Shown here: positions 1-49,690 of the stretch, one piece after another
Layout of the letters: every line of letters begins with the position of its first letter
Position numbering within the stretch: the stretch's first letter is position 1
Source of the DNA: Allomuricauda sp.
GTDB taxonomy: Bacteria; Bacteroidota; Bacteroidia; Flavobacteriales; Flavobacteriaceae
Assembly (NCBI RefSeq): GCF_028282265.1
Contig: NZ_JANQIH010000101.1
Location: 1-49,690 of the forward strand
Reading direction: 5' to 3'
DNA length: 49,690 nt
Notes under the pieces: generated by a model
Database searches by the model: none
Told to the model about the DNA's origin: nothing
What the model saw: the letters and a program-made list of their open reading frames with translations, nothing else
Made by a program: the position numbers and the translations under genes

Positions 1-1952
1 TGGATGTTCCAACCAATGGAAAGTGCCGGGAATGTTGCGTACTTGTTGTTCGCCCCAAAACGGGAATCTCCGTCCCTTCTTATTGATGCCGAAAGCAAAT
101 AACGATCATCGTAAGCGTAATTTATTCTTCCAAAAACACTTCTCCTTGCTATGGTTTCGTCCCGCTCGGTAACTGTAATATCCTCTGGATCTAACAAGTT
201 ATAATTGATGATATCACTGAATGGAACATTTGTTCCGTCCAAAGCAGTACCGGTGATGAAGAAATTTTGAAATTCAAGTCCTGCAACAGCTGATATTTCA
301 TGTTTGCCATAGGTCTTGGCAAAATTCAATGTAGTCTCACTTAGGATTGATGTTCGCCTTACTTTGGTCCTATCCAACACCGTTTGGGTACCACGGGCCC
401 TTGAATCAAACTCGAGTCCTCTATAGGCAAAGTCTTCAGTATCTCTATAGTCCGCCCCTAAAACGGTTTTTATGTTCAACCCGTCCAAAATATTAAATTG
501 GAAATAAGAAGATAAGTTGGCGAAATAGGTCTTCTGCCATGCATCCGTATTGTCCAACTTCGTTGCCGGACCTGCATCACCAGACCCACCGATACCATTA
601 CCAACTCTTCCATAATGCCAGTCTTGTGCCGTATCTCCAGGTTGCAATGTATAAATGCTATTGTTAAATGGTGCGTCACCACCGCGATAACCCGAATCAA
701 AGGGATCTAAACCTAAAGCCTGAGCTTGTTGGTCCAATTGTTGGACAAATGCAATCGACTCTTCTGTGTGGTATATGGGGTGTATACTATAGGCCCTTAA
801 TAAATCTCTCATATCATGACCTACTATATCCCTTTTTGATGCAAATCCGTTGAAACTCAATCCTGTATTGAATATTTTGCCCAACTTTGTATCGATATTC
901 AAACGGGCATTGAGTCTTTCGAAACCTTGTGTGATTACAATACCCTCAGTGTTTTGATACCCAACAGAAGCAAAGTAATTGGAGTTTTCAGTACCCCCGC
1001 TCATGCTAAAATTATGGTTCATCGTGTAACCGGTTCGAAAAAGCCAGTCTTCTACGGCCACTACATCCGGAGCGTTTCTGTAGGCATTTATCTTATAATC
1101 AACAAAGGCCGGATCAAGTTCTGAAACGTCGAACCTCCCACTGGCAATACCGTCCTCAAGGATATTAGCCCACTCTCCGGCTGTTTTGAGCATCTCATTA
1201 TCCCCCAAGTACCTGTCCGATATGCTATAAAAAGTATTATAGGAAAAACTAGGCTTACCCTGTCTTCCCTTTTTGGTGGTAACGAGAATAACGCCATTGG
1301 CACCCCTAGAACCGTAAATGGCTGCGGAAGCTGCATCTTTCAATACCTCCAAACTTTCGATATCGTTTGGGTTTACGGTTGCCAGACTTCCAGAAATAGG
1401 ATATCCATCAACTACTATAAGTGGACTTGCATCACCATTAATTGAGGACGCAGCCCGAATTTGTATTTTGGGATCTGCACCGGGTGCCCCGTCTTGTTGT
1501 TGGATTAAAACACCCGATAGCTTACCACCAAGTGCATCATCAACCCTCTGGGCTTGAATGGCAGCAATTTCACTACCCTCTACTTTGGCAACCGCACCGG
1601 TTAATGAGGATTTTTTTCGAGTACCGTAACCAATCACAACCACTTCATCAAGCTGCGAAGTGTCTTCCAATAGCGTAATGTCTAAAACTGTTTGGTTTGT
1701 AATCGTTACGGTTTGTGTTGCGTACCCGATATATGAGAATTGTAATGTTTCACCGCTGGAAACACTAAGGGCATAATTGCCATCAAAATCTGTCTGGGAC
1801 CCTCTAGTGGTGTTCAATACCACCACGTTAGCACCTGGTATTGGTACTTTGTTCACATCGGTGATGGTTCCCGTTAGAGTAAACTCCTGAGAAAATAGCT
1901 GTATGTTGACCAACAACACTACAACCATCATCAATTTCGTTCTTAAATTCAT
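1..1952 (-). CDS. SusC/RagA-type TonB-dependent outer-membrane receptor (5' part, runs off the left edge)
   Basis: This is the N-terminal 650 or so residues of a SusC-family receptor that imports oligosaccharides across the outer membrane with TonB energy. The ATG at 1952 opens a Sec signal peptide (MNLRTKLMMVVVLLVNIQLFSQ). A carboxypeptidase-like regulatory domain follows (GTITDVNKVPIPGANV, QTDFDGNY), then the SusC signature LDEVVVIGYGTRKKSSLTG and a TonB plug (LVVDG-like IVVDGYPISGS, LKDAASAAIYGSRGANGV). The frame stays open to base 3, ending in a barrel segment FGANNKYATFPALSIGWNI that is typical of the family. The stop and the expected SusD partner lie outside the window. Upstream are kdgF and a PL7 lyase on the same strand, so alginate oligosaccharides are the likely cargo. 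An operator-promoter about 300 bp upstream matches the one before the lyase. Confidence 0.93.
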   Translation of the reverse strand, partial: MNLRTKLMMVVVLLVNIQLFSQEFTLTGTITDVNKVPIPGANVVVLNTTRGSQTDFDGNYALSVSSGETLQFSYIGYATQTVTITNQTVLDITLLEDTSQLDEVVVIGYGTRKKSSLTGAVAKVEGSEIAAIQAQRVDDALGGKLSGVLIQQQDGAPGADPKIQIRAASSINGDASPLIVVDGYPISGSLATVNPNDIESLEVLKDAASAAIYGSRGANGVILVTTKKGRQGKPSFSYNTFYSISDRYLGDNEMLKTAGEWANILEDGIASGRFDVSELDPAFVDYKINAYRNAPDVVAVEDWLFRTGYTMNHNFSMSGGTENSNYFASVGYQNTEGIVITQGFERLNARLNIDTKLGKIFNTGLSFNGFASKRDIVGHDMRDLLRAYSIHPIYHTEESIAFVQQLDQQAQALGLDPFDSGYRGGDAPFNNSIYTLQPGDTAQDWHYGRVGNGIGGSGDAGPATKLDNTDAWQKTYFANLSSYFQFNILDGLNIKTVLGADYRDTEDFAYRGLEFDSRARGTQTVLDRTKVRRTSILSETTLNFAKTYGKHEISAVAGLEFQNFFITGTALDGTNVPFSDIINYNLLDPEDITVTERDETIARRSVFGRINYAYDDRYLLSASIRRDGDSRFGANNKYATFPALSIGWNI

Positions 1953-2140
1953 TTGTTGTTCCGTTAATTTCAAAAGTTGAGTTAATCGCATATCCCTATC
2001 GGGAGTGCTTACAATCAGTTAGCGTACCACATCGATTCAGCAAATTTTTCAAGGAATTTGATTACTTTTGAATTCTTCAAATCTGCATGTAATGTGTATT
2101 TGTTGAATTTTACTTCCCTCCTACAAGAAGTAATCTATAA

Positions 2141-2164
2141 AAGGATAGGCGTGCACCTATCCTT
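2141..2164. terminator. Terminator-like hairpin in the susC leader
   Basis: AAGGATAGG (2141-2149) pairs perfectly with CCTATCCTT (2156-2164) around a 6-base loop. The plus strand continues with a run of T to 2169. Read on the minus strand the stem is followed by only a short TTTT stretch, partly inside the stem. It could end the PL7-kdgF transcript before susC, act as a leader attenuator, or work in both directions. No plus-strand gene lies upstream of it. Confidence 0.5.
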
Positions 2165-2235
2165 TTTTTATGCAGTGTTTTGTCTCATGTAAATGGAATT
2201 TTATTGGTTCTCGTTGTTTTATTGGTTGTCCAAAC

Positions 2236-2260
2236 TGGTTAACCAATTTGGTTTACCAAA
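2236..2260. promoter_or_regulatory. Double-palindrome operator, copy 1 (susC promoter)
   Basis: TGGTTAACCA, two bases, then TTGGTTTACCAAA. The same 25-bp arrangement recurs at 4812-4836 with only the two spacer bases changed. The first half extends to the perfect palindrome TTGGTTAACCAA on the copy 2 side; the second is a near-perfect palindrome. Centres lie about 13 bp apart. The last four bases (CAAA) form the TTTG of a minus-strand -7 box, so a bound protein would cover the start of transcription. This fits a repressor of LacI or GntR type, but no such regulator gene is in the window. Confidence 0.65.
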
Positions 2261-2264
2261 TATA
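2257..2264 (-). promoter_or_regulatory. Putative -7 box of the susC promoter (TATATTTG)
   Basis: On the minus strand this reads TATATTTG, a match to the Bacteroidota -7 consensus TAnnTTTG. The -33 position is only TTTT instead of TTTG. It overlaps the operator in exactly the same way as the PL7 promoter does at 4833-4840, which supports it. Transcription would start near 2250. Confidence 0.4.
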
Positions 2265-2380
2265 TGTAATCAGAAGGGTAAAAAAAAATGATTTCCTCAT
2301 TTAAATGTTAAAATTTTATGGTTTAATCATTTTAGCCCAGCCTGTCTCCAAAAAAAGAAGCAGAATTTCTATTTCTATAG

Positions 2381-2731
2381 CTAAGATTGCATGAAATCTT
2401 CTCTAATTGGACTGAACACATCAATCAAAACCCCGGCCTCAGTGCAGATTGCTCCGTGCAACGCATGAGGTGGGATATAGAAAGAATCCCCCCCTTTCAA
2501 GGTTTGCGTCTTGCCATCAATCGTTACATCAAAGCTGCCACTTTCGACATAGGTAACCTGTGAGTGGTAGTGCTCGTGCATTTGCCCCACCGCGCCCACT
2601 TCAAAGTGAACCTTGACCAACATGATTTTATCATCATAGCCCATAATTTTTCGTTTTAGGCCTTCTCCAACGACTTCCCAATCCAAGTCTGTTCCCTTTA
2701 TGAATTCTTTACTTGCTCCAAATGTTTTCAT
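2381..2731 (-). CDS. kdgF: KdgF-type cupin: converts 4,5-unsaturated uronate monomers to the linear keto form
   Basis: This is a 116-residue single-domain cupin. KdgF enzymes speed the ring opening of the 4,5-unsaturated monouronates left by alginate or pectin lyases, giving the linear 4-deoxy-5-hexoseulose uronate. The metal-binding cupin motif is visible as HEHYHSQ (His52, His54, His56, Gln58) with a further His at 92 in PPHALHG. GSFDVTIDGKTQTLKGGDSFYIP is the conserved cupin core. The length and this sequence match KdgF. It lies 54 bp downstream of the PL7 lyase on the same strand, so the two are probably co-transcribed. The enzyme has no signal peptide and should act in the cytoplasm. Confidence 0.85.
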   Translation of the reverse strand: MKTFGASKEFIKGTDLDWEVVGEGLKRKIMGYDDKIMLVKVHFEVGAVGQMHEHYHSQVTYVESGSFDVTIDGKTQTLKGGDSFYIPPHALHGAICTEAGVLIDVFSPIREDFMQS

Positions 2732-2785
2732 AGTATAATGCTCTTAATTAGTTGCCAAAACATGGCTTTTGTTTTTTCGTACGAT

Positions 2786-4804
2786 CTATTTGGGTGGGAT
2801 ACCAGGACCAATGGTTGCTTCCCTAAACCAAACTTCAGCGTAACAACCATTTTCATATTGTTTGGCAATGTCACCTCCATATATTTCAGCACCGGCGCAC
2901 CATACCCTATTGGTTTCCGGACTTTTTCCATTGGTTTGGTTATAGGCGCCCTGTTTAAAATAGTTCAACTCTCCACTATAGGCTATGGCTCTTTCCGTAC
3001 CATCTTGCCCTATGGGAACAAATAACTTCTCAACCTGTTTGGGTAAGTCTGAACGATTTACGTATTCAGATTTAATCAAGTTTTTGGTATATGTCTTCGA
3101 TTCGTGTCCTTCACTTTCAAAAGTGAGGTACATAATGCCTTTGTAAACATTTACCTCATAACTGAATTCTTCACCTAACTCGATGCCATCAAGTGGCTCA
3201 GTAGGATAGTCATTTTTACTTGCTCCAATAACGGACATATCATGTCCCCAGACCGCGGTTGAATAATCCCATCTACCTGAATTATCATCCCCTGCGGTAT
3301 TAATTTCATAGTTCCAAAAGACAGAGCCTTTTTCATGGCCTGGGAATTTTTTATAGAATATTTTTAATGGTTCATTCTCATGCCCCTCGCCACTATGAAT
3401 TTGACCCACCACTACCGAATAGGCAGCCGCGACCCTAGCATCACCCGAAGTGGAGACCTGCATTACCTTACAGGTTCCTGTCAAGTTACCTCCTTGTTCA
3501 GGAGTCCATTCCCTTTTTTCGTGCAGTTCTGTTCTTGTGTTGCTTGAGTTTTTTGAAGTAACTCCAGAATTTGGCGTTTTGTAAACTACCCAACGTCTTG
3601 TACCATCAATTACGGTATAAAAGAAATCTTTGTGCTCAAACTCAGTAAGATCTTCCGCTGTAGTTCCGTCTCCCATCAATATTTTGAATTTATCCATAAA
3701 GGGAATGACCTCATGGGGATAAACCGTTTTTTGACTTAAACCATCATTAGCTTCGAAATATCCCGCATTGGAAATGGCATCGTTGCTGATTTCGATGCTT
3801 GCTGATTTAAACCAAACCTCAGCATAATTTCCATCTGCATATTGTTTCTGGATATCCCCACCATGGGTCTCGGCACCTGAACACCAGACTTTGTTTACTT
3901 TGGGGTCTTTTCCGTTTGTTTGATTATAGCACCCTAACTTGAAAAAGAGTCCTTCTTCCAGATAAGCATTTTCACGCTCCACGCCATCCTGACCTACAGG
4001 CACGAATAGATTCTCAACTTGTTCTGGTATTTCAGAGCGCTTCGCATATTCAGATGAAATAAGGTTTTTGGTAAATGTTTTGGTTTCGTGCCCTTCGCTT
4101 GTGAATTTAAGGTACATGATTCCGTCCTTGACCTCAACCTCATAACTGAACTCTTCGCCTATAGCGATGCCATCTGTCGGTTCTGGCGGAGAAGTGTTTT
4201 CACCCGTTCCAACGACCGACATGTCATAACCCCAAATAGGATAGGAATAGTCCCATCTTTTTGAATTGTCGTCCCCCGCAGTATTAATTTCATAGTTCCA
4301 AAAGACCGAGCCTTTGGTATGGCCTGGAAATTTCTTGTAGAATATTTTTAGAGGCTCGTTCTCATGTCCATCGGCACTGTGAATTTGACCAACCACAACC
4401 GAGTATGTCGCGGCAACACGTGCATCTCCGGTGGATGAAACATTCATCACTTTTAGCGTGGCACTCATCTTGGATTCGGTCATGGGTGACCATTTTTTTA
4501 ATTGGGCCAGTTCGGTTCTTGTATTGTTCGAAGTACCATGGGTATTTCCCGCATTAGGGGTTTTAAAAATGACCCAATCCCCTTGCCCATCTTCCGCTGC
4601 GTAAAAAAAATCCTTATGTTCATAATCAATTGCCTGGCCTACATTGGTACCATCACCCAAGATTAAGTTCCAATGTTGGAAAAATGGTATGACCTCATTG
4701 GCGTTGATGGCTACTGCACCATTTTTAGTACTGTTATTAGAGTTCTTACATCCTACAATCAATAAAAAGGAGCAACATAATATAGGGAAGAGAAACTTGT
4801 TCAT
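2786..4804 (-). CDS. Tandem two-domain PL7 alginate lyase lipoprotein
   Basis: The 672-residue protein starts with a lipoprotein signal (lipobox LIVGC, Cys19). Two copies of an alginate-lyase-2 (PL7) domain follow, roughly residues 38-338 and 364-665. Each copy carries all three PL7 active-site motifs: RTEL (Arg96; Arg424), QIH (140-142; 468-470) and FFKLGCYNQ or YFKQGAYNQ (287-295; 615-623). The two copies are very alike, including the shared stretch GHENEPLKIFYKKFPGH, which points to internal duplication. PL7 enzymes cleave alginate by beta-elimination; QIH rather than QVH is often linked to activity on G-containing blocks. The protein is probably tethered to the outer membrane. It lies upstream of kdgF and has its own operator-promoter. 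Confidence 0.88.
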   Translation of the reverse strand: MNKFLFPILCCSFLLIVGCKNSNNSTKNGAVAINANEVIPFFQHWNLILGDGTNVGQAIDYEHKDFFYAAEDGQGDWVIFKTPNAGNTHGTSNNTRTELAQLKKWSPMTESKMSATLKVMNVSSTGDARVAATYSVVVGQIHSADGHENEPLKIFYKKFPGHTKGSVFWNYEINTAGDDNSKRWDYSYPIWGYDMSVVGTGENTSPPEPTDGIAIGEEFSYEVEVKDGIMYLKFTSEGHETKTFTKNLISSEYAKRSEIPEQVENLFVPVGQDGVERENAYLEEGLFFKLGCYNQTNGKDPKVNKVWCSGAETHGGDIQKQYADGNYAEVWFKSASIEISNDAISNAGYFEANDGLSQKTVYPHEVIPFMDKFKILMGDGTTAEDLTEFEHKDFFYTVIDGTRRWVVYKTPNSGVTSKNSSNTRTELHEKREWTPEQGGNLTGTCKVMQVSTSGDARVAAAYSVVVGQIHSGEGHENEPLKIFYKKFPGHEKGSVFWNYEINTAGDDNSGRWDYSTAVWGHDMSVIGASKNDYPTEPLDGIELGEEFSYEVNVYKGIMYLTFESEGHESKTYTKNLIKSEYVNRSDLPKQVEKLFVPIGQDGTERAIAYSGELNYFKQGAYNQTNGKSPETNRVWCAGAEIYGGDIAKQYENGCYAEVWFREATIGPGIPPK

Positions 4805-4811
4805 AAAAAAT

Positions 4812-4836
4812 TGGTTAACCAGATTGGTTTACCAAA
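4812..4836. promoter_or_regulatory. Double-palindrome operator, copy 2 (between PL7 and the aldolase-kdgK operon)
   Basis: TGGTTAACCA, spacer GA, then TTGGTTTACCAAA. It matches the site at 2236-2260 in 23 of 25 positions. It sits in the 106-bp gap between two divergent operons, so one bound protein could control both the PL7-kdgF transcript and the aldolase-KdgK-transporter transcript. For the minus-strand promoter it covers the start of transcription; for the plus-strand promoter it covers the -33 region. Confidence 0.7.
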
Positions 4837-4863
4837 AATACATATATTTGTAACACTGACAAA
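4833..4863 (-). promoter_or_regulatory. Promoter of the PL7-kdgF operon
   Basis: On the minus strand, TTTG (4863-4860) is followed after exactly 19 bases by TATTTTTG (4840-4833). This fits the Bacteroidota housekeeping promoter, TTTG-N19-21-TAnnTTTG. The PL7 start codon lies at 4804, giving a short leader. The operator overlaps the -7 box. Confidence 0.6.
4843..4850 (+). promoter_or_regulatory. Putative -7 box of the aldolase-kdgK operon (TATATTTG)
   Basis: TATATTTG matches TAnnTTTG and lies 60 bp before the ATG at 4911. No good TTTG is found at the -33 spacing; that region is occupied by the operator. The gene may therefore need an activator, or the box may be chance in AT-rich DNA. Confidence 0.35.
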
Positions 4864-4910
4864 TTTTTAACATAAAAAGCTTTCAGATAAACCACGGAAC
4901 TCACAAAATC

Positions 4911-5633
4911 ATGGCAAATAAAAACATTGTAGAAAAACTTAAAAAGGTAAGTACCGCTACCATTGCCACCTGTCTTTTCAAAAGAGGACTTAAAAATCAG
5001 TTTATTCAAGAAGTCAGGCCGCTAAGACTGGGAAAACCTGTGATGGTAGGACAAGCCTACACTTTGAGGTATATTCCAGCCCGTTCGGATTTGAATCCCA
5101 TCGAAATATTCAGGGATCCAAAACACTTACAGCGAGTCGCTGTAGAAGAGTGTCCATCAGGTTATGTGTTGGTCATCGACAGTCGAAAAGACGCTCGCGC
5201 CGCTTCAGCAGGCTCCATATTGATAACTAGACTAATGAAACGTGGTGTAGCTGGAGTCGTTACGGACGGTGGTTTTAGGGATTCAGCTGAAATTGCCGAA
5301 CTGGATTTCCCTTCTTTCCATAAACAACCCTCTGCACCTACCAATCTGACCCTTCATCAGGCCATAGCTGTGAATGAACCTATTGGTTGTGGGGATGTTG
5401 CCGTATTTCCGGGAGATTTTATTGTTGGCGATGCTGATGGGGTTATGGTCATTCCTTTCAATATTGCCAACGAAGTAGCCGAAGAGTGTTTGCAAATGAC
5501 GAAGTACGAAGAATTTGTGATGGAAAAAGTAAAGAAAGGACAATCAATCATAGGTCTATATCCACCAACCGACCCAAATACGCTAAAGGAATTTGAAGCT
5601 TGGAAGAACAATAAGGGGTTCAAATCAAACTAA
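4911..5633 (+). CDS. RraA-like family protein, possible pyruvate-type aldolase
   Basis: The 240-residue protein belongs to the RraA/HMG-CHA aldolase fold family, often mislabelled as dimethylmenaquinone methyltransferase. Conserved parts are GSILITRLMKRGVAGVVTDGGFRD (about residues 104-127, with the Arg-Asp pair that binds substrate and metal in the aldolases) and the C-terminal GDFIVGDADGVMVIP. Family members with aldolase activity split 4-hydroxy-2-keto acids into pyruvate and an aldehyde. The gene is 9 bp upstream of the KDG kinase gene, and no classical KDPG aldolase (Eda) is present in the window, so a role in cleaving KDG or KDPG is plausible but unproven. It has no signal peptide. The ATG is well placed behind the promoter region. 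Confidence 0.75.
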   Translation: MANKNIVEKLKKVSTATIATCLFKRGLKNQFIQEVRPLRLGKPVMVGQAYTLRYIPARSDLNPIEIFRDPKHLQRVAVEECPSGYVLVIDSRKDARAASAGSILITRLMKRGVAGVVTDGGFRDSAEIAELDFPSFHKQPSAPTNLTLHQAIAVNEPIGCGDVAVFPGDFIVGDADGVMVIPFNIANEVAEECLQMTKYEEFVMEKVKKGQSIIGLYPPTDPNTLKEFEAWKNNKGFKSN

Positions 5634-5642
5634 ATATGTTGT

Positions 5643-6647
5643 ATGGCTAAAAAGTTGATAACATTTGGAGAGGTAATGATGCGCCTTTCGCCTCCGGGAT
5701 ATGAAAAATTTGCCCAAGCCAATTCATTGGAGCTTGTGTATGGAGGTGGTGAGGCCAATGTTGCCATATCATGTGCTTACTTAGGGATGAAAGCGGCACA
5801 TGTAACGCGTTTCCCCGACAACGCTTTGGGAAAAGCTGCGACTCAATTTCTGCGAAAACATTGGCTCAGTACTGAACATGTTATTTATGGGGATGCCATG
5901 ATAGGTAAGTACTTTTTGGAAAAAGGTGCGGTACACCGTTCAAGCGAAGTAATCTATGAACGAGAAGGCTCTTCATTTTCCTTAGTAGAACCAGAAATGA
6001 TTGATTGGCAGGATGTGCTCAAAGATGCCGACTGGTTCCATTGGACCGGTATCACCCCCACCATTTCGGAAGGGGCAGCCCAATGTTGCTTGGATGCTAT
6101 AAAAACTGCAAAGAAAATGGGCATAAAAGTCTCCGGCGACATTAACTCTAGGGACAACATGTGGAAATACGGTAAGACCATGCAGGAAGTAATGCCTGAA
6201 TTGGTACGAGACTGTGATATTGTTATAATCAGCAGTAGGGGCATTCGAGAGATTTTCGGACTTGGACAACCCGATGATAAGTTCCGCGTAGCTGCCAAAT
6301 TGCTTATGAATACTTTTCCCAAAATTGAAAAAGTGGTAGGAAAAACGCGACGGTCCGTAAGCGCATCCCATCAACAGATTCTGGGTAAGTTGTGGAACGG
6401 AAAAGAGTATATCAAAACAGACACCTTAAATATCACTCCCGTCATAGACCGCGTGGGTACAGGTGACGCCTTTGCGGCAGGACTTATCTACGGGTTGTTG
6501 CACTACGATAGTGATATGGAAGCACTACGTTTTGCATCGGCAGCCTGTGCACTAAAACACACCGTTCCCGGTGATGTGAACTTGGTTTCTCTAAAAAATA
6601 TAATTAGTTTAACACATGGGGATACCTCGGGAGCAATCAAAAGATAA
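5643..6647 (+). CDS. kdgK: 2-dehydro-3-deoxygluconate (KDG) kinase, PfkB family
   Basis: The 334-residue PfkB-type sugar kinase phosphorylates KDG to KDPG with ATP. The N-terminal sugar-binding motif is GGGEANVAI. The C-terminal PfkB signature DRVGTGDAFAAGLIYG contains the catalytic base Asp275 and the anion hole. Length and both motifs are normal for the family. KDG is the common product of alginate breakdown and of the UxaC-UxuB-UxuA route coded at 19202-22622, so this kinase can serve both. It lies 9 bp after the RraA-like gene in one operon. Confidence 0.9.
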   Translation: MAKKLITFGEVMMRLSPPGYEKFAQANSLELVYGGGEANVAISCAYLGMKAAHVTRFPDNALGKAATQFLRKHWLSTEHVIYGDAMIGKYFLEKGAVHRSSEVIYEREGSSFSLVEPEMIDWQDVLKDADWFHWTGITPTISEGAAQCCLDAIKTAKKMGIKVSGDINSRDNMWKYGKTMQEVMPELVRDCDIVIISSRGIREIFGLGQPDDKFRVAAKLLMNTFPKIEKVVGKTRRSVSASHQQILGKLWNGKEYIKTDTLNITPVIDRVGTGDAFAAGLIYGLLHYDSDMEALRFASAACALKHTVPGDVNLVSLKNIISLTHGDTSGAIKR

Positions 6648-6691
6648 TGTTCGCAACTGTTTAAACTCATGATTTATTTTTCCTTTTGAAA

Positions 6692-7774
6692 ATGAAGAAT
6701 TTTGGAAAATGGACATTACTGCTAAGCTTCCTAATGGGAATAAGCGCCGTCCTACTCTGGTCTTTTGGTCAATACGAGTATTTGGCCCCTACAGTCATCG
6801 TGTTTTTTGTCGTATTGGCACTGGCATTTAATGCTATTGAAAAACTAAAAGGGTTCTCATTTACTATTTCGATTTTTGCGGCCGTTGCAGCCTCTTTGTT
6901 TTACCCTCAATTATTTCTTGAAATCGGGTCGTTCAAACTGACACGATTGATTGTTCCCATGTTGATTATCATTATGTTCGGAATGGGGACCTCTATGGGC
7001 ATCAAAGATTTTGTAGGAGTGGTAAAGATGCCCAAGGGAGTCTTGGTCGGCTTGATAGCACAGTTTTCCATTATGCCCTTTATCGGGTTTGGACTGGCCA
7101 AACTATCTGGGTTACCGCCTGAAATTGCCGCGGGCATTATTCTAGTGGGATGTTCCCCTGGTGGGTTGGCATCAAATGTTATGGCCTATATTTCGGGGGC
7201 AAATTTGGCCCTATCCCTTACTCTAACGGCTGTTTCAACACTGTTATCCCCTTTGCTGACACCTTTTTTTATGCAGCTTTTGGCCAATGAACTTGTTCCT
7301 ATTGATTTTTTGTCTATGTTTTGGAGTATTATCAAAATTGTAATCCTCCCCATATTGGCCGGACTTCTTTTTAACCATTTTGCCCATGGCAGGTTCAAAT
7401 GGTTGGACAAGGCCATGCCGATGGTATCTATGGCTGCCATTGCAATCATTATAACCATTATTACCGCTTCGGGAAGGGATTCCCTTCTATCTATAGGTTT
7501 GGTATTAATCACTGTCGTTATCGCGCACAATTTTTCTGGGTATATGTTGGGTTATTACGGGAGTAAACTGATGGGGCTTGATGAAAAATCTTCACGTACT
7601 GTGGCTTTTGAAGTTGGTATGCAAAACTCAGGCCTCGCCTCTGGAATCGCTTTGGAGATGGGACGACTCACTACCATGGGGTTGGCGCCCGCCGTGTTTG
7701 GTCCATTTATGAATATTTCCGGTTCGTCTCTGGCCACAATCTGGAAAGGTAAATCAAAGAAATCTTCTTCGTAA
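6692..7774 (+). CDS. Bile acid:sodium symporter (BASS) family transporter
   Basis: About ten hydrophobic segments fill the 360 residues. The BASS signature GCSPGGLASNVMAYISGANLALS (about residues 150-172) and the later EVGMQNSGLASGIAL are clear. These carriers couple sodium to uptake of organic anions: bile acids in animals, pyruvate and other 2-keto acids in plants. The position behind KDG kinase suggests a monouronate or 2-keto acid as substrate. The in-frame TTG at 6686 is possible but the ATG at 6692 is preferred. The gap to kdgK is 44 bp. Confidence 0.85.
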   Translation: MKNFGKWTLLLSFLMGISAVLLWSFGQYEYLAPTVIVFFVVLALAFNAIEKLKGFSFTISIFAAVAASLFYPQLFLEIGSFKLTRLIVPMLIIIMFGMGTSMGIKDFVGVVKMPKGVLVGLIAQFSIMPFIGFGLAKLSGLPPEIAAGIILVGCSPGGLASNVMAYISGANLALSLTLTAVSTLLSPLLTPFFMQLLANELVPIDFLSMFWSIIKIVILPILAGLLFNHFAHGRFKWLDKAMPMVSMAAIAIIITIITASGRDSLLSIGLVLITVVIAHNFSGYMLGYYGSKLMGLDEKSSRTVAFEVGMQNSGLASGIALEMGRLTTMGLAPAVFGPFMNISGSSLATIWKGKSKKSSS

Positions 7775-7824
7775 CTGTATTCTGAAAAGGTGAGAGCTTT
7801 AATACCGTGTAGTTAGACCATTAA

Positions 7825-8025
7825 ATGAAATACCAAAAAACAATATTGAATCGACTTGCGCTAATTATACTAATTATGAGCATATTGTTTTTTATTGGCC
7901 TTTACTTTTTAATGGGCTCTGGTCCTTGGGATGTTTTTGTTTATATATCTGTACTGCTTATAATCTTAGGAATATTTGTCTTAGATTTAATTATACAGTT
8001 TGTCAGAGATTTAATAAGGAACTAA
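7825..8025 (+). CDS. Small two-helix membrane protein, unknown
   Basis: A 66-residue protein with two hydrophobic segments (about residues 10-31 and 37-60) and basic ends. I do not recognise the family. It lies 50 bp after the BASS transporter gene and 82 bp before the next membrane protein gene, on the same strand. The length and two-helix pattern make it a plausible real gene, but no functional motif is visible. Confidence 0.5.
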   Translation: MKYQKTILNRLALIILIMSILFFIGLYFLMGSGPWDVFVYISVLLIILGIFVLDLIIQFVRDLIRN

Positions 8026-8107
8026 CTATAGTCAAAGTTCAAATAATGGATTCCATACCTCACTTGTAACAAAATGTTTTCATTGTAGACTCATTAGTTA
8101 AAATTAA

Positions 8108-9601
8108 ATGAGCCTAGAAAAAGGATTTCTTCGCAACAGACTCCCTCTTTCCCGCCTAAAACATAGGTACATATTTGGTATTATAATAGGCCTTTGTCTA
8201 GCATTTTCTTTCTATAGTTTACAATTCATGACTCGCGAAGCCCTTAGGTGGTTTTCGATTTCTGATGGCGATTTATGGCTTTTAACCGATTCGGAAGTTG
8301 ATTTTTATAACCTCATATTCGCTTTCATCGCCGTTATTTTTGGACAGAGCTCTTGTTTGGTTTACTGGTTTGATAGGCCAGAAAAAGTCTTCAATCTTAG
8401 AACAGGAAGACTTAGGTCTATCGTCCATGAACAGCGATTTTTTAATTGGTATTTTTTAGCTTGGTTTTCTAAGGTAGCAACGATGTACGGCTTGCTTTTT
8501 GGTATGGCAAGCTTTGGTGGTTTCTATATGATCAGAATGTATCCAAATTTTAAGTACTTGTTCATCCTTATTGTAATCGTCCTGTTTCTACAAGTATGGA
8601 ATACCCTTTTGCTAACTTACAGAAGACGGGCGTTTGTTTGGATGATTATTTCAGCAATCATTGTTTCGGCGCTTTCTTTTGGACTTTCCAGGATCAATCT
8701 TGTGAACTACAAGGCTTTGAATGAACAAGTGATTAGTCGGCGCTTAGATGTGCAGTATCATTTGCGGCTTCCAACCGCCGCTGGATATAAACAAGCCTCC
8801 TTCAGATATAGGCACCAACCCGTAGTATCTGTGGTAACCCCCAAAGAACGTACAGATAGGGTAGAATCCATACTGCTTTTGGGTAAAGAAGAATGCACCC
8901 TGGCCGAGTTAACCCGTGAAATAAAAAAACTAAAAAGCTTACTACCCCAAGAGCTTCAGATTGGGATGCCGGTTTTCTTACAGGTGGATAAACAGGTGCC
9001 CATGGCTTTTGTTCACAAAGTTGCCAAGCACCTTGCCTTGGCCGATATCCACAACTTGAGCTTCCTCGTCATCCCCGCCGATGCTGTTCATGATTCACAA
9101 TATTATATTACCTATGATCGGACGCATTTAGCTATTCTCAATCAGTCACATTTTCTCTTTGATTATGAGGTGAACCTGAAAAAGAAGGAAACCTATGCAA
9201 ACCAAATTGAGATTCAGGTTTCAAAGCAAGGTTATAGGATGAATTCATCTCAAGTGCCAAAAGAAGAACTGGCATCTGTACTGAGATCGTTACTAGAGCA
9301 TAATTTAGACTATGCAATTGCAATCAAACTTAGTGACGAGTTAACTTTCGAGACCTACTTTACGGCGATTTCTGCCATCCATGAGGCCGTTTTATATCTT
9401 AGAAACAAAGAATCCGTTGAAGTATATGGGTTATCTTTCAGGGAACTGGAGGAAAGTTTTCTGACAGATTCTCAAAAAGCTGTTTTGAATAAGTATCCCT
9501 TACGATATATTGAGATTTGGGAAGGAGAAGAGAACCTTTTCGAATATCATGTGCGTCCTGACCGTTCCTCCCCTAATTCGGAAACTGACAAATCAAAATA
9601 A
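8108..9601 (+). CDS. Membrane protein with five helices and a soluble C-terminal part resembling ExbD repeats
   Basis: The 497-residue protein has about five membrane segments in its first 195 residues (near 22-44, 66-86, 118-138, 146-165 and 173-194) and then a soluble region. That region appears to contain two copies of an ExbD/TolR-like pattern: ECTLAELTREIKKL with FLQVDKQVPMAFVHKVA, and later SSQVPKEELASVLRSLL with IAIKLSDELTFETYFTAI. In ExbD the comparable segment reads as a short strand, an LxxxL helix, another strand and a helix. This likeness is by eye only, and no function is assigned. There is no signal peptide. It sits in a patch of unrelated small genes. Confidence 0.6.
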   Translation: MSLEKGFLRNRLPLSRLKHRYIFGIIIGLCLAFSFYSLQFMTREALRWFSISDGDLWLLTDSEVDFYNLIFAFIAVIFGQSSCLVYWFDRPEKVFNLRTGRLRSIVHEQRFFNWYFLAWFSKVATMYGLLFGMASFGGFYMIRMYPNFKYLFILIVIVLFLQVWNTLLLTYRRRAFVWMIISAIIVSALSFGLSRINLVNYKALNEQVISRRLDVQYHLRLPTAAGYKQASFRYRHQPVVSVVTPKERTDRVESILLLGKEECTLAELTREIKKLKSLLPQELQIGMPVFLQVDKQVPMAFVHKVAKHLALADIHNLSFLVIPADAVHDSQYYITYDRTHLAILNQSHFLFDYEVNLKKKETYANQIEIQVSKQGYRMNSSQVPKEELASVLRSLLEHNLDYAIAIKLSDELTFETYFTAISAIHEAVLYLRNKESVEVYGLSFRELEESFLTDSQKAVLNKYPLRYIEIWEGEENLFEYHVRPDRSSPNSETDKSK

Positions 9602-9690
9602 ATATAAAAACCTTAACTACTGCAGGAAAGGGTAATTTTTACAACGCTAAGTAATTGTATGTACTTACCTTTATGAAGTTCAATAAAACG

Positions 9691-9780
9691 ATGCGTCTAC
9701 ATTGGCTAAAAAGCATAGACCTAACCAAGCTAACCGTTCCTACGCTTCATAGCCGAAACGCTAGGATAAACCAAGCATGA
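9691..9780 (+). CDS. Possible 29-residue leader peptide overlapping the next start codon
   Basis: An ATG at 9691 opens a 29-codon frame (MRLHWLKSIDLTKLTVPTLH and nine more residues). Its TGA (9778-9780) overlaps the ATG of the following gene (9777) in the form ATGA. The bases just upstream (GAAGTTCAATAAAACG) resemble the motif in front of two other starts in this area. Translational coupling is possible, but a frame this short can arise by chance. Confidence 0.25.
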   Translation: MRLHWLKSIDLTKLTVPTLHSRNARINQA

Positions 9781-10841
9781 ATATGAGCAGAATTACTAAA
9801 AAAGAATGGAAAAGAGGTGAAATCGACTTCATTGACTCTAACCCATATCCAGAAAGATATTTCACAATAATTTCCCTCGCTTTAGCCTTTGCTAGTACGA
9901 TTTTGACTGGATGGTCAGTTGTACAATCAGTACCAGGTTGGGTGATTCTAGTTAAAGATTTAACCATCTTCTTCACTCTACTTATTTTGACATTATTCTT
10001 CTTCGTCAGGTACAGAATGGTTCTCTCATCGAAGAGACAACTGAAAAAAACTCTCAGAAAAGAAATCACAAGTATGCGTGAATTAATTGCTGAACAATTC
10101 AGTGTTTATCATGACTTAATGGGACGAATAAGGACCACCATATTCCATAAAGCATCTGAAGAGATTTACCCTCATAGGTTTAATTATAAAAGTGATTCTC
10201 TAAATAAACTATTGGAAAAAACTGTTGAAAATACAGTCGACTCAATGATGGATATTTTAAAAAATCATCTAAGTATTAGGGACCCTAGAATAAATGAAAA
10301 AATATCTTTTTCCATCAAAGTTGTAGTAACAGGAGATATGGCATTATCTATTTGTAAGGATATGCCAGAAAAAGAAAAAAACTTGATTGAAAAGAATGAA
10401 AAATATGTTGTCACTCTAGATAGAGATCAAAGGGCTAAACTCAAAAAAGGCAGAGAGATACTAACAAAAGCATATGGCCTAAACACTAACACGGCTTTTA
10501 AGCGCCTTTGGAATGAAGAGACGTATTTTGTCGAGAATGACTTAAAGCAAAAATTCGACAAGGGCGAATATAAAAATGAGACCTACGAATTTTGGAAAAA
10601 ATACAATTCAACATTTGTGGTTCCTATTGTACATGTAGAGCCATCAAATCAAAAACGTACCGTGTTTGGATTTTTGACAGTTGACAGTCTAAATGAAAGT
10701 GAACATGAATTGTTTACGGCAAATGATACTCTATCCATCATGAATTTTGGAGCTGACCTTCTTGCACTAGTGATGTTGAATATTGAGTTGCTGGACAGAC
10801 TTGAAAATGCGAATGGTGGCGATTATGCTAACAAACAATAA
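9777..10841 (+). CDS. Two-helix membrane protein with a C-terminal GAF-like domain
   Basis: The 354-residue protein has two membrane helices (about residues 29-52 and 58-79), then a basic coiled-coil-like stretch (KRQLKKTLRKEITSMRELIAEQF) and a long cytosolic part. Near the C terminus, STFVVPIVHV and VFGFLTVDSLNES with the closing helix LLALVMLNIELLDRL look like the core of a GAF domain. Such proteins may sense a ligand or nucleotide, but no catalytic domain is visible. A second in-frame ATG lies at 9783. I do not recognise a named family. Confidence 0.6.
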   Translation: MNMSRITKKEWKRGEIDFIDSNPYPERYFTIISLALAFASTILTGWSVVQSVPGWVILVKDLTIFFTLLILTLFFFVRYRMVLSSKRQLKKTLRKEITSMRELIAEQFSVYHDLMGRIRTTIFHKASEEIYPHRFNYKSDSLNKLLEKTVENTVDSMMDILKNHLSIRDPRINEKISFSIKVVVTGDMALSICKDMPEKEKNLIEKNEKYVVTLDRDQRAKLKKGREILTKAYGLNTNTAFKRLWNEETYFVENDLKQKFDKGEYKNETYEFWKKYNSTFVVPIVHVEPSNQKRTVFGFLTVDSLNESEHELFTANDTLSIMNFGADLLALVMLNIELLDRLENANGGDYANKQ

Positions 10842-10972
10842 GCTCAATGAGCAGAATGGGCTATAATCAAATCTCTGCCCGAGAATGTAACTTTAAAATC
10901 AAATTGAAAGGATATAGCTCACTGAACTTATTTGGACGTTAAAAGTTCAAAAAAAACGATTGATAAGCTCTA

Positions 10973-12079
10973 CTACTCTGATAAATAAATTTTTGAAATA
11001 TTGTCAACCAAATCATGGGTCATAACTCCGGACAAGTTGACAAGCAAGACTACGGCTAAATTGTCCTTCGGATAAATTCCAAAGGCGGCTCGTCCACCTC
11101 CAATGGGTAAAACGGCTGGGTTTTTTTCCCTCTTTACAATTGGCCATCCTAGACCATATGCATTGAGAATACCTCCAAATTCGCCATACTCTCCATTATT
11201 TAGCTTGACGGGCTCCCACATAAGTTCCACATTATGTTTGTTCTTCAAGAACTTGCCAGTCTGTAGGGCAATGATCCATTTTGCAAGCTCCTGAGCGGAA
11301 CTGAACGCTCCTGCATCGGCCCTGAGCATCGTTGGAAACTCTTCACTTATTTCCAATAGTTCATTGCCAAGAACATAGTCCCCAACCTTCTTGTCGAAAT
11401 AATAATAGGAATAGGTAGGGCTTTTATTTTCTACGACATCAAATGAATTCCCGAATGTAGCATATGGCATTTCTGCAACGTCAAACTGTTCTTGTTCAAT
11501 GAACTTTTCAAATGGGCAATCGCAGTATTTTTCAATCATTTTCTGCACCAATAAATAATTGGTGGCGTTGTAGTTGAATTTTTCACCAGCTTCAAATTGC
11601 AGTGGCATTTTTTGAACTAAAATCCAAGCATGTTCCTGTCCTTTTCCCCCAATCAGATCTCCACTAACAGGGTCTTCTATATCTGGAAGTCCCGAGGTAT
11701 GACTGAGTAATTGCTTTATTGTGATTTGCCCCCAACTATTGGGGAGCCCTTTTATGTGTCTTGAAATGGGGTCGGCGATATTCATTTTATTCTTTTCTAC
11801 CAATTGCATGACTGCGGTGGCAGCAAAAACTTTGGCTATTGAGTTGATTGAAAAAATGGTTTTTTCATTTGTATTTACTGAAAATGGAATATTGGCGTAT
11901 CCACGGCTCTCGGAAAAAATGATTTCATTGTTTTTGATTACAGCGACTTGTAGGCCAGGGATTTTCTGCTCATTCATTTCCTTTTGGAGGTAGTCGGATA
12001 GAATCTTGCCCTTATCTTGGGATAGACACCGACTTTGAAATTGAAAGAGAATAATGATTAGAAGAAAGATTTTTTTCAT
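10973..12079 (-). CDS. Secreted serine hydrolase, class C beta-lactamase/S12 family
   Basis: The 368-residue protein has a Sec signal peptide (to about residue 21). The S12 nucleophile motif is SIAK (Ser80, Lys83) in TIFSINSIAKVF. The second motif is YNATNYLL, where the usual Tyr-x-Asn is Tyr-Asn-Ala; related YNxTNY forms are, as I recall, common in Bacteroidota hydrolases. IKQLLSHTSGLPD is a strong family landmark, and a glycine-rich GGGR near the C terminus fits the KTG/HxG position. It could be an esterase, D-aminopeptidase or penicillin-binding hydrolase; beta-lactam resistance should not be assumed. It is the only minus-strand gene in this patch. Confidence 0.85.
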   Translation of the reverse strand: MKKIFLLIIILFQFQSRCLSQDKGKILSDYLQKEMNEQKIPGLQVAVIKNNEIIFSESRGYANIPFSVNTNEKTIFSINSIAKVFAATAVMQLVEKNKMNIADPISRHIKGLPNSWGQITIKQLLSHTSGLPDIEDPVSGDLIGGKGQEHAWILVQKMPLQFEAGEKFNYNATNYLLVQKMIEKYCDCPFEKFIEQEQFDVAEMPYATFGNSFDVVENKSPTYSYYYFDKKVGDYVLGNELLEISEEFPTMLRADAGAFSSAQELAKWIIALQTGKFLKNKHNVELMWEPVKLNNGEYGEFGGILNAYGLGWPIVKREKNPAVLPIGGGRAAFGIYPKDNLAVVLLVNLSGVMTHDLVDNISKIYLSE

Positions 12080-12162
12080 ATTTCTACTTTAGGCCTAAAT
12101 ACAGGACGATTGACAAATTGAATTGTTACAGTATATTTAGATATAGAAAGTTCAAAAAAGGG

Positions 12163-12495
12163 ATGAGAAGAAACATTATATTGTTTTCATTAGGATTGAT
12201 TCCTTTCTCCTCTTGTAATAGTGAAGATGATGAACAACCAGCTGTAAATTTTACCATATTTTTTGAAACCATATGCGAGGAGACATTTTCAACACTTTGT
12301 GTTTCGCAGGAGGAATTCATCAGAATTAGAGAAATTTTTGAAGACAATCAAAATGGCGATAATTTGGATTGCCTTCCCATAATCGTAACAGATTTGGAAG
12401 GAACTGTTCATGAAGGGTTTTTAAGGGGATTTAGTTCTACCCCAGAGGATCTTCCATGTGTTCAAGAGCTAGATATTCAATTGGATTCAAGATAA
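12163..12495 (+). CDS. Small lipoprotein, unknown
   Basis: The start at 12163 is chosen over an upstream ATG (12118) because MRRNIILFSLGLIPFSSC is then a proper lipoprotein signal (lipobox PFSSC). The mature part is about 90 residues, acidic, with four further cysteines (CEETFSTLC, CLPI, CVQEL) that may form disulfides. No family is recognised. It is 15 bp upstream of a beta-barrel gene. The bases before the start (AAAGTTCAAAAAAGGG) are nearly the same as those before the next gene. Confidence 0.6.
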   Translation: MRRNIILFSLGLIPFSSCNSEDDEQPAVNFTIFFETICEETFSTLCVSQEEFIRIREIFEDNQNGDNLDCLPIIVTDLEGTVHEGFLRGFSSTPEDLPCVQELDIQLDSR

Positions 12496-12510
12496 AAGTT
12501 CAAATAAAGG

Positions 12511-13398
12511 ATGAGCTTCAACCAGAAGATTTTATCGATAATTGTAGTTTGCTGTTTCGTTTTTATCCATAGAGGCTCAGCGCAAACCCGGGAGCCTTTT
12601 GCACTTGATTATACCATTATACCAGACAGCGAAAATATTGGATTTAAAAGACTTCATGTAAAGGGCAGTATACCAACCAAACTAAAAGGCGAAGGGCATT
12701 TTTTAATCCACTTTTTTGAGTCCGAGCATATAACCATCACTTTCAACCGGGACTATGGAATTGATATAGTCCCTTTAGAAAATCTCCATACAATCACATA
12801 CGGTTTGGCCTACAGAAGAGCCCTTAAAAATGATTGGGATCTTACCGCTTCGGTTTCTCCCGTTATAGCCTCAAATCTTGGTTTCGGAGGCTTGAGTAAT
12901 GAAGATTTGTTTATCAATGGTGCTCTGAGTTTTCGAAAAAAGTATAAAGAAAAAAATGCTTCCCTAAGCTTTGGGGGTATATTTAACGCTGCTACAGGTA
13001 TACCTTTCCCAATACCCTTTTTGAGCTACCAAAAAACCATTAATCCAAAAATTACTTACGTTCTGGGAATCCCTGACAGTAGATTTATCTACAGATTGGA
13101 CAACAAAAACACCATTTCCTTGTATGCTTTCTTCGATGGTTACTTTGTTAATATACAACAACCGATTTTGGTTGAAGGAGCGAATAATGCCGAAAGCATT
13201 TCACTTTTCGCAGCAGGAATTGGTCTTAATTACAGAAGGAAAATCTTTGGAAACCTCATAGGTTTTGCCAGTGTTGGGGATTTACTTACCATTGACTCAA
13301 GACTATTGGATGCCAATAGGGATGAAGTGTTAAATTTTGAGAAAAACAGCAGCTTATATATCCGTTTCGGTCTACTTCTGGGATTAGGAAAAAAGTAA
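12511..13398 (+). CDS. Probable outer-membrane beta-barrel protein (DUF6268-like)
   Basis: The 295-residue protein has a Sec signal (to about residue 25, RGSAQ) and alternating hydrophobic strands typical of a barrel: DWDLTASVSPVIAS, NASLSFGGIFNA, NTISLYAFFDGYFV and LYIRFGLLLGLGKK. The final strand ends near the C terminus, as expected for an outer-membrane protein. The likeness to DUF6268 proteins is from memory and unverified. It forms a pair with the preceding lipoprotein gene. Substrate and role are unknown. Confidence 0.6.
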   Translation: MSFNQKILSIIVVCCFVFIHRGSAQTREPFALDYTIIPDSENIGFKRLHVKGSIPTKLKGEGHFLIHFFESEHITITFNRDYGIDIVPLENLHTITYGLAYRRALKNDWDLTASVSPVIASNLGFGGLSNEDLFINGALSFRKKYKEKNASLSFGGIFNAATGIPFPIPFLSYQKTINPKITYVLGIPDSRFIYRLDNKNTISLYAFFDGYFVNIQQPILVEGANNAESISLFAAGIGLNYRRKIFGNLIGFASVGDLLTIDSRLLDANRDEVLNFEKNSSLYIRFGLLLGLGKK

Positions 13399-13904
13399 GA
13401 AAACTTCTGAAATCAAAATATATTCTTTTAATTTCTGTGAAAACAGCTTATTTGGCGTAAGGTGGATAAGCTGATCGCATGCCAAGATGGTCTTGTAAAA
13501 GGTTTAATATCAAAACTTCTAAAAAAGACCAAAAATGGGACTAATAACTTCAGAGAAGATTCAATTCAGAAGGTTGTTCTCTAAAACGGCCGATTTTTAG
13601 TTCAACATAAATCAAATCTTCTGCTGGACAACCAACTAACAAAAATTCACTCTTTACAAATTCCGATTCACTAAGGCTTTTAAAACAAACCCCATCTTAG
13701 TTGAACTTAGCAATGTACTCTATGCGCTATGTAAGAATTATATTGTAAATACACCCATAACCTAGATTTGTGTACCGTTCAGCCATACAAGAAGTCCGGA
13801 CATTATGTTCTTTATCGAAAAATTCCTGAATAGTTACAGTTCATCGAAAACTCCTGGATTAAGACCATTAATTTTACGTACTTGACTATTCCAAGTCTTT
13901 TTAG
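13399..13904. other. 506-bp intergenic region
   Basis: No convincing gene is seen on either strand. TAGATTTG at 13763-13770 matches the TAnnTTTG -7 consensus and could drive the gene at 13905, with a leader of about 130 nt; the -33 element is poor. I found no strong terminator after the barrel gene. Confidence 0.4.
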
Positions 13905-14249
13905 ATGTTCCAGTCCAAGATTCTACTTCTATGCAGTATCACCTTTTTGTTGCACCTGACCACGGCTAACGCCCAACGCATCACATCAAATTTAGCAGAG
14001 GGTTTTAAGTATGTTTCCGTTCGTGGTCCAAAGACGATTTTTTATATGCTGGAAGACCAACGCTATGCGATTGTCACCGATGGCATACCCCTAGAAAGTC
14101 TTGATTATAAAGTTGAAAAAGGGATACTGACCATCCATTTACCAGAGTATGGCCATAAAGCAAAAAAAAGTTTGGTTCTTTTATATCCAGAGGGCAACCA
14201 GGTTCCCAAAGTTATCCACCCCTTTGGAAATGTACTGGTGCGATTGTAA
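13905..14249 (+). CDS. Secreted small protein, unknown
   Basis: A 114-residue protein with a clear Sec signal (MFQSKILLLCSITFLLHLTTANAQ). The mature part is about 90 residues and mostly beta, ending LTIHLPEYGHKAKKSLVLLYPE and then IHPFGNVLVRL. The phrase GILTIHLPE recalls the C-terminal beta domain of GH29 fucosidases, but no catalytic domain is present, and the likeness is weak. It stands alone, convergent with the GH78-like gene. Confidence 0.5.
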   Translation: MFQSKILLLCSITFLLHLTTANAQRITSNLAEGFKYVSVRGPKTIFYMLEDQRYAIVTDGIPLESLDYKVEKGILTIHLPEYGHKAKKSLVLLYPEGNQVPKVIHPFGNVLVRL

Positions 14250-14422
14250 TCGTTTTAGTAGAATTCTAAATGTGATGACCGGTGTATAATTGGATGTTGG
14301 AATTGACACGGATCATTTTCCGTAAAAAATCCTAAACAATACGTTAGCAGGAATCTTTCTAGTATCTTAAAGTGAACTTTTAGTCAAAAAAGGCATATAA
14401 ATTAAAAGACTACGGTAGAGCT

Positions 14423-16258
14423 TTACTCGGTATATATAAGGATACTATTTAAGCCGCTTTTAAGATGTAATTCACCTGTTGATTTGACAATCTTTTCATT
14501 GAATTCAACAGCAAAAATCCCTTTTGGAAGTATAAAGGTTCCTTTCATATTTGCGGGTAGTGTAACTTCAAATACCTGTTCCGAATCACTTTTTCTATAA
14601 TTGCAAACAATACTGCCCCTACTTGTTGGTAATTTGATCTCGGCATACTGCAAATCAACTAGTTGGGGTTTAATTTGAACTGACTTAAAACCTGGTTCGG
14701 TGGGTGTAATTCCCCATAGTCTTCTCCCAATAATATTCGTTGGTGCAGTTCCCCAAGCATGGTTCCAATCCAAATTGGGCTTGTATGCAGGGTCCCAAGC
14801 TTCCAGCGTCATTGTAGACCCTATTTTAATCATATTATACCAACTACGGTCATGTTTTGCGGTGAGTAAAGCTAAAGCATATGAAGCTTCTTCAACATTA
14901 AACAAAGCTTCCAAAAGATATTGTGCACCATAAACGCTGCAGGCCATACCCCTACTTTTAATAAAAGTCACTACGGTTTTTTTGTGCTCTTCCGGAACCA
15001 GACCAAAGGCCAATGGAAACATATTTGCATGCAATGAGGCATGCTCTGTACCTTCGCCATCAGTATATATACCCCTATTTTTGTCCAGTAATTTGGTATT
15101 GAATGTTCTCTTTATCTTTTCGGCTTTAGTATTCCAAAAAACAACTTCCTCATTTTTATCTAAGTGTCGAGCAATTTTGGACATCAAGACCAAGTTCCGG
15201 TAGTAAAATGCATTTACCACAGTATTTATAGGAACCATTTGGTATCCATCACGTTCTCCAGCTTCGTTTTTCAGTTTCCACCTCGTATCTTGTTGCCCAG
15301 GTGGCCAATCAACTATATCCCTTATTCTTGTTTCTGGATTTTTAAAGCCCAATTTTGAAACAAAGGCTTGATTCATTTTTTTGGATTTGGAACTAATCAA
15401 TCCATCTTCACGTTCCAAGTCAAAGAGTGTTCTTCGTTTTAATGCTTCATAATTCCCAGCTAACATTTGAATATCCCCGCTATACATAAAATCATGATAA
15501 AATAAGAGTACAGTGTGCAAAAGCCACTCCGTGGGCCAAGTGGGATTATCTAAAAAATATTGGTTTGTTCGCTTGCCAATGGAATATTCGTTATCTAAGC
15601 AATAATGGCCCAACTGATTGATATATGCATCCGCTTCGTAAGGTAAACGTTCCCTATCGCCGTCCACATAAAACCCTGTAAAACTTGTTGCTTTTATGGT
15701 ATGCTTACACAAATCCCAAACAGCATCCAGTACAGTGTTTGAAGAAGAGAAATAACTGGCTTCATCGTTAAACTCATAATGAAATGCTTTTTGAAAGATT
15801 TCAATATCGGTTATGGGAATTTGTAGATTCTCAATTTCAAGATACCTGAAAGGCATAATAACCCCAAAAGATCTTGGTAGTTGTATCGCAGGTGGACTTG
15901 TATTTTTCTTATTTGCCGGTAATGACAGAACGATAGGCGTATTGGGCTGGCTGACCACTAAGTTGGTTTTTTGATATCGTATGCTTCCCCCCGGGTTTCT
16001 GTCTATAGTATGGAGCGCAGCAAGTTTTTCCCCTAAATGAAGGATTAATGAATCATTCTGGGCGACTTTGCTAAGTAGTTGAACCGTTCCAAAAAAGGAC
16101 TTTCCAAAATCAACAAAATAATGCCCTTCTCCTTTTTGTATAACATCAACAGGTGCGTTTAAAACTGTTTGAAATGCTTTTTCAGGAATATCAAAATAGT
16201 CTTGCCCTTGACTCTTTACAAAGAAAAGCAGGATTAATACGCAAGTGATATTTTTCAT
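14423..16258 (-). CDS. GH78-like alpha-L-rhamnosidase
   Basis: The 611-residue protein has a Sec signal (to about residue 19). A beta-sandwich part is followed by an (alpha/alpha)6 barrel. Landmarks of GH78 are VDGDRERLPYEADAYI (about 199-214, the Asp/Glu cluster that holds the acid), and TMTLEAWDPAYKPNLDWNHAWG with WGITPTEPGFKSVQIKP near the C terminus, where the second catalytic Glu sits. The family releases alpha-L-rhamnose. It is the last gene of the uronate operon, 11 bp after the TRAP permease gene. Rhamnose joined to glucuronate is a common pairing in plant and algal glycans, so it may trim imported or periplasmic uronate-rhamnose oligosaccharides. Confidence 0.8.
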   Translation of the reverse strand: MKNITCVLILLFFVKSQGQDYFDIPEKAFQTVLNAPVDVIQKGEGHYFVDFGKSFFGTVQLLSKVAQNDSLILHLGEKLAALHTIDRNPGGSIRYQKTNLVVSQPNTPIVLSLPANKKNTSPPAIQLPRSFGVIMPFRYLEIENLQIPITDIEIFQKAFHYEFNDEASYFSSSNTVLDAVWDLCKHTIKATSFTGFYVDGDRERLPYEADAYINQLGHYCLDNEYSIGKRTNQYFLDNPTWPTEWLLHTVLLFYHDFMYSGDIQMLAGNYEALKRRTLFDLEREDGLISSKSKKMNQAFVSKLGFKNPETRIRDIVDWPPGQQDTRWKLKNEAGERDGYQMVPINTVVNAFYYRNLVLMSKIARHLDKNEEVVFWNTKAEKIKRTFNTKLLDKNRGIYTDGEGTEHASLHANMFPLAFGLVPEEHKKTVVTFIKSRGMACSVYGAQYLLEALFNVEEASYALALLTAKHDRSWYNMIKIGSTMTLEAWDPAYKPNLDWNHAWGTAPTNIIGRRLWGITPTEPGFKSVQIKPQLVDLQYAEIKLPTSRGSIVCNYRKSDSEQVFEVTLPANMKGTFILPKGIFAVEFNEKIVKSTGELHLKSGLNSILIYTE

Positions 16259-16269
16259 AATCCATACGA

Positions 16270-17574
16270 TTACAAACCAAATAGTTTTGGTAAAATCATA
16301 GTGATTTCTGGTATGTAGAGGATTAAAAGCAATACAAAAATCATTATGGCCAAAAATGGCAGCAAGGGTTTAACAACTTGAGAAACGGAGATATTGGCAA
16401 CACCGCTTCCTACAAAGAGAATTGTGCCAACCGGCGGGGTACACAGGCCGATACAAAGGTTCAATACCAGTACAATACCAAAATGCACTGGATCCATTCC
16501 CAATTCCATTACGACAGGTAGAAAAATAGGAGTGAAAATAAGTACTGCGGGGGTTATATCCATAAATGTCCCCACCAGCAGCAATACGATATTAATCACT
16601 AGGAAAATAACAAATTTATTGCTGAATTGGTCCAAGAGGAAATTACTCATCAGTTCTGGAATACCTTCAAACGAAAACAACCACGACATCGCCATCGAAG
16701 TACATATTAAGAACATCACCACTGCTGTGGTCTTTGAACTGGTAAGCAAAATAGAGGAAAAGTCTTTGACTTTTATATCACCATAAATCAATGCTAAAAC
16801 TGCAGCATATAAAACAGCAATAACAGAAGCTTCGGTTGCGGTAAAAATCCCTGCTACGATGCCTCCAACTACAATTACCAATAACAATAGACTAAAAAAA
16901 GCTTTTCTAAAAAAGGTCCATATCTGTTTAAAGGGCAAGGGATCCCCTTTTGAAAAATCTCTTCTAATAGCCACAAAAGCAATATAACCCATCAGCGCTA
17001 TGCCCAATAAGATTCCGGGCAAATACCCCGCTATGAATAAAGCTGCGACGGAAGCCAGGCCTCCGCTAGCCAATGCATACACAATTAAAATATTACTTGG
17101 AGGTATCAGCAAACCTGTAGTGGATGAGGTTATGTTTACCGAAGCACTAAATTCCCTTGGAAAACCTTCCTCTTCCATTCTATCCGTCATTATACTTCCT
17201 ATGGCTGATGTTGCTGCAATTGCAGAACCCGAAATGGCGCCAAAAAGCATTGATGCCAAAACATTGACGTAGGCGAGGCCACCGGGCAAACTTACGACTA
17301 GGGATTTGGCAAAATTAATAAGACGAGTGGCTATTCCGCCACGTTTCATAATCTCTCCTGCCAATACAAAAAACGGAATTGCTAATAGGGCAAAATTATC
17401 GATACCCGTGGTCATTCGTTGGGCAATAGTGGTAATACCGGGCAATCTGTCTATGTTCAATAGCAGGCACAGCGTAGTGGATATGCCAATACTATAGGCA
17501 ACGGGAACTTTTAAGAGCAAAAGCATAAAGAAGCTTACGAATAACACCAAAATACTCAGCAGTTCAATACTCAT
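16270..17574 (-). CDS. dctM: TRAP transporter large permease (DctM)
   Basis: The 434-residue protein has about twelve membrane segments and the DctM-family features GAISGSAIAATSAIGSIM and NLCIGLCTPPVGTILFVGSG. It forms the sodium-driven channel of a tripartite periplasmic transporter. One base separates it from DctQ, so translation is probably coupled. Next to UxaC, UxuA and the reductase, the cargo is most likely glucuronate or another hexuronate. Confidence 0.93.
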   Translation of the reverse strand: MSIELLSILVLFVSFFMLLLLKVPVAYSIGISTTLCLLLNIDRLPGITTIAQRMTTGIDNFALLAIPFFVLAGEIMKRGGIATRLINFAKSLVVSLPGGLAYVNVLASMLFGAISGSAIAATSAIGSIMTDRMEEEGFPREFSASVNITSSTTGLLIPPSNILIVYALASGGLASVAALFIAGYLPGILLGIALMGYIAFVAIRRDFSKGDPLPFKQIWTFFRKAFFSLLLLVIVVGGIVAGIFTATEASVIAVLYAAVLALIYGDIKVKDFSSILLTSSKTTAVVMFLICTSMAMSWLFSFEGIPELMSNFLLDQFSNKFVIFLVINIVLLLVGTFMDITPAVLIFTPIFLPVVMELGMDPVHFGIVLVLNLCIGLCTPPVGTILFVGSGVANISVSQVVKPLLPFLAIMIFVLLLILYIPEITMILPKLFGL

Positions 17575-17575
17575 A

Positions 17576-18067
17576 TTATTCCGTGATTTGATGGGTATAT
17601 ATTTTTGAAATATGGTAAAGGGAAAAACACATGATCAATACCCCACTAAAGGGAAGTATGGCATAGATATAGCCTAACGGAATTCGTAAAGTTCCTGAAA
17701 GCTGTTCCAAGTGCAATGTGATATACACCAGATTGAATCCACCAATAACCATTACTACAAGCGCAAATAAAAAGATAAGGAGTTCAATAAGATATAGTGC
17801 CTTTTTCTTATTGTTCAAGGAAAGCTTTTTGAATAGGAAATCCATGGACAAATGCTCTCGTTTTGCATTAAGATATGCTGCGCCCAAAATGGATAACCAG
17901 ATTAATGAGAACCGAGCGAATTCCTCGGTAAAGGAGAATGATTTTCCCAGAATATACCTGGAAAAAACTTGCCACAACACATCCAACACCAAAAGCCCAA
18001 AAATTCCGATGAGCATTACCTCCAAAACCTTATTGACTCTTCCAAAAATGAAATCAATGGTTTTCAT
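17576..18067 (-). CDS. dctQ: TRAP transporter small permease (DctQ)
   Basis: The 163-residue protein has four membrane helices and the DctQ landmark LVLDVLWQVFSRYILGKSFSFTEEFARFSLIWLSILGAA (near residues 26-64). It is the small membrane subunit that pairs with DctM. It lies between dctP (128 bp upstream) and dctM (1 bp downstream). Confidence 0.92.
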   Translation of the reverse strand: MKTIDFIFGRVNKVLEVMLIGIFGLLVLDVLWQVFSRYILGKSFSFTEEFARFSLIWLSILGAAYLNAKREHLSMDFLFKKLSLNNKKKALYLIELLIFLFALVVMVIGGFNLVYITLHLEQLSGTLRIPLGYIYAILPFSGVLIMCFSLYHISKIYTHQITE

Positions 18068-18195
18068 CTGTTTAAAATTTAATAGTTTATTGAAAATGCA
18101 GAACTAAAAATTTTTGCACATTCAGTAATTCGCACAAAAAATTTAATCATGCCGGTGGGTATGCAATGATGAAATTTGTTTATGCTCATTTCATA

Positions 18196-19182
18196 TTATT
18201 TAGTCTTTATATCGTTTACCAATTTTTTCATTTCTGGGTAGGCTTGTAGAAATTCTTCCAAAACCGATTTTGATTTTTGGGCAAACAGTTCTTTTTCAGG
18301 AATGATAATTTCTACCCCAGCTGCCTTTGCTTTCTCCATGGAAGCTTCTACAGAAATACGCCAAAACTCCTTTTGTGCCTGTGCGGAGGCCTCTGATGCT
18401 TCTTGTACCCATTGCTTTTCTTCGGCCGTAAGTTCTTTCCAAGCTTTTGTGCCAATCAGAATAACATCCGGCACAGCGGAATGTTCATCTATGGTGTAAT
18501 ATTTACTAACCTCATAATGATTGGATGACACAAAGGATGGTGCATTGTTTTCTGCACCATCGACAACACCTTGCTGTATAGCGGTATATAGTTCACCATA
18601 GGCCATTGGTGTCGCTGATCCGCCTAAAGCATTTACCATGTTTATGGCCATTTGATTGTTCATCACCCTAATTTTAAGCCCTTCTAAATCCTCTGGCTTT
18701 CGTACTGGTTTGGTTTTGGTGTAAAAACTTCGGCTGCCCGCATCATAGTAACAAAGGCCCCTTAACCAAAATTTACTCCCTTTTTCTAAAATGGATTTTC
18801 CTATTTCCCCTTCTAACACCTCAAATTTGTGTTCTTGATTACGAAATAAATAGGGCACTCCTAAAACCAAATATTCGGGTACAAAATTGGAAAGCGTTGC
18901 TGCACTGACCTTTGTAATTGCCAAACTGCCAATTTGCAACAATTCCAAAACCTCCCGTTCGGACCCTAGTTGCGCATCCGGAAATATTTTAAGGGTCAAC
19001 TTTCCTCCTGATTTTTGGGCCAATACCTCTTGGAATTTTAGCGCACCTAAATGCACAGGGTGCGATTGTGGCGAGTTATGGGCAAAATACAAGACCTTTT
19101 GGTTTGTAGCCTCCTGACAAGAAAAGACTAGACCCAACACTACAATTAAAAGCAGGTATTTTATCTTTTTAAAGTTTGTCAT
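18196..19182 (-). CDS. dctP: TRAP solute-binding protein (DctP), predicted lipoprotein
   Basis: The start at 19182 (MTNFKKIKYLLLIVVLGLVFSC) gives a lipoprotein signal with lipobox VFSC; a longer frame from 19230 would overlap uxaC and place 16 odd residues first. The body is a typical DctP: FAHNSPQSHPVHLGALKFQE, DAQLGSEREVLELLQIGSLAI and LEGLKIRVMNNQMAINMVNALGGSATPMAYGELYTAIQQGVVDGAENN. The Arg of KIRV is the usual carboxylate-binding residue. Anchoring by lipid is common in Bacteroidota. Hexuronate is the probable ligand from context. Confidence 0.92.
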   Translation of the reverse strand: MTNFKKIKYLLLIVVLGLVFSCQEATNQKVLYFAHNSPQSHPVHLGALKFQEVLAQKSGGKLTLKIFPDAQLGSEREVLELLQIGSLAITKVSAATLSNFVPEYLVLGVPYLFRNQEHKFEVLEGEIGKSILEKGSKFWLRGLCYYDAGSRSFYTKTKPVRKPEDLEGLKIRVMNNQMAINMVNALGGSATPMAYGELYTAIQQGVVDGAENNAPSFVSSNHYEVSKYYTIDEHSAVPDVILIGTKAWKELTAEEKQWVQEASEASAQAQKEFWRISVEASMEKAKAAGVEIIIPEKELFAQKSKSVLEEFLQAYPEMKKLVNDIKTK

Positions 19183-19201
19183 GGCTTGTTTTTCGATGGT
19201 T

Positions 19202-20620
19202 TTAGTTGACCTTAAAGCCAAAATATTCAACCGCGTTATTGTAACAGATATCTTGAACCATCTTCCCTAAAAATGGAATATCGTTGGGCAAAAGTCCCTT
19301 CTTTATGTCTTCCGCGATTAAATCACATAAAATCCTTCTAAAATATTCATGCCGAGGAAAAGAAAGGAAACTCCGACTGTCCGTCAACATTCCAATGAAC
19401 CTACTTAAAAGTCCCATGTTGGATAGGGTGTTCAATTGTTTTTCCATACCATCTTTTTGGTCCAAAAACCACCATCCTGATCCCCATTGCATTTTACCTG
19501 GAATTCCAGCTTCACTATAATTACCCATCATAGTGGCAAAAACTTCGTTCTGTGAAGGGTTCAGGTTATACGTTATGGTTTTTGGTAGTTGATTGGTTGA
19601 ATCCAACGCATCAAAAAGTTTGGACATAAAAGTCGCCATGGGATAATCCCCAATAGAATCACAGCCTACATCTGCCCCGACTTCTTTTTGTAAACGACTG
19701 TTGTTGTTTCTTATGGAGCCCAAATGAAATTGTTGTACCCAACCCATTTCATGATACTTACGACCAAGATGTAGAAAGAGGTAAGATCTATACTTGTTGA
19801 CTTCTTCTTCGGATAAGTTAAAACCGCTTAGGCTTTTCTTAAAAATTACCTGCACTTCATCCAAAGTAAAGTCCTCCATAACCAACCCCTCCCCTAATCC
19901 AAAATCGGACAGTTTACAGCCATAGTTTTTAAAATGTTCTAGTCGTTGATCTATTGCATTTAAAAAGCTGGTGAAATCTGCGATGGAATGGTTTACGGTT
20001 TGACCTAATTTTTCAATATAGTTGATGAAGTCCGCTTGACCAATCAAGAATAAATTATCCGATCGGAAGGTTGGAAATACCTTGGTAAAAAATCCTTTTT
20101 CCTTAATTTGTTTGTGGTACTGTAAATCATCTGTTGGGTCATCGGTAGTGCAAACCACCTCAACATTCATGTCCTCCAATAGTGCCGCGGGTGTCTTAGT
20201 CTTCAGGATGGTGTTAGCCGATGAATAGATTTTGGCTGCCGTACTGGGCTGAAGAATGGCCTCTATATCAAAATAGCGTTTGAGTTCTAACTGCGTCCAA
20301 TGAAATAGCGGGTTTCTTAAGGTGTATGGTACAGTCTCAGCCCATTTAGCAAATTTCTCCTGAGATGACGCTTGTCCCGTGATATATTTTTCCTCAATAC
20401 CATTAGCGCGCATGCCTCGCCATTTATAGTGATCCCCGCTTAGCCATGCTTTGGTTATATTCTCAATGGGTAAATCTTCTGCGATTTCCTTTGGTGAAAG
20501 ATGATTGTGGTAATCTATAATGGGCATTTGCTGGGCATACTCATGGTACAAGGTCACCGCTTGCTCAGAGTTCAGCAAAAAGTTTTTTGTAATAAAGTTC
20601 TTTGCGTGTATTTGAGACAT
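19202..20620 (-). CDS. uxaC: Glucuronate isomerase
   Basis: The 472-residue protein is a full-length UxaC, converting D-glucuronate to D-fructuronate and D-galacturonate to D-tagaturonate. Family landmarks are IIDYHNHLSPKEIAEDL (about 34-50), NPLFHWTQLELKRYF, VVCTTDDPTDDLQYH, and GMLTDSRSFLSFPRHEYFRRILC near the C terminus. Its ATG overlaps the TAA of uxuA by one base (TAATG), so the two are coupled. It supplies the first step for glucuronate coming from the TRAP carrier or from inositol through MIOX. Confidence 0.95.
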   Translation of the reverse strand: MSQIHAKNFITKNFLLNSEQAVTLYHEYAQQMPIIDYHNHLSPKEIAEDLPIENITKAWLSGDHYKWRGMRANGIEEKYITGQASSQEKFAKWAETVPYTLRNPLFHWTQLELKRYFDIEAILQPSTAAKIYSSANTILKTKTPAALLEDMNVEVVCTTDDPTDDLQYHKQIKEKGFFTKVFPTFRSDNLFLIGQADFINYIEKLGQTVNHSIADFTSFLNAIDQRLEHFKNYGCKLSDFGLGEGLVMEDFTLDEVQVIFKKSLSGFNLSEEEVNKYRSYLFLHLGRKYHEMGWVQQFHLGSIRNNNSRLQKEVGADVGCDSIGDYPMATFMSKLFDALDSTNQLPKTITYNLNPSQNEVFATMMGNYSEAGIPGKMQWGSGWWFLDQKDGMEKQLNTLSNMGLLSRFIGMLTDSRSFLSFPRHEYFRRILCDLIAEDIKKGLLPNDIPFLGKMVQDICYNNAVEYFGFKVN

Positions 20621-21795
20621 TATAAGCTTTTTGAAATTCCAAGGGCCAGGCCTCTTAATTCGGCCAAACCTCTTAATCTTCCGATACCTGAGTATCCCGG
20701 GTTCGTTTTCTTGTGAAGGTCATCCAGCATCTGGTGTCCATGATCTGGACGCATAGGTATTTTTGCATCTTTTCTACCTTCTTGCTCTCTTCTTTTTTCC
20801 TCAAGCAACACCTCCTTTACAATAGCATACATGTCTAAATCACCTTCTAGATGATTGGCTTCATAAAAGTTTCCTTTTTCATCCCGTTTAGTACTTCTTA
20901 AATGTAAAAAGTGGACCCTGTCCGCGAAGCGTTTTAAAATTTGCTCCAAATTGTTATCGGCGCGAACACCTAAAGAACCGGTACAAAACGTAATTCCATT
21001 GGCATTATCCGGCACCTGTTCAAAAAGATATGCGTAGTCTTCCTCAGTACTTACAACTCGCGGTAAACCCAGAATAGGATACGGAGGGTCATCGGGATGT
21101 ATGCACATCCTAACCTTATTGGTAGATGCCACAGGGATAATTTCCTTTAAAAAATGAACAAGATTATTTTTCAAGATTTTTGAATCAACCTCATTATAAG
21201 TATCTAGAACCGACTGGAATTGTTCTAATGTATATCCTTCTTCAGCACCAGGTAGGCCCGCAATAATGGTTTTCACCAAGAGGTCTTTTTCTTCATTGGA
21301 TAGTGTTTCAAAGTACTGCTTTGCTTCATTTTTCTGTGCTACTGAATAGTTGTCTACTGCACCAGGTCTTTGGAGCAAATACAACTCAAAAGCAGCAAAA
21401 GCAGTGGTATCAAACCGCAAGGCCCTGGAACCATCTTCTACCTCAAAATCCAAAGAAGTACGTGTCCAGTCCAATACAGGCATAAAATTGTAGCAGACGA
21501 TATCAATGCCGCAGCTTGCAAGGTTTTGAATACTGGCTTTATAATTTTCAATGTACAACTTGTAATCGCCCGAGCGAGTTTTTATATTTTCATGCACAGG
21601 AATACTTTCTACGACACTCCATCTAAGACCTGCTTCTTCAATCTCGTTTTTCCGTTCCGTAATGGCCTCAACTGACCAAACCTCACCATTCGGTATTTGG
21701 TGAAGGGCAGAAACAATACCTGTTGCCCCTGCTTGTTTGATATCTGATAATTTTACGGGATCGTTTGGCCCGTACCATCGCCATGTTTGTTCCAT
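20620..21795 (-). CDS. uxuA: Mannonate dehydratase
   Basis: The 391-residue protein is UxuA, which removes water from D-mannonate to give KDG. Landmarks are [40 protein letters not shown] at the N terminus, [22 protein letters not shown] in the middle and [15 protein letters not shown] near the C terminus; these hold the metal-binding His and Cys residues. It lies 8 bp after the reductase gene and overlaps uxaC by one base. Confidence 0.95.
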
Positions 21796-21803
21796 CTTGT
21801 TTT

Positions 21804-22622
21804 TTATACGCCACTAAAGGCACTAAATCCTCCATCTATGGGAAGAACCGTTCCCGTTACAAATTTTGAAGCATCAGAGCAGAGGTAATGAATGGAACCG
21901 TTCAACTCATCGGCTTCCCCAAAGCGTTTCATAGGGGTATTTCTAATAATCACATCACCTCTTTCCGTATATGAACCATCTTCTTTATTAATAAGTAAGT
22001 CCCTGTTTTGGTTTCCAATAAAAAATCCAGGGGCAATAGCATTTACCCGTAGTCCTTCACCAAATTTTAAGGCAAGCTCTACGGCCAACCATTTGGTATA
22101 GTTGTCAATTGCAGCTTTGGATGCCGAATATCCTACCACACGCGTAATCGCACTTTGCGCTGTCATTGAGGAGATATTGATGATTGTCCCTTTTTTTTGC
22201 TTTACCATTTCCTTTCCAAAAATGAGTGAGGGTAGTATTGAGCCAAAAAGGTTCAAATCGACCACCTTTTTAAAATGGTCGATGTCCACATCAAAAATAG
22301 TTTGGTCGACCCCTATGGTCGCACCGGGCATATTGCCGCCAGCGGCATTTATCAGTACATCTATTTTACCATATCTAGCCATGATTTCATTAGCTACTGA
22401 GGTAAGACTTTTTTCTTCCAACACATTACAAGCAAAGCCCGAAACTTTGTCGCTTAACTTTTTAAGGCGCGCAATTGCATTATCCACACTCTCTTCACTG
22501 CGGTCCAATATGATAATGATTGCTTTGTTCTTTAACAGATATTCCGCCATACTGCCTCCAAGAACACCACCACCACCACCGGTAATTAACACCACTTTGC
22601 CTGTAATACTAAATAGGTCCAT
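21804..22622 (-). CDS. uxuB: SDR-family D-fructuronate reductase (mannonate oxidoreductase)
   Basis: The 272-residue short-chain dehydrogenase has the nucleotide motif [16 protein letters not shown], the catalytic Ser of ISSMTAQ, the YSASK pair (Tyr-x3-Lys) and [10 protein letters not shown]. Its place between the oxidoreductases and uxuA makes it the reducer of fructuronate to mannonate. It is not related to the classical long UxuB of enterics but to the SDR form used in many Bacteroidota and Firmicutes; the symbol reflects function. The Gly-rich loop with VLG is typical of this subgroup. Confidence 0.88.
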
Positions 22623-22678
22623 TTATTTCTTTCGTTGGTTAAGAATTCATTTGGATTGACCAACTTCATGAGTTGATT

Positions 22679-23863
22679 TCATCCTTTGTTCTGGTTGTAT
22701 ACAATTTTATCCTCGTACATGGCGTCCAGCCCCATTTGCACACATATGGCAGCATTTGCACCAGTTGTCACATCTGAAAAAGGTTTTTTGTTGTCAACCA
22801 CATTATCACGAAAATCGATAAGGGCTTGAAGCGTAGGTTCAGTATGTTCTAACTCTATTGGGGTTCCTTTTTCCTCTTTCCAGGATACAGTAGCTCCAGA
22901 GACACCGTCCACTTCGCCAAGCTCTCTGTTATAGTTCCCTTCGGGATAAAACCATGCCCTTGCATAATCTAAAACAAGCGTTCCCTTGTCCCCAGTTACT
23001 TTGATTTTATACCCATCTTTGGCATTCGCAGTAAGACATGTAAACTTAGCCTTAACCCCATTTGGATAGTTATATATTAAATGCACATTGTCATACGTTT
23101 CCCTACCATCTTTCCAATAATCTATACCGCCCACTCCCATTACCCGATGTGGCATGGCGTCTAATATCCAGTTGACAAAATCCAGTTGGTGGGAGCAAAG
23201 CTCAGCAAGCAGACCGCCAGAAAATTCACGATACATACGCCAATTGATGATCTTTTCATACTCTGGCTTGGGAACTGGACGCCTCCAATCGCCATTTCTG
23301 TTCCATTGACACTCAACAGTCTGTATGGTCCCTACTTTACCCTCTTTGATGAGATTTGCAACGTGCCGATACAATCTTGAACTACGGTATTGATGACCGG
23401 TTTGAAATACTTTTTTTGAGGTACTTTGCTTCTCCCTTAGTTGTCCAATACCTTTATAACCCTTAGCCATTGTTTTTTCGCAATACACATGTTTGCCTGC
23501 ATCCAAGCTATCTATTGCGATTTTTGAGTGGGTGTTGAAAGGTGTGGCAACAAATACGGCATCTACATCTTTGTTGTCCAGTAAATATCTGTAATCCTTG
23601 TACCCTTTTGCTTTTCCATCCACTTTAGAGAGCGAATCTTCCAACCTAAAAGGGAGAATATCACAACAAGCGACCACTTTACAATTTTGAATTCCATTGA
23701 TTAATGGGATTGCACCTCCTCCTCTGTCACCAGTGCCAATAATACCAATATGTAGTGTGCTATTTTTATTTAAGTTGGATAATCGATTGGCGTTAAATAC
23801 ATAAGGTGTTATAATCGCTGCGGATGCCAATCCACTTTTGATTATAAAGTTTTTTCTATTCAT
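22679..23863 (-). CDS. Gfo/Idh/MocA-family oxidoreductase, exported
   Basis: The 394-residue protein begins with a Tat-like or Sec-like signal (MNRKNFIIKSGLASAAIITP, one Arg only). The Rossmann motif is HIGIIGTGDRGGGAIPLI, followed by VDAVFVATPFNTHSKIA and the CEKTMAKG segment carrying the catalytic Lys of EKP-type motifs (EKTM here). A C-terminal substrate domain ends in VQMGLDAMYEDKIV. The family uses NAD(P) to oxidise or reduce sugars, and exported members keep a bound cofactor. It lies 9 bp after a second paralogue and near a DUF1080 gene, which suggests sugar oxidation at C3. The substrate is unknown. Confidence 0.85.
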   Translation of the reverse strand: MNRKNFIIKSGLASAAIITPYVFNANRLSNLNKNSTLHIGIIGTGDRGGGAIPLINGIQNCKVVACCDILPFRLEDSLSKVDGKAKGYKDYRYLLDNKDVDAVFVATPFNTHSKIAIDSLDAGKHVYCEKTMAKGYKGIGQLREKQSTSKKVFQTGHQYRSSRLYRHVANLIKEGKVGTIQTVECQWNRNGDWRRPVPKPEYEKIINWRMYREFSGGLLAELCSHQLDFVNWILDAMPHRVMGVGGIDYWKDGRETYDNVHLIYNYPNGVKAKFTCLTANAKDGYKIKVTGDKGTLVLDYARAWFYPEGNYNRELGEVDGVSGATVSWKEEKGTPIELEHTEPTLQALIDFRDNVVDNKKPFSDVTTGANAAICVQMGLDAMYEDKIVYNQNKG

Positions 23864-23872
23864 ACAGTATAA

Positions 23873-25201
23873 TTACAGTTTGGGCTCCCATCCTTTGGCA
23901 TATTCCCTTTTCCATGCCTGCATGGCCTTATCACTATTCAAGACTTTACCAGTTGTGGTATCTATTTTTAAAGTTTCGCCAACATCTTGCGCCATGTTGC
24001 CCAAATGACAAAGCATCGTTGATATACTTGCATCGTTAATATCGGAACGAAGACTGGTATCCTTGCGAATGGCGTCAAAGAAATTGCCTACGTGATTCAC
24101 ATCCAACATGCCCTCACCCCTTGTATTGGTAGTGGCACTTGAAGCTTTCTCAAATTCAAATTTGATCGGATTTCCCTGTAAATCATACAATTTATAAAAA
24201 TTTCTATCTGATTGTATCGATCCTTTGCTGCCATAAATGGTGATTCCCCTTCCTGGACGATCTGGTTTCATCATTCCCCTGCTATGACCGGTCCATGTAA
24301 TAAATTTATTGTTGTCATAGGAAAATGTTACCTGTTGGTTATCTACAAATTCCCAGTCATCTTTGTAGGTGTATTTTCCACCAAAAGAGGTAACCGAATT
24401 TGGTAAATCTACCCCAAGGGCCCATCTACATATATCAATTTCATGGGTACCGTTGTTATGAATTTCCCCGGTTCCCCAGTTTCTGAACCAATGCCAATTA
24501 TACGGATGTATATTATCCCTATACTCTTCTTTTGGCGCCGGGCCTTGCCATAATTCCCAGTCCAAAGTTTTTGGGACAGGTACTTTGTTTCCAATACCAA
24601 TGGAACCTCTGTTATTCGTATAATAGGCCTCACCTTTATAAACCTCACCGATAATACCTGCCCTTATTTCTTTTATTGCCAAGATAGTAGTATCAGCGGA
24701 GCGTTGCTGATTGCCCATCTGCACTTTTTTCCCATATTTATTTTGAGCTGCTACCAACAGGTCATTCTCATAAGCATTATGACTACAGGGCTTTTCCACG
24801 TATACGTGTTTACCCGCCTGCATGGCCATAATGGCCATCGGTGCATGCCAATGTTCTGGGGTTGCAATAAAAACAGCATCCACGTCCTTGTCCTCCAAAA
24901 TTTTTCTAAAATCCTTTTCAACTTTAGGGACGTATCCTATGGTTTCTTGACACCAAATATTGTGTTCTTCAATAATGACGTCATCTACATCACAGTTATA
25001 GAGTATTTTGGCATTTGAATCCGCATTAATTGCTTTTACATGGGCTTTTGCTCTACTACGAACCCCAATGACTGCGCAATTGATATGGTCGTTGGCACCT
25101 AAAATACGCCCATAACTACTTTGCGGTAAAACCATTCCACCTAAAGTTACCCCAGCACTGGCAGCGGCAGTTTTTTTTATAAAATTTCGTCTTGTTGTCA
25201 T
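23873..25201 (-). CDS. Gfo/Idh/MocA-family oxidoreductase with Tat signal
   Basis: The ATG at 25201 gives MTTRRNFIKKTAAASAGVTLGGMVLP, a good twin-arginine signal; a TTG two codons earlier is not needed. The body has VDAVFIATPEHWHAPMAIMAMQAGKHVYVEKPCSHN, where EKP carries the catalytic Lys, and a typical GTGEIHNNGTHEIDICRWALG substrate segment. At 443 residues it is of the long, secreted type common in Bacteroidota. It starts 2 bp after the DUF1080 gene and is followed by the second oxidoreductase, so all three should be made together. A periplasmic sugar oxidation is inferred. Confidence 0.88.
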   Translation of the reverse strand: MTTRRNFIKKTAAASAGVTLGGMVLPQSSYGRILGANDHINCAVIGVRSRAKAHVKAINADSNAKILYNCDVDDVIIEEHNIWCQETIGYVPKVEKDFRKILEDKDVDAVFIATPEHWHAPMAIMAMQAGKHVYVEKPCSHNAYENDLLVAAQNKYGKKVQMGNQQRSADTTILAIKEIRAGIIGEVYKGEAYYTNNRGSIGIGNKVPVPKTLDWELWQGPAPKEEYRDNIHPYNWHWFRNWGTGEIHNNGTHEIDICRWALGVDLPNSVTSFGGKYTYKDDWEFVDNQQVTFSYDNNKFITWTGHSRGMMKPDRPGRGITIYGSKGSIQSDRNFYKLYDLQGNPIKFEFEKASSATTNTRGEGMLDVNHVGNFFDAIRKDTSLRSDINDASISTMLCHLGNMAQDVGETLKIDTTTGKVLNSDKAMQAWKREYAKGWEPKL

Positions 25202-25203
25202 AA

Positions 25204-26592
25204 TCAATTGGTGGTAATAGGTTTAATTTTAATATTTCTAAAACTGACATAATCCCCATGGTCCTGTAATAGGATATGACCTTTTTCGGCTTCACCAAAG
25301 TTGGGCCATTTTACATATTTACTTTCAGAGACCAGTTTTCTGTATGTTTCGCTTTTACGCTCATATTCTAAAACTTTAGCTCCGTTCAACCAATGTTCCA
25401 CATGGTTATCTTTTGAAATGATATGGGCAGTGTTCCATTCTCCAATTGGGTAAATGGGCTTGTTGGTGTCCGCCATAATCAAATCATAAAGGGATGCTAC
25501 CGTTCTACTACCCTCGTGGTTACCTTTTTTGGCATCTGGATGTCTCTGATCGTCCAATATTTGATATTCCAGGCCTATGGAAGAACCAGGACCTTTGTTG
25601 ATATCCGTGTCCACATAGTACTTGATGCCACTGTTGGCCCCTTCGGTCAATTTAAAATCAACCTTAAGTTCAAAATCGCCATATAGGTCTTTGGTTACAA
25701 TATCTCCTCCTGCGGCGGACTCTTCTCCTCCCGAAGACAAAACCGTGAGGACGCCATCTTCCATTTTCCAGCCTTTATCAGGAAATTCGTCCAAACGTGC
25801 TCCTCTCCAACCTTCTGTAGTTTCTCCGTCCCACAAAAGTTGCCAACCGTTTTTCTTTTCGTCAATAGTTAAGCGGTTTTTGGTGATTATAGGTTCAATT
25901 GGTGTTTTGCGAGAGTATTTTGGTAGACTGTCCGTAATTATTTTTATATCCTTCCACATAATTTCGGTCCCTTCTTCCATGTCCTCTTTTATGCTATGCA
26001 CCTGTAAAGCAATAAATCCACTTGCCGTCTTATCATCTATCAAGTGTGAAGCAGGGATATCATTAACCCATGTTTTGATCGTATCGCCAATGGCTTCTAT
26101 ACGATAATGGTTCCATTCATTTTTCTTGAATGCCTTTTGGGCCTGTGTATTTTCCGTCATAGGATTTAACCACCCTCTTCTTGATTCATCATAAATACCA
26201 CCACTCCATGCCCGGTCAGATGGGTCAATCTCAACTTGGTATCCATGAACCCTGCCATCCCGGTAATATTCGAAGCTATTGCTTCTTATTTGTATGCCTG
26301 AGTTCATTGTTGTATCCACTTTAAAAGTTACTTCAAAAATAAAATCGTCATACATCTTAGTTGTGGTCAAAAAAGTATTTGCGGTATTGTGCGTCGTGGT
26401 ACCCACAATCGCCCCATCCCTAATACTGTAAGGGGCCTCACCACCCATCCGCTCCCAACCTTTTAGGGTTCCGCCATCAAATAAAGACACCCATGGAGCA
26501 TTATCTTTTTTTGTTTCTGTACAACCCGTCAGAAATAAGCCCAAAAACAGTAATGCATATTTCCCAATGAAAAAAAAACGTATTCTTCGCAT
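25204..26592 (-). CDS. Two-domain DUF1080 (3-keto-glycoside hydrolase-like) lipoprotein
   Basis: The 462-residue protein has a lipoprotein signal (lipobox FLTGC) and two DUF1080 domains, about residues 32-210 and 245-460. Typical phrases are WVSLFDGGTLKGWERMGG with SGIQIRSNSFEYYRDGRVHGYQVEID in the first, and GWQLLWDGETTEGWRGAR with SGIKYYVDTDI and LEYQILDDQRHPDA in the second. Family members cleave 3-keto-glycosides made by sugar-C3 oxidases. It is the first gene of the minus-strand operon and directly precedes two Gfo/Idh/MocA enzymes, the expected partners. The parent glycoside is not known. Confidence 0.87.
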   Translation of the reverse strand: MRRIRFFFIGKYALLFLGLFLTGCTETKKDNAPWVSLFDGGTLKGWERMGGEAPYSIRDGAIVGTTTHNTANTFLTTTKMYDDFIFEVTFKVDTTMNSGIQIRSNSFEYYRDGRVHGYQVEIDPSDRAWSGGIYDESRRGWLNPMTENTQAQKAFKKNEWNHYRIEAIGDTIKTWVNDIPASHLIDDKTASGFIALQVHSIKEDMEEGTEIMWKDIKIITDSLPKYSRKTPIEPIITKNRLTIDEKKNGWQLLWDGETTEGWRGARLDEFPDKGWKMEDGVLTVLSSGGEESAAGGDIVTKDLYGDFELKVDFKLTEGANSGIKYYVDTDINKGPGSSIGLEYQILDDQRHPDAKKGNHEGSRTVASLYDLIMADTNKPIYPIGEWNTAHIISKDNHVEHWLNGAKVLEYERKSETYRKLVSESKYVKWPNFGEAEKGHILLQDHGDYVSFRNIKIKPITTN

Positions 26593-26843
26593 GTGTAAAT
26601 AGTTAGTCTTCGTGTATTGATTGAAAATAGTCTAAATGCGATAAACAACAATGGATAATTTCTTCAAAAACATGGATATTACAACACCTCTTTGAAGAGG
26701 AACAACCAAGGTTTGATCCGTAAAATTCTAAATCCTTCCTTCTTAAAAAAATACTGATTTGTACATGTTTTGGAAGAATGTGTCCATCATTTCAGAAATC
26801 AATTAACATAATTTTATTAAAACTAATTAACTAATAATAAATC

Positions 26844-29800
26844 ATGAAACTAAAGCTTCTAATGTTGTTGATGTTTGGTGTGTCGTTTGCATCTTTGGCA
26901 CAGACCCAAGTTACAGGGGTAGTGGTAGATGAAACCAATGTACCATTACCATCAGCTACTGTACAAGAAAAAGGAACTTCCAACGGGGTCGTTACTGATT
27001 TTGATGGCAATTTTACCATTACGATATCACAAGAGGGTGCCACCTTAACGTTTTCCTATATCGGATTTGAGACTAAAGAAATTGTTTGGGATGGATCTAC
27101 AAATTTAACTGTACAATTATTCCCCTCATCTACCGGTTTGGACGAAGTTGTTGTAATAGGTTATGGGTCAGTTAAGAGGAGTGATTTGACTGGTGCTGTT
27201 GCTTCATTGAGCAATGAAACAGTTACAGAACAGCGTAAAACTGATATCGGACAGGCTATTCAAGGTAGAGTAGCCGGTGTCGATGTACGGACGTTAAATT
27301 CAAAACCAGGTGCGCCACTCTCCATTCAAATAAGGGGTAACACGGTCATTACCGCAAATCAAGGTAGTGAGCGGGATGGGGTCAGTGATGATATCACAAC
27401 GGACCCTGACCAACCTTTATATGTGGTCGACGGTGTGTTTTTTGACAATATAAATGTGTTAAACCCCGCGGATATAGAGCAAATAGACATCTTAAAAGAT
27501 GTTTCTGCAACGGCAATCTATGGTGCGCGTGGAGCTAACGGTGTGGTTATCATCACTACAAAGAATGGTATTGAAGGAGTAACAAGAATTACCTACGATG
27601 CAACCTTTGGTCTTCGTTCCGCAACCAATCTACCCGACTTCTTAAGTGGTGCTGAATATGTAGAATTTGTTGATGATGTGCTGCGTGCCAGAGAGTGGCA
27701 AGGCACTGATTTTAGCATAGATGCCTATAACAATGTTCTCATAGACCGCTCAACTGAATTTCAAAGTCCGGAAGAACTAGATAATGTTGCCAATGAAAAC
27801 TACACAGATTGGGCAGGTTTACTAAGGGAGACCGGAATTCAGACCAGTCATACCTTAGGGATGTCCGGTGGTAATAATGGTCTCGTTTACAACGCATCTT
27901 TGGGTTATTTAAAGGATGAAGGTATTATGGGTATTGAAGATTTTGAACGTTATAATATCTCATTGTCGGCTTCAAAAAAAATTGGTGATAAATTGACCTT
28001 GGGTGTTAAAACCTATCTGGCACTTTCTGAACGTGAGGCAGGTAGCCCCGAGCTTTTTCGTAGTTCGTTGCGTTTAGCTCCCACCGTTAGCCCTTTTGAT
28101 GCCAATGGAGAGTTGGTAATATTCCCTGATGTACAAGATTTACGATTCGCCAACCCTTTCTTTGAAGCTCAAGGGTCGTATACCGCAGAGACAAGGTCAC
28201 TTGATGTCATAGCAAATGTATTTTTAAATTACCGGCACAATGATTTTTTTAATTTTAAAACGCAATTTTCCCCAACAGTTACGTCTTCCCGATTTGGCGA
28301 GTACAGGGGATTGCTGACTAGAAGTTCACGCAACGACCCAACTAGGGTTAGGTCCTCTTATGATACGCGCCTAAGAACCTCATATACTTGGGATAACATC
28401 GCAGATTTCAATTTTAATATTACGGAAGGACACAACTTAAAAGCAACTTTAATTACCTCATTGTTTTTTGATAATACGGAGGGTAGTGATATTGAAGTCC
28501 GGAATTTTGATACCGATGCTTTTTCTTTCTTTAATACGGAAGGGGGTACCGATATTCGTTCTTTTGGTACTTTTCAAACGCAAGAGACCTTAGCTTCATT
28601 TGCCGCACGTTTGAACTACAATATTCAAGATAAATACCTATTTACTTTTACGGGAAGGTATGATGGATCTTCAAAATTAGCTGCAGGCAATCAATGGGAT
28701 TTCTTTCCTTCTGCGGCTTTTGCCTGGAGAGCGAGCCAAGAAGACTTTCTTAAAGAAACTAATTGGTTGAATAATTTAAAGTTTCGGGTAAGTTATGGGG
28801 AATCAGGTAATGATAATGTAGTTGATCCCTTTGGTTCCTTTGCGTTTTTAAACCAAACGAGTTTTTTATTCGGAAGTGATTTGGCCACCGGGCAATTTGT
28901 AGAAACATTGCCAAACTCAGAATTGACCTGGGAGGTTTCCAGGGAATTGAATCTAGGGGTGGACTTAGCCATACTAAACAATAGAATAAACCTTTCTTTT
29001 GAGTACTACAATAAAACTACCGATGGTAGTATTTTGGCTCGAGCTTTATCTTCTGTCTCGGGTTTTGGAGATGGCGGTTTACCAACTACCGTAGGAAATT
29101 TTGGTTCGGTACGTAATAAAGGTGTAGAATTAACTTTAAATACAGTAAATCTACGTACGGATAATTTTTCATGGAGAACAAGTTTTAATTTCTCTACCAA
29201 CGATAATGAGATTTTAGAGCTTTTTGGTGATACAGATCAAATACCCATAAGTACGGATAACCGTTTTAATGGGGTATTGCAGGTAGGCGCTCCCATTGAC
29301 GCCGTATGGAGTTATGAGGTAGATGGTATCTATGGCACCGATGACCTTGAAGAAGCACAATCATTTGGCTTTTTGCCAGGACAATACCGATTTGTGGACC
29401 AAAATGATGATGGTGCCATAACTCAAGAGGATAGAGTAGTTTTAGGCTCCCAATCACCCGATTGGATTGCGGGTATGACCAATACTTTTAACTATAAGAA
29501 CCTTGAACTTAATGTTCAGATAAATACGAGACAAGGTACTTTTGGACATTCAGAGTTTCTTCAGAACTTCTCGACCTTCCAAGGCGATAGGGCGGTATTT
29601 AATAGTTTAGATCAGGATTATTGGACACCTCTCAACCAAGATGCTAAGTTCCCGTCTCCAGAATATGGTGAAGATGCTAGTTTCTCATGGTTCAATACCA
29701 GTTTTGACTTTGTGCGGATTGGTAATATTGGGTTAGGTTATACATTCCCGCGAACGATATTGGACAAATTCGGAATGTCTAATTTTAGATTGTCACTTGA

Positions 29801-29924
29801 TGTTCAAAACCCATTCACGTTCACAGATTTCGCAGGGCCAGATCCAGAGACGGGACTAAATAACTCCTTTGGTCAGACCTATGCCATAAAAACCTTCTTG
29901 TTTGGTTTAAAAGTAGCCTATTAA
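26844..29924 (+). CDS. susC: SusC/RagA-type TonB-dependent receptor
   Basis: The full-length 1026-residue receptor has a Sec signal (to SLAQ, about residue 20), a carboxypeptidase-like domain (TGVVVDETNVPLPSATV, VTDFDGNFTI), then LDEVVVIGYGSVKRSDLTGAVASLS, the plug with VDGVFFDNINVLNPADIEQIDILKD and a barrel ending FLFGLKVAY. It is the outer-membrane pore for the PUL's oligosaccharide. The 251-bp gap to the divergent DUF1080 gene holds no clear TAnnTTTG promoter, which fits control by an activator such as the downstream hybrid regulator. It is 18 bp from susD. Confidence 0.95.
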   Translation: MKLKLLMLLMFGVSFASLAQTQVTGVVVDETNVPLPSATVQEKGTSNGVVTDFDGNFTITISQEGATLTFSYIGFETKEIVWDGSTNLTVQLFPSSTGLDEVVVIGYGSVKRSDLTGAVASLSNETVTEQRKTDIGQAIQGRVAGVDVRTLNSKPGAPLSIQIRGNTVITANQGSERDGVSDDITTDPDQPLYVVDGVFFDNINVLNPADIEQIDILKDVSATAIYGARGANGVVIITTKNGIEGVTRITYDATFGLRSATNLPDFLSGAEYVEFVDDVLRAREWQGTDFSIDAYNNVLIDRSTEFQSPEELDNVANENYTDWAGLLRETGIQTSHTLGMSGGNNGLVYNASLGYLKDEGIMGIEDFERYNISLSASKKIGDKLTLGVKTYLALSEREAGSPELFRSSLRLAPTVSPFDANGELVIFPDVQDLRFANPFFEAQGSYTAETRSLDVIANVFLNYRHNDFFNFKTQFSPTVTSSRFGEYRGLLTRSSRNDPTRVRSSYDTRLRTSYTWDNIADFNFNITEGHNLKATLITSLFFDNTEGSDIEVRNFDTDAFSFFNTEGGTDIRSFGTFQTQETLASFAARLNYNIQDKYLFTFTGRYDGSSKLAAGNQWDFFPSAAFAWRASQEDFLKETNWLNNLKFRVSYGESGNDNVVDPFGSFAFLNQTSFLFGSDLATGQFVETLPNSELTWEVSRELNLGVDLAILNNRINLSFEYYNKTTDGSILARALSSVSGFGDGGLPTTVGNFGSVRNKGVELTLNTVNLRTDNFSWRTSFNFSTNDNEILELFGDTDQIPISTDNRFNGVLQVGAPIDAVWSYEVDGIYGTDDLEEAQSFGFLPGQYRFVDQNDDGAITQEDRVVLGSQSPDWIAGMTNTFNYKNLELNVQINTRQGTFGHSEFLQNFSTFQGDRAVFNSLDQDYWTPLNQDAKFPSPEYGEDASFSWFNTSFDFVRIGNIGLGYTFPRTILDKFGMSNFRLSLDVQNPFTFTDFAGPDPETGLNNSFGQTYAIKTFLFGLKVAY

Positions 29925-29942
29925 CAATAAAAAACATTAAAA

Positions 29943-31616
29943 ATGAAACGAATGAGAAAATTCAAATATTTCGGTTTCGCACTAATAGGTATGATTGCTT
30001 TTAGTGCCTGTGATGACTTTTTGGAGGAAGATCCAAAATCTGATATAACGGCAGAAAACTTTATTAATGAGGAAAATGCCGATCAACTGGTCGTCGGTAT
30101 TTATAGTGAGCTGCGCGATGTTTACCGTGATTATACTTTTAAATTTTTTGGAACGGATATATTCGCCGCTAGGTCGGAGAACTTTGCCTTTAACCCTGAA
30201 AACGATTATTTTAATCTAAATGAAAATGATGGATTTACGGTCTGGGCGAGTAACTATCGTGTAATAGGTAGGGCCAATCTAGCCATTAATCGGTTTTTAA
30301 ATGAGATTGACTTCAGTGAATCCAATATTTCCGCAAGGGATTTGGGTGTTGCACAAGCACAAGCACTTAGGGCGCTTGCCTATTTTAACTTGGTGCAGCA
30401 GTACGGGGGTGTCCCAATTGAACTTGAAGAACAGACTACTATAAGAAATGATTACACCCGTGCTACGGAAGCAGAAGTCTATCTACAGATTATCGCAGAT
30501 TTAGAGGCGGCCATACCAGTTTTGGAAGAATCACCAGATCCAGGGCGTTTTTCATCACGAGCTGCACAACATTTACTGTCCGAAGTTTATATTACCAGAG
30601 GTTATAGCTCTTTCGCCGAAGCAAATGATTTTCAGACAGCAGCTGGTTTAGCAGAAGCTGCAATTGGTTCCTACGATATCAGGAGTCAATCGTATGCTGA
30701 AGTTTTCGATGTTGCCAACCAAATCAATGATGAGATTCTTTTTGCGGTACAATGGGGTACCGAAGGTCTTGCAGATGATTTGAATAACAATAAACATTCC
30801 ATCTTCATGAGCCAGGTATTTCAATATCCAGGCATCAGTAGATCAGGAAACATTTATGGAGTAAGTGGTTTTGGCGCACAGCCAACGAACTTCTTCTACT
30901 CTTTATTTGCCGATAATGATTCTCGAGAAGACCCAACAATACATCGGGTACTTTTTGCGGATGAGGAAACAACCTTTGATCCAGATGGAGACGGCCCCAT
31001 ACCTAGTGATTTAATATTGCCCGGGGATACCGTCGTGTTTTTCCCTAAAAATGCATTGGATGCAGCAGATTTGGAAGACAGGTTAAACCGATATTATGTA
31101 TACCAGCCAGATCAATATGAATTTGGTGTTCCAGATAATGTACCGGGTGTGACCTACCAATATTCATCAAACATTTTACGCAATAATTTTCCAATTTTTG
31201 AAAAATTTGATGATACTGTTTTTGATGAGATAGTAGGTGGTGCACGTGATACATTCGTTTTTAGAGTGGCGGGCACACATCTTTTGGCGGCAGAGGCACA
31301 CCTAGGTGCCGGTAATACAGGACAAGCACTTTTCCATATAAACAGGGTAAGAGAGCGTGCAACTGGTGTTGCTGATGAATTGACTACTGTAGACATTGAT
31401 GAGATTCTTGATGAACGTGCCCGAGAACTAGCAGGGGAAACCAACCGTTGGGCCGTTTTAAAACGTACCGGCAAGCTGGAAGAACGCATCAACCTCTATA
31501 ATCCTCAGGTGATAGATCACGGCGCGTTTGATTCAAGTATTCATTTACTAAGGCCTATTCCTGGTGTGGAAATTCAGCTTTCAAGTGGAACTTTGTTGCA
31601 AAATCCTGGTTATTAG
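29943..31616 (+). CDS. susD: SusD/RagB-type surface glycan-binding lipoprotein
   Basis: The 557-residue protein has a lipoprotein signal (lipobox FSAC) followed at once by DDFLEEDPKSDITAENF, the usual SusD start. TPR-like helices (AQALRALAYFNLVQQYGGVP, AAQHLLSEVYITRGY) and the C-terminal RARELAGETNRWAVLKRTGKLEER are diagnostic. It caps the SusC pore and binds the ligand. A terminator-like hairpin lies 45 bp after the stop, so susCD may be made in excess over the enzymes. Confidence 0.95.
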   Translation: MKRMRKFKYFGFALIGMIAFSACDDFLEEDPKSDITAENFINEENADQLVVGIYSELRDVYRDYTFKFFGTDIFAARSENFAFNPENDYFNLNENDGFTVWASNYRVIGRANLAINRFLNEIDFSESNISARDLGVAQAQALRALAYFNLVQQYGGVPIELEEQTTIRNDYTRATEAEVYLQIIADLEAAIPVLEESPDPGRFSSRAAQHLLSEVYITRGYSSFAEANDFQTAAGLAEAAIGSYDIRSQSYAEVFDVANQINDEILFAVQWGTEGLADDLNNNKHSIFMSQVFQYPGISRSGNIYGVSGFGAQPTNFFYSLFADNDSREDPTIHRVLFADEETTFDPDGDGPIPSDLILPGDTVVFFPKNALDAADLEDRLNRYYVYQPDQYEFGVPDNVPGVTYQYSSNILRNNFPIFEKFDDTVFDEIVGGARDTFVFRVAGTHLLAAEAHLGAGNTGQALFHINRVRERATGVADELTTVDIDEILDERARELAGETNRWAVLKRTGKLEERINLYNPQVIDHGAFDSSIHLLRPIPGVEIQLSSGTLLQNPGY

Positions 31617-31661
31617 CATTTTAAAAATATCATTTGAGTTAGTTTAGTTTAATTTCAAGTA

Positions 31662-31688
31662 ATGGGCAGGTATAAATCGCCTGCTCAT
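31662..31688 (+). terminator. Hairpin with T-tract after susD (terminator or attenuator)
   Basis: ATGGGCAGG (31662-31670) pairs with CCTGCTCAT (31680-31688) with one G-T wobble across a 9-base loop, and is followed by TTTT-A-TTT. It is the textbook shape of a Rho-independent terminator on the plus strand. The next gene starts 55 bp downstream in the same direction, so it is more likely to be a partial terminator than an operon end. Confidence 0.6.
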
Positions 31689-31742
31689 TTTTATTTCATG
31701 GCCAAAGAGCATTTTTGAGTGGTTAATACTTAATTTGATGTA

Positions 31743-33824
31743 GTGCATTTAAGAAATTTCCTATTGTCTTTTTTATTTTTTCTTATGTTTTGGGCATGTA
31801 AAGAGCAAATACAAGAAGAAGCAAAAAACCAAAATGGGCTTGTAGGGTTCATTGATCCCTTTATTTCTACTGCAGATGACCATGGGCAAACCGATCCAGC
31901 TGCGGCGATTCCCTTTGGAATGGTGAAACCTGCACCGGACACCTATCCTTTGGCACATTCCGGTTATGATTATAGTTCTGATGAAATCCTAGGGTTTTCA
32001 AACACAAGATTTTCTGGGGTAGGCTGTAGAGGTACAGGTGGCAATATCAGAATACTTCCTTTGGTTTTGGATAACCTGGATACAATCCCAAAGACCATAA
32101 AAATGGAAAAAACCAGTGAAATTGCACAAGCTGGTTATTATAAAGTTGCCCTACAAAATGGGGTTACTTGCCAATTGACAGCAACCAGACAGGTTAGCTA
32201 TCATAAATATACTTTCCCAAAAACTATGAATGCAGGTTTAAAGATTGATCTTGCAAGCTCTTTTTCTGCATTCAATTACGAAAAGCATACTGTTTTGCCC
32301 AATGGCATGATAACTGGCGAAATTGCAGCAGCTACCGTTTGTAATGAGGGGAATTACACTTTTTTTTATGCGCTATCAATAGATAAGGATAAAGTTAAAA
32401 TCGATGAGAACGGTTCGGTTTTGATATATTCTTTTTCCACCTCTTCCAATGAAGAAATTTTGGTACACTGTTCGCTATCAACTGTAAGTGTTGACCATGC
32501 GATGAATAATTTAAAAAATGCCCAAGCGCATTCTTTTGAAAACATCGTTGAGCTGGCTAAAACCGATTGGGAAAACCACATGCAAAAGGTTGTTGTTGAA
32601 ACTGATGATTTATCAAAAAAACGTTTGTTCTACACCCATTTGTACCATACCCTGCAAACTCCCTTTATCATTGACGAACCCAATAATATCTATAGGGGCA
32701 GTGATGGTAAACTGTACAAAACCGATAACAGAAATTATTACCATGGCTGGTCGATCTGGGACACCTTTAGAACCAAGATGCCGCTTTTTTCTTTACTATA
32801 TCCCAATAAGTTCAAAGACATAACGGTTTCCTTAAAAGCATTGTACAAACAAGGCAAGGTGGACTGGGCGACCGAAACAGAGCCGTTTTTAACGGTTCGA
32901 ACGGAACACGCCATAATCGTGTTGCTCGATGCACATAGAAAAGGGCTATTGCCATTTTCACTTTTGGATGTTTATGAAGAGCTAAAACAAGAAGCATTAG
33001 GCTACAGCTATAGATCTCCAGATCAGATTCTTGAATCTAGTTACGATAGTTGGGCATTGGCACAAATAGCCTCGGAATTAGGGTTTGACGATGATACCAA
33101 TACCTATCTGAACAAGGCAATGGATTACAAGTCTATTTGGCGTGAAAAGTTCAAAACAATGGATGAGAAGTCAGACATCATGCATGGTGACGGACTCTAC
33201 GAAGGTACTTTGTGGCAGTACCGTTGGTTGGTCCCCTTTGACATCAATGGCATTCAGAAAATGATGGGTGGCAAAAAAGAATTTGAAAACCAATTGGATC
33301 GGTTTTTTGAAGAAGAATTGTTCAATATTGGAAATCAGCCAGATATACAGGTTCCGTATTTGTACGCTTATACCGAGTCGCCTTGGAAAACCCAAAAATT
33401 AGTGCACACCCTTTTGAACGAAGAAACCAATAATTGGTATGGCACCCATGAAAAATGGAGCACCCCGATAACACGAAAAATCTTCAAAGATGACCCTGAG
33501 GGCTTTGTCAAAGAAATGGACGATGATGCAGGTACCATGTCTTCTTGGTACATATGGTCAACTTTGGGGCTTTATCCGATCTTTCCTGGTAGTACGGAAA
33601 TGGCATTGACCACGCCACAGTTTAAGAAGATAACCATTGAAACAACAGAAAAGCCCTTGCAGATCATCGCAAAGGAACTTTCGGAAGAAAATATTTTTAT
33701 TCAAAAGGTATTTTGGAACGGAGCAGAAATCAACACAAGTATCATTGATTTTAACTCCGTGGCAAAAGGGGGTACTTTAATCTTTGAATTAGGAAATACA
33801 CCCAATAAAAACTGGGGGAATTAA
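31743..33824 (+). CDS. GH92 alpha-mannosidase lipoprotein
   Basis: The 693-residue protein starts at GTG because a stop lies three codons upstream and the lipoprotein signal (lipobox MFWAC) needs that residue. GH92 landmarks are VGFIDPFISTADDHGQTDPAAAIPFGMVKPAPDT (N-terminal domain), YHGWSIWDTFRTKMPLFSLLYP, and the acidic loop MDDDAGTMSSWYIWSTLGLYPIFPGS with the catalytic base region. GH92 enzymes are calcium-dependent exo-acting alpha-mannosidases that act on N-glycans, GPI glycans or yeast mannan. It is the first of two in this PUL. The linkage cannot be read from sequence. Confidence 0.9.
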   Translation: MHLRNFLLSFLFFLMFWACKEQIQEEAKNQNGLVGFIDPFISTADDHGQTDPAAAIPFGMVKPAPDTYPLAHSGYDYSSDEILGFSNTRFSGVGCRGTGGNIRILPLVLDNLDTIPKTIKMEKTSEIAQAGYYKVALQNGVTCQLTATRQVSYHKYTFPKTMNAGLKIDLASSFSAFNYEKHTVLPNGMITGEIAAATVCNEGNYTFFYALSIDKDKVKIDENGSVLIYSFSTSSNEEILVHCSLSTVSVDHAMNNLKNAQAHSFENIVELAKTDWENHMQKVVVETDDLSKKRLFYTHLYHTLQTPFIIDEPNNIYRGSDGKLYKTDNRNYYHGWSIWDTFRTKMPLFSLLYPNKFKDITVSLKALYKQGKVDWATETEPFLTVRTEHAIIVLLDAHRKGLLPFSLLDVYEELKQEALGYSYRSPDQILESSYDSWALAQIASELGFDDDTNTYLNKAMDYKSIWREKFKTMDEKSDIMHGDGLYEGTLWQYRWLVPFDINGIQKMMGGKKEFENQLDRFFEEELFNIGNQPDIQVPYLYAYTESPWKTQKLVHTLLNEETNNWYGTHEKWSTPITRKIFKDDPEGFVKEMDDDAGTMSSWYIWSTLGLYPIFPGSTEMALTTPQFKKITIETTEKPLQIIAKELSEENIFIQKVFWNGAEINTSIIDFNSVAKGGTLIFELGNTPNKNWGN

Positions 33825-33833
33825 ATGTAAACT

Positions 33834-35456
33834 ATGATTCTTAAAACAACATATCTTAAGCACTTGGTTTTTATAGTAATGGTAAATGCGCTTCTTTTTT
33901 CATGCAAAGAACCTTCCAAGCCGCAATTGATCAATACACAAGTTACCTTAGAATACGAGAAAAAGACCAGTGATACCGAATACCTTGTTTCTGACCACGG
34001 TATTCGGGCTGATGGTATGACCATAAACACTGAAAAGCTCCAAAACCTTATAGATACCATTAATAACAATGGCGGGGGCACTTTGGTTTTTCCAAAAGGG
34101 AACTATTTAACAGGTAGCTTACAGATGAGATCCAATGTGAGCCTTTACTTAAAAAAAGATGCCGTGTTATTGGGCAGTTCAGATCCGTTGCATTACAAGA
34201 CTATTGCCATGGAGGGCAAACCGGAGACGCCAAAAAAAGATGACAACTCGCAAATGGCACTATTGGTGGCCTATAAGGCAGATAACTTTAAAATATACGG
34301 GCAGGGCAAAATTGATGGACAGGGCAGGGCTTTGGCCCTTGCTATAGATAGTCTTCACCATGCGGGGATTAAAATAGACCCAAAGTATAATTATAGGCGA
34401 ATGCGTCCAAATGAGACCGCACGACCTAAACTCTTTCGTTTTTCCACATGTAAAAATGTAGCGGTTTTAGATTTGAATTTACACAATGGTTCTTGTTGGG
34501 GCCTGTCTTTTGAACTCTGTGAGCAGTTAAGGTTAGATAACTTAAAAATTGTGAACCGTGCATATTGGAACAATGATGGTATTGATATAACTGACTGTAA
34601 AAATGTTCAGGTGACCAATTGTGATGTTGACTCTGCTGATGATGGTATATGTCTAAAATCGTATTACCCTACACGTTACAATGACAGCATCTATATTGCC
34701 AACTGTACCATAAGAAGCAGTGCCAGCGCAATAAAGTTTGGTACGGCATCTTATGGCGGGTTTAAAAATGTGACGATTGAAAACGTTGAAGTATTCGACA
34801 CGTTTCGTTCGGCAATAGCCATTGAAAGCGTTGACGGTGGCGCTATTGAAAACATAAGGGTTTCCAACATTACAGCCAAAAATACCGGGAATGCCATTTT
34901 TATACGATTGGGCCATAGAAGCGGTGAAAAACCCGGTACCATAAAAAATGTTTTGATACAAGATATGAAAGTACAAGTGCCCTTTGGGCGCCCTGATATT
35001 GATTACGACCTGAGAGGTCCCGAGGTCGACTTCTTTCACAACCCATTTCCTTCATCAATAACAGGTATCCCAGAAGCAAAAGTTGAAGATATTACTATTG
35101 AGAACATTGAAATAAGCTACCCGGGGCGAGCTACAAAAGGCATGGCTTATGTTCCCCTTAGCCGTTTGGACCAAGTATCGAACAAGATTAAAGATTATCC
35201 AGAATTTTCGATGTTCGGTGAGTTACCGGCATGGGCCTTTTATGTGCGTCATGCCAAGGATATAAATTTCAAAAATATCCAATTAACACTTGAAGACAAC
35301 GACTTTCGGCCGGCCTTTGTCTTGGATGGGACTGAACAGGTTTTTATGCGTGATATTACCTTTCCTGATATGAAACACAAACAAATAGCGGTAAAAGATT
35401 CAGAAAATTTGAAGTTGGACGCGGGTTTAGAAGATCAAAAAATAGAAGTTGAGTAG
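33834..35456 (+). CDS. GH28-family glycosidase lipoprotein
   Basis: The 540-residue right-handed beta-helix protein has a lipoprotein signal (lipobox LFSC). GH28 motifs are NNDGID (about 242-247) and ADDGIC (265-270), which give the three catalytic Asp residues. The third motif, normally GHG, reads SSASAIKFGT and lacks the His, as in divergent exo-acting members from Bacteroidota. GH28 usually splits alpha-galacturonides. With no pectin enzymes around it, this one may act on another alpha-linked uronic acid. It lies 9 bp after the first GH92 and 57 bp before the second. Confidence 0.85.
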   Translation: MILKTTYLKHLVFIVMVNALLFSCKEPSKPQLINTQVTLEYEKKTSDTEYLVSDHGIRADGMTINTEKLQNLIDTINNNGGGTLVFPKGNYLTGSLQMRSNVSLYLKKDAVLLGSSDPLHYKTIAMEGKPETPKKDDNSQMALLVAYKADNFKIYGQGKIDGQGRALALAIDSLHHAGIKIDPKYNYRRMRPNETARPKLFRFSTCKNVAVLDLNLHNGSCWGLSFELCEQLRLDNLKIVNRAYWNNDGIDITDCKNVQVTNCDVDSADDGICLKSYYPTRYNDSIYIANCTIRSSASAIKFGTASYGGFKNVTIENVEVFDTFRSAIAIESVDGGAIENIRVSNITAKNTGNAIFIRLGHRSGEKPGTIKNVLIQDMKVQVPFGRPDIDYDLRGPEVDFFHNPFPSSITGIPEAKVEDITIENIEISYPGRATKGMAYVPLSRLDQVSNKIKDYPEFSMFGELPAWAFYVRHAKDINFKNIQLTLEDNDFRPAFVLDGTEQVFMRDITFPDMKHKQIAVKDSENLKLDAGLEDQKIEVE

Positions 35457-35513
35457 AGGCAGATTATGAGTATTTACATTGATATAGATAACAAAAAATC
35501 ACCTGAACGTATT

Positions 35514-37835
35514 ATGGGTAAGATGAGTTTATTGAAAATAGTGGCAATTATATTCACCTTACTTGTAATGGGCTGCAATCCAATGGACAATGGAAACCAT
35601 AAAGCAACAATGTTTGAAGGTGCCTCTCCTGTGGATTTTGTTTATCCGCAACTTGACACTAAGAATTCAAGATGGTTTCTTTTTTCGTCCACTAGTCGTC
35701 CTTTTGGAATGGTCAATTTAAGCCCTGATACCCAACTACAGGGTACCTGGGGAAGTGGTTACCGCTATGAAGTAGATACCATTAAAGGTTTTAGCCATAT
35801 TCATGGGTGGCAGTTATCGGGACTATCTGTAATGCCCGTAACGCTGACTCATAAGAATAGGGACTCCGTTTTTCAGGATTTTTATTCAAAATTCAGTCAT
35901 GAGAAAGAAGAGATAACGCCAGGCTATCATTCCCTTCAACTACAACGGTATGATATTGATGTTGCCCTCACCAGTACCAAACGTGTGGGATTCCATCAAT
36001 ACATATTTCCAAAGACCAGTGAAAGAGCAATTCTTTTTAATCTTAATGGAATTTTAGGGCCTTGTAAAATCATAAACGGGGAACTGGAAAAAACAGGAGA
36101 TGCTGAACTGATAGGAAATTTTGTCCTCGCTCCCACCAAAAGGAGACCTAAACCTACAAGCGTTTTTTTTAAGGTTGAACTGAACACAGCTATCTCCAAT
36201 CTGGAAAAAGATGAAAAAAGTGGCAATTATCTGGTGGCCCTAGGCAGAGAAAATGATTCCGTTTTAATGAAGGCTGCCATTTCCTATACTTCCGTGAAAA
36301 ACGCATCAACTAATTTGGAGGCAGAACTGCCGCATTGGGATTTTGAAAAAACCGTTAATGAATCCAAACTTGAATGGAATGAGCTTTTAGGAAGAATCAA
36401 AGTTGAAGGCAATAGCGAAAAGGCACAAAAACGATTTTATACCGACTTGTGGCATACGTTGCTTGGTCGTAAAATTATTAGTGACGTAAACGGTGCCTAC
36501 CCGGACAATACCGGAGAAAAGTTTAGAATTGGGCAACTACCGTTAAAAAATGACGGGACACCCCAATTCAACCATTACAATTCCGATGCATTTTGGGGCG
36601 CTCAATGGACCATAAATACACTTTGGGGACTGGTCTATCCAGAAATAAAAAAGGAATTTGTTCTATCGCTCTTACAGTACGAAAAAGATGGGGGCCTTAT
36701 ACCCAGAGGGCCATCAGGTGGTAACTATACCTATGTAATGACAGGAGCGTCCACTACCCCTTTTATTGTCAGCGCCATTCAGAAGGGCATTATAACCGAA
36801 GGTCTGGATACCATTTATCAGAAGCTCAAGAAAAACCATATGCCAAACGGTATCATGGAAAAGGCGGGATATGAGCATCATACCAACCTAGGAGGTGGCC
36901 TTAGATATTATTTGGACAAAGGATATGTGCCATACCCCATCCCAGAAGGCAAATTTGGATTGCATCAAGACGGAGCAAGCCTCACAATGGAATATGCATA
37001 TCAAGATTATACACTCGCCCAACTGGCAAAAAAACTAGGCTATGATGATGACTATCCCTATTTTAAGAGAAGGTCCAAAAATTATAGAAATGTATACGAT
37101 TCAGATACAGGTTGGATGCGGCCAAAAGATATAGACGGAAAGTGGAAAACCGAATTTGACCCTTTTAGCTATGAAAATGGATTTAATGAGTCGAATGCAT
37201 CGCAATCCACTTGGTTCGTCCCCCATGAATTGGACGGACTTGCCCAGCTAATGGGAGGTAAGGATAAAGCAATTGAAAGATTGAACGGACAGTTTAAAGA
37301 AGCCGAAAAGCTCAATTTTACAGCGGGCAGTTCGCACGAGCGGGAGATGCATCCTGATTACAGCCGTATCCCAATAAATTATGGAAACCAACCCTCTATG
37401 CAGACGGCATTTGTATTCCATAAATTGGGTAGGCCGGATTTGACCCAATATTGGTCCAGAAAGGTTGTAGAAAAGGTATTCAGTGGTCTATCCCCCGAAA
37501 CTGGTTATAATGGTGATGAAGATCAAGGTCTAATGGCCAGTCTGGCTGTGTTAATGAAAATTGGACTGTTTCAAATGAACGGTGGTACGGAAGAAAACTC
37601 CGAGTATCAGATTGGAAGTCCCATTTTTGATAAAATGACCATTGAGCTGAATCCTGACTTTTATTCCGGTAAAAGATTAGAAATAAACGTTTTGAACAAT
37701 AGCAAAGACAACGTTTACATTGATGGGATTTTGTTCAATGACAAGCCATTAAAATCATTTGCTATTTCGCATGAGGACATCACGAGCGGTGGTATTCTCA
37801 CACTTCAAATGTCTAGAAATAGTAGTATTGAATAA
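35514..37835 (+). CDS. Second GH92-family alpha-mannosidase lipoprotein
   Basis: The frame can start at 35466, but MGKMSLLKIVAIIFTLLVMGC from 35514 (or 35523) is a proper lipoprotein signal, so the first 16 residues are probably not translated. GH92 landmarks are SRPFGMVNLSPDTQLQGTWGSGY and GFSHIHGWQLSGLSVMPV at the N terminus, FNHYNSDAFWGAQWTINTLWGLVYPE in the middle and GYNGDEDQGLMASLAVLMKIGLFQMNGG in the base loop, where the usual SAWY is replaced by ASLA. It is distant from the first GH92 and probably has another linkage or sub-site. About 773 residues is normal length. Confidence 0.87.
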   Translation: MGKMSLLKIVAIIFTLLVMGCNPMDNGNHKATMFEGASPVDFVYPQLDTKNSRWFLFSSTSRPFGMVNLSPDTQLQGTWGSGYRYEVDTIKGFSHIHGWQLSGLSVMPVTLTHKNRDSVFQDFYSKFSHEKEEITPGYHSLQLQRYDIDVALTSTKRVGFHQYIFPKTSERAILFNLNGILGPCKIINGELEKTGDAELIGNFVLAPTKRRPKPTSVFFKVELNTAISNLEKDEKSGNYLVALGRENDSVLMKAAISYTSVKNASTNLEAELPHWDFEKTVNESKLEWNELLGRIKVEGNSEKAQKRFYTDLWHTLLGRKIISDVNGAYPDNTGEKFRIGQLPLKNDGTPQFNHYNSDAFWGAQWTINTLWGLVYPEIKKEFVLSLLQYEKDGGLIPRGPSGGNYTYVMTGASTTPFIVSAIQKGIITEGLDTIYQKLKKNHMPNGIMEKAGYEHHTNLGGGLRYYLDKGYVPYPIPEGKFGLHQDGASLTMEYAYQDYTLAQLAKKLGYDDDYPYFKRRSKNYRNVYDSDTGWMRPKDIDGKWKTEFDPFSYENGFNESNASQSTWFVPHELDGLAQLMGGKDKAIERLNGQFKEAEKLNFTAGSSHEREMHPDYSRIPINYGNQPSMQTAFVFHKLGRPDLTQYWSRKVVEKVFSGLSPETGYNGDEDQGLMASLAVLMKIGLFQMNGGTEENSEYQIGSPIFDKMTIELNPDFYSGKRLEINVLNNSKDNVYIDGILFNDKPLKSFAISHEDITSGGILTLQMSRNSSIE

Positions 37836-37886
37836 GTATTTTACCTATTAATTTCATTGGATAAGATGTAATACAACCAAATAGCG

Positions 37887-39197
37887 ATGTGCCACCATTC
37901 GATAAAGCATTTTTTCCTCTTCAACATCATAAGCATTTGCGCTTTTGCACAGCTTAAAAACGACCCGGTCCTTGAAAAAGATTTTATGGATTTAGGGTTT
38001 GGCTTATTTATCCATTGGAGCATAGACTCCCAATTGGGAAGCGTTATAAGCCATTCCATGGTTGGAGCATCAGAAGAATATGTAAATAAGTATATAAATG
38101 AGCTCCCCAAAACATTTTACCCAGATAAATTTGATGCTGATGAATGGGCACGTCTTTTCAAATTGACGGGAGCGGAGTATGTCGTTTTCACTACAAAACA
38201 CCACAATGGATTTTGTATGTGGGATACCAAAACAACGGACTTCAATATCATGAATACGCCTTATGGGAATGATATTACCGATATACTTTTCAAAGCTTTA
38301 CGTAAACAAGGACTTAAGATTGGAGTATATTTCTCCCCTGAGGATTTTAGCTTTTTAAACAAACAAGGAATTACGATTTCCCGCAGAGGCAAGATGAGCC
38401 AAATCACCAAAAATGTTGAGCTTTTGGAATACGATAAAGCACAAATAAAGGAGCTGATAACCGATTATGGGCCTATTGATGTACTATTTTTCGATGCCTT
38501 TGAAAGTGGTCCATTGGTTCAATATGTACATTCGATAGCCCCCAATATTCTTATCACCCGGGGTGAAATGGAAACCCCTGAGCAAAAAATTCCCAATGGT
38601 ACAATGCCCGATCCATGGGAAACTTGTATGACCATGGGCACCCAATGGCAGTATAAACCTACCAATGAAGAATATAAAGATGGCACGGAGTTGATAGAAA
38701 AACTTATTGAAGTTCGCGCCAAGGGCGGAAATTTTCTGTTAAATGTAGGTCCAAAACCAAATGGTGAAATCCCAATAGAACAAGAAGAGCTTCTGCGTGA
38801 ACTGGCTCTTTGGATGTTTGTTAACGATGAGGCTATAAAAAATATAAGGCCACTTCCTACCCTTGTCAAAGATGGATATTTATGGTTTACCCAAAACGAA
38901 GATGAGAACGCTGTGTATGCATTTGTAACCAAGCAAAAGGATTGGTTTAAGGGAAGACGCCGAAATTTTCTGATAAAAAACTTGAAGGCAACATTAAATA
39001 CTACGATTTCTGTATTGGGGCAGAATGATCTAGTTGTTGAATATTGGCCTGAAAATATTCCCACATCAAGATTTATTCAACATGAAGAATTGTTGGAAAT
39101 TTCAATAAGTAAAGCGCAAAGACTTTACAATGATAAAATTTGGCCCAATCCTATTGTGGTTAAATTGACCAACGTAGAATTCGTAGAATCAAAATAA
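37887..39197 (+). CDS. GH29 alpha-L-fucosidase, secreted
   Basis: The 436-residue protein has a Sec signal (to about residue 22, CAFAQ). GH29 landmarks are GFGLFIHWSIDSQLGS, FDADEWARLFKLTGAEYVVFTTKHHNGFCMWDTKTTDFNI, and IDVLFFDAFES with the nucleophile Asp, where most members have WFDG. GGNFLLNVGPKPNGEI closes the barrel. It removes alpha-L-fucose (or alpha-L-galactose). It lies between GH92 and the phosphoinositide lyase gene (13 bp), so it belongs to the same glycan-stripping set. Confidence 0.9.
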   Translation: MCHHSIKHFFLFNIISICAFAQLKNDPVLEKDFMDLGFGLFIHWSIDSQLGSVISHSMVGASEEYVNKYINELPKTFYPDKFDADEWARLFKLTGAEYVVFTTKHHNGFCMWDTKTTDFNIMNTPYGNDITDILFKALRKQGLKIGVYFSPEDFSFLNKQGITISRRGKMSQITKNVELLEYDKAQIKELITDYGPIDVLFFDAFESGPLVQYVHSIAPNILITRGEMETPEQKIPNGTMPDPWETCMTMGTQWQYKPTNEEYKDGTELIEKLIEVRAKGGNFLLNVGPKPNGEIPIEQEELLRELALWMFVNDEAIKNIRPLPTLVKDGYLWFTQNEDENAVYAFVTKQKDWFKGRRRNFLIKNLKATLNTTISVLGQNDLVVEYWPENIPTSRFIQHEELLEISISKAQRLYNDKIWPNPIVVKLTNVEFVESK

Positions 39198-39210
39198 GAA
39201 TTAGCAGGTA

Positions 39211-40278
39211 ATGTGTTTCAAAGAAAAACTCCATCTATTCTTCTTGATTGTTCTCTTACATTCAAGCGGATATGGTCAATCGGAAATCGCCTTGAACGAC
39301 ATTCAGGTTATTGGCAGTCACAATAGTTATAAAATTGCTATTGAAAAACCATTATGGAACTACCTTTTTCAATTGGATTCAACAATGGCAAAGTCCTTAC
39401 AGTACGACCATCCATCATTAACAGACCAATTGGATTTGGGTTTACGCAATTTAGAACTGGATATTTTTCATGATCCCGTAGGTGGCAGATATGCCAAGCC
39501 AAAAGGCATTGCTATCGTAAAGCAAACCAGGGAAACCCCTTTGCCCTTTGATATAAATTCTGAGTTGAAAGCACCTGGACTTAAAATGTTTCATATCCAA
39601 GATATAGATTTCAGGAGCCATCAATTGTTATTTAAAAACGGGTTGCGCGAACTTAAAGAATGGTCCAATAAAAATCCGAACCACACCCCCATTTTCATAC
39701 TGATTAATGCAAAAGATAGTAAGGTGCCTGAAACTACTGACCCGTTACCGTTTACAAAGGCCGCCTTAGATAGTTTGGATTCAGAAATCATGAGTGTTCT
39801 ATCTAAAGATAAACTCATTACCCCAGATATGGTACGGGGTGATTATGATAGTTTGGAAGAAGCCATAACCATAAAAGGATGGCCAAATTTAGAAGACCTT
39901 AGAGGCAGATTTATTTTTGTTCTTGATGAAAATGAAAAAAAGATAAACGCCTACATCGATGGACATCCATCATTGAAAAATAGGATGTTGTTTGTAAACA
40001 TTCCTGAAGGAAACCCTGAGTCCGCCTTTCGCATAATCAATGATCCCATAAAGAATTTCAACTATATCAGGACCTTGGTGTCAAAAGGTTATCTGGTTCG
40101 AACAAGGGCAGATGCTGGAACTATGGAGGCACGAAGCAACGATTATACCCGATTTGAAAAAGCAAAAGCATCTGGAGCTCAGATAATTTCTACCGATTAC
40201 TATATTCCAACAACTCTATTTTCTTCAAACTTTCAGATAAATTTTGGCAAAGGCGTGTATGAGCGAATTCGGAAGTAA
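39211..40278 (+). CDS. Secreted Ca-dependent phosphoinositide-specific phospholipase C-like enzyme
   Basis: The 355-residue protein has a Sec signal (to about residue 23) and a TIM-barrel phosphodiesterase. Catalytic and metal residues are visible: GSHNSYK with His37, LELDIFHDP with Glu82, Asp84, His87, Asp88, and FHIQD with His128 and Asp131. The pattern matches the Ca-dependent PI-PLC family (PF16670 type). The expected reaction is cleavage of the phosphodiester between inositol and a lipid, giving inositol phosphate and diacylglycerol or a ceramide. It overlaps the next gene, a phosphatase, by 20 bp. Phosphodiesters other than inositol lipids remain possible. Confidence 0.85.
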   Translation: MCFKEKLHLFFLIVLLHSSGYGQSEIALNDIQVIGSHNSYKIAIEKPLWNYLFQLDSTMAKSLQYDHPSLTDQLDLGLRNLELDIFHDPVGGRYAKPKGIAIVKQTRETPLPFDINSELKAPGLKMFHIQDIDFRSHQLLFKNGLRELKEWSNKNPNHTPIFILINAKDSKVPETTDPLPFTKAALDSLDSEIMSVLSKDKLITPDMVRGDYDSLEEAITIKGWPNLEDLRGRFIFVLDENEKKINAYIDGHPSLKNRMLFVNIPEGNPESAFRIINDPIKNFNYIRTLVSKGYLVRTRADAGTMEARSNDYTRFEKAKASGAQIISTDYYIPTTLFSSNFQINFGKGVYERIRK

Positions 40279-42133
40279 ATATATTCTTGGTAGTTTTTTT
40301 CTTGCCCTTTTAGTCCTGTTCTCATCCTGTAAGACGAAGGAAGGACAAAAACCGCAAGTGAAAATTGCTTTTCTGGCAGATATACACCTTCAGGATATCT
40401 GCGCCGAATTCTCAGATACGGACTATAGAGGTGTGTTAAATTCCGAAACCGGCAAATACCACACCATTAGAACTATGGGAGCGCAAGTACGCTCGACCCG
40501 CTTGTTCAATGAAAATTATTTTGCCTTTACGACCGCACTAGAAGATATAGCAAGAAGAGATATTAAGCTGGTTGTCCTTCCCGGTGATTTCACGGATGAT
40601 GGGCAACCAATGAATGTGAGGGCCCTTAAAAAAATACTTAAAGCGTATTCAAAAAACCATGGGATTCAATTTTTAATGACTACCGGAAATCATGATCCCG
40701 TTCGTCCATTTACTCAGGAAAGAGGTAAAACAAATTTTCTTGGAGAAGATGGTAAGGAACAGCCTATTTTCAGTGATTCGAGCATGTTAAAACCCTCAAA
40801 TACATATGCTTTGACCCCAATAATCACAGAAGACATCAAAGAATGGGGCTATCAAGAGATTACCGACGAGCTGGCCGATTTTGGTTTTTACCCGAGAAAA
40901 GAATTTTTCTATTGGGAAACTCCATATTCCACATATTCGTATGACAATTATACCTACAGAAAAGCGAGCGATGAGGCGTCATTGACAAAAAGAAGTTATC
41001 CTATTTCAGATACAAATAATCCTATTCCGGATGTAAGCTATTTGATAGAACCTATTCGAGATATCTGGCTTTTGGCTATTGATGGCAATGTATATGTACC
41101 AAAAGAAAACATATCAAATGAGGCAAATACGGCTTCCCATTTTCATGGATCAAGTGTTGGCTACAATGATGTTGTTGTACATAAGAAACATTTGGTGGAT
41201 TGGGTAAAAAAAGTATCCAGAGAAGCCCAACGCAGGGATAAAAATCTGATTGCTTTTAGTCATTACCCCATAGTAGAATTTAACGATGGGGCCTCTGAAG
41301 CCATAAAAAGTCTTTTTGGGTCCGATAAATTGCAATCACACAGGATTCCAAACAAAGAAGTGTCGGAAATTTTTGCTGATGCGGGACTACAAATTCATTT
41401 TGGTGGACATATGCACTTAAATGATACCGGGGTACATACTTCTGCAAAAGGGAACACGCTCTTTAACATACAGACACCCTCACTGGCCGCCTATCCGTCA
41501 GCTTATAAAATATTGACTTTAAATTCCAAGCATGAATATCAAGTTGAGACCGTTTTATTAAGTGACGTTCCCCAATTCAATTCGTTGTTCTCATTGTATT
41601 CTAGGGAACACCAACACTTAAGGGAAACTCGAGATACACTGATTTGGGACAAGGACATCTTACGTTCAAAAAACTACAAAGACTTCACTAATTGGCATCT
41701 GAATGAGTTGGTTCGTTTTCGATTTATTCCAGATGATTGGCCCAAACAATTTGTGGAGAACGTCATATTAAAATCAGGAAAAGAATTACTCTCTGAAAGT
41801 ACCATAAATTCCGGTAAACTTTTATCTCGATTAGATGCAATTAATGTCACTCTTTCGGATTTTGAGGAATGGACGGGTTTGGATATGATTCTTGATTTCT
41901 ACAAGATGTACAAGGCAGACGAGCTTGCTTTTTCAGAAATAAGTGCCCATCGACTGAAACAATATGAATTGTTGTGCGAGCAGTGGCAAAATTCAGAGGA
42001 AGAAAACCTACGGTCCTGGTCAAGGATTTTTTATAGCTCGTTTAACGGTGCACCCTCTAATAATTTTACCATTGATTTGAAAACTGGAACGATAGAACGG
42101 TTGGGTACGGAAAAATCACTTGTAAGTGATTGA
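40259..42133 (+). CDS. Calcineurin-like metallophosphoesterase lipoprotein
   Basis: The ATG at 40259 is preferred over an in-frame TTG at 40244. The 624-residue protein has a lipoprotein signal (lipobox LFSSC). The five metallophosphoesterase blocks are all present: FLADIHLQD, VLPGDFTDDG, TTGNHDPV, AFSHYPIVEF and HFGGHMHLND. A C-terminal part of about 200 residues is uncharacterised. Placed in overlap behind the phosphoinositide lyase, it is the likely phosphatase that turns the released inositol phosphate into free inositol outside the inner membrane. Specificity is inferred, not shown. Confidence 0.88.
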   Translation: MSEFGSKYILGSFFLALLVLFSSCKTKEGQKPQVKIAFLADIHLQDICAEFSDTDYRGVLNSETGKYHTIRTMGAQVRSTRLFNENYFAFTTALEDIARRDIKLVVLPGDFTDDGQPMNVRALKKILKAYSKNHGIQFLMTTGNHDPVRPFTQERGKTNFLGEDGKEQPIFSDSSMLKPSNTYALTPIITEDIKEWGYQEITDELADFGFYPRKEFFYWETPYSTYSYDNYTYRKASDEASLTKRSYPISDTNNPIPDVSYLIEPIRDIWLLAIDGNVYVPKENISNEANTASHFHGSSVGYNDVVVHKKHLVDWVKKVSREAQRRDKNLIAFSHYPIVEFNDGASEAIKSLFGSDKLQSHRIPNKEVSEIFADAGLQIHFGGHMHLNDTGVHTSAKGNTLFNIQTPSLAAYPSAYKILTLNSKHEYQVETVLLSDVPQFNSLFSLYSREHQHLRETRDTLIWDKDILRSKNYKDFTNWHLNELVRFRFIPDDWPKQFVENVILKSGKELLSESTINSGKLLSRLDAINVTLSDFEEWTGLDMILDFYKMYKADELAFSEISAHRLKQYELLCEQWQNSEEENLRSWSRIFYSSFNGAPSNNFTIDLKTGTIERLGTEKSLVSD

Positions 42134-42151
42134 TAAATTGTAAATTACATT

Positions 42152-44989
42152 ATGCATTGGATGTTTCAATTTTGTGAAAGACTGTACCGGAAAGAATTGA
42201 TTCCGATACTATTCCTATGTTTTCTGGGTAATTCTCAGAATATCAAGTTCGAACATTACAATGATAATGATGGGTTGTCCCACAATTCTGTTCGCCATAT
42301 CACACAAGATAACAGTGGTCTCCTATGGTTAGGCACATTTTCGGGCCTTAATCGTTTTGATGGGTATCAGTTTAGACCCTACCTGAGTAGTTTGACCAAT
42401 ACCTACGGACTCAAAAATGATGATATTACAGCCTTGGAGTTCGATAGTGATTCCAATGAACTTTGGATTGGCACCAGAAATGGATTGACCTATTTGAATT
42501 TAGAGCGCCATTCCTTTCGAACGTTTTTATCAGAGGCCGATAATCCAGATAGTCTGGGCGATAGCGAAATACGTTCCGTACTTGTGGACAGCAAAAAAAG
42601 AGTGTGGGTAGGCACAAAGACTCGAGGACTTTACAGGTATTTGCGTAGTGAAGATGTTTTTATCAAGATTAATATCGATGGATTCAATTATGTTAAGGAA
42701 ATTTTCGAAGATAACCAGGGAAATATTTGGGTCGGTTCGTACGGAAAAAAATCTGTTGCGAAAATAGTGTTGGACAATGACGGAAACAGTAACCGTATAT
42801 TCCAGTACACCTTATCACCATCTGATCTAGAAGAACAAAACCCCTATTTGAATTTTATCTACCAAGATCATAAATCAGATATTTTTATCGGAACACGAAA
42901 TGGCCTTTTCAAACTAGACGAGGAAAAAAATGCTTTTAAAAATCTATATATAGAAAACCGAGGAGTCAGAGAGCAACTAGGACCTCATTTTATTTCAGTG
43001 GCGCGTTCCCCCGAAGGACAATATTGGGTCGGTACGTTGGGTGGTCTTCTTACCTGTAACCGACTAGAAGATATAGCAGATGGAAACTACGATTGGCACT
43101 ATACCATACTTTCAGATGATAGTTCTGTTGTAGATAACCTTGTTTATGCGCTTTATTTTGATACTTCTGGAGTATTATGGATTGGCACCGAAGATGGACT
43201 TGATAAATATGATCCGTACAAAAACCAGTTCAAACTTAATAAGAGCATCTCGTTGCACATTGACAATCAAGTTCCTCGAATACGCGGATTTTCAAAAACA
43301 TATGACAATAAAGTAATTGTTGCTACTAGGCACAATGGTTTGTTCGTCATGCATGAAGATGAGTTCCTGCCACTTTTTGACAAAAAATATGATATTGCCA
43401 GCATCTATTCTGAAGATGGCAAAGTTTTCTATTGCGGGCTTTGGGATGGTCGTATTTTGGTCTACGACTATATCAAAAATACTTGGAGAGATGTAGATTT
43501 GGGATTCCAAGGCTCGTCGGTGCTCACATTTAGCAACTTCAGTGCTACCAGCATGATAGCTGGCTCTTTTGAGGGCGGAGCACTTTTTTTTGATAAAAAA
43601 ACATTGACTCCAATTCAAGATATGGGAAGACTGCTTCCCGGGCGGTCCATAAATAAAATCGTAGTAGAAAATAACAATAAAAAGATATGGTTCGCTACCG
43701 AGGATGGTGTAGCTAGCTTAGATCTAATAACAAATGACATTAAGAATTACAGGGCCTCTACAGATTATCCAGGAGGCCTACCACATGATAACGTAAGCGA
43801 TATCATCGTAGACGCCCAGAATAATTTATGGGCCGCAACAAGACTCGGTCTCAGTTATTACAATTCGAAAGAGGATGCTTTTGAAAGGTTCGATGGTCCT
43901 GCTGAACTATCTGGTAAATGGATAACCGATATGCTTACTGACGCCAACGGTATGATCTGGTTAAACATGAACAACAGTATTGCCAAATTGGATACAGAAA
44001 ACAATGAGGTCAGTGTTTACAATACGAATAGTGGTAATCGATTGGATGTGTTCAGTTCAAGTGGATTTTATCACATAGCGGGCTCAGATATCTTCCTCGG
44101 GGGCAAGAATGGTGTCATATATTTTTCACCTTACAGCTTGAAGGAAAACCAGTGGTCACCAAAACCTTTTATCACAGAATTTAAAGTTCAGAACAAATTA
44201 GTCTATCCAGGGGTCAAAATCAACAAACAAAAGTTTGATATGCAGGATCTTAATTATGGAAAAAAGGTGGCTCTCAATTATAACAACCGAAATTTTTCAC
44301 TACAGTTTTCCAACCCTTCTTTCTCCAACGAACGTTTGAACAAATATGAGTACAAGCTGGAAGGTTTTGATAAGGACTGGATTACTGTCGGAAGCAATTC
44401 CAGAACCGTACAGTATACAAACCTCTATCCCGACAAGTATACCTTTAAGCTACGTTCCAGCAATAGCAATGGATATTGGAGTGATTTTGCTTCTTATGAT
44501 ATCACCATAAAATCACCATTTTGGCTAACTCCAGAAGCTTTGTTGATTACACTGATTGTTTTATTAATCGGTTTTTTTATTGTCCGAAGAGAATTAAAAA
44601 ACAAATCCCGTTTGCGTCAAGCTTTGCTTTTTGAAAAAATAAAACAGGAGCGTATTGAAAAGTTGAACAATGAAAAATTTCGATTTTTCACTAACATTTC
44701 ACATGAACTTAGAACACCTCTGACATTAATTTTAGGTCCGGCCAAAGACCTTGTTAAAAAGTCGAACGAAATACAAAATCATTTTTTGGAGTCACGCTCC
44801 CAACTTATCCATCAAAATGCCAATCTGTTGCTTAACCTCGTTAACCAAATACTGGACTTTAGAAAGGCACAAACAGGAGAGTTGAGCCTAAAAGTCGGTG
44901 AAATCGATATATTACAGCAATGCCAGAATATTTTTGACTCCTTTAAAGATTGGGCCGTTAGCAAGAACATATCCTTTAACTTTAATTGA
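42152..44989 (+). CDS. Hybrid two-component system, N-terminal part: sensor and histidine phosphoacceptor domain (ends at an in-frame TGA)
   Basis: These 945 residues are the first two thirds of an HTCS regulator. After a signal sequence come Reg_prop beta-propeller repeats (GLLWLGTFSGLNRFDG, VWVGTKTRGLYRY, to about residue 690), a Y_Y_Y domain (YEYKLEGFDKDWITVG), one membrane helix (about 790-812) and HisKA with the phosphoacceptor His851 in NISHELRTPLTLILGP. The frame stops at TGA 44987-44989. Eight sense codons and an ATG at 45014 follow in the same frame, carrying the missing ATPase domain. Either the gene is broken by one nonsense change, or the kinase is made as two chains. Confidence 0.9.
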   Translation: MHWMFQFCERLYRKELIPILFLCFLGNSQNIKFEHYNDNDGLSHNSVRHITQDNSGLLWLGTFSGLNRFDGYQFRPYLSSLTNTYGLKNDDITALEFDSDSNELWIGTRNGLTYLNLERHSFRTFLSEADNPDSLGDSEIRSVLVDSKKRVWVGTKTRGLYRYLRSEDVFIKINIDGFNYVKEIFEDNQGNIWVGSYGKKSVAKIVLDNDGNSNRIFQYTLSPSDLEEQNPYLNFIYQDHKSDIFIGTRNGLFKLDEEKNAFKNLYIENRGVREQLGPHFISVARSPEGQYWVGTLGGLLTCNRLEDIADGNYDWHYTILSDDSSVVDNLVYALYFDTSGVLWIGTEDGLDKYDPYKNQFKLNKSISLHIDNQVPRIRGFSKTYDNKVIVATRHNGLFVMHEDEFLPLFDKKYDIASIYSEDGKVFYCGLWDGRILVYDYIKNTWRDVDLGFQGSSVLTFSNFSATSMIAGSFEGGALFFDKKTLTPIQDMGRLLPGRSINKIVVENNNKKIWFATEDGVASLDLITNDIKNYRASTDYPGGLPHDNVSDIIVDAQNNLWAATRLGLSYYNSKEDAFERFDGPAELSGKWITDMLTDANGMIWLNMNNSIAKLDTENNEVSVYNTNSGNRLDVFSSSGFYHIAGSDIFLGGKNGVIYFSPYSLKENQWSPKPFITEFKVQNKLVYPGVKINKQKFDMQDLNYGKKVALNYNNRNFSLQFSNPSFSNERLNKYEYKLEGFDKDWITVGSNSRTVQYTNLYPDKYTFKLRSSNSNGYWSDFASYDITIKSPFWLTPEALLITLIVLLIGFFIVRRELKNKSRLRQALLFEKIKQERIEKLNNEKFRFFTNISHELRTPLTLILGPAKDLVKKSNEIQNHFLESRSQLIHQNANLLLNLVNQILDFRKAQTGELSLKVGEIDILQQCQNIFDSFKDWAVSKNISFNFN

Positions 44990-45013
44990 GAGCACGATGC
45001 TATTACTGGATGG

Positions 45014-46237
45014 ATGGATAAGGATAAATTGGATAAGATATTGTACAATCTTTTGTCCAATGCAATAAAATTTACGGATAGTAATGGTAGCGTAGACCTG
45101 TTCGTAGGATTCACCGACGACTCAGAAAAGCACCTGTTGCTCGAAATAAGTGACGACGGTATTGGGATACCACAATCAGCCCAAAAGAATATCTTTTCAC
45201 GCTTTTACCAGGCAAGAAACGGTAAAGACAGTACAACCGGCTCAGGTATCGGGCTCTCACTGGTAAAGTCCCTTGTAGAAGTTCATAAGGGAACAATAGT
45301 ACTCGAGAGTGAACCAAACAAAGGCTCGATTTTTACGGTGAAGATACCAATTGAACGAAAGTATTTTGATGAAAATGAAATACGAAACGTATCAATAAAA
45401 ACATCGGGTATAAAAGCATTGGGAAAAACTACCCCTAAAAAGAAGATTGTACAATCAACCCATATCAAAGAGAAAATACTCATTATAGAAGACAATATTG
45501 AATTACGGAACTATGTTGAGGAATATCTTTCAGAGTACTACAAGGTATATTGTGCCGAGAATGGACAGGAAGGCCTGGTAATGTGTCGTAAGATAATGCC
45601 CATACTATGTGTTGCGGACATTATGATGCCAATTATGGATGGACTTCTATTCTGCGAAGAATTAAAAAAGGATGAGGCCATAAGCCACATTCCCGTTATT
45701 TTATTGACCGCACGTTCTGAAAATGAGGATAAGGTACATGGATACAATGTAGGTGCCGATGACTATATGGTAAAACCTTTTGATCCTGCATTGCTAAAGA
45801 CCAGAATCGTAAATATCATTAATTCACGAAAAGAACTGAAGGCTAAGTTTTCAGGTGAGGTCGACAGCGAGATATCCCTTTTGACACACTCGCCCATCGA
45901 TGAAGAATTCATGAAAAAAATAACTGAACTGATCGATAGAAAAATTGGTGAGGCCGATTTAACCACTTCCTTGTTGTGCCAAGAACTAAATATGAGCTCT
46001 TCCAAATTATATAGGAAAATCAAAGAGTTGACCGATTTGGCACCTAACGAATTCATTCGCACGATACGTTTAAAACAGGCGGCAGGTTTACTGAGAAGCA
46101 GGCGATACAACGTTTCTGAGGTCTCTGTCCTAGTGGGATTTAACGACCCCTTGTATTTCAGTCGTTGTTTTAAAAAGCAATTTGGCTATCCGCCCAGTCA
46201 ATTGATTAAAAAAAATATACAAACAAAATCAATATAA
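45014..46237 (+). CDS. Hybrid two-component system, C-terminal part: ATPase, receiver and AraC-type DNA-binding domains
   Basis: These 407 residues continue the upstream frame. They hold the HATPase_c domain, complete from the N box (ILYNLLSNAIKFTD) through ISDDGIGIP, FSRFYQ and GSGIGLSLVKSLVEVHKG; a receiver domain with Asp202 in VADIMMPIMDG and Lys in MVKPF; and an AraC helix-turn-helix pair (VGFNDPLYFSRCFKKQFGYPP). Merged with the upstream part the protein would be about 1361 residues, the usual HTCS length. The ATG 24 bp after the stop could allow re-initiation, though no strong ribosome-binding site is seen. Regulation of the surrounding PUL is expected. Confidence 0.9.
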   Translation: MDKDKLDKILYNLLSNAIKFTDSNGSVDLFVGFTDDSEKHLLLEISDDGIGIPQSAQKNIFSRFYQARNGKDSTTGSGIGLSLVKSLVEVHKGTIVLESEPNKGSIFTVKIPIERKYFDENEIRNVSIKTSGIKALGKTTPKKKIVQSTHIKEKILIIEDNIELRNYVEEYLSEYYKVYCAENGQEGLVMCRKIMPILCVADIMMPIMDGLLFCEELKKDEAISHIPVILLTARSENEDKVHGYNVGADDYMVKPFDPALLKTRIVNIINSRKELKAKFSGEVDSEISLLTHSPIDEEFMKKITELIDRKIGEADLTTSLLCQELNMSSSKLYRKIKELTDLAPNEFIRTIRLKQAAGLLRSRRYNVSEVSVLVGFNDPLYFSRCFKKQFGYPPSQLIKKNIQTKSI

Positions 46238-46260
46238 ATCAGTGGACTTGAAAATATCCA

Positions 46261-46268
46261 TATTTTTG
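46261..46268 (+). promoter_or_regulatory. Putative -7 box before the MIOX gene (TATTTTTG)
   Basis: TATTTTTG matches TAnnTTTG and lies 72 bp before the MIOX start. No TTTG is at the proper -33 distance. It sits in one arm of an AT-rich inverted repeat (about 46251-46266). It could let MIOX and the symporter be expressed apart from the long PUL transcript. Confidence 0.3.
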
Positions 46269-46340
46269 AAATGATATTCCATGTTCTCTAGTTTCTGAAA
46301 CAGTACTTTAGCTTTCCTACGTTAACCAAATACAGTGTCT

Positions 46341-47219
46341 ATGAAACCATCTGAAAATAAGAATCTTCGGCAGCCAATGAACGATGTGGATGACTGGGAA
46401 GATGATTTGTTACGGCGCTACCCAGACCCTGACGAAACGGTAAAAGAGAAAGAAGACTACAGAAATTATGTCGATTCTGAAAGGGTTGATGGCGTACGTG
46501 AATTCTATAGGTTAAACCATAAGTTTCAGACCTATGATTTCGTAAAAGAAAAGGAAGCCGAATTTCTGAAATTTGATAAACGTACCATGACACTTTGGGA
46601 AGCTGTCGATTTTCTTAATACGCTTGTTGATGATAGCGACCCAGATATCGATTTGGATCAATTGCAGCACTTGTTGCAAACATCCGAGGCGATTCGTGCC
46701 GATGGACATCCTGATTGGTTTGTGCTGACCGGTTTCTTACACGATGTGGGCAAAGTACTCTGTCTCTTTGGCGAACCGCAGTGGGCCGTTGTGGGCGATA
46801 CTTTCCCTGTTGGATGTGCCTTTTCTGATAAGATAGTATATCCTGAGTTTTTTGAGGAGAATCCAGATTCAAAAGACGAAAGATATACAAGTAAACTTGG
46901 GGTGTACAAGGAAAATTGCGGGTTGGACCAAGTTAAAATGAGCTGGGGGCATGATGAATATCTGTATCAAATCATGAAAGATTATTTGCCCGAGCCAGCA
47001 CTTTATATGATTCGCTACCATTCGTTCTATGCCCAGCACCGTGAAGGAGCATACGATCATTTAATGGACAAAAAAGACCATGAAATGTTTGAGTGGGTCA
47101 AAAAATTCAATCCCTACGATTTGTATTCAAAAGCACCCACGCCACCAGATTCCAAAGCATTAAAGCCCTATTATGAAGATTTGGTTGCTAAATATTTGCC
47201 AGCAACATTGAAATTCTAA
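46341..47219 (+). CDS. myo-Inositol oxygenase (MIOX)
   Basis: The 292-residue protein (ATG at 46341; GTG two codons earlier is less likely) matches animal and plant MIOX almost end to end. This di-iron enzyme uses O2 to cleave myo-inositol to D-glucuronate. All six metal ligands can be placed: His110 (HLLQTSE), His134 and Asp135 (FLHDVGK), His204 (SWGHDEYL), His227 (IRYHSF) and Asp260 (PYDLYSK). [16 protein letters not shown] is also a family hallmark. MIOX is uncommon in bacteria, where inositol is usually oxidised by IolG. The product enters the UxaC route coded at 19202-22622. The symporter follows after 16 bp. Confidence 0.95.
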
Positions 47220-47235
47220 TTGGGTAACTGCCATA

Positions 47236-48807
47236 ATGATCTCTGCATATATTGGTTTTTTCGGATTTACGCTATTCGTTATCATTTATACAGTTTATAA
47301 GCTTAGAAAAGATAACTTTAGCACGGCAAAAGGTTATTTTCTAGCCGGAAAAAGTCTAACAGGACCCATAATTGCAGGGTCAATGATTTTGACCAATATT
47401 TCTACCGAGCATTTGATAGGAATGAACGGAAGTTCCTATAAAAACGGGATTATAGTCATTGCTTGGGAGGTTACTTCCGCGATTGCGCTTGTCATTGCTG
47501 CAATTTTCTTTTTGCCACGGTTCATTCGGATGGGCCTGACCACTATTCCGGAGTTTTTAGAAAAACGTTTTGACGGCTTAACCCGTTCTATCGTGGCCTT
47601 TTTATTAATGCTTTCCTTTGTGGCTACCTTGTTGCCTATTGTATTGTACTCGGGTGCTATCAATATTGAAAGTGTTTTCGATTTTTCTACACTATTTAGT
47701 GTTCCTAAGAGTGTAGCTATGATCTACATGGTCTTAATCATCGGCGTAATAGGCTCTTTGTATGCCATTTTTGGGGGATTAAAAGCAGTTGCATATTCTG
47801 ATACTCTAAATGGTGTGGGACTTATGTTGGGGGGCTTATTGATACCTGGAATTGCATTGTATGAAATTGGTGGAGGCAATATACTTGAAGGGCTCTCTAC
47901 CGTATATGATTTTGCTCCTGATAAATTTGATATTATTGGAAAGCCAGATTCCGTTTTGCCCTTTTCTGTATTGTTTACAGGGCTGATGATCAATCAAATT
48001 TATTTTTGGGGAATGAACCAAGCTATCATTCAAAGAGCATTTGGAGCAAAGAACTTGATTGAAGCGCAGAAAGGTCTTATTTACACAGGTGTTCTTAAAC
48101 TCTTGGTACCCCTGATTATTGTTTTGCCGGGGTTGATTGCCTTTTACTATTTTCAAGACTCCTACTACGAAACACCAGATTTGATTTACCCCATGCTGGT
48201 GAAGAAAATATTGCCAACGTATTTGTTTGGTTTTTTCGCAGCGGTTATTCTTGGTGCGGTCCTTAGCACATTCAATAGTGTACTTAATTCAGCAAGTACC
48301 GTATTCTGCTATGATATCTATAAAAAAACTATTGATAAAAACGTTTCGGATGCAAAACTAGTTCGGTATGGAAAATTGGTATCGGTACTATTGGCCATCA
48401 TATCAATAACTGTCGCCCCTCTAGTGGCTTATGCTCCTGATGGGCTTTATTTTCTTTTACAGGAATTAAATGGTATTTTCTTTATCCCTATTTCTTCGGT
48501 AATAATCGCTGGAATTTTTGTAAAACAAATTAACGCAATTGGGGCAAAAGCGGGGCTTTTCTTCGGATTCACCTTTTACATTCTGACCACATTTGTTTTT
48601 GACGTAAATATCCATTTTGTACATCTTTGGGGTATAGAGTTCGTTTTAAATTTTATTATCATGTTTATTGTTTCTAAAATGTATGGGGATACAGTTTACA
48701 CAGAAAAAACGTACGAAGATACTTCAGACAAAAAATGGCCTTTGGTGAATATTATGGGCGCTATACTTGTAGTAGCAACGGTTTTGATTTATGTTCTACT
48801 TTCATAA
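47236..48807 (+). CDS. Sodium:solute symporter (SSS family), probable inositol uptake
   Basis: The 523-residue protein has about fourteen membrane segments. SSS landmarks are the N-terminal DNFSTAKGYFLAGKSLTGPIIAGSMILTNISTEHLIGMNG, GLTTIPEFLEKRFDG, and GAVLSTFNSVLNSASTVFCYDIYKK, which supplies the sodium-site Ser residues of this group. It resembles SGLT- and SMIT-like sugar and inositol carriers. Its position 16 bp after MIOX makes myo-inositol the best guess for the substrate. It is the last gene of the PUL; no strong terminator is visible after it. Confidence 0.9.
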   Translation: MISAYIGFFGFTLFVIIYTVYKLRKDNFSTAKGYFLAGKSLTGPIIAGSMILTNISTEHLIGMNGSSYKNGIIVIAWEVTSAIALVIAAIFFLPRFIRMGLTTIPEFLEKRFDGLTRSIVAFLLMLSFVATLLPIVLYSGAINIESVFDFSTLFSVPKSVAMIYMVLIIGVIGSLYAIFGGLKAVAYSDTLNGVGLMLGGLLIPGIALYEIGGGNILEGLSTVYDFAPDKFDIIGKPDSVLPFSVLFTGLMINQIYFWGMNQAIIQRAFGAKNLIEAQKGLIYTGVLKLLVPLIIVLPGLIAFYYFQDSYYETPDLIYPMLVKKILPTYLFGFFAAVILGAVLSTFNSVLNSASTVFCYDIYKKTIDKNVSDAKLVRYGKLVSVLLAIISITVAPLVAYAPDGLYFLLQELNGIFFIPISSVIIAGIFVKQINAIGAKAGLFFGFTFYILTTFVFDVNIHFVHLWGIEFVLNFIIMFIVSKMYGDTVYTEKTYEDTSDKKWPLVNIMGAILVVATVLIYVLLS

Positions 48808-49031
48808 AAATAAATGGGTAATGAATCCATCTTCAGGGCTAGTCCCTATCATAATGAACATTCATTAGCTTTGGACCTCATTCAATTCAACTCTAGTTGA
48901 AGTTTTACAATATGTTTCCCCTGGGTTAAAACCAACTACCTCACTTTGGCTACGTACTTACCCAATTCGGCTACACAAGGGCAAAAGTGATGATTGAACT
49001 TTGTATTGTTCTAACATTAAAATTGAAGATC

Positions 49032-49690
49032 ATGGAATATCAAAAAGAAAACAAAGTTTGGTTCATCACGGGGTCTTCTCGTGGATTTGGACGTATTTGG
49101 ACGGAAGCCGCACTTGAGCGCGGGGACAACGTCGTGGCAACAGCACGCAAATTGGAGAGCATATCCGACCTTCAAGAAAAGTACAGGGACACGGTACTCA
49201 CCCTTGAGCTAGATGTAACCAAAACTGATAAGGTTAAGGCTGTACTGGAGCAAGCCCACAATCACTTTGGTAGATTGGATGTTATTCTGAACAATGCTGG
49301 TTATTCACTGGTTGGCACCATTGAGGAAGCAGGTTTGGATGATGTGCGGGCCCTCTACGAGACCAATATTTTTGGGTCACTCTCCGTTATCCAGGCTGCT
49401 CTGCCATTGTTACGAAGGCAAGGTGGTGGTCACATTTTGGGCGTGTCAAGCAGCCTTGGTCTTGAGTCGATGCCAGTTATTGGATATTATTGTTCCACAA
49501 AATGGGCATTTGAAGCAATCCATGAAAGTCTGGCCGCAGAGGTAAAACCCTTTGGCATCAAGGTAACCCTCATTGAGCCAGGGGCCTATGCGACAGAGTT
49601 CGGAAGTCCGGAGTCATTGAAGATGGCCAATGGACTTGACATCTACACCGATTTTAAGGGACAATTTGTACAAGGCCTTCGAAACTTGGA
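49032..49690 (+). CDS. Short-chain dehydrogenase/reductase (3' end outside the window)
   Basis: The 219 visible residues form an SDR: VWFITGSSRGFGRIW (nucleotide loop), NNAGYSLVG, the catalytic Ser in GVSSSLG, YYCSTKWAFE with Tyr-x3-Lys, and VTLIEPGAYATEFG. The type is common for oxidoreductases of unknown substrate. A gap of 224 bp separates it from the symporter, and it has no evident link to the PUL. Confidence 0.9.
   Translation, partial: MEYQKENKVWFITGSSRGFGRIWTEAALERGDNVVATARKLESISDLQEKYRDTVLTLELDVTKTDKVKAVLEQAHNHFGRLDVILNNAGYSLVGTIEEAGLDDVRALYETNIFGSLSVIQAALPLLRRQGGGHILGVSSSLGLESMPVIGYYCSTKWAFEAIHESLAAEVKPFGIKVTLIEPGAYATEFGSPESLKMANGLDIYTDFKGQFVQGLRNL

Follow-up and report, generated by a model that had tools for sequence, protein, structure and literature searches.

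A GH92, phosphoinositide phospholipase C and myo-inositol oxygenase locus of Allomuricauda sp. as a candidate PUL for inositol-phospholipid head glycans

Organisation of the locus

The window analysed here, 49,690 nucleotides of an Allomuricauda sp. genome (contig NZ_JANQIH010000101.1), carries a run of plus-strand genes from SusC to a sodium:solute symporter (SSS), in which Pfam profiles identify, in this order, SusC, SusD, GH92, GH28, GH92, GH29, PI-PLC, metallophosphoesterase, HTCS, MIOX and SSS (Table 1). Every gene that the initial annotation had named is present, and its description of them as co-directional and tightly spaced behind susCD holds, with intergenic gaps of -35 to 126 bases across 26844-48807; because the gaps are so short, a single operon over this interval is plausible. 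The range given earlier for the whole PUL, 37887-48807, covers GH29 to SSS only and has to be extended upstream over SusCD, both GH92 genes and GH28 (26844-37835). The adjacent susC and susD and the co-directional CAZymes (GH92, GH28, GH92 and GH29) are those by which PULs are recognised, and the reported absence of sulfatases is borne out by profile searches, which gave no sulfatase match among the PUL proteins scanned.

Table 1. Features of the locus and of its upstream flank, with positions in the window
Feature	Positions	Strand	Support
TRAP transporter DctM, DctQ, DctP; candidate for uronate uptake (inferred)	16270..19230	-	PF06808, PF04290, PF03480
UxaC glucuronate isomerase	19202..20620	-	PF02614 1.7e-197
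UxuA mannonate dehydratase	20620..21795	-	PF03786 2.5e-132
SDR, candidate fructuronate/mannonate oxidoreductase (inferred)	21804..22622	-	PF13561 2.2e-42
Two Gfo/Idh/MocA oxidoreductases; system membership uncertain	22679..25207	-	PF01408 etc.
PF06439 3-keto-disaccharide hydrolase, divergent from SusC; system membership uncertain	25204..26592	-	1.8e-91
SusC/RagA TonB-linked outer membrane porin	26844..29924	+	TIGR04056 E 1.1e-238; Pfam
SusD-like surface lipoprotein, predicted	29943..31616	+	PF07980 1.3e-23, PF14322 3.5e-23; lipobox ...FSAC-DD
GH92 (GH92a), predicted lipoprotein	31743..33824	+	PF07971 E 7.7e-98
GH28, predicted lipoprotein	33834..35456	+	PF00295 E 1.7e-24
GH92 (GH92b), predicted lipoprotein	35466..37835	+	PF07971 E 4.8e-132
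GH29 alpha-L-fucosidase family, predicted secreted	37887..39197	+	PF01120 E 3e-69
Ca2+-dependent PI-PLC family enzyme, predicted secreted	39211..40278	+	PF16670 E 6.8e-125
Calcineurin-like metallophosphoesterase lipoprotein	40259..42133	+	PF00149 E 3.8e-12; ORF listed from TTG 40244
HTCS, interrupted	42152..46237	+	Reg_prop, Y_Y_Y, HisKA / HATPase_c, Response_reg, HTH_18
MIOX, myo-inositol oxygenase family	46335..47219	+	PF05153 E 6.2e-110
Sodium:solute symporter (SSS), NF007790/PRK10484 family	47236..48807	+	NF007790 666.4 bits, cut-off 401; SSS Pfam E 2.1e-58

GH92a matches solved alpha-mannosidases, for example 6f8z, and GH92b is 94% identical to the GH92 of a related locus, L034. The best NCBIfam model for GH28 is the BT4146 rhamnogalacturonidase (NF049898), at 263.9 bits below the cut-off of 500. 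The HTCS has the domains ascribed to it, but its reading frame is broken between HisKA and HATPase_c by an in-frame TGA (44987-44989), and its relatives in L034 and L036 are single frames of 1361 aa.

The PLC matches PF16670 at 416.9 bits (cut-off 29.9) over profile positions 2-327 of 329, and its AF2 model has a pLDDT of 92.7. H37, E82, D84 and H128, which we take to be the catalytic residues, are invariant across 35 aligned sequences. A Foldseek comparison of the model with the PDB returned Ca2+ PI-PLC chains as all ten best matches (E 1e-12 to 1e-13, with TM scores of only 0.45-0.55); the Ca2+-dependent PI-PLCs 5fyo (Pseudomonas sp.) and 3h4w (Streptomyces antibioticus) share the fold and family of the window enzyme, and the structural alignment shows about 16% identity. 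The protein is a member of the Ca2+ PI-PLC family and fold class, with the activity predicted. The metallophosphoesterase probably starts at ATG 40259, overlapping the 3' end of the PLC gene, and its D41, H43, GD 109-110, GNHD 143-146, H335, H384 and H386 are invariant in 20 aligned sequences.

Recurrence of the gene order

The arrangement recurs in other genomes. In a family sample of 299 genomes, 21 encode a full-length PLC, and GH92 lies within 10 kb of it in 10. MIOX is found within 20 kb in all 10 of these, as against 1 of the 11 other PLC genomes, and this lone exception (G006) has a GH92 10-15 kb away on the opposite strand and a broken MIOX. Likewise, GH115 or GH115-like genes occur within 20 kb in 9 of 11 PLC genomes with GH92 at that distance and in none of the 10 without. 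Among the 17 family genomes having both PLC and MIOX, the two lie within 25 kb of each other in 11 (random placement p about 2e-17, binomial with phylogeny ignored), a result that argues against a mannose/uronate glycan of the ordinary kind as target, such as an N-glycan, a pectin side chain or algal glucuronomannan, with PLC and MIOX joined by chance. In favour of such a target, N-glycan PULs commonly have GH92 and GH29, GH28 is a family of pectin enzymes, and minimal SusCD-GH115-like-GH92-HTCS loci without PLC and MIOX do exist (L183-L186); we nevertheless regard it as very improbable. The gene order as such is poorly explained by chance, since it is repeated in loci from many genera.

A wider set of 65 deduplicated, uncut loci comprises 27 of GH92 type, selected for having the PLC (17 of them found through similarity to the window PLC), and 38 without GH92. 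The order PLC-(GH115)-phosphoesterase-HTCS is kept across relatives, often with MIOX-SSS. In the GH92-type loci the gene following the PLC is always GH115 (15/27), phosphoesterase or, once, GH29, and phosphoesterase itself is present in 26; MIOX lies within 10 kb in only 12, a count that misses some copies beyond the 10-kb flanks or a contig end. Other glycosidase genes are each confined to a minority of the 27: GH89 with an HGSNAT-like gene in 5, GH125 in 3, GH43 in 4 and GH2 in 3.

The phosphate utilisation system PUSI of Flavobacterium johnsoniae (Fjoh_4168-4173) combines PusCD1 with a PF16670 PI-PLC and a PF00149 phosphoesterase and, in the available text of PMC8115612, is described as induced by phosphate depletion and as unlike CAZyme-bearing PULs; that text mentions neither HTCS nor MIOX. 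The window locus has the same SusCD, PF16670 and PF00149 genes, but also four glycosidases, an HTCS and MIOX, and so departs from the PUSI pattern in its CAZymes. Scavenging of phosphate from phosphatidylinositol by PLC and phosphoesterase, with the glycosidases as passengers, could build on this likeness, and SusC and SusD occur within 10 kb in 29 and 28, respectively, of the 38 loci without GH92. However, of the 28 PLCs that have a GH92 within 15 kb, 27 group in one clade (support 99/97, together with 5 others and 2 on cut contigs), separate from most PLCs of GH92-free loci, those of PUSI-like gene content included, in a tree built without PUSI itself. Moreover, HTCS is found in 26/27 GH92-type loci versus 3/38 others and alkaline phosphatase in 0/27 versus 6/38, which, together with the MIOX counts above, amounts to a carbon-use signature and makes phosphate scavenging quite unlikely.

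Inositol, glucuronate and the bond between them

MIOX matches PF05153 at 367.1 bits (cut-off 25) over profile positions 2-249 of 249 and is the only match in the window genome. The MIOX tree has two deep clades (100/100), one mostly within PULs, to which the window MIOX belongs; the other spans 24 genomes, and in all 10 of its loci that were inspected MIOX neighbours SSS and no gene bears a glycosidase label. As judged from their families, genes for inositol uptake and catabolism are present, with SSS and MIOX in the run and UxaC and UxuA adjoining; the symporter would carry inositol, and MIOX-derived glucuronate could be consumed by way of the adjoining UxaC, UxuA and TRAP transporter. Two KDPG-aldolase-family genes lie elsewhere in the genome. 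UxaC is not specific to the GH92 type, being found within 10 kb in 0/27 GH92-type loci versus 3/38 others, and within 20 kb in 4/11 family-sample PLC genomes with GH92 versus 3/10 without.

Cleavage of the lipid is not obligatory in MIOX-PULs, since similar ones occur without a neighbouring PF16670 PLC (G115, G127, G153, G164 and G211). G153 and G115, which retain GH115, phosphoesterase, HTCS and MIOX, would suit a substrate of soluble inositol-phosphate glycans or glycosyl-inositols released beforehand, whether by the host or through the action of other enzymes, with the PLC as an accessory, and infected plants are described as accumulating inositol phosphate glycans (available text of PMC11496612). 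Yet the regular succession of PLC and its next gene in all 27 GH92-type loci, which were picked for having the PLC, looks as if the enzyme were integral, and a pre-released substrate seems decidedly unlikely.

GH115 or GH115-like genes lie within 10 kb in 21/27 GH92-type loci and 0/38 others. None is in view at six of the 27 (the window, L044, L046, L050, L054 and L058, with L050 cut short upstream), and neither GH115 nor GH67 has a match in the window genome, which is 94.9% complete. Xylan and arabinogalactan are further substrates of the GH115 family, according to the titles of PDB entries 7pug and 5by3. For the separation of glucuronate from inositol in the window genome, GH28, GH92a or a 3-keto route are candidates only as guesses.

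The target could instead be the GPI anchors (Man-Man-Man-GlcN-Ins-P-lipid) carried by arabinogalactan proteins and other eukaryotic proteins, the PLC freeing the glycan, GH92 and GH125 taking the mannoses, and HGSNAT-like and GH89 proteins the glucosamine. Classical bacterial PI-PLCs cut GPI, and GH92 belongs to these loci by definition; but the GPI core is without glucuronate despite the prevalence of GH115-type genes, and GH89 and GH125 are minority genes, absent from the window. We therefore judge GPI anchors unlikely. The initial annotation had offered both GPI anchors and inositol phosphoceramides, and the GH115 genes of relatives favour glucuronosyl inositol phosphoceramides over the former.

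A candidate PUL for GIPC heads

Taken together, the identities of the genes, the PLC fold class, the shared gene order, the co-occurrence counts and the clustering in the trees point to a PUL-type locus acting on inositol-phospholipid head glycans, most probably those of glycosyl inositol phosphoceramides (GIPCs) from plants or from other eukaryotes whose lipids have a similar head, a reading that we consider somewhat likelier to be right than wrong. The available text of PMC4230332 gives the GIPC head as alpha-Man-(1-4)-alpha-GlcA-(1-2)-Ins, and that of PMC9113257 adds GlcN/GlcNAc-GlcA variants and Ara, Gal, Glc and Man in Arabidopsis heads. In gene content, the set found in relatives (GH115 and, in a few, GH89, GH125, GH43 and GH2) fits this head, and the relatives in other bacteria agree with the reading better than does the window by itself; for GH28, no role in processing a GIPC head is evident. 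The earlier proposal that glycosylated inositol phospholipids are degraded and their inositol used gains from the conserved order, from the GH115, GH89 and HGSNAT-like genes that relatives carry and from the adjoining glucuronate genes, and loses from the missing GH115 and GH67 and the interrupted HTCS.

In the scheme that we infer, down to its substrates, sequence of reactions, cellular locations and regulation, the lipid or its head group would be captured and imported by SusCD. Outer and alpha-mannosyl residues would be removed by GH29, GH28 and the GH92 enzymes, and the PI-PLC would release inositol phosphate from the lipid, with the phosphate then taken off by the metallophosphoesterase lipoprotein. 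In most relatives, GH115 would remove the alpha-1,2-glucuronate from inositol. The symporter would import inositol for conversion to D-glucuronate by MIOX, and glucuronate derived from both inositol and sugar could enter central metabolism through UxaC, SDR, UxuA, KDG kinase and KDPG aldolase. The glycan set free would be the signal for the HTCS.

More tentatively, at a little short of an even chance, these loci may form a modular Bacteroidota class for GIPCs, in which a core of GH92, PLC, phosphoesterase, HTCS, PUL-type MIOX and symporter would be joined by exchangeable cassettes matched to the head, and glucuronate and inositol would share one catabolic route. The cassettes would be GH92/GH125 for Man, HGSNAT-like with GH89 for GlcN/GlcNAc, GH115 or a divergent GH115-like family for GlcA, and GH43, GH2, GH29 and GH95 for outer Ara, Gal and Fuc.

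If true, membrane lipid head groups would join polysaccharides as PUL substrates, and a bacterial route would return to the food web the carbon, inositol and phosphate of GIPCs, which according to a review are major sphingolipids on Earth (PMC11907402). Most of one MIOX clade would also gain a specific function, and the divergent GH115-like family a context. Further, the PLC, GH115 acting on GlcA-inositol, and HGSNAT-like with GH89 would be candidate enzymes for GIPC structural work, for which tools appear, in our judgement, to be scarce.

Relation to described systems

Gut Bacteroides GH92 PULs, for high-mannose N-glycan or yeast mannan, also have SusCD, GH92 alpha-mannosidases and HTCS; to our knowledge they have no PI-PLC, MIOX or inositol route. 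The initial annotation knew of no described PUL of this kind, and among the matches listed by an open-access full-text search, with subscription papers and preprints largely outside its scope, none deals with a PUL for GIPCs or inositol lipids; the glycosidase-free core of SusCD, PLC and phosphoesterase, however, is not itself new, because PUSI is already in print (PMC8115612). BcGIPC-PLC1 of Botrytis cinerea is likewise a secreted phospholipase C and, in the available text of PMC11496612, frees inositol phosphate glycans from GIPC, but it is fungal, annotated as a sphingomyelinase, and a single enzyme rather than a bacterial locus.

Gene content of the locus

The window constitutes one entire contig of a 3.87 Mb genome that is 94.9% complete in 312 contigs. 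Every gene listed in the initial annotation was located in a plus-strand run with intergenic gaps of at most 126 bases (see table), and by this content the locus is a polysaccharide utilization locus (PUL), probably one for phosphoinositol-linked glycans. From their N-termini, SusD, both GH92 proteins, GH28 and the phosphoesterase read as lipoproteins, GH29 and the phospholipase C (PLC) as secreted proteins, and the inositol oxygenase MIOX as a protein without a signal. MIOX enzymes convert inositol to D-glucuronate, and UxaC and UxuA, encoded in the neighbouring block, are enzymes of glucuronate catabolism; two genes of the KDPG-aldolase family lie outside the window in the same genome.

Positions of the features discussed, on the forward strand of the window
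Feature	Position	Strand
SusC, SusD, GH92, GH28, GH92, GH29, PF16670 PI-PLC, calcineurin-like phosphoesterase, hybrid two-component regulator (HTCS, two pieces), MIOX, sodium symporter (SSS)	26844-48807	+
GH92a	31743-33824	+
GH28	33834-35456	+
GH92b	35466-37835	+
GH29	37887-39197	+
PLC (PF16670)	39211-40278	+
Phosphoesterase (PF00149)	40259-42133	+
In-frame TGA in HTCS	44987-44989	+
GH78, TRAP transporter, UxaC, UxuA, SDR, two Gfo/Idh/MocA oxidoreductases, PF06439 3-keto-disaccharide hydrolase	14423-26592	-
PF06439 hydrolase and the two oxidoreductases	22679-26592	-
Alginate-type set: PL7-type alginate lyase, RraA-like, PfkB kinase, SBF transporter	2786-7774	
PfkB-type kinase	5643-6647	

The TGA that divides the HTCS falls between HisKA and HATPase_c and may be a true loss or an assembly error; the orthologue in L034, a locus mapped in a relative (96-97% identical), is a single frame of 1361 residues. 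The PF06439 hydrolase and its two oxidoreductases diverge from SusC, and all or part of this set also lies near the PLC locus in G207, G229, G002, G260 and L053 (G numbers denote sampled genomes, L numbers mapped loci). The alginate-type set occupies the opposite end of the contig.

The lyase and the phosphoesterase

Matching PF16670 end to end, the PLC is 95% identical to the PLC of a metagenome-assembled genome (MAG) labelled Croceivirga and 90% identical to that of Flagellimonas sp. 389; these identities make the window genome that of a Flavobacteriaceae near Flagellimonas. Its sequence matches Ca2+-dependent PI-PLCs from Pseudomonas (5fyo, E 1e-06) and Streptomyces (3h4w, E 3.2e-05). An AlphaFold2 model built on an alignment of 35 sequences has a mean pLDDT of 92.7, and each of its ten best Foldseek matches in the PDB is a Ca2+ PI-PLC chain (E about 1e-12 to 1e-13), at a query TM of 0.45-0.55 and about 16% identity. 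Residues H37, N38, E82, D84 and H128, which we take to be catalytic or Ca2+ residues, are invariant in 35/35 aligned sequences. Similarly, the phosphoesterase, whose best solved match is Listeria Lmo2642 (2xmo, E 9.4e-08), keeps D41, H43, GD 109-110, GNHD 143-146, H335, H384 and H386 in 20/20 aligned sequences, presumably the metal set typical of the superfamily.

Recurrence across Bacteroidota

In a sample of 299 genomes of the family, PF16670 was matched in 24 and was full length (>380 bits) in 21, while MIOX was full length (>300 bits, manual count) in 44; weak partial PF16670 matches were left out. Both occur in 17 genomes (Fisher p 1.3e-12, ancestry ignored), and lie within 25 kb of each other in 11 of these. 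The neighbourhoods of all 21 full-length PLCs were mapped, up to about 20 kb per side as the contig permits. GH92 lies within 10 kb of the PLC in 10 of the 21, and MIOX was found within 20 kb in 10/10 of these vs 1/11 of the rest. The exception, G006, is the one locus that the distance rule shifts, which is GH92-type if the limit is 15 or 20 kb but not if it is 10 kb; under the 20-kb rule MIOX is nearby in 11/11 vs 0/10 (Fisher p 2.8e-6, ancestry ignored). Its GH92 lies 10-15 kb off on the opposite strand (L063/L064), its PLC falls outside the main PUL clade, its MIOX belongs to the other, lower-scoring clade and carries two TGA codons, and its SSS is split.

To these were added 25 loci recovered through their similarity to the window PLC (L034-L058), which lean to near kin, and 25 from a phylum sample of 395 genomes, from which G411 (incomplete PLC) and weak partial matches were left out; only the family and phylum samples are free of that bias. 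Repeats (L048, L037, L038, G490b) are not counted, and the cut contigs L035 and L052 stand outside the split of the resulting 65 loci into 27 that have GH92 at most 10 kb away (GH92-type) and 38 that do not. Fisher and binomial values take no account of shared ancestry. Map labels derive from BLAST against clusters named after scanned representatives, and most unlabelled genes are unscanned.

Gene content of PLC loci with and without GH92 within 10 kb
Gene	GH92-type	Without GH92
Phosphoesterase	26/27	15/38
HTCS	26/27	3/38
GH115 or GH115-like	21/27	0/38
GH28	13/27	0/38
MIOX	12/27	1/38
GH29	10/27	1/38
GH89 and HGSNAT-like acetyltransferase	5/27	0/38
GH125	3/27	0/38
Alkaline phosphatase	0/27	6/38
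UxaC	0/27	3/38

The search for this gene set in other Bacteroidota, proposed as a check in the initial annotation, recovered GH92-type PLC loci in many genera, the hosts including Flagellimonas, Flavobacterium, Wenyingzhuangia, Maribacter, Aureibaculum, Cellulophaga, Polaribacter, Aestuariibaculum, Ancylomarina and a Prolixibacteraceae MAG. Among environmental isolates, Flavobacterium glycines Gm-149, Wenyingzhuangia marina DSM 100572 and Maribacter ulvicola DSM 15366 have the locus. A protein of 539-547 residues in L038, L043, L045, L049 and G203 had first clustered with the PLCs; the scanned copies, from L043 and L045, are SASA-domain esterases. SusCD-PLC loci without GH92 adjoin TRAP DctMQP and UxaC in G153 (L073/L074), G289 (L089/L090) and G172 (L091/L092), as if glucuronate use accompanied the PLC there even without glycosidases.

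Phylogeny and the relation to phosphate scavenging

In a PLC tree of 67 sequences, built on the best phmmer match per locus, a single clade (99/97) takes in 27 of the 28 PLCs that have GH92 within 15 kb, together with five from loci lacking GH92 and two from cut contigs; the remaining 32 GH92-less PLCs lie outside. The nearest published locus found is PUSI, a phosphate-utilisation locus of Flavobacterium johnsoniae, whose SusCD, PF16670 and PF00149 genes are induced by phosphate depletion according to passages of PMC8115612. Phosphate scavenging is a main rival explanation, and the GH92-less PLC loci outside the main clade resemble PUSI, as those passages describe it, in gene content. The window locus, however, differs from it in carrying glycosidases and is therefore not PUSI, and plain phosphate scavenging is set aside on the separate PLC clade, the HTCS and MIOX. 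An ordinary N-glycan or mannan PUL, also set aside, would leave PLC, MIOX and GH115 unexplained.

In the MIOX tree a very long branch (100/100) separates two clades. Clade 2 was found in 24 genomes, and MIOX adjoins SSS, with no glycosidase label, in 10/10 neighbourhoods viewed. A PLC locus is present in 10 of the 20 sample genomes with clade-1 MIOX; the ten clade-1 genes without a nearby PLC were all viewed, and seven lie in SusCD/glycosidase loci (G115, G127, G144, G153, G164, G211, G297) and three in neither setting (G135, G137, G249). In G153 and G115 the locus runs GH92 ... GH115, phosphoesterase, HTCS; no PLC intervenes, and MIOX-SSS is encoded on the opposite strand. G153 and G127 do have a PLC at another site in the genome. 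Given such MIOX-bearing loci, cleavage of the lipid may take place elsewhere, be left to others, or be unneeded. In G164, a GH92-GH28-GH115-HTCS locus with MIOX-SSS (L173) includes a PAP2-family phosphatase gene (L173:5707-7050) and FG-GAP/UnbV proteins, with no PLC or metallophosphoesterase in view.

Glucuronidases and the probable target

GH115 is a family of alpha-glucuronidases. A full GH115 directly follows the PLC in 15 of the 27 GH92-type loci (L043 copy: PF15979, E 1.8e-133), and a shorter, divergent GH115-like protein occurs in eight (L034 copy: E 1.4e-21); both are present in G207 and L045, the GH115-like copy of the latter being a 156-residue fragment at the slice edge. In the family sample, to which the similarity bias does not apply, either form was found in 9/11 loci with GH92 within 20 kb vs 0/10 others. 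The GH115-like matches of that sample (52-73 bits) all lie behind SusCD and beside GH92 (9/9), four of them in minimal SusCD-GH115-like-GH92-HTCS loci (L183-L186) with no PLC or MIOX in view. The predicted structure of the L034 protein (L034:4247-6307) has a mean pLDDT of only 70.2; all ten of its best Foldseek matches in the PDB are GH115 (TM 0.51-0.56), and its five phmmer matches are GH115 chains, one also titled only Uncharacterized protein. The MRGEHD/GEDD stretch of GH115 aligns to a gap in the GH115-like rows, so the activity of the latter is uncertain.

Other additions among GH92-type loci are GH89 alpha-N-acetylglucosaminidase with the acetyltransferase (5), GH125 (3), GH43 (4) and GH2 (3), and in some GH3 or another type of GH29. 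The titles of the solved GH115 structures 7pug and 7pxq name an alpha-1,2 glucuronate linkage, there on xylan. Passages of PMC4230332 give alpha-Man-(1-4)-alpha-GlcA-(1-2)-myo-inositol as a head structure of glycosyl inositol phosphoceramides (GIPCs), and passages of PMC9113257 describe other heads with GlcN/GlcNAc on GlcA-inositol, and arabinose, galactose, glucose and mannose in Arabidopsis Hex-GIPC heads. Set against these structures, the glycosidases of the relatives would come close to a parts list for such heads, and glucuronate released by GH115 and that made by MIOX would both enter one catabolic route. The target is best read as a GIPC-type head, a reading favoured somewhat beyond an even chance, with GPI anchors as the main rival substrate.

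The initial proposal of inositol-phospholipid glycans is likely to hold for this locus; of the features tested for a GIPC PUL, one, a GH115 or GH67 enzyme, is lacking in the window genome, searches of this 94.9% complete assembly for those two alpha-glucuronidase families giving 0 matches each. Simple replacement of GH115 by GH28 or GH92a was considered and is not favoured, GH28 and GH115 co-occurring in G044, G152, G260, G228, L047, L051, L039, L040 and L042. Either the glucuronate step is performed by GH28, GH92a, the divergent oxidoreductase/3-keto-hydrolase set or another family, or the substrate is without glucuronate or the locus incomplete.

The initial annotation knew of no described PUL of this kind, and open-access full-text searches, judged partly by titles and abstract openings, likewise showed none for GIPC or inositol lipids among the matches listed. 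GIPC or MIOX together with PUL terms gave 0 matches in the open-access literature, and the passages shown of a study on inositol lipids of gut Bacteroidetes (PMC9246714) hold nothing on their breakdown.

The window as a variant

Window and L034 share 93-99% identity in the genes GH92b to SSS, whereas SusC is only 29% identical and SusD is without a match at the cut-off applied. Since the front diverges in this way while the downstream genes are nearly identical, it looks from these comparisons as if SusCD and the first glycosidases had been swapped as a cassette and the inositol-phosphate part retained. L058 and L050 likewise have GH92-GH28-GH92, with no GH115 in view. When 26844-35456 of the window is set against L034:1-6307, GH92a and GH28 occupy the place of the GH115-like gene of L034.
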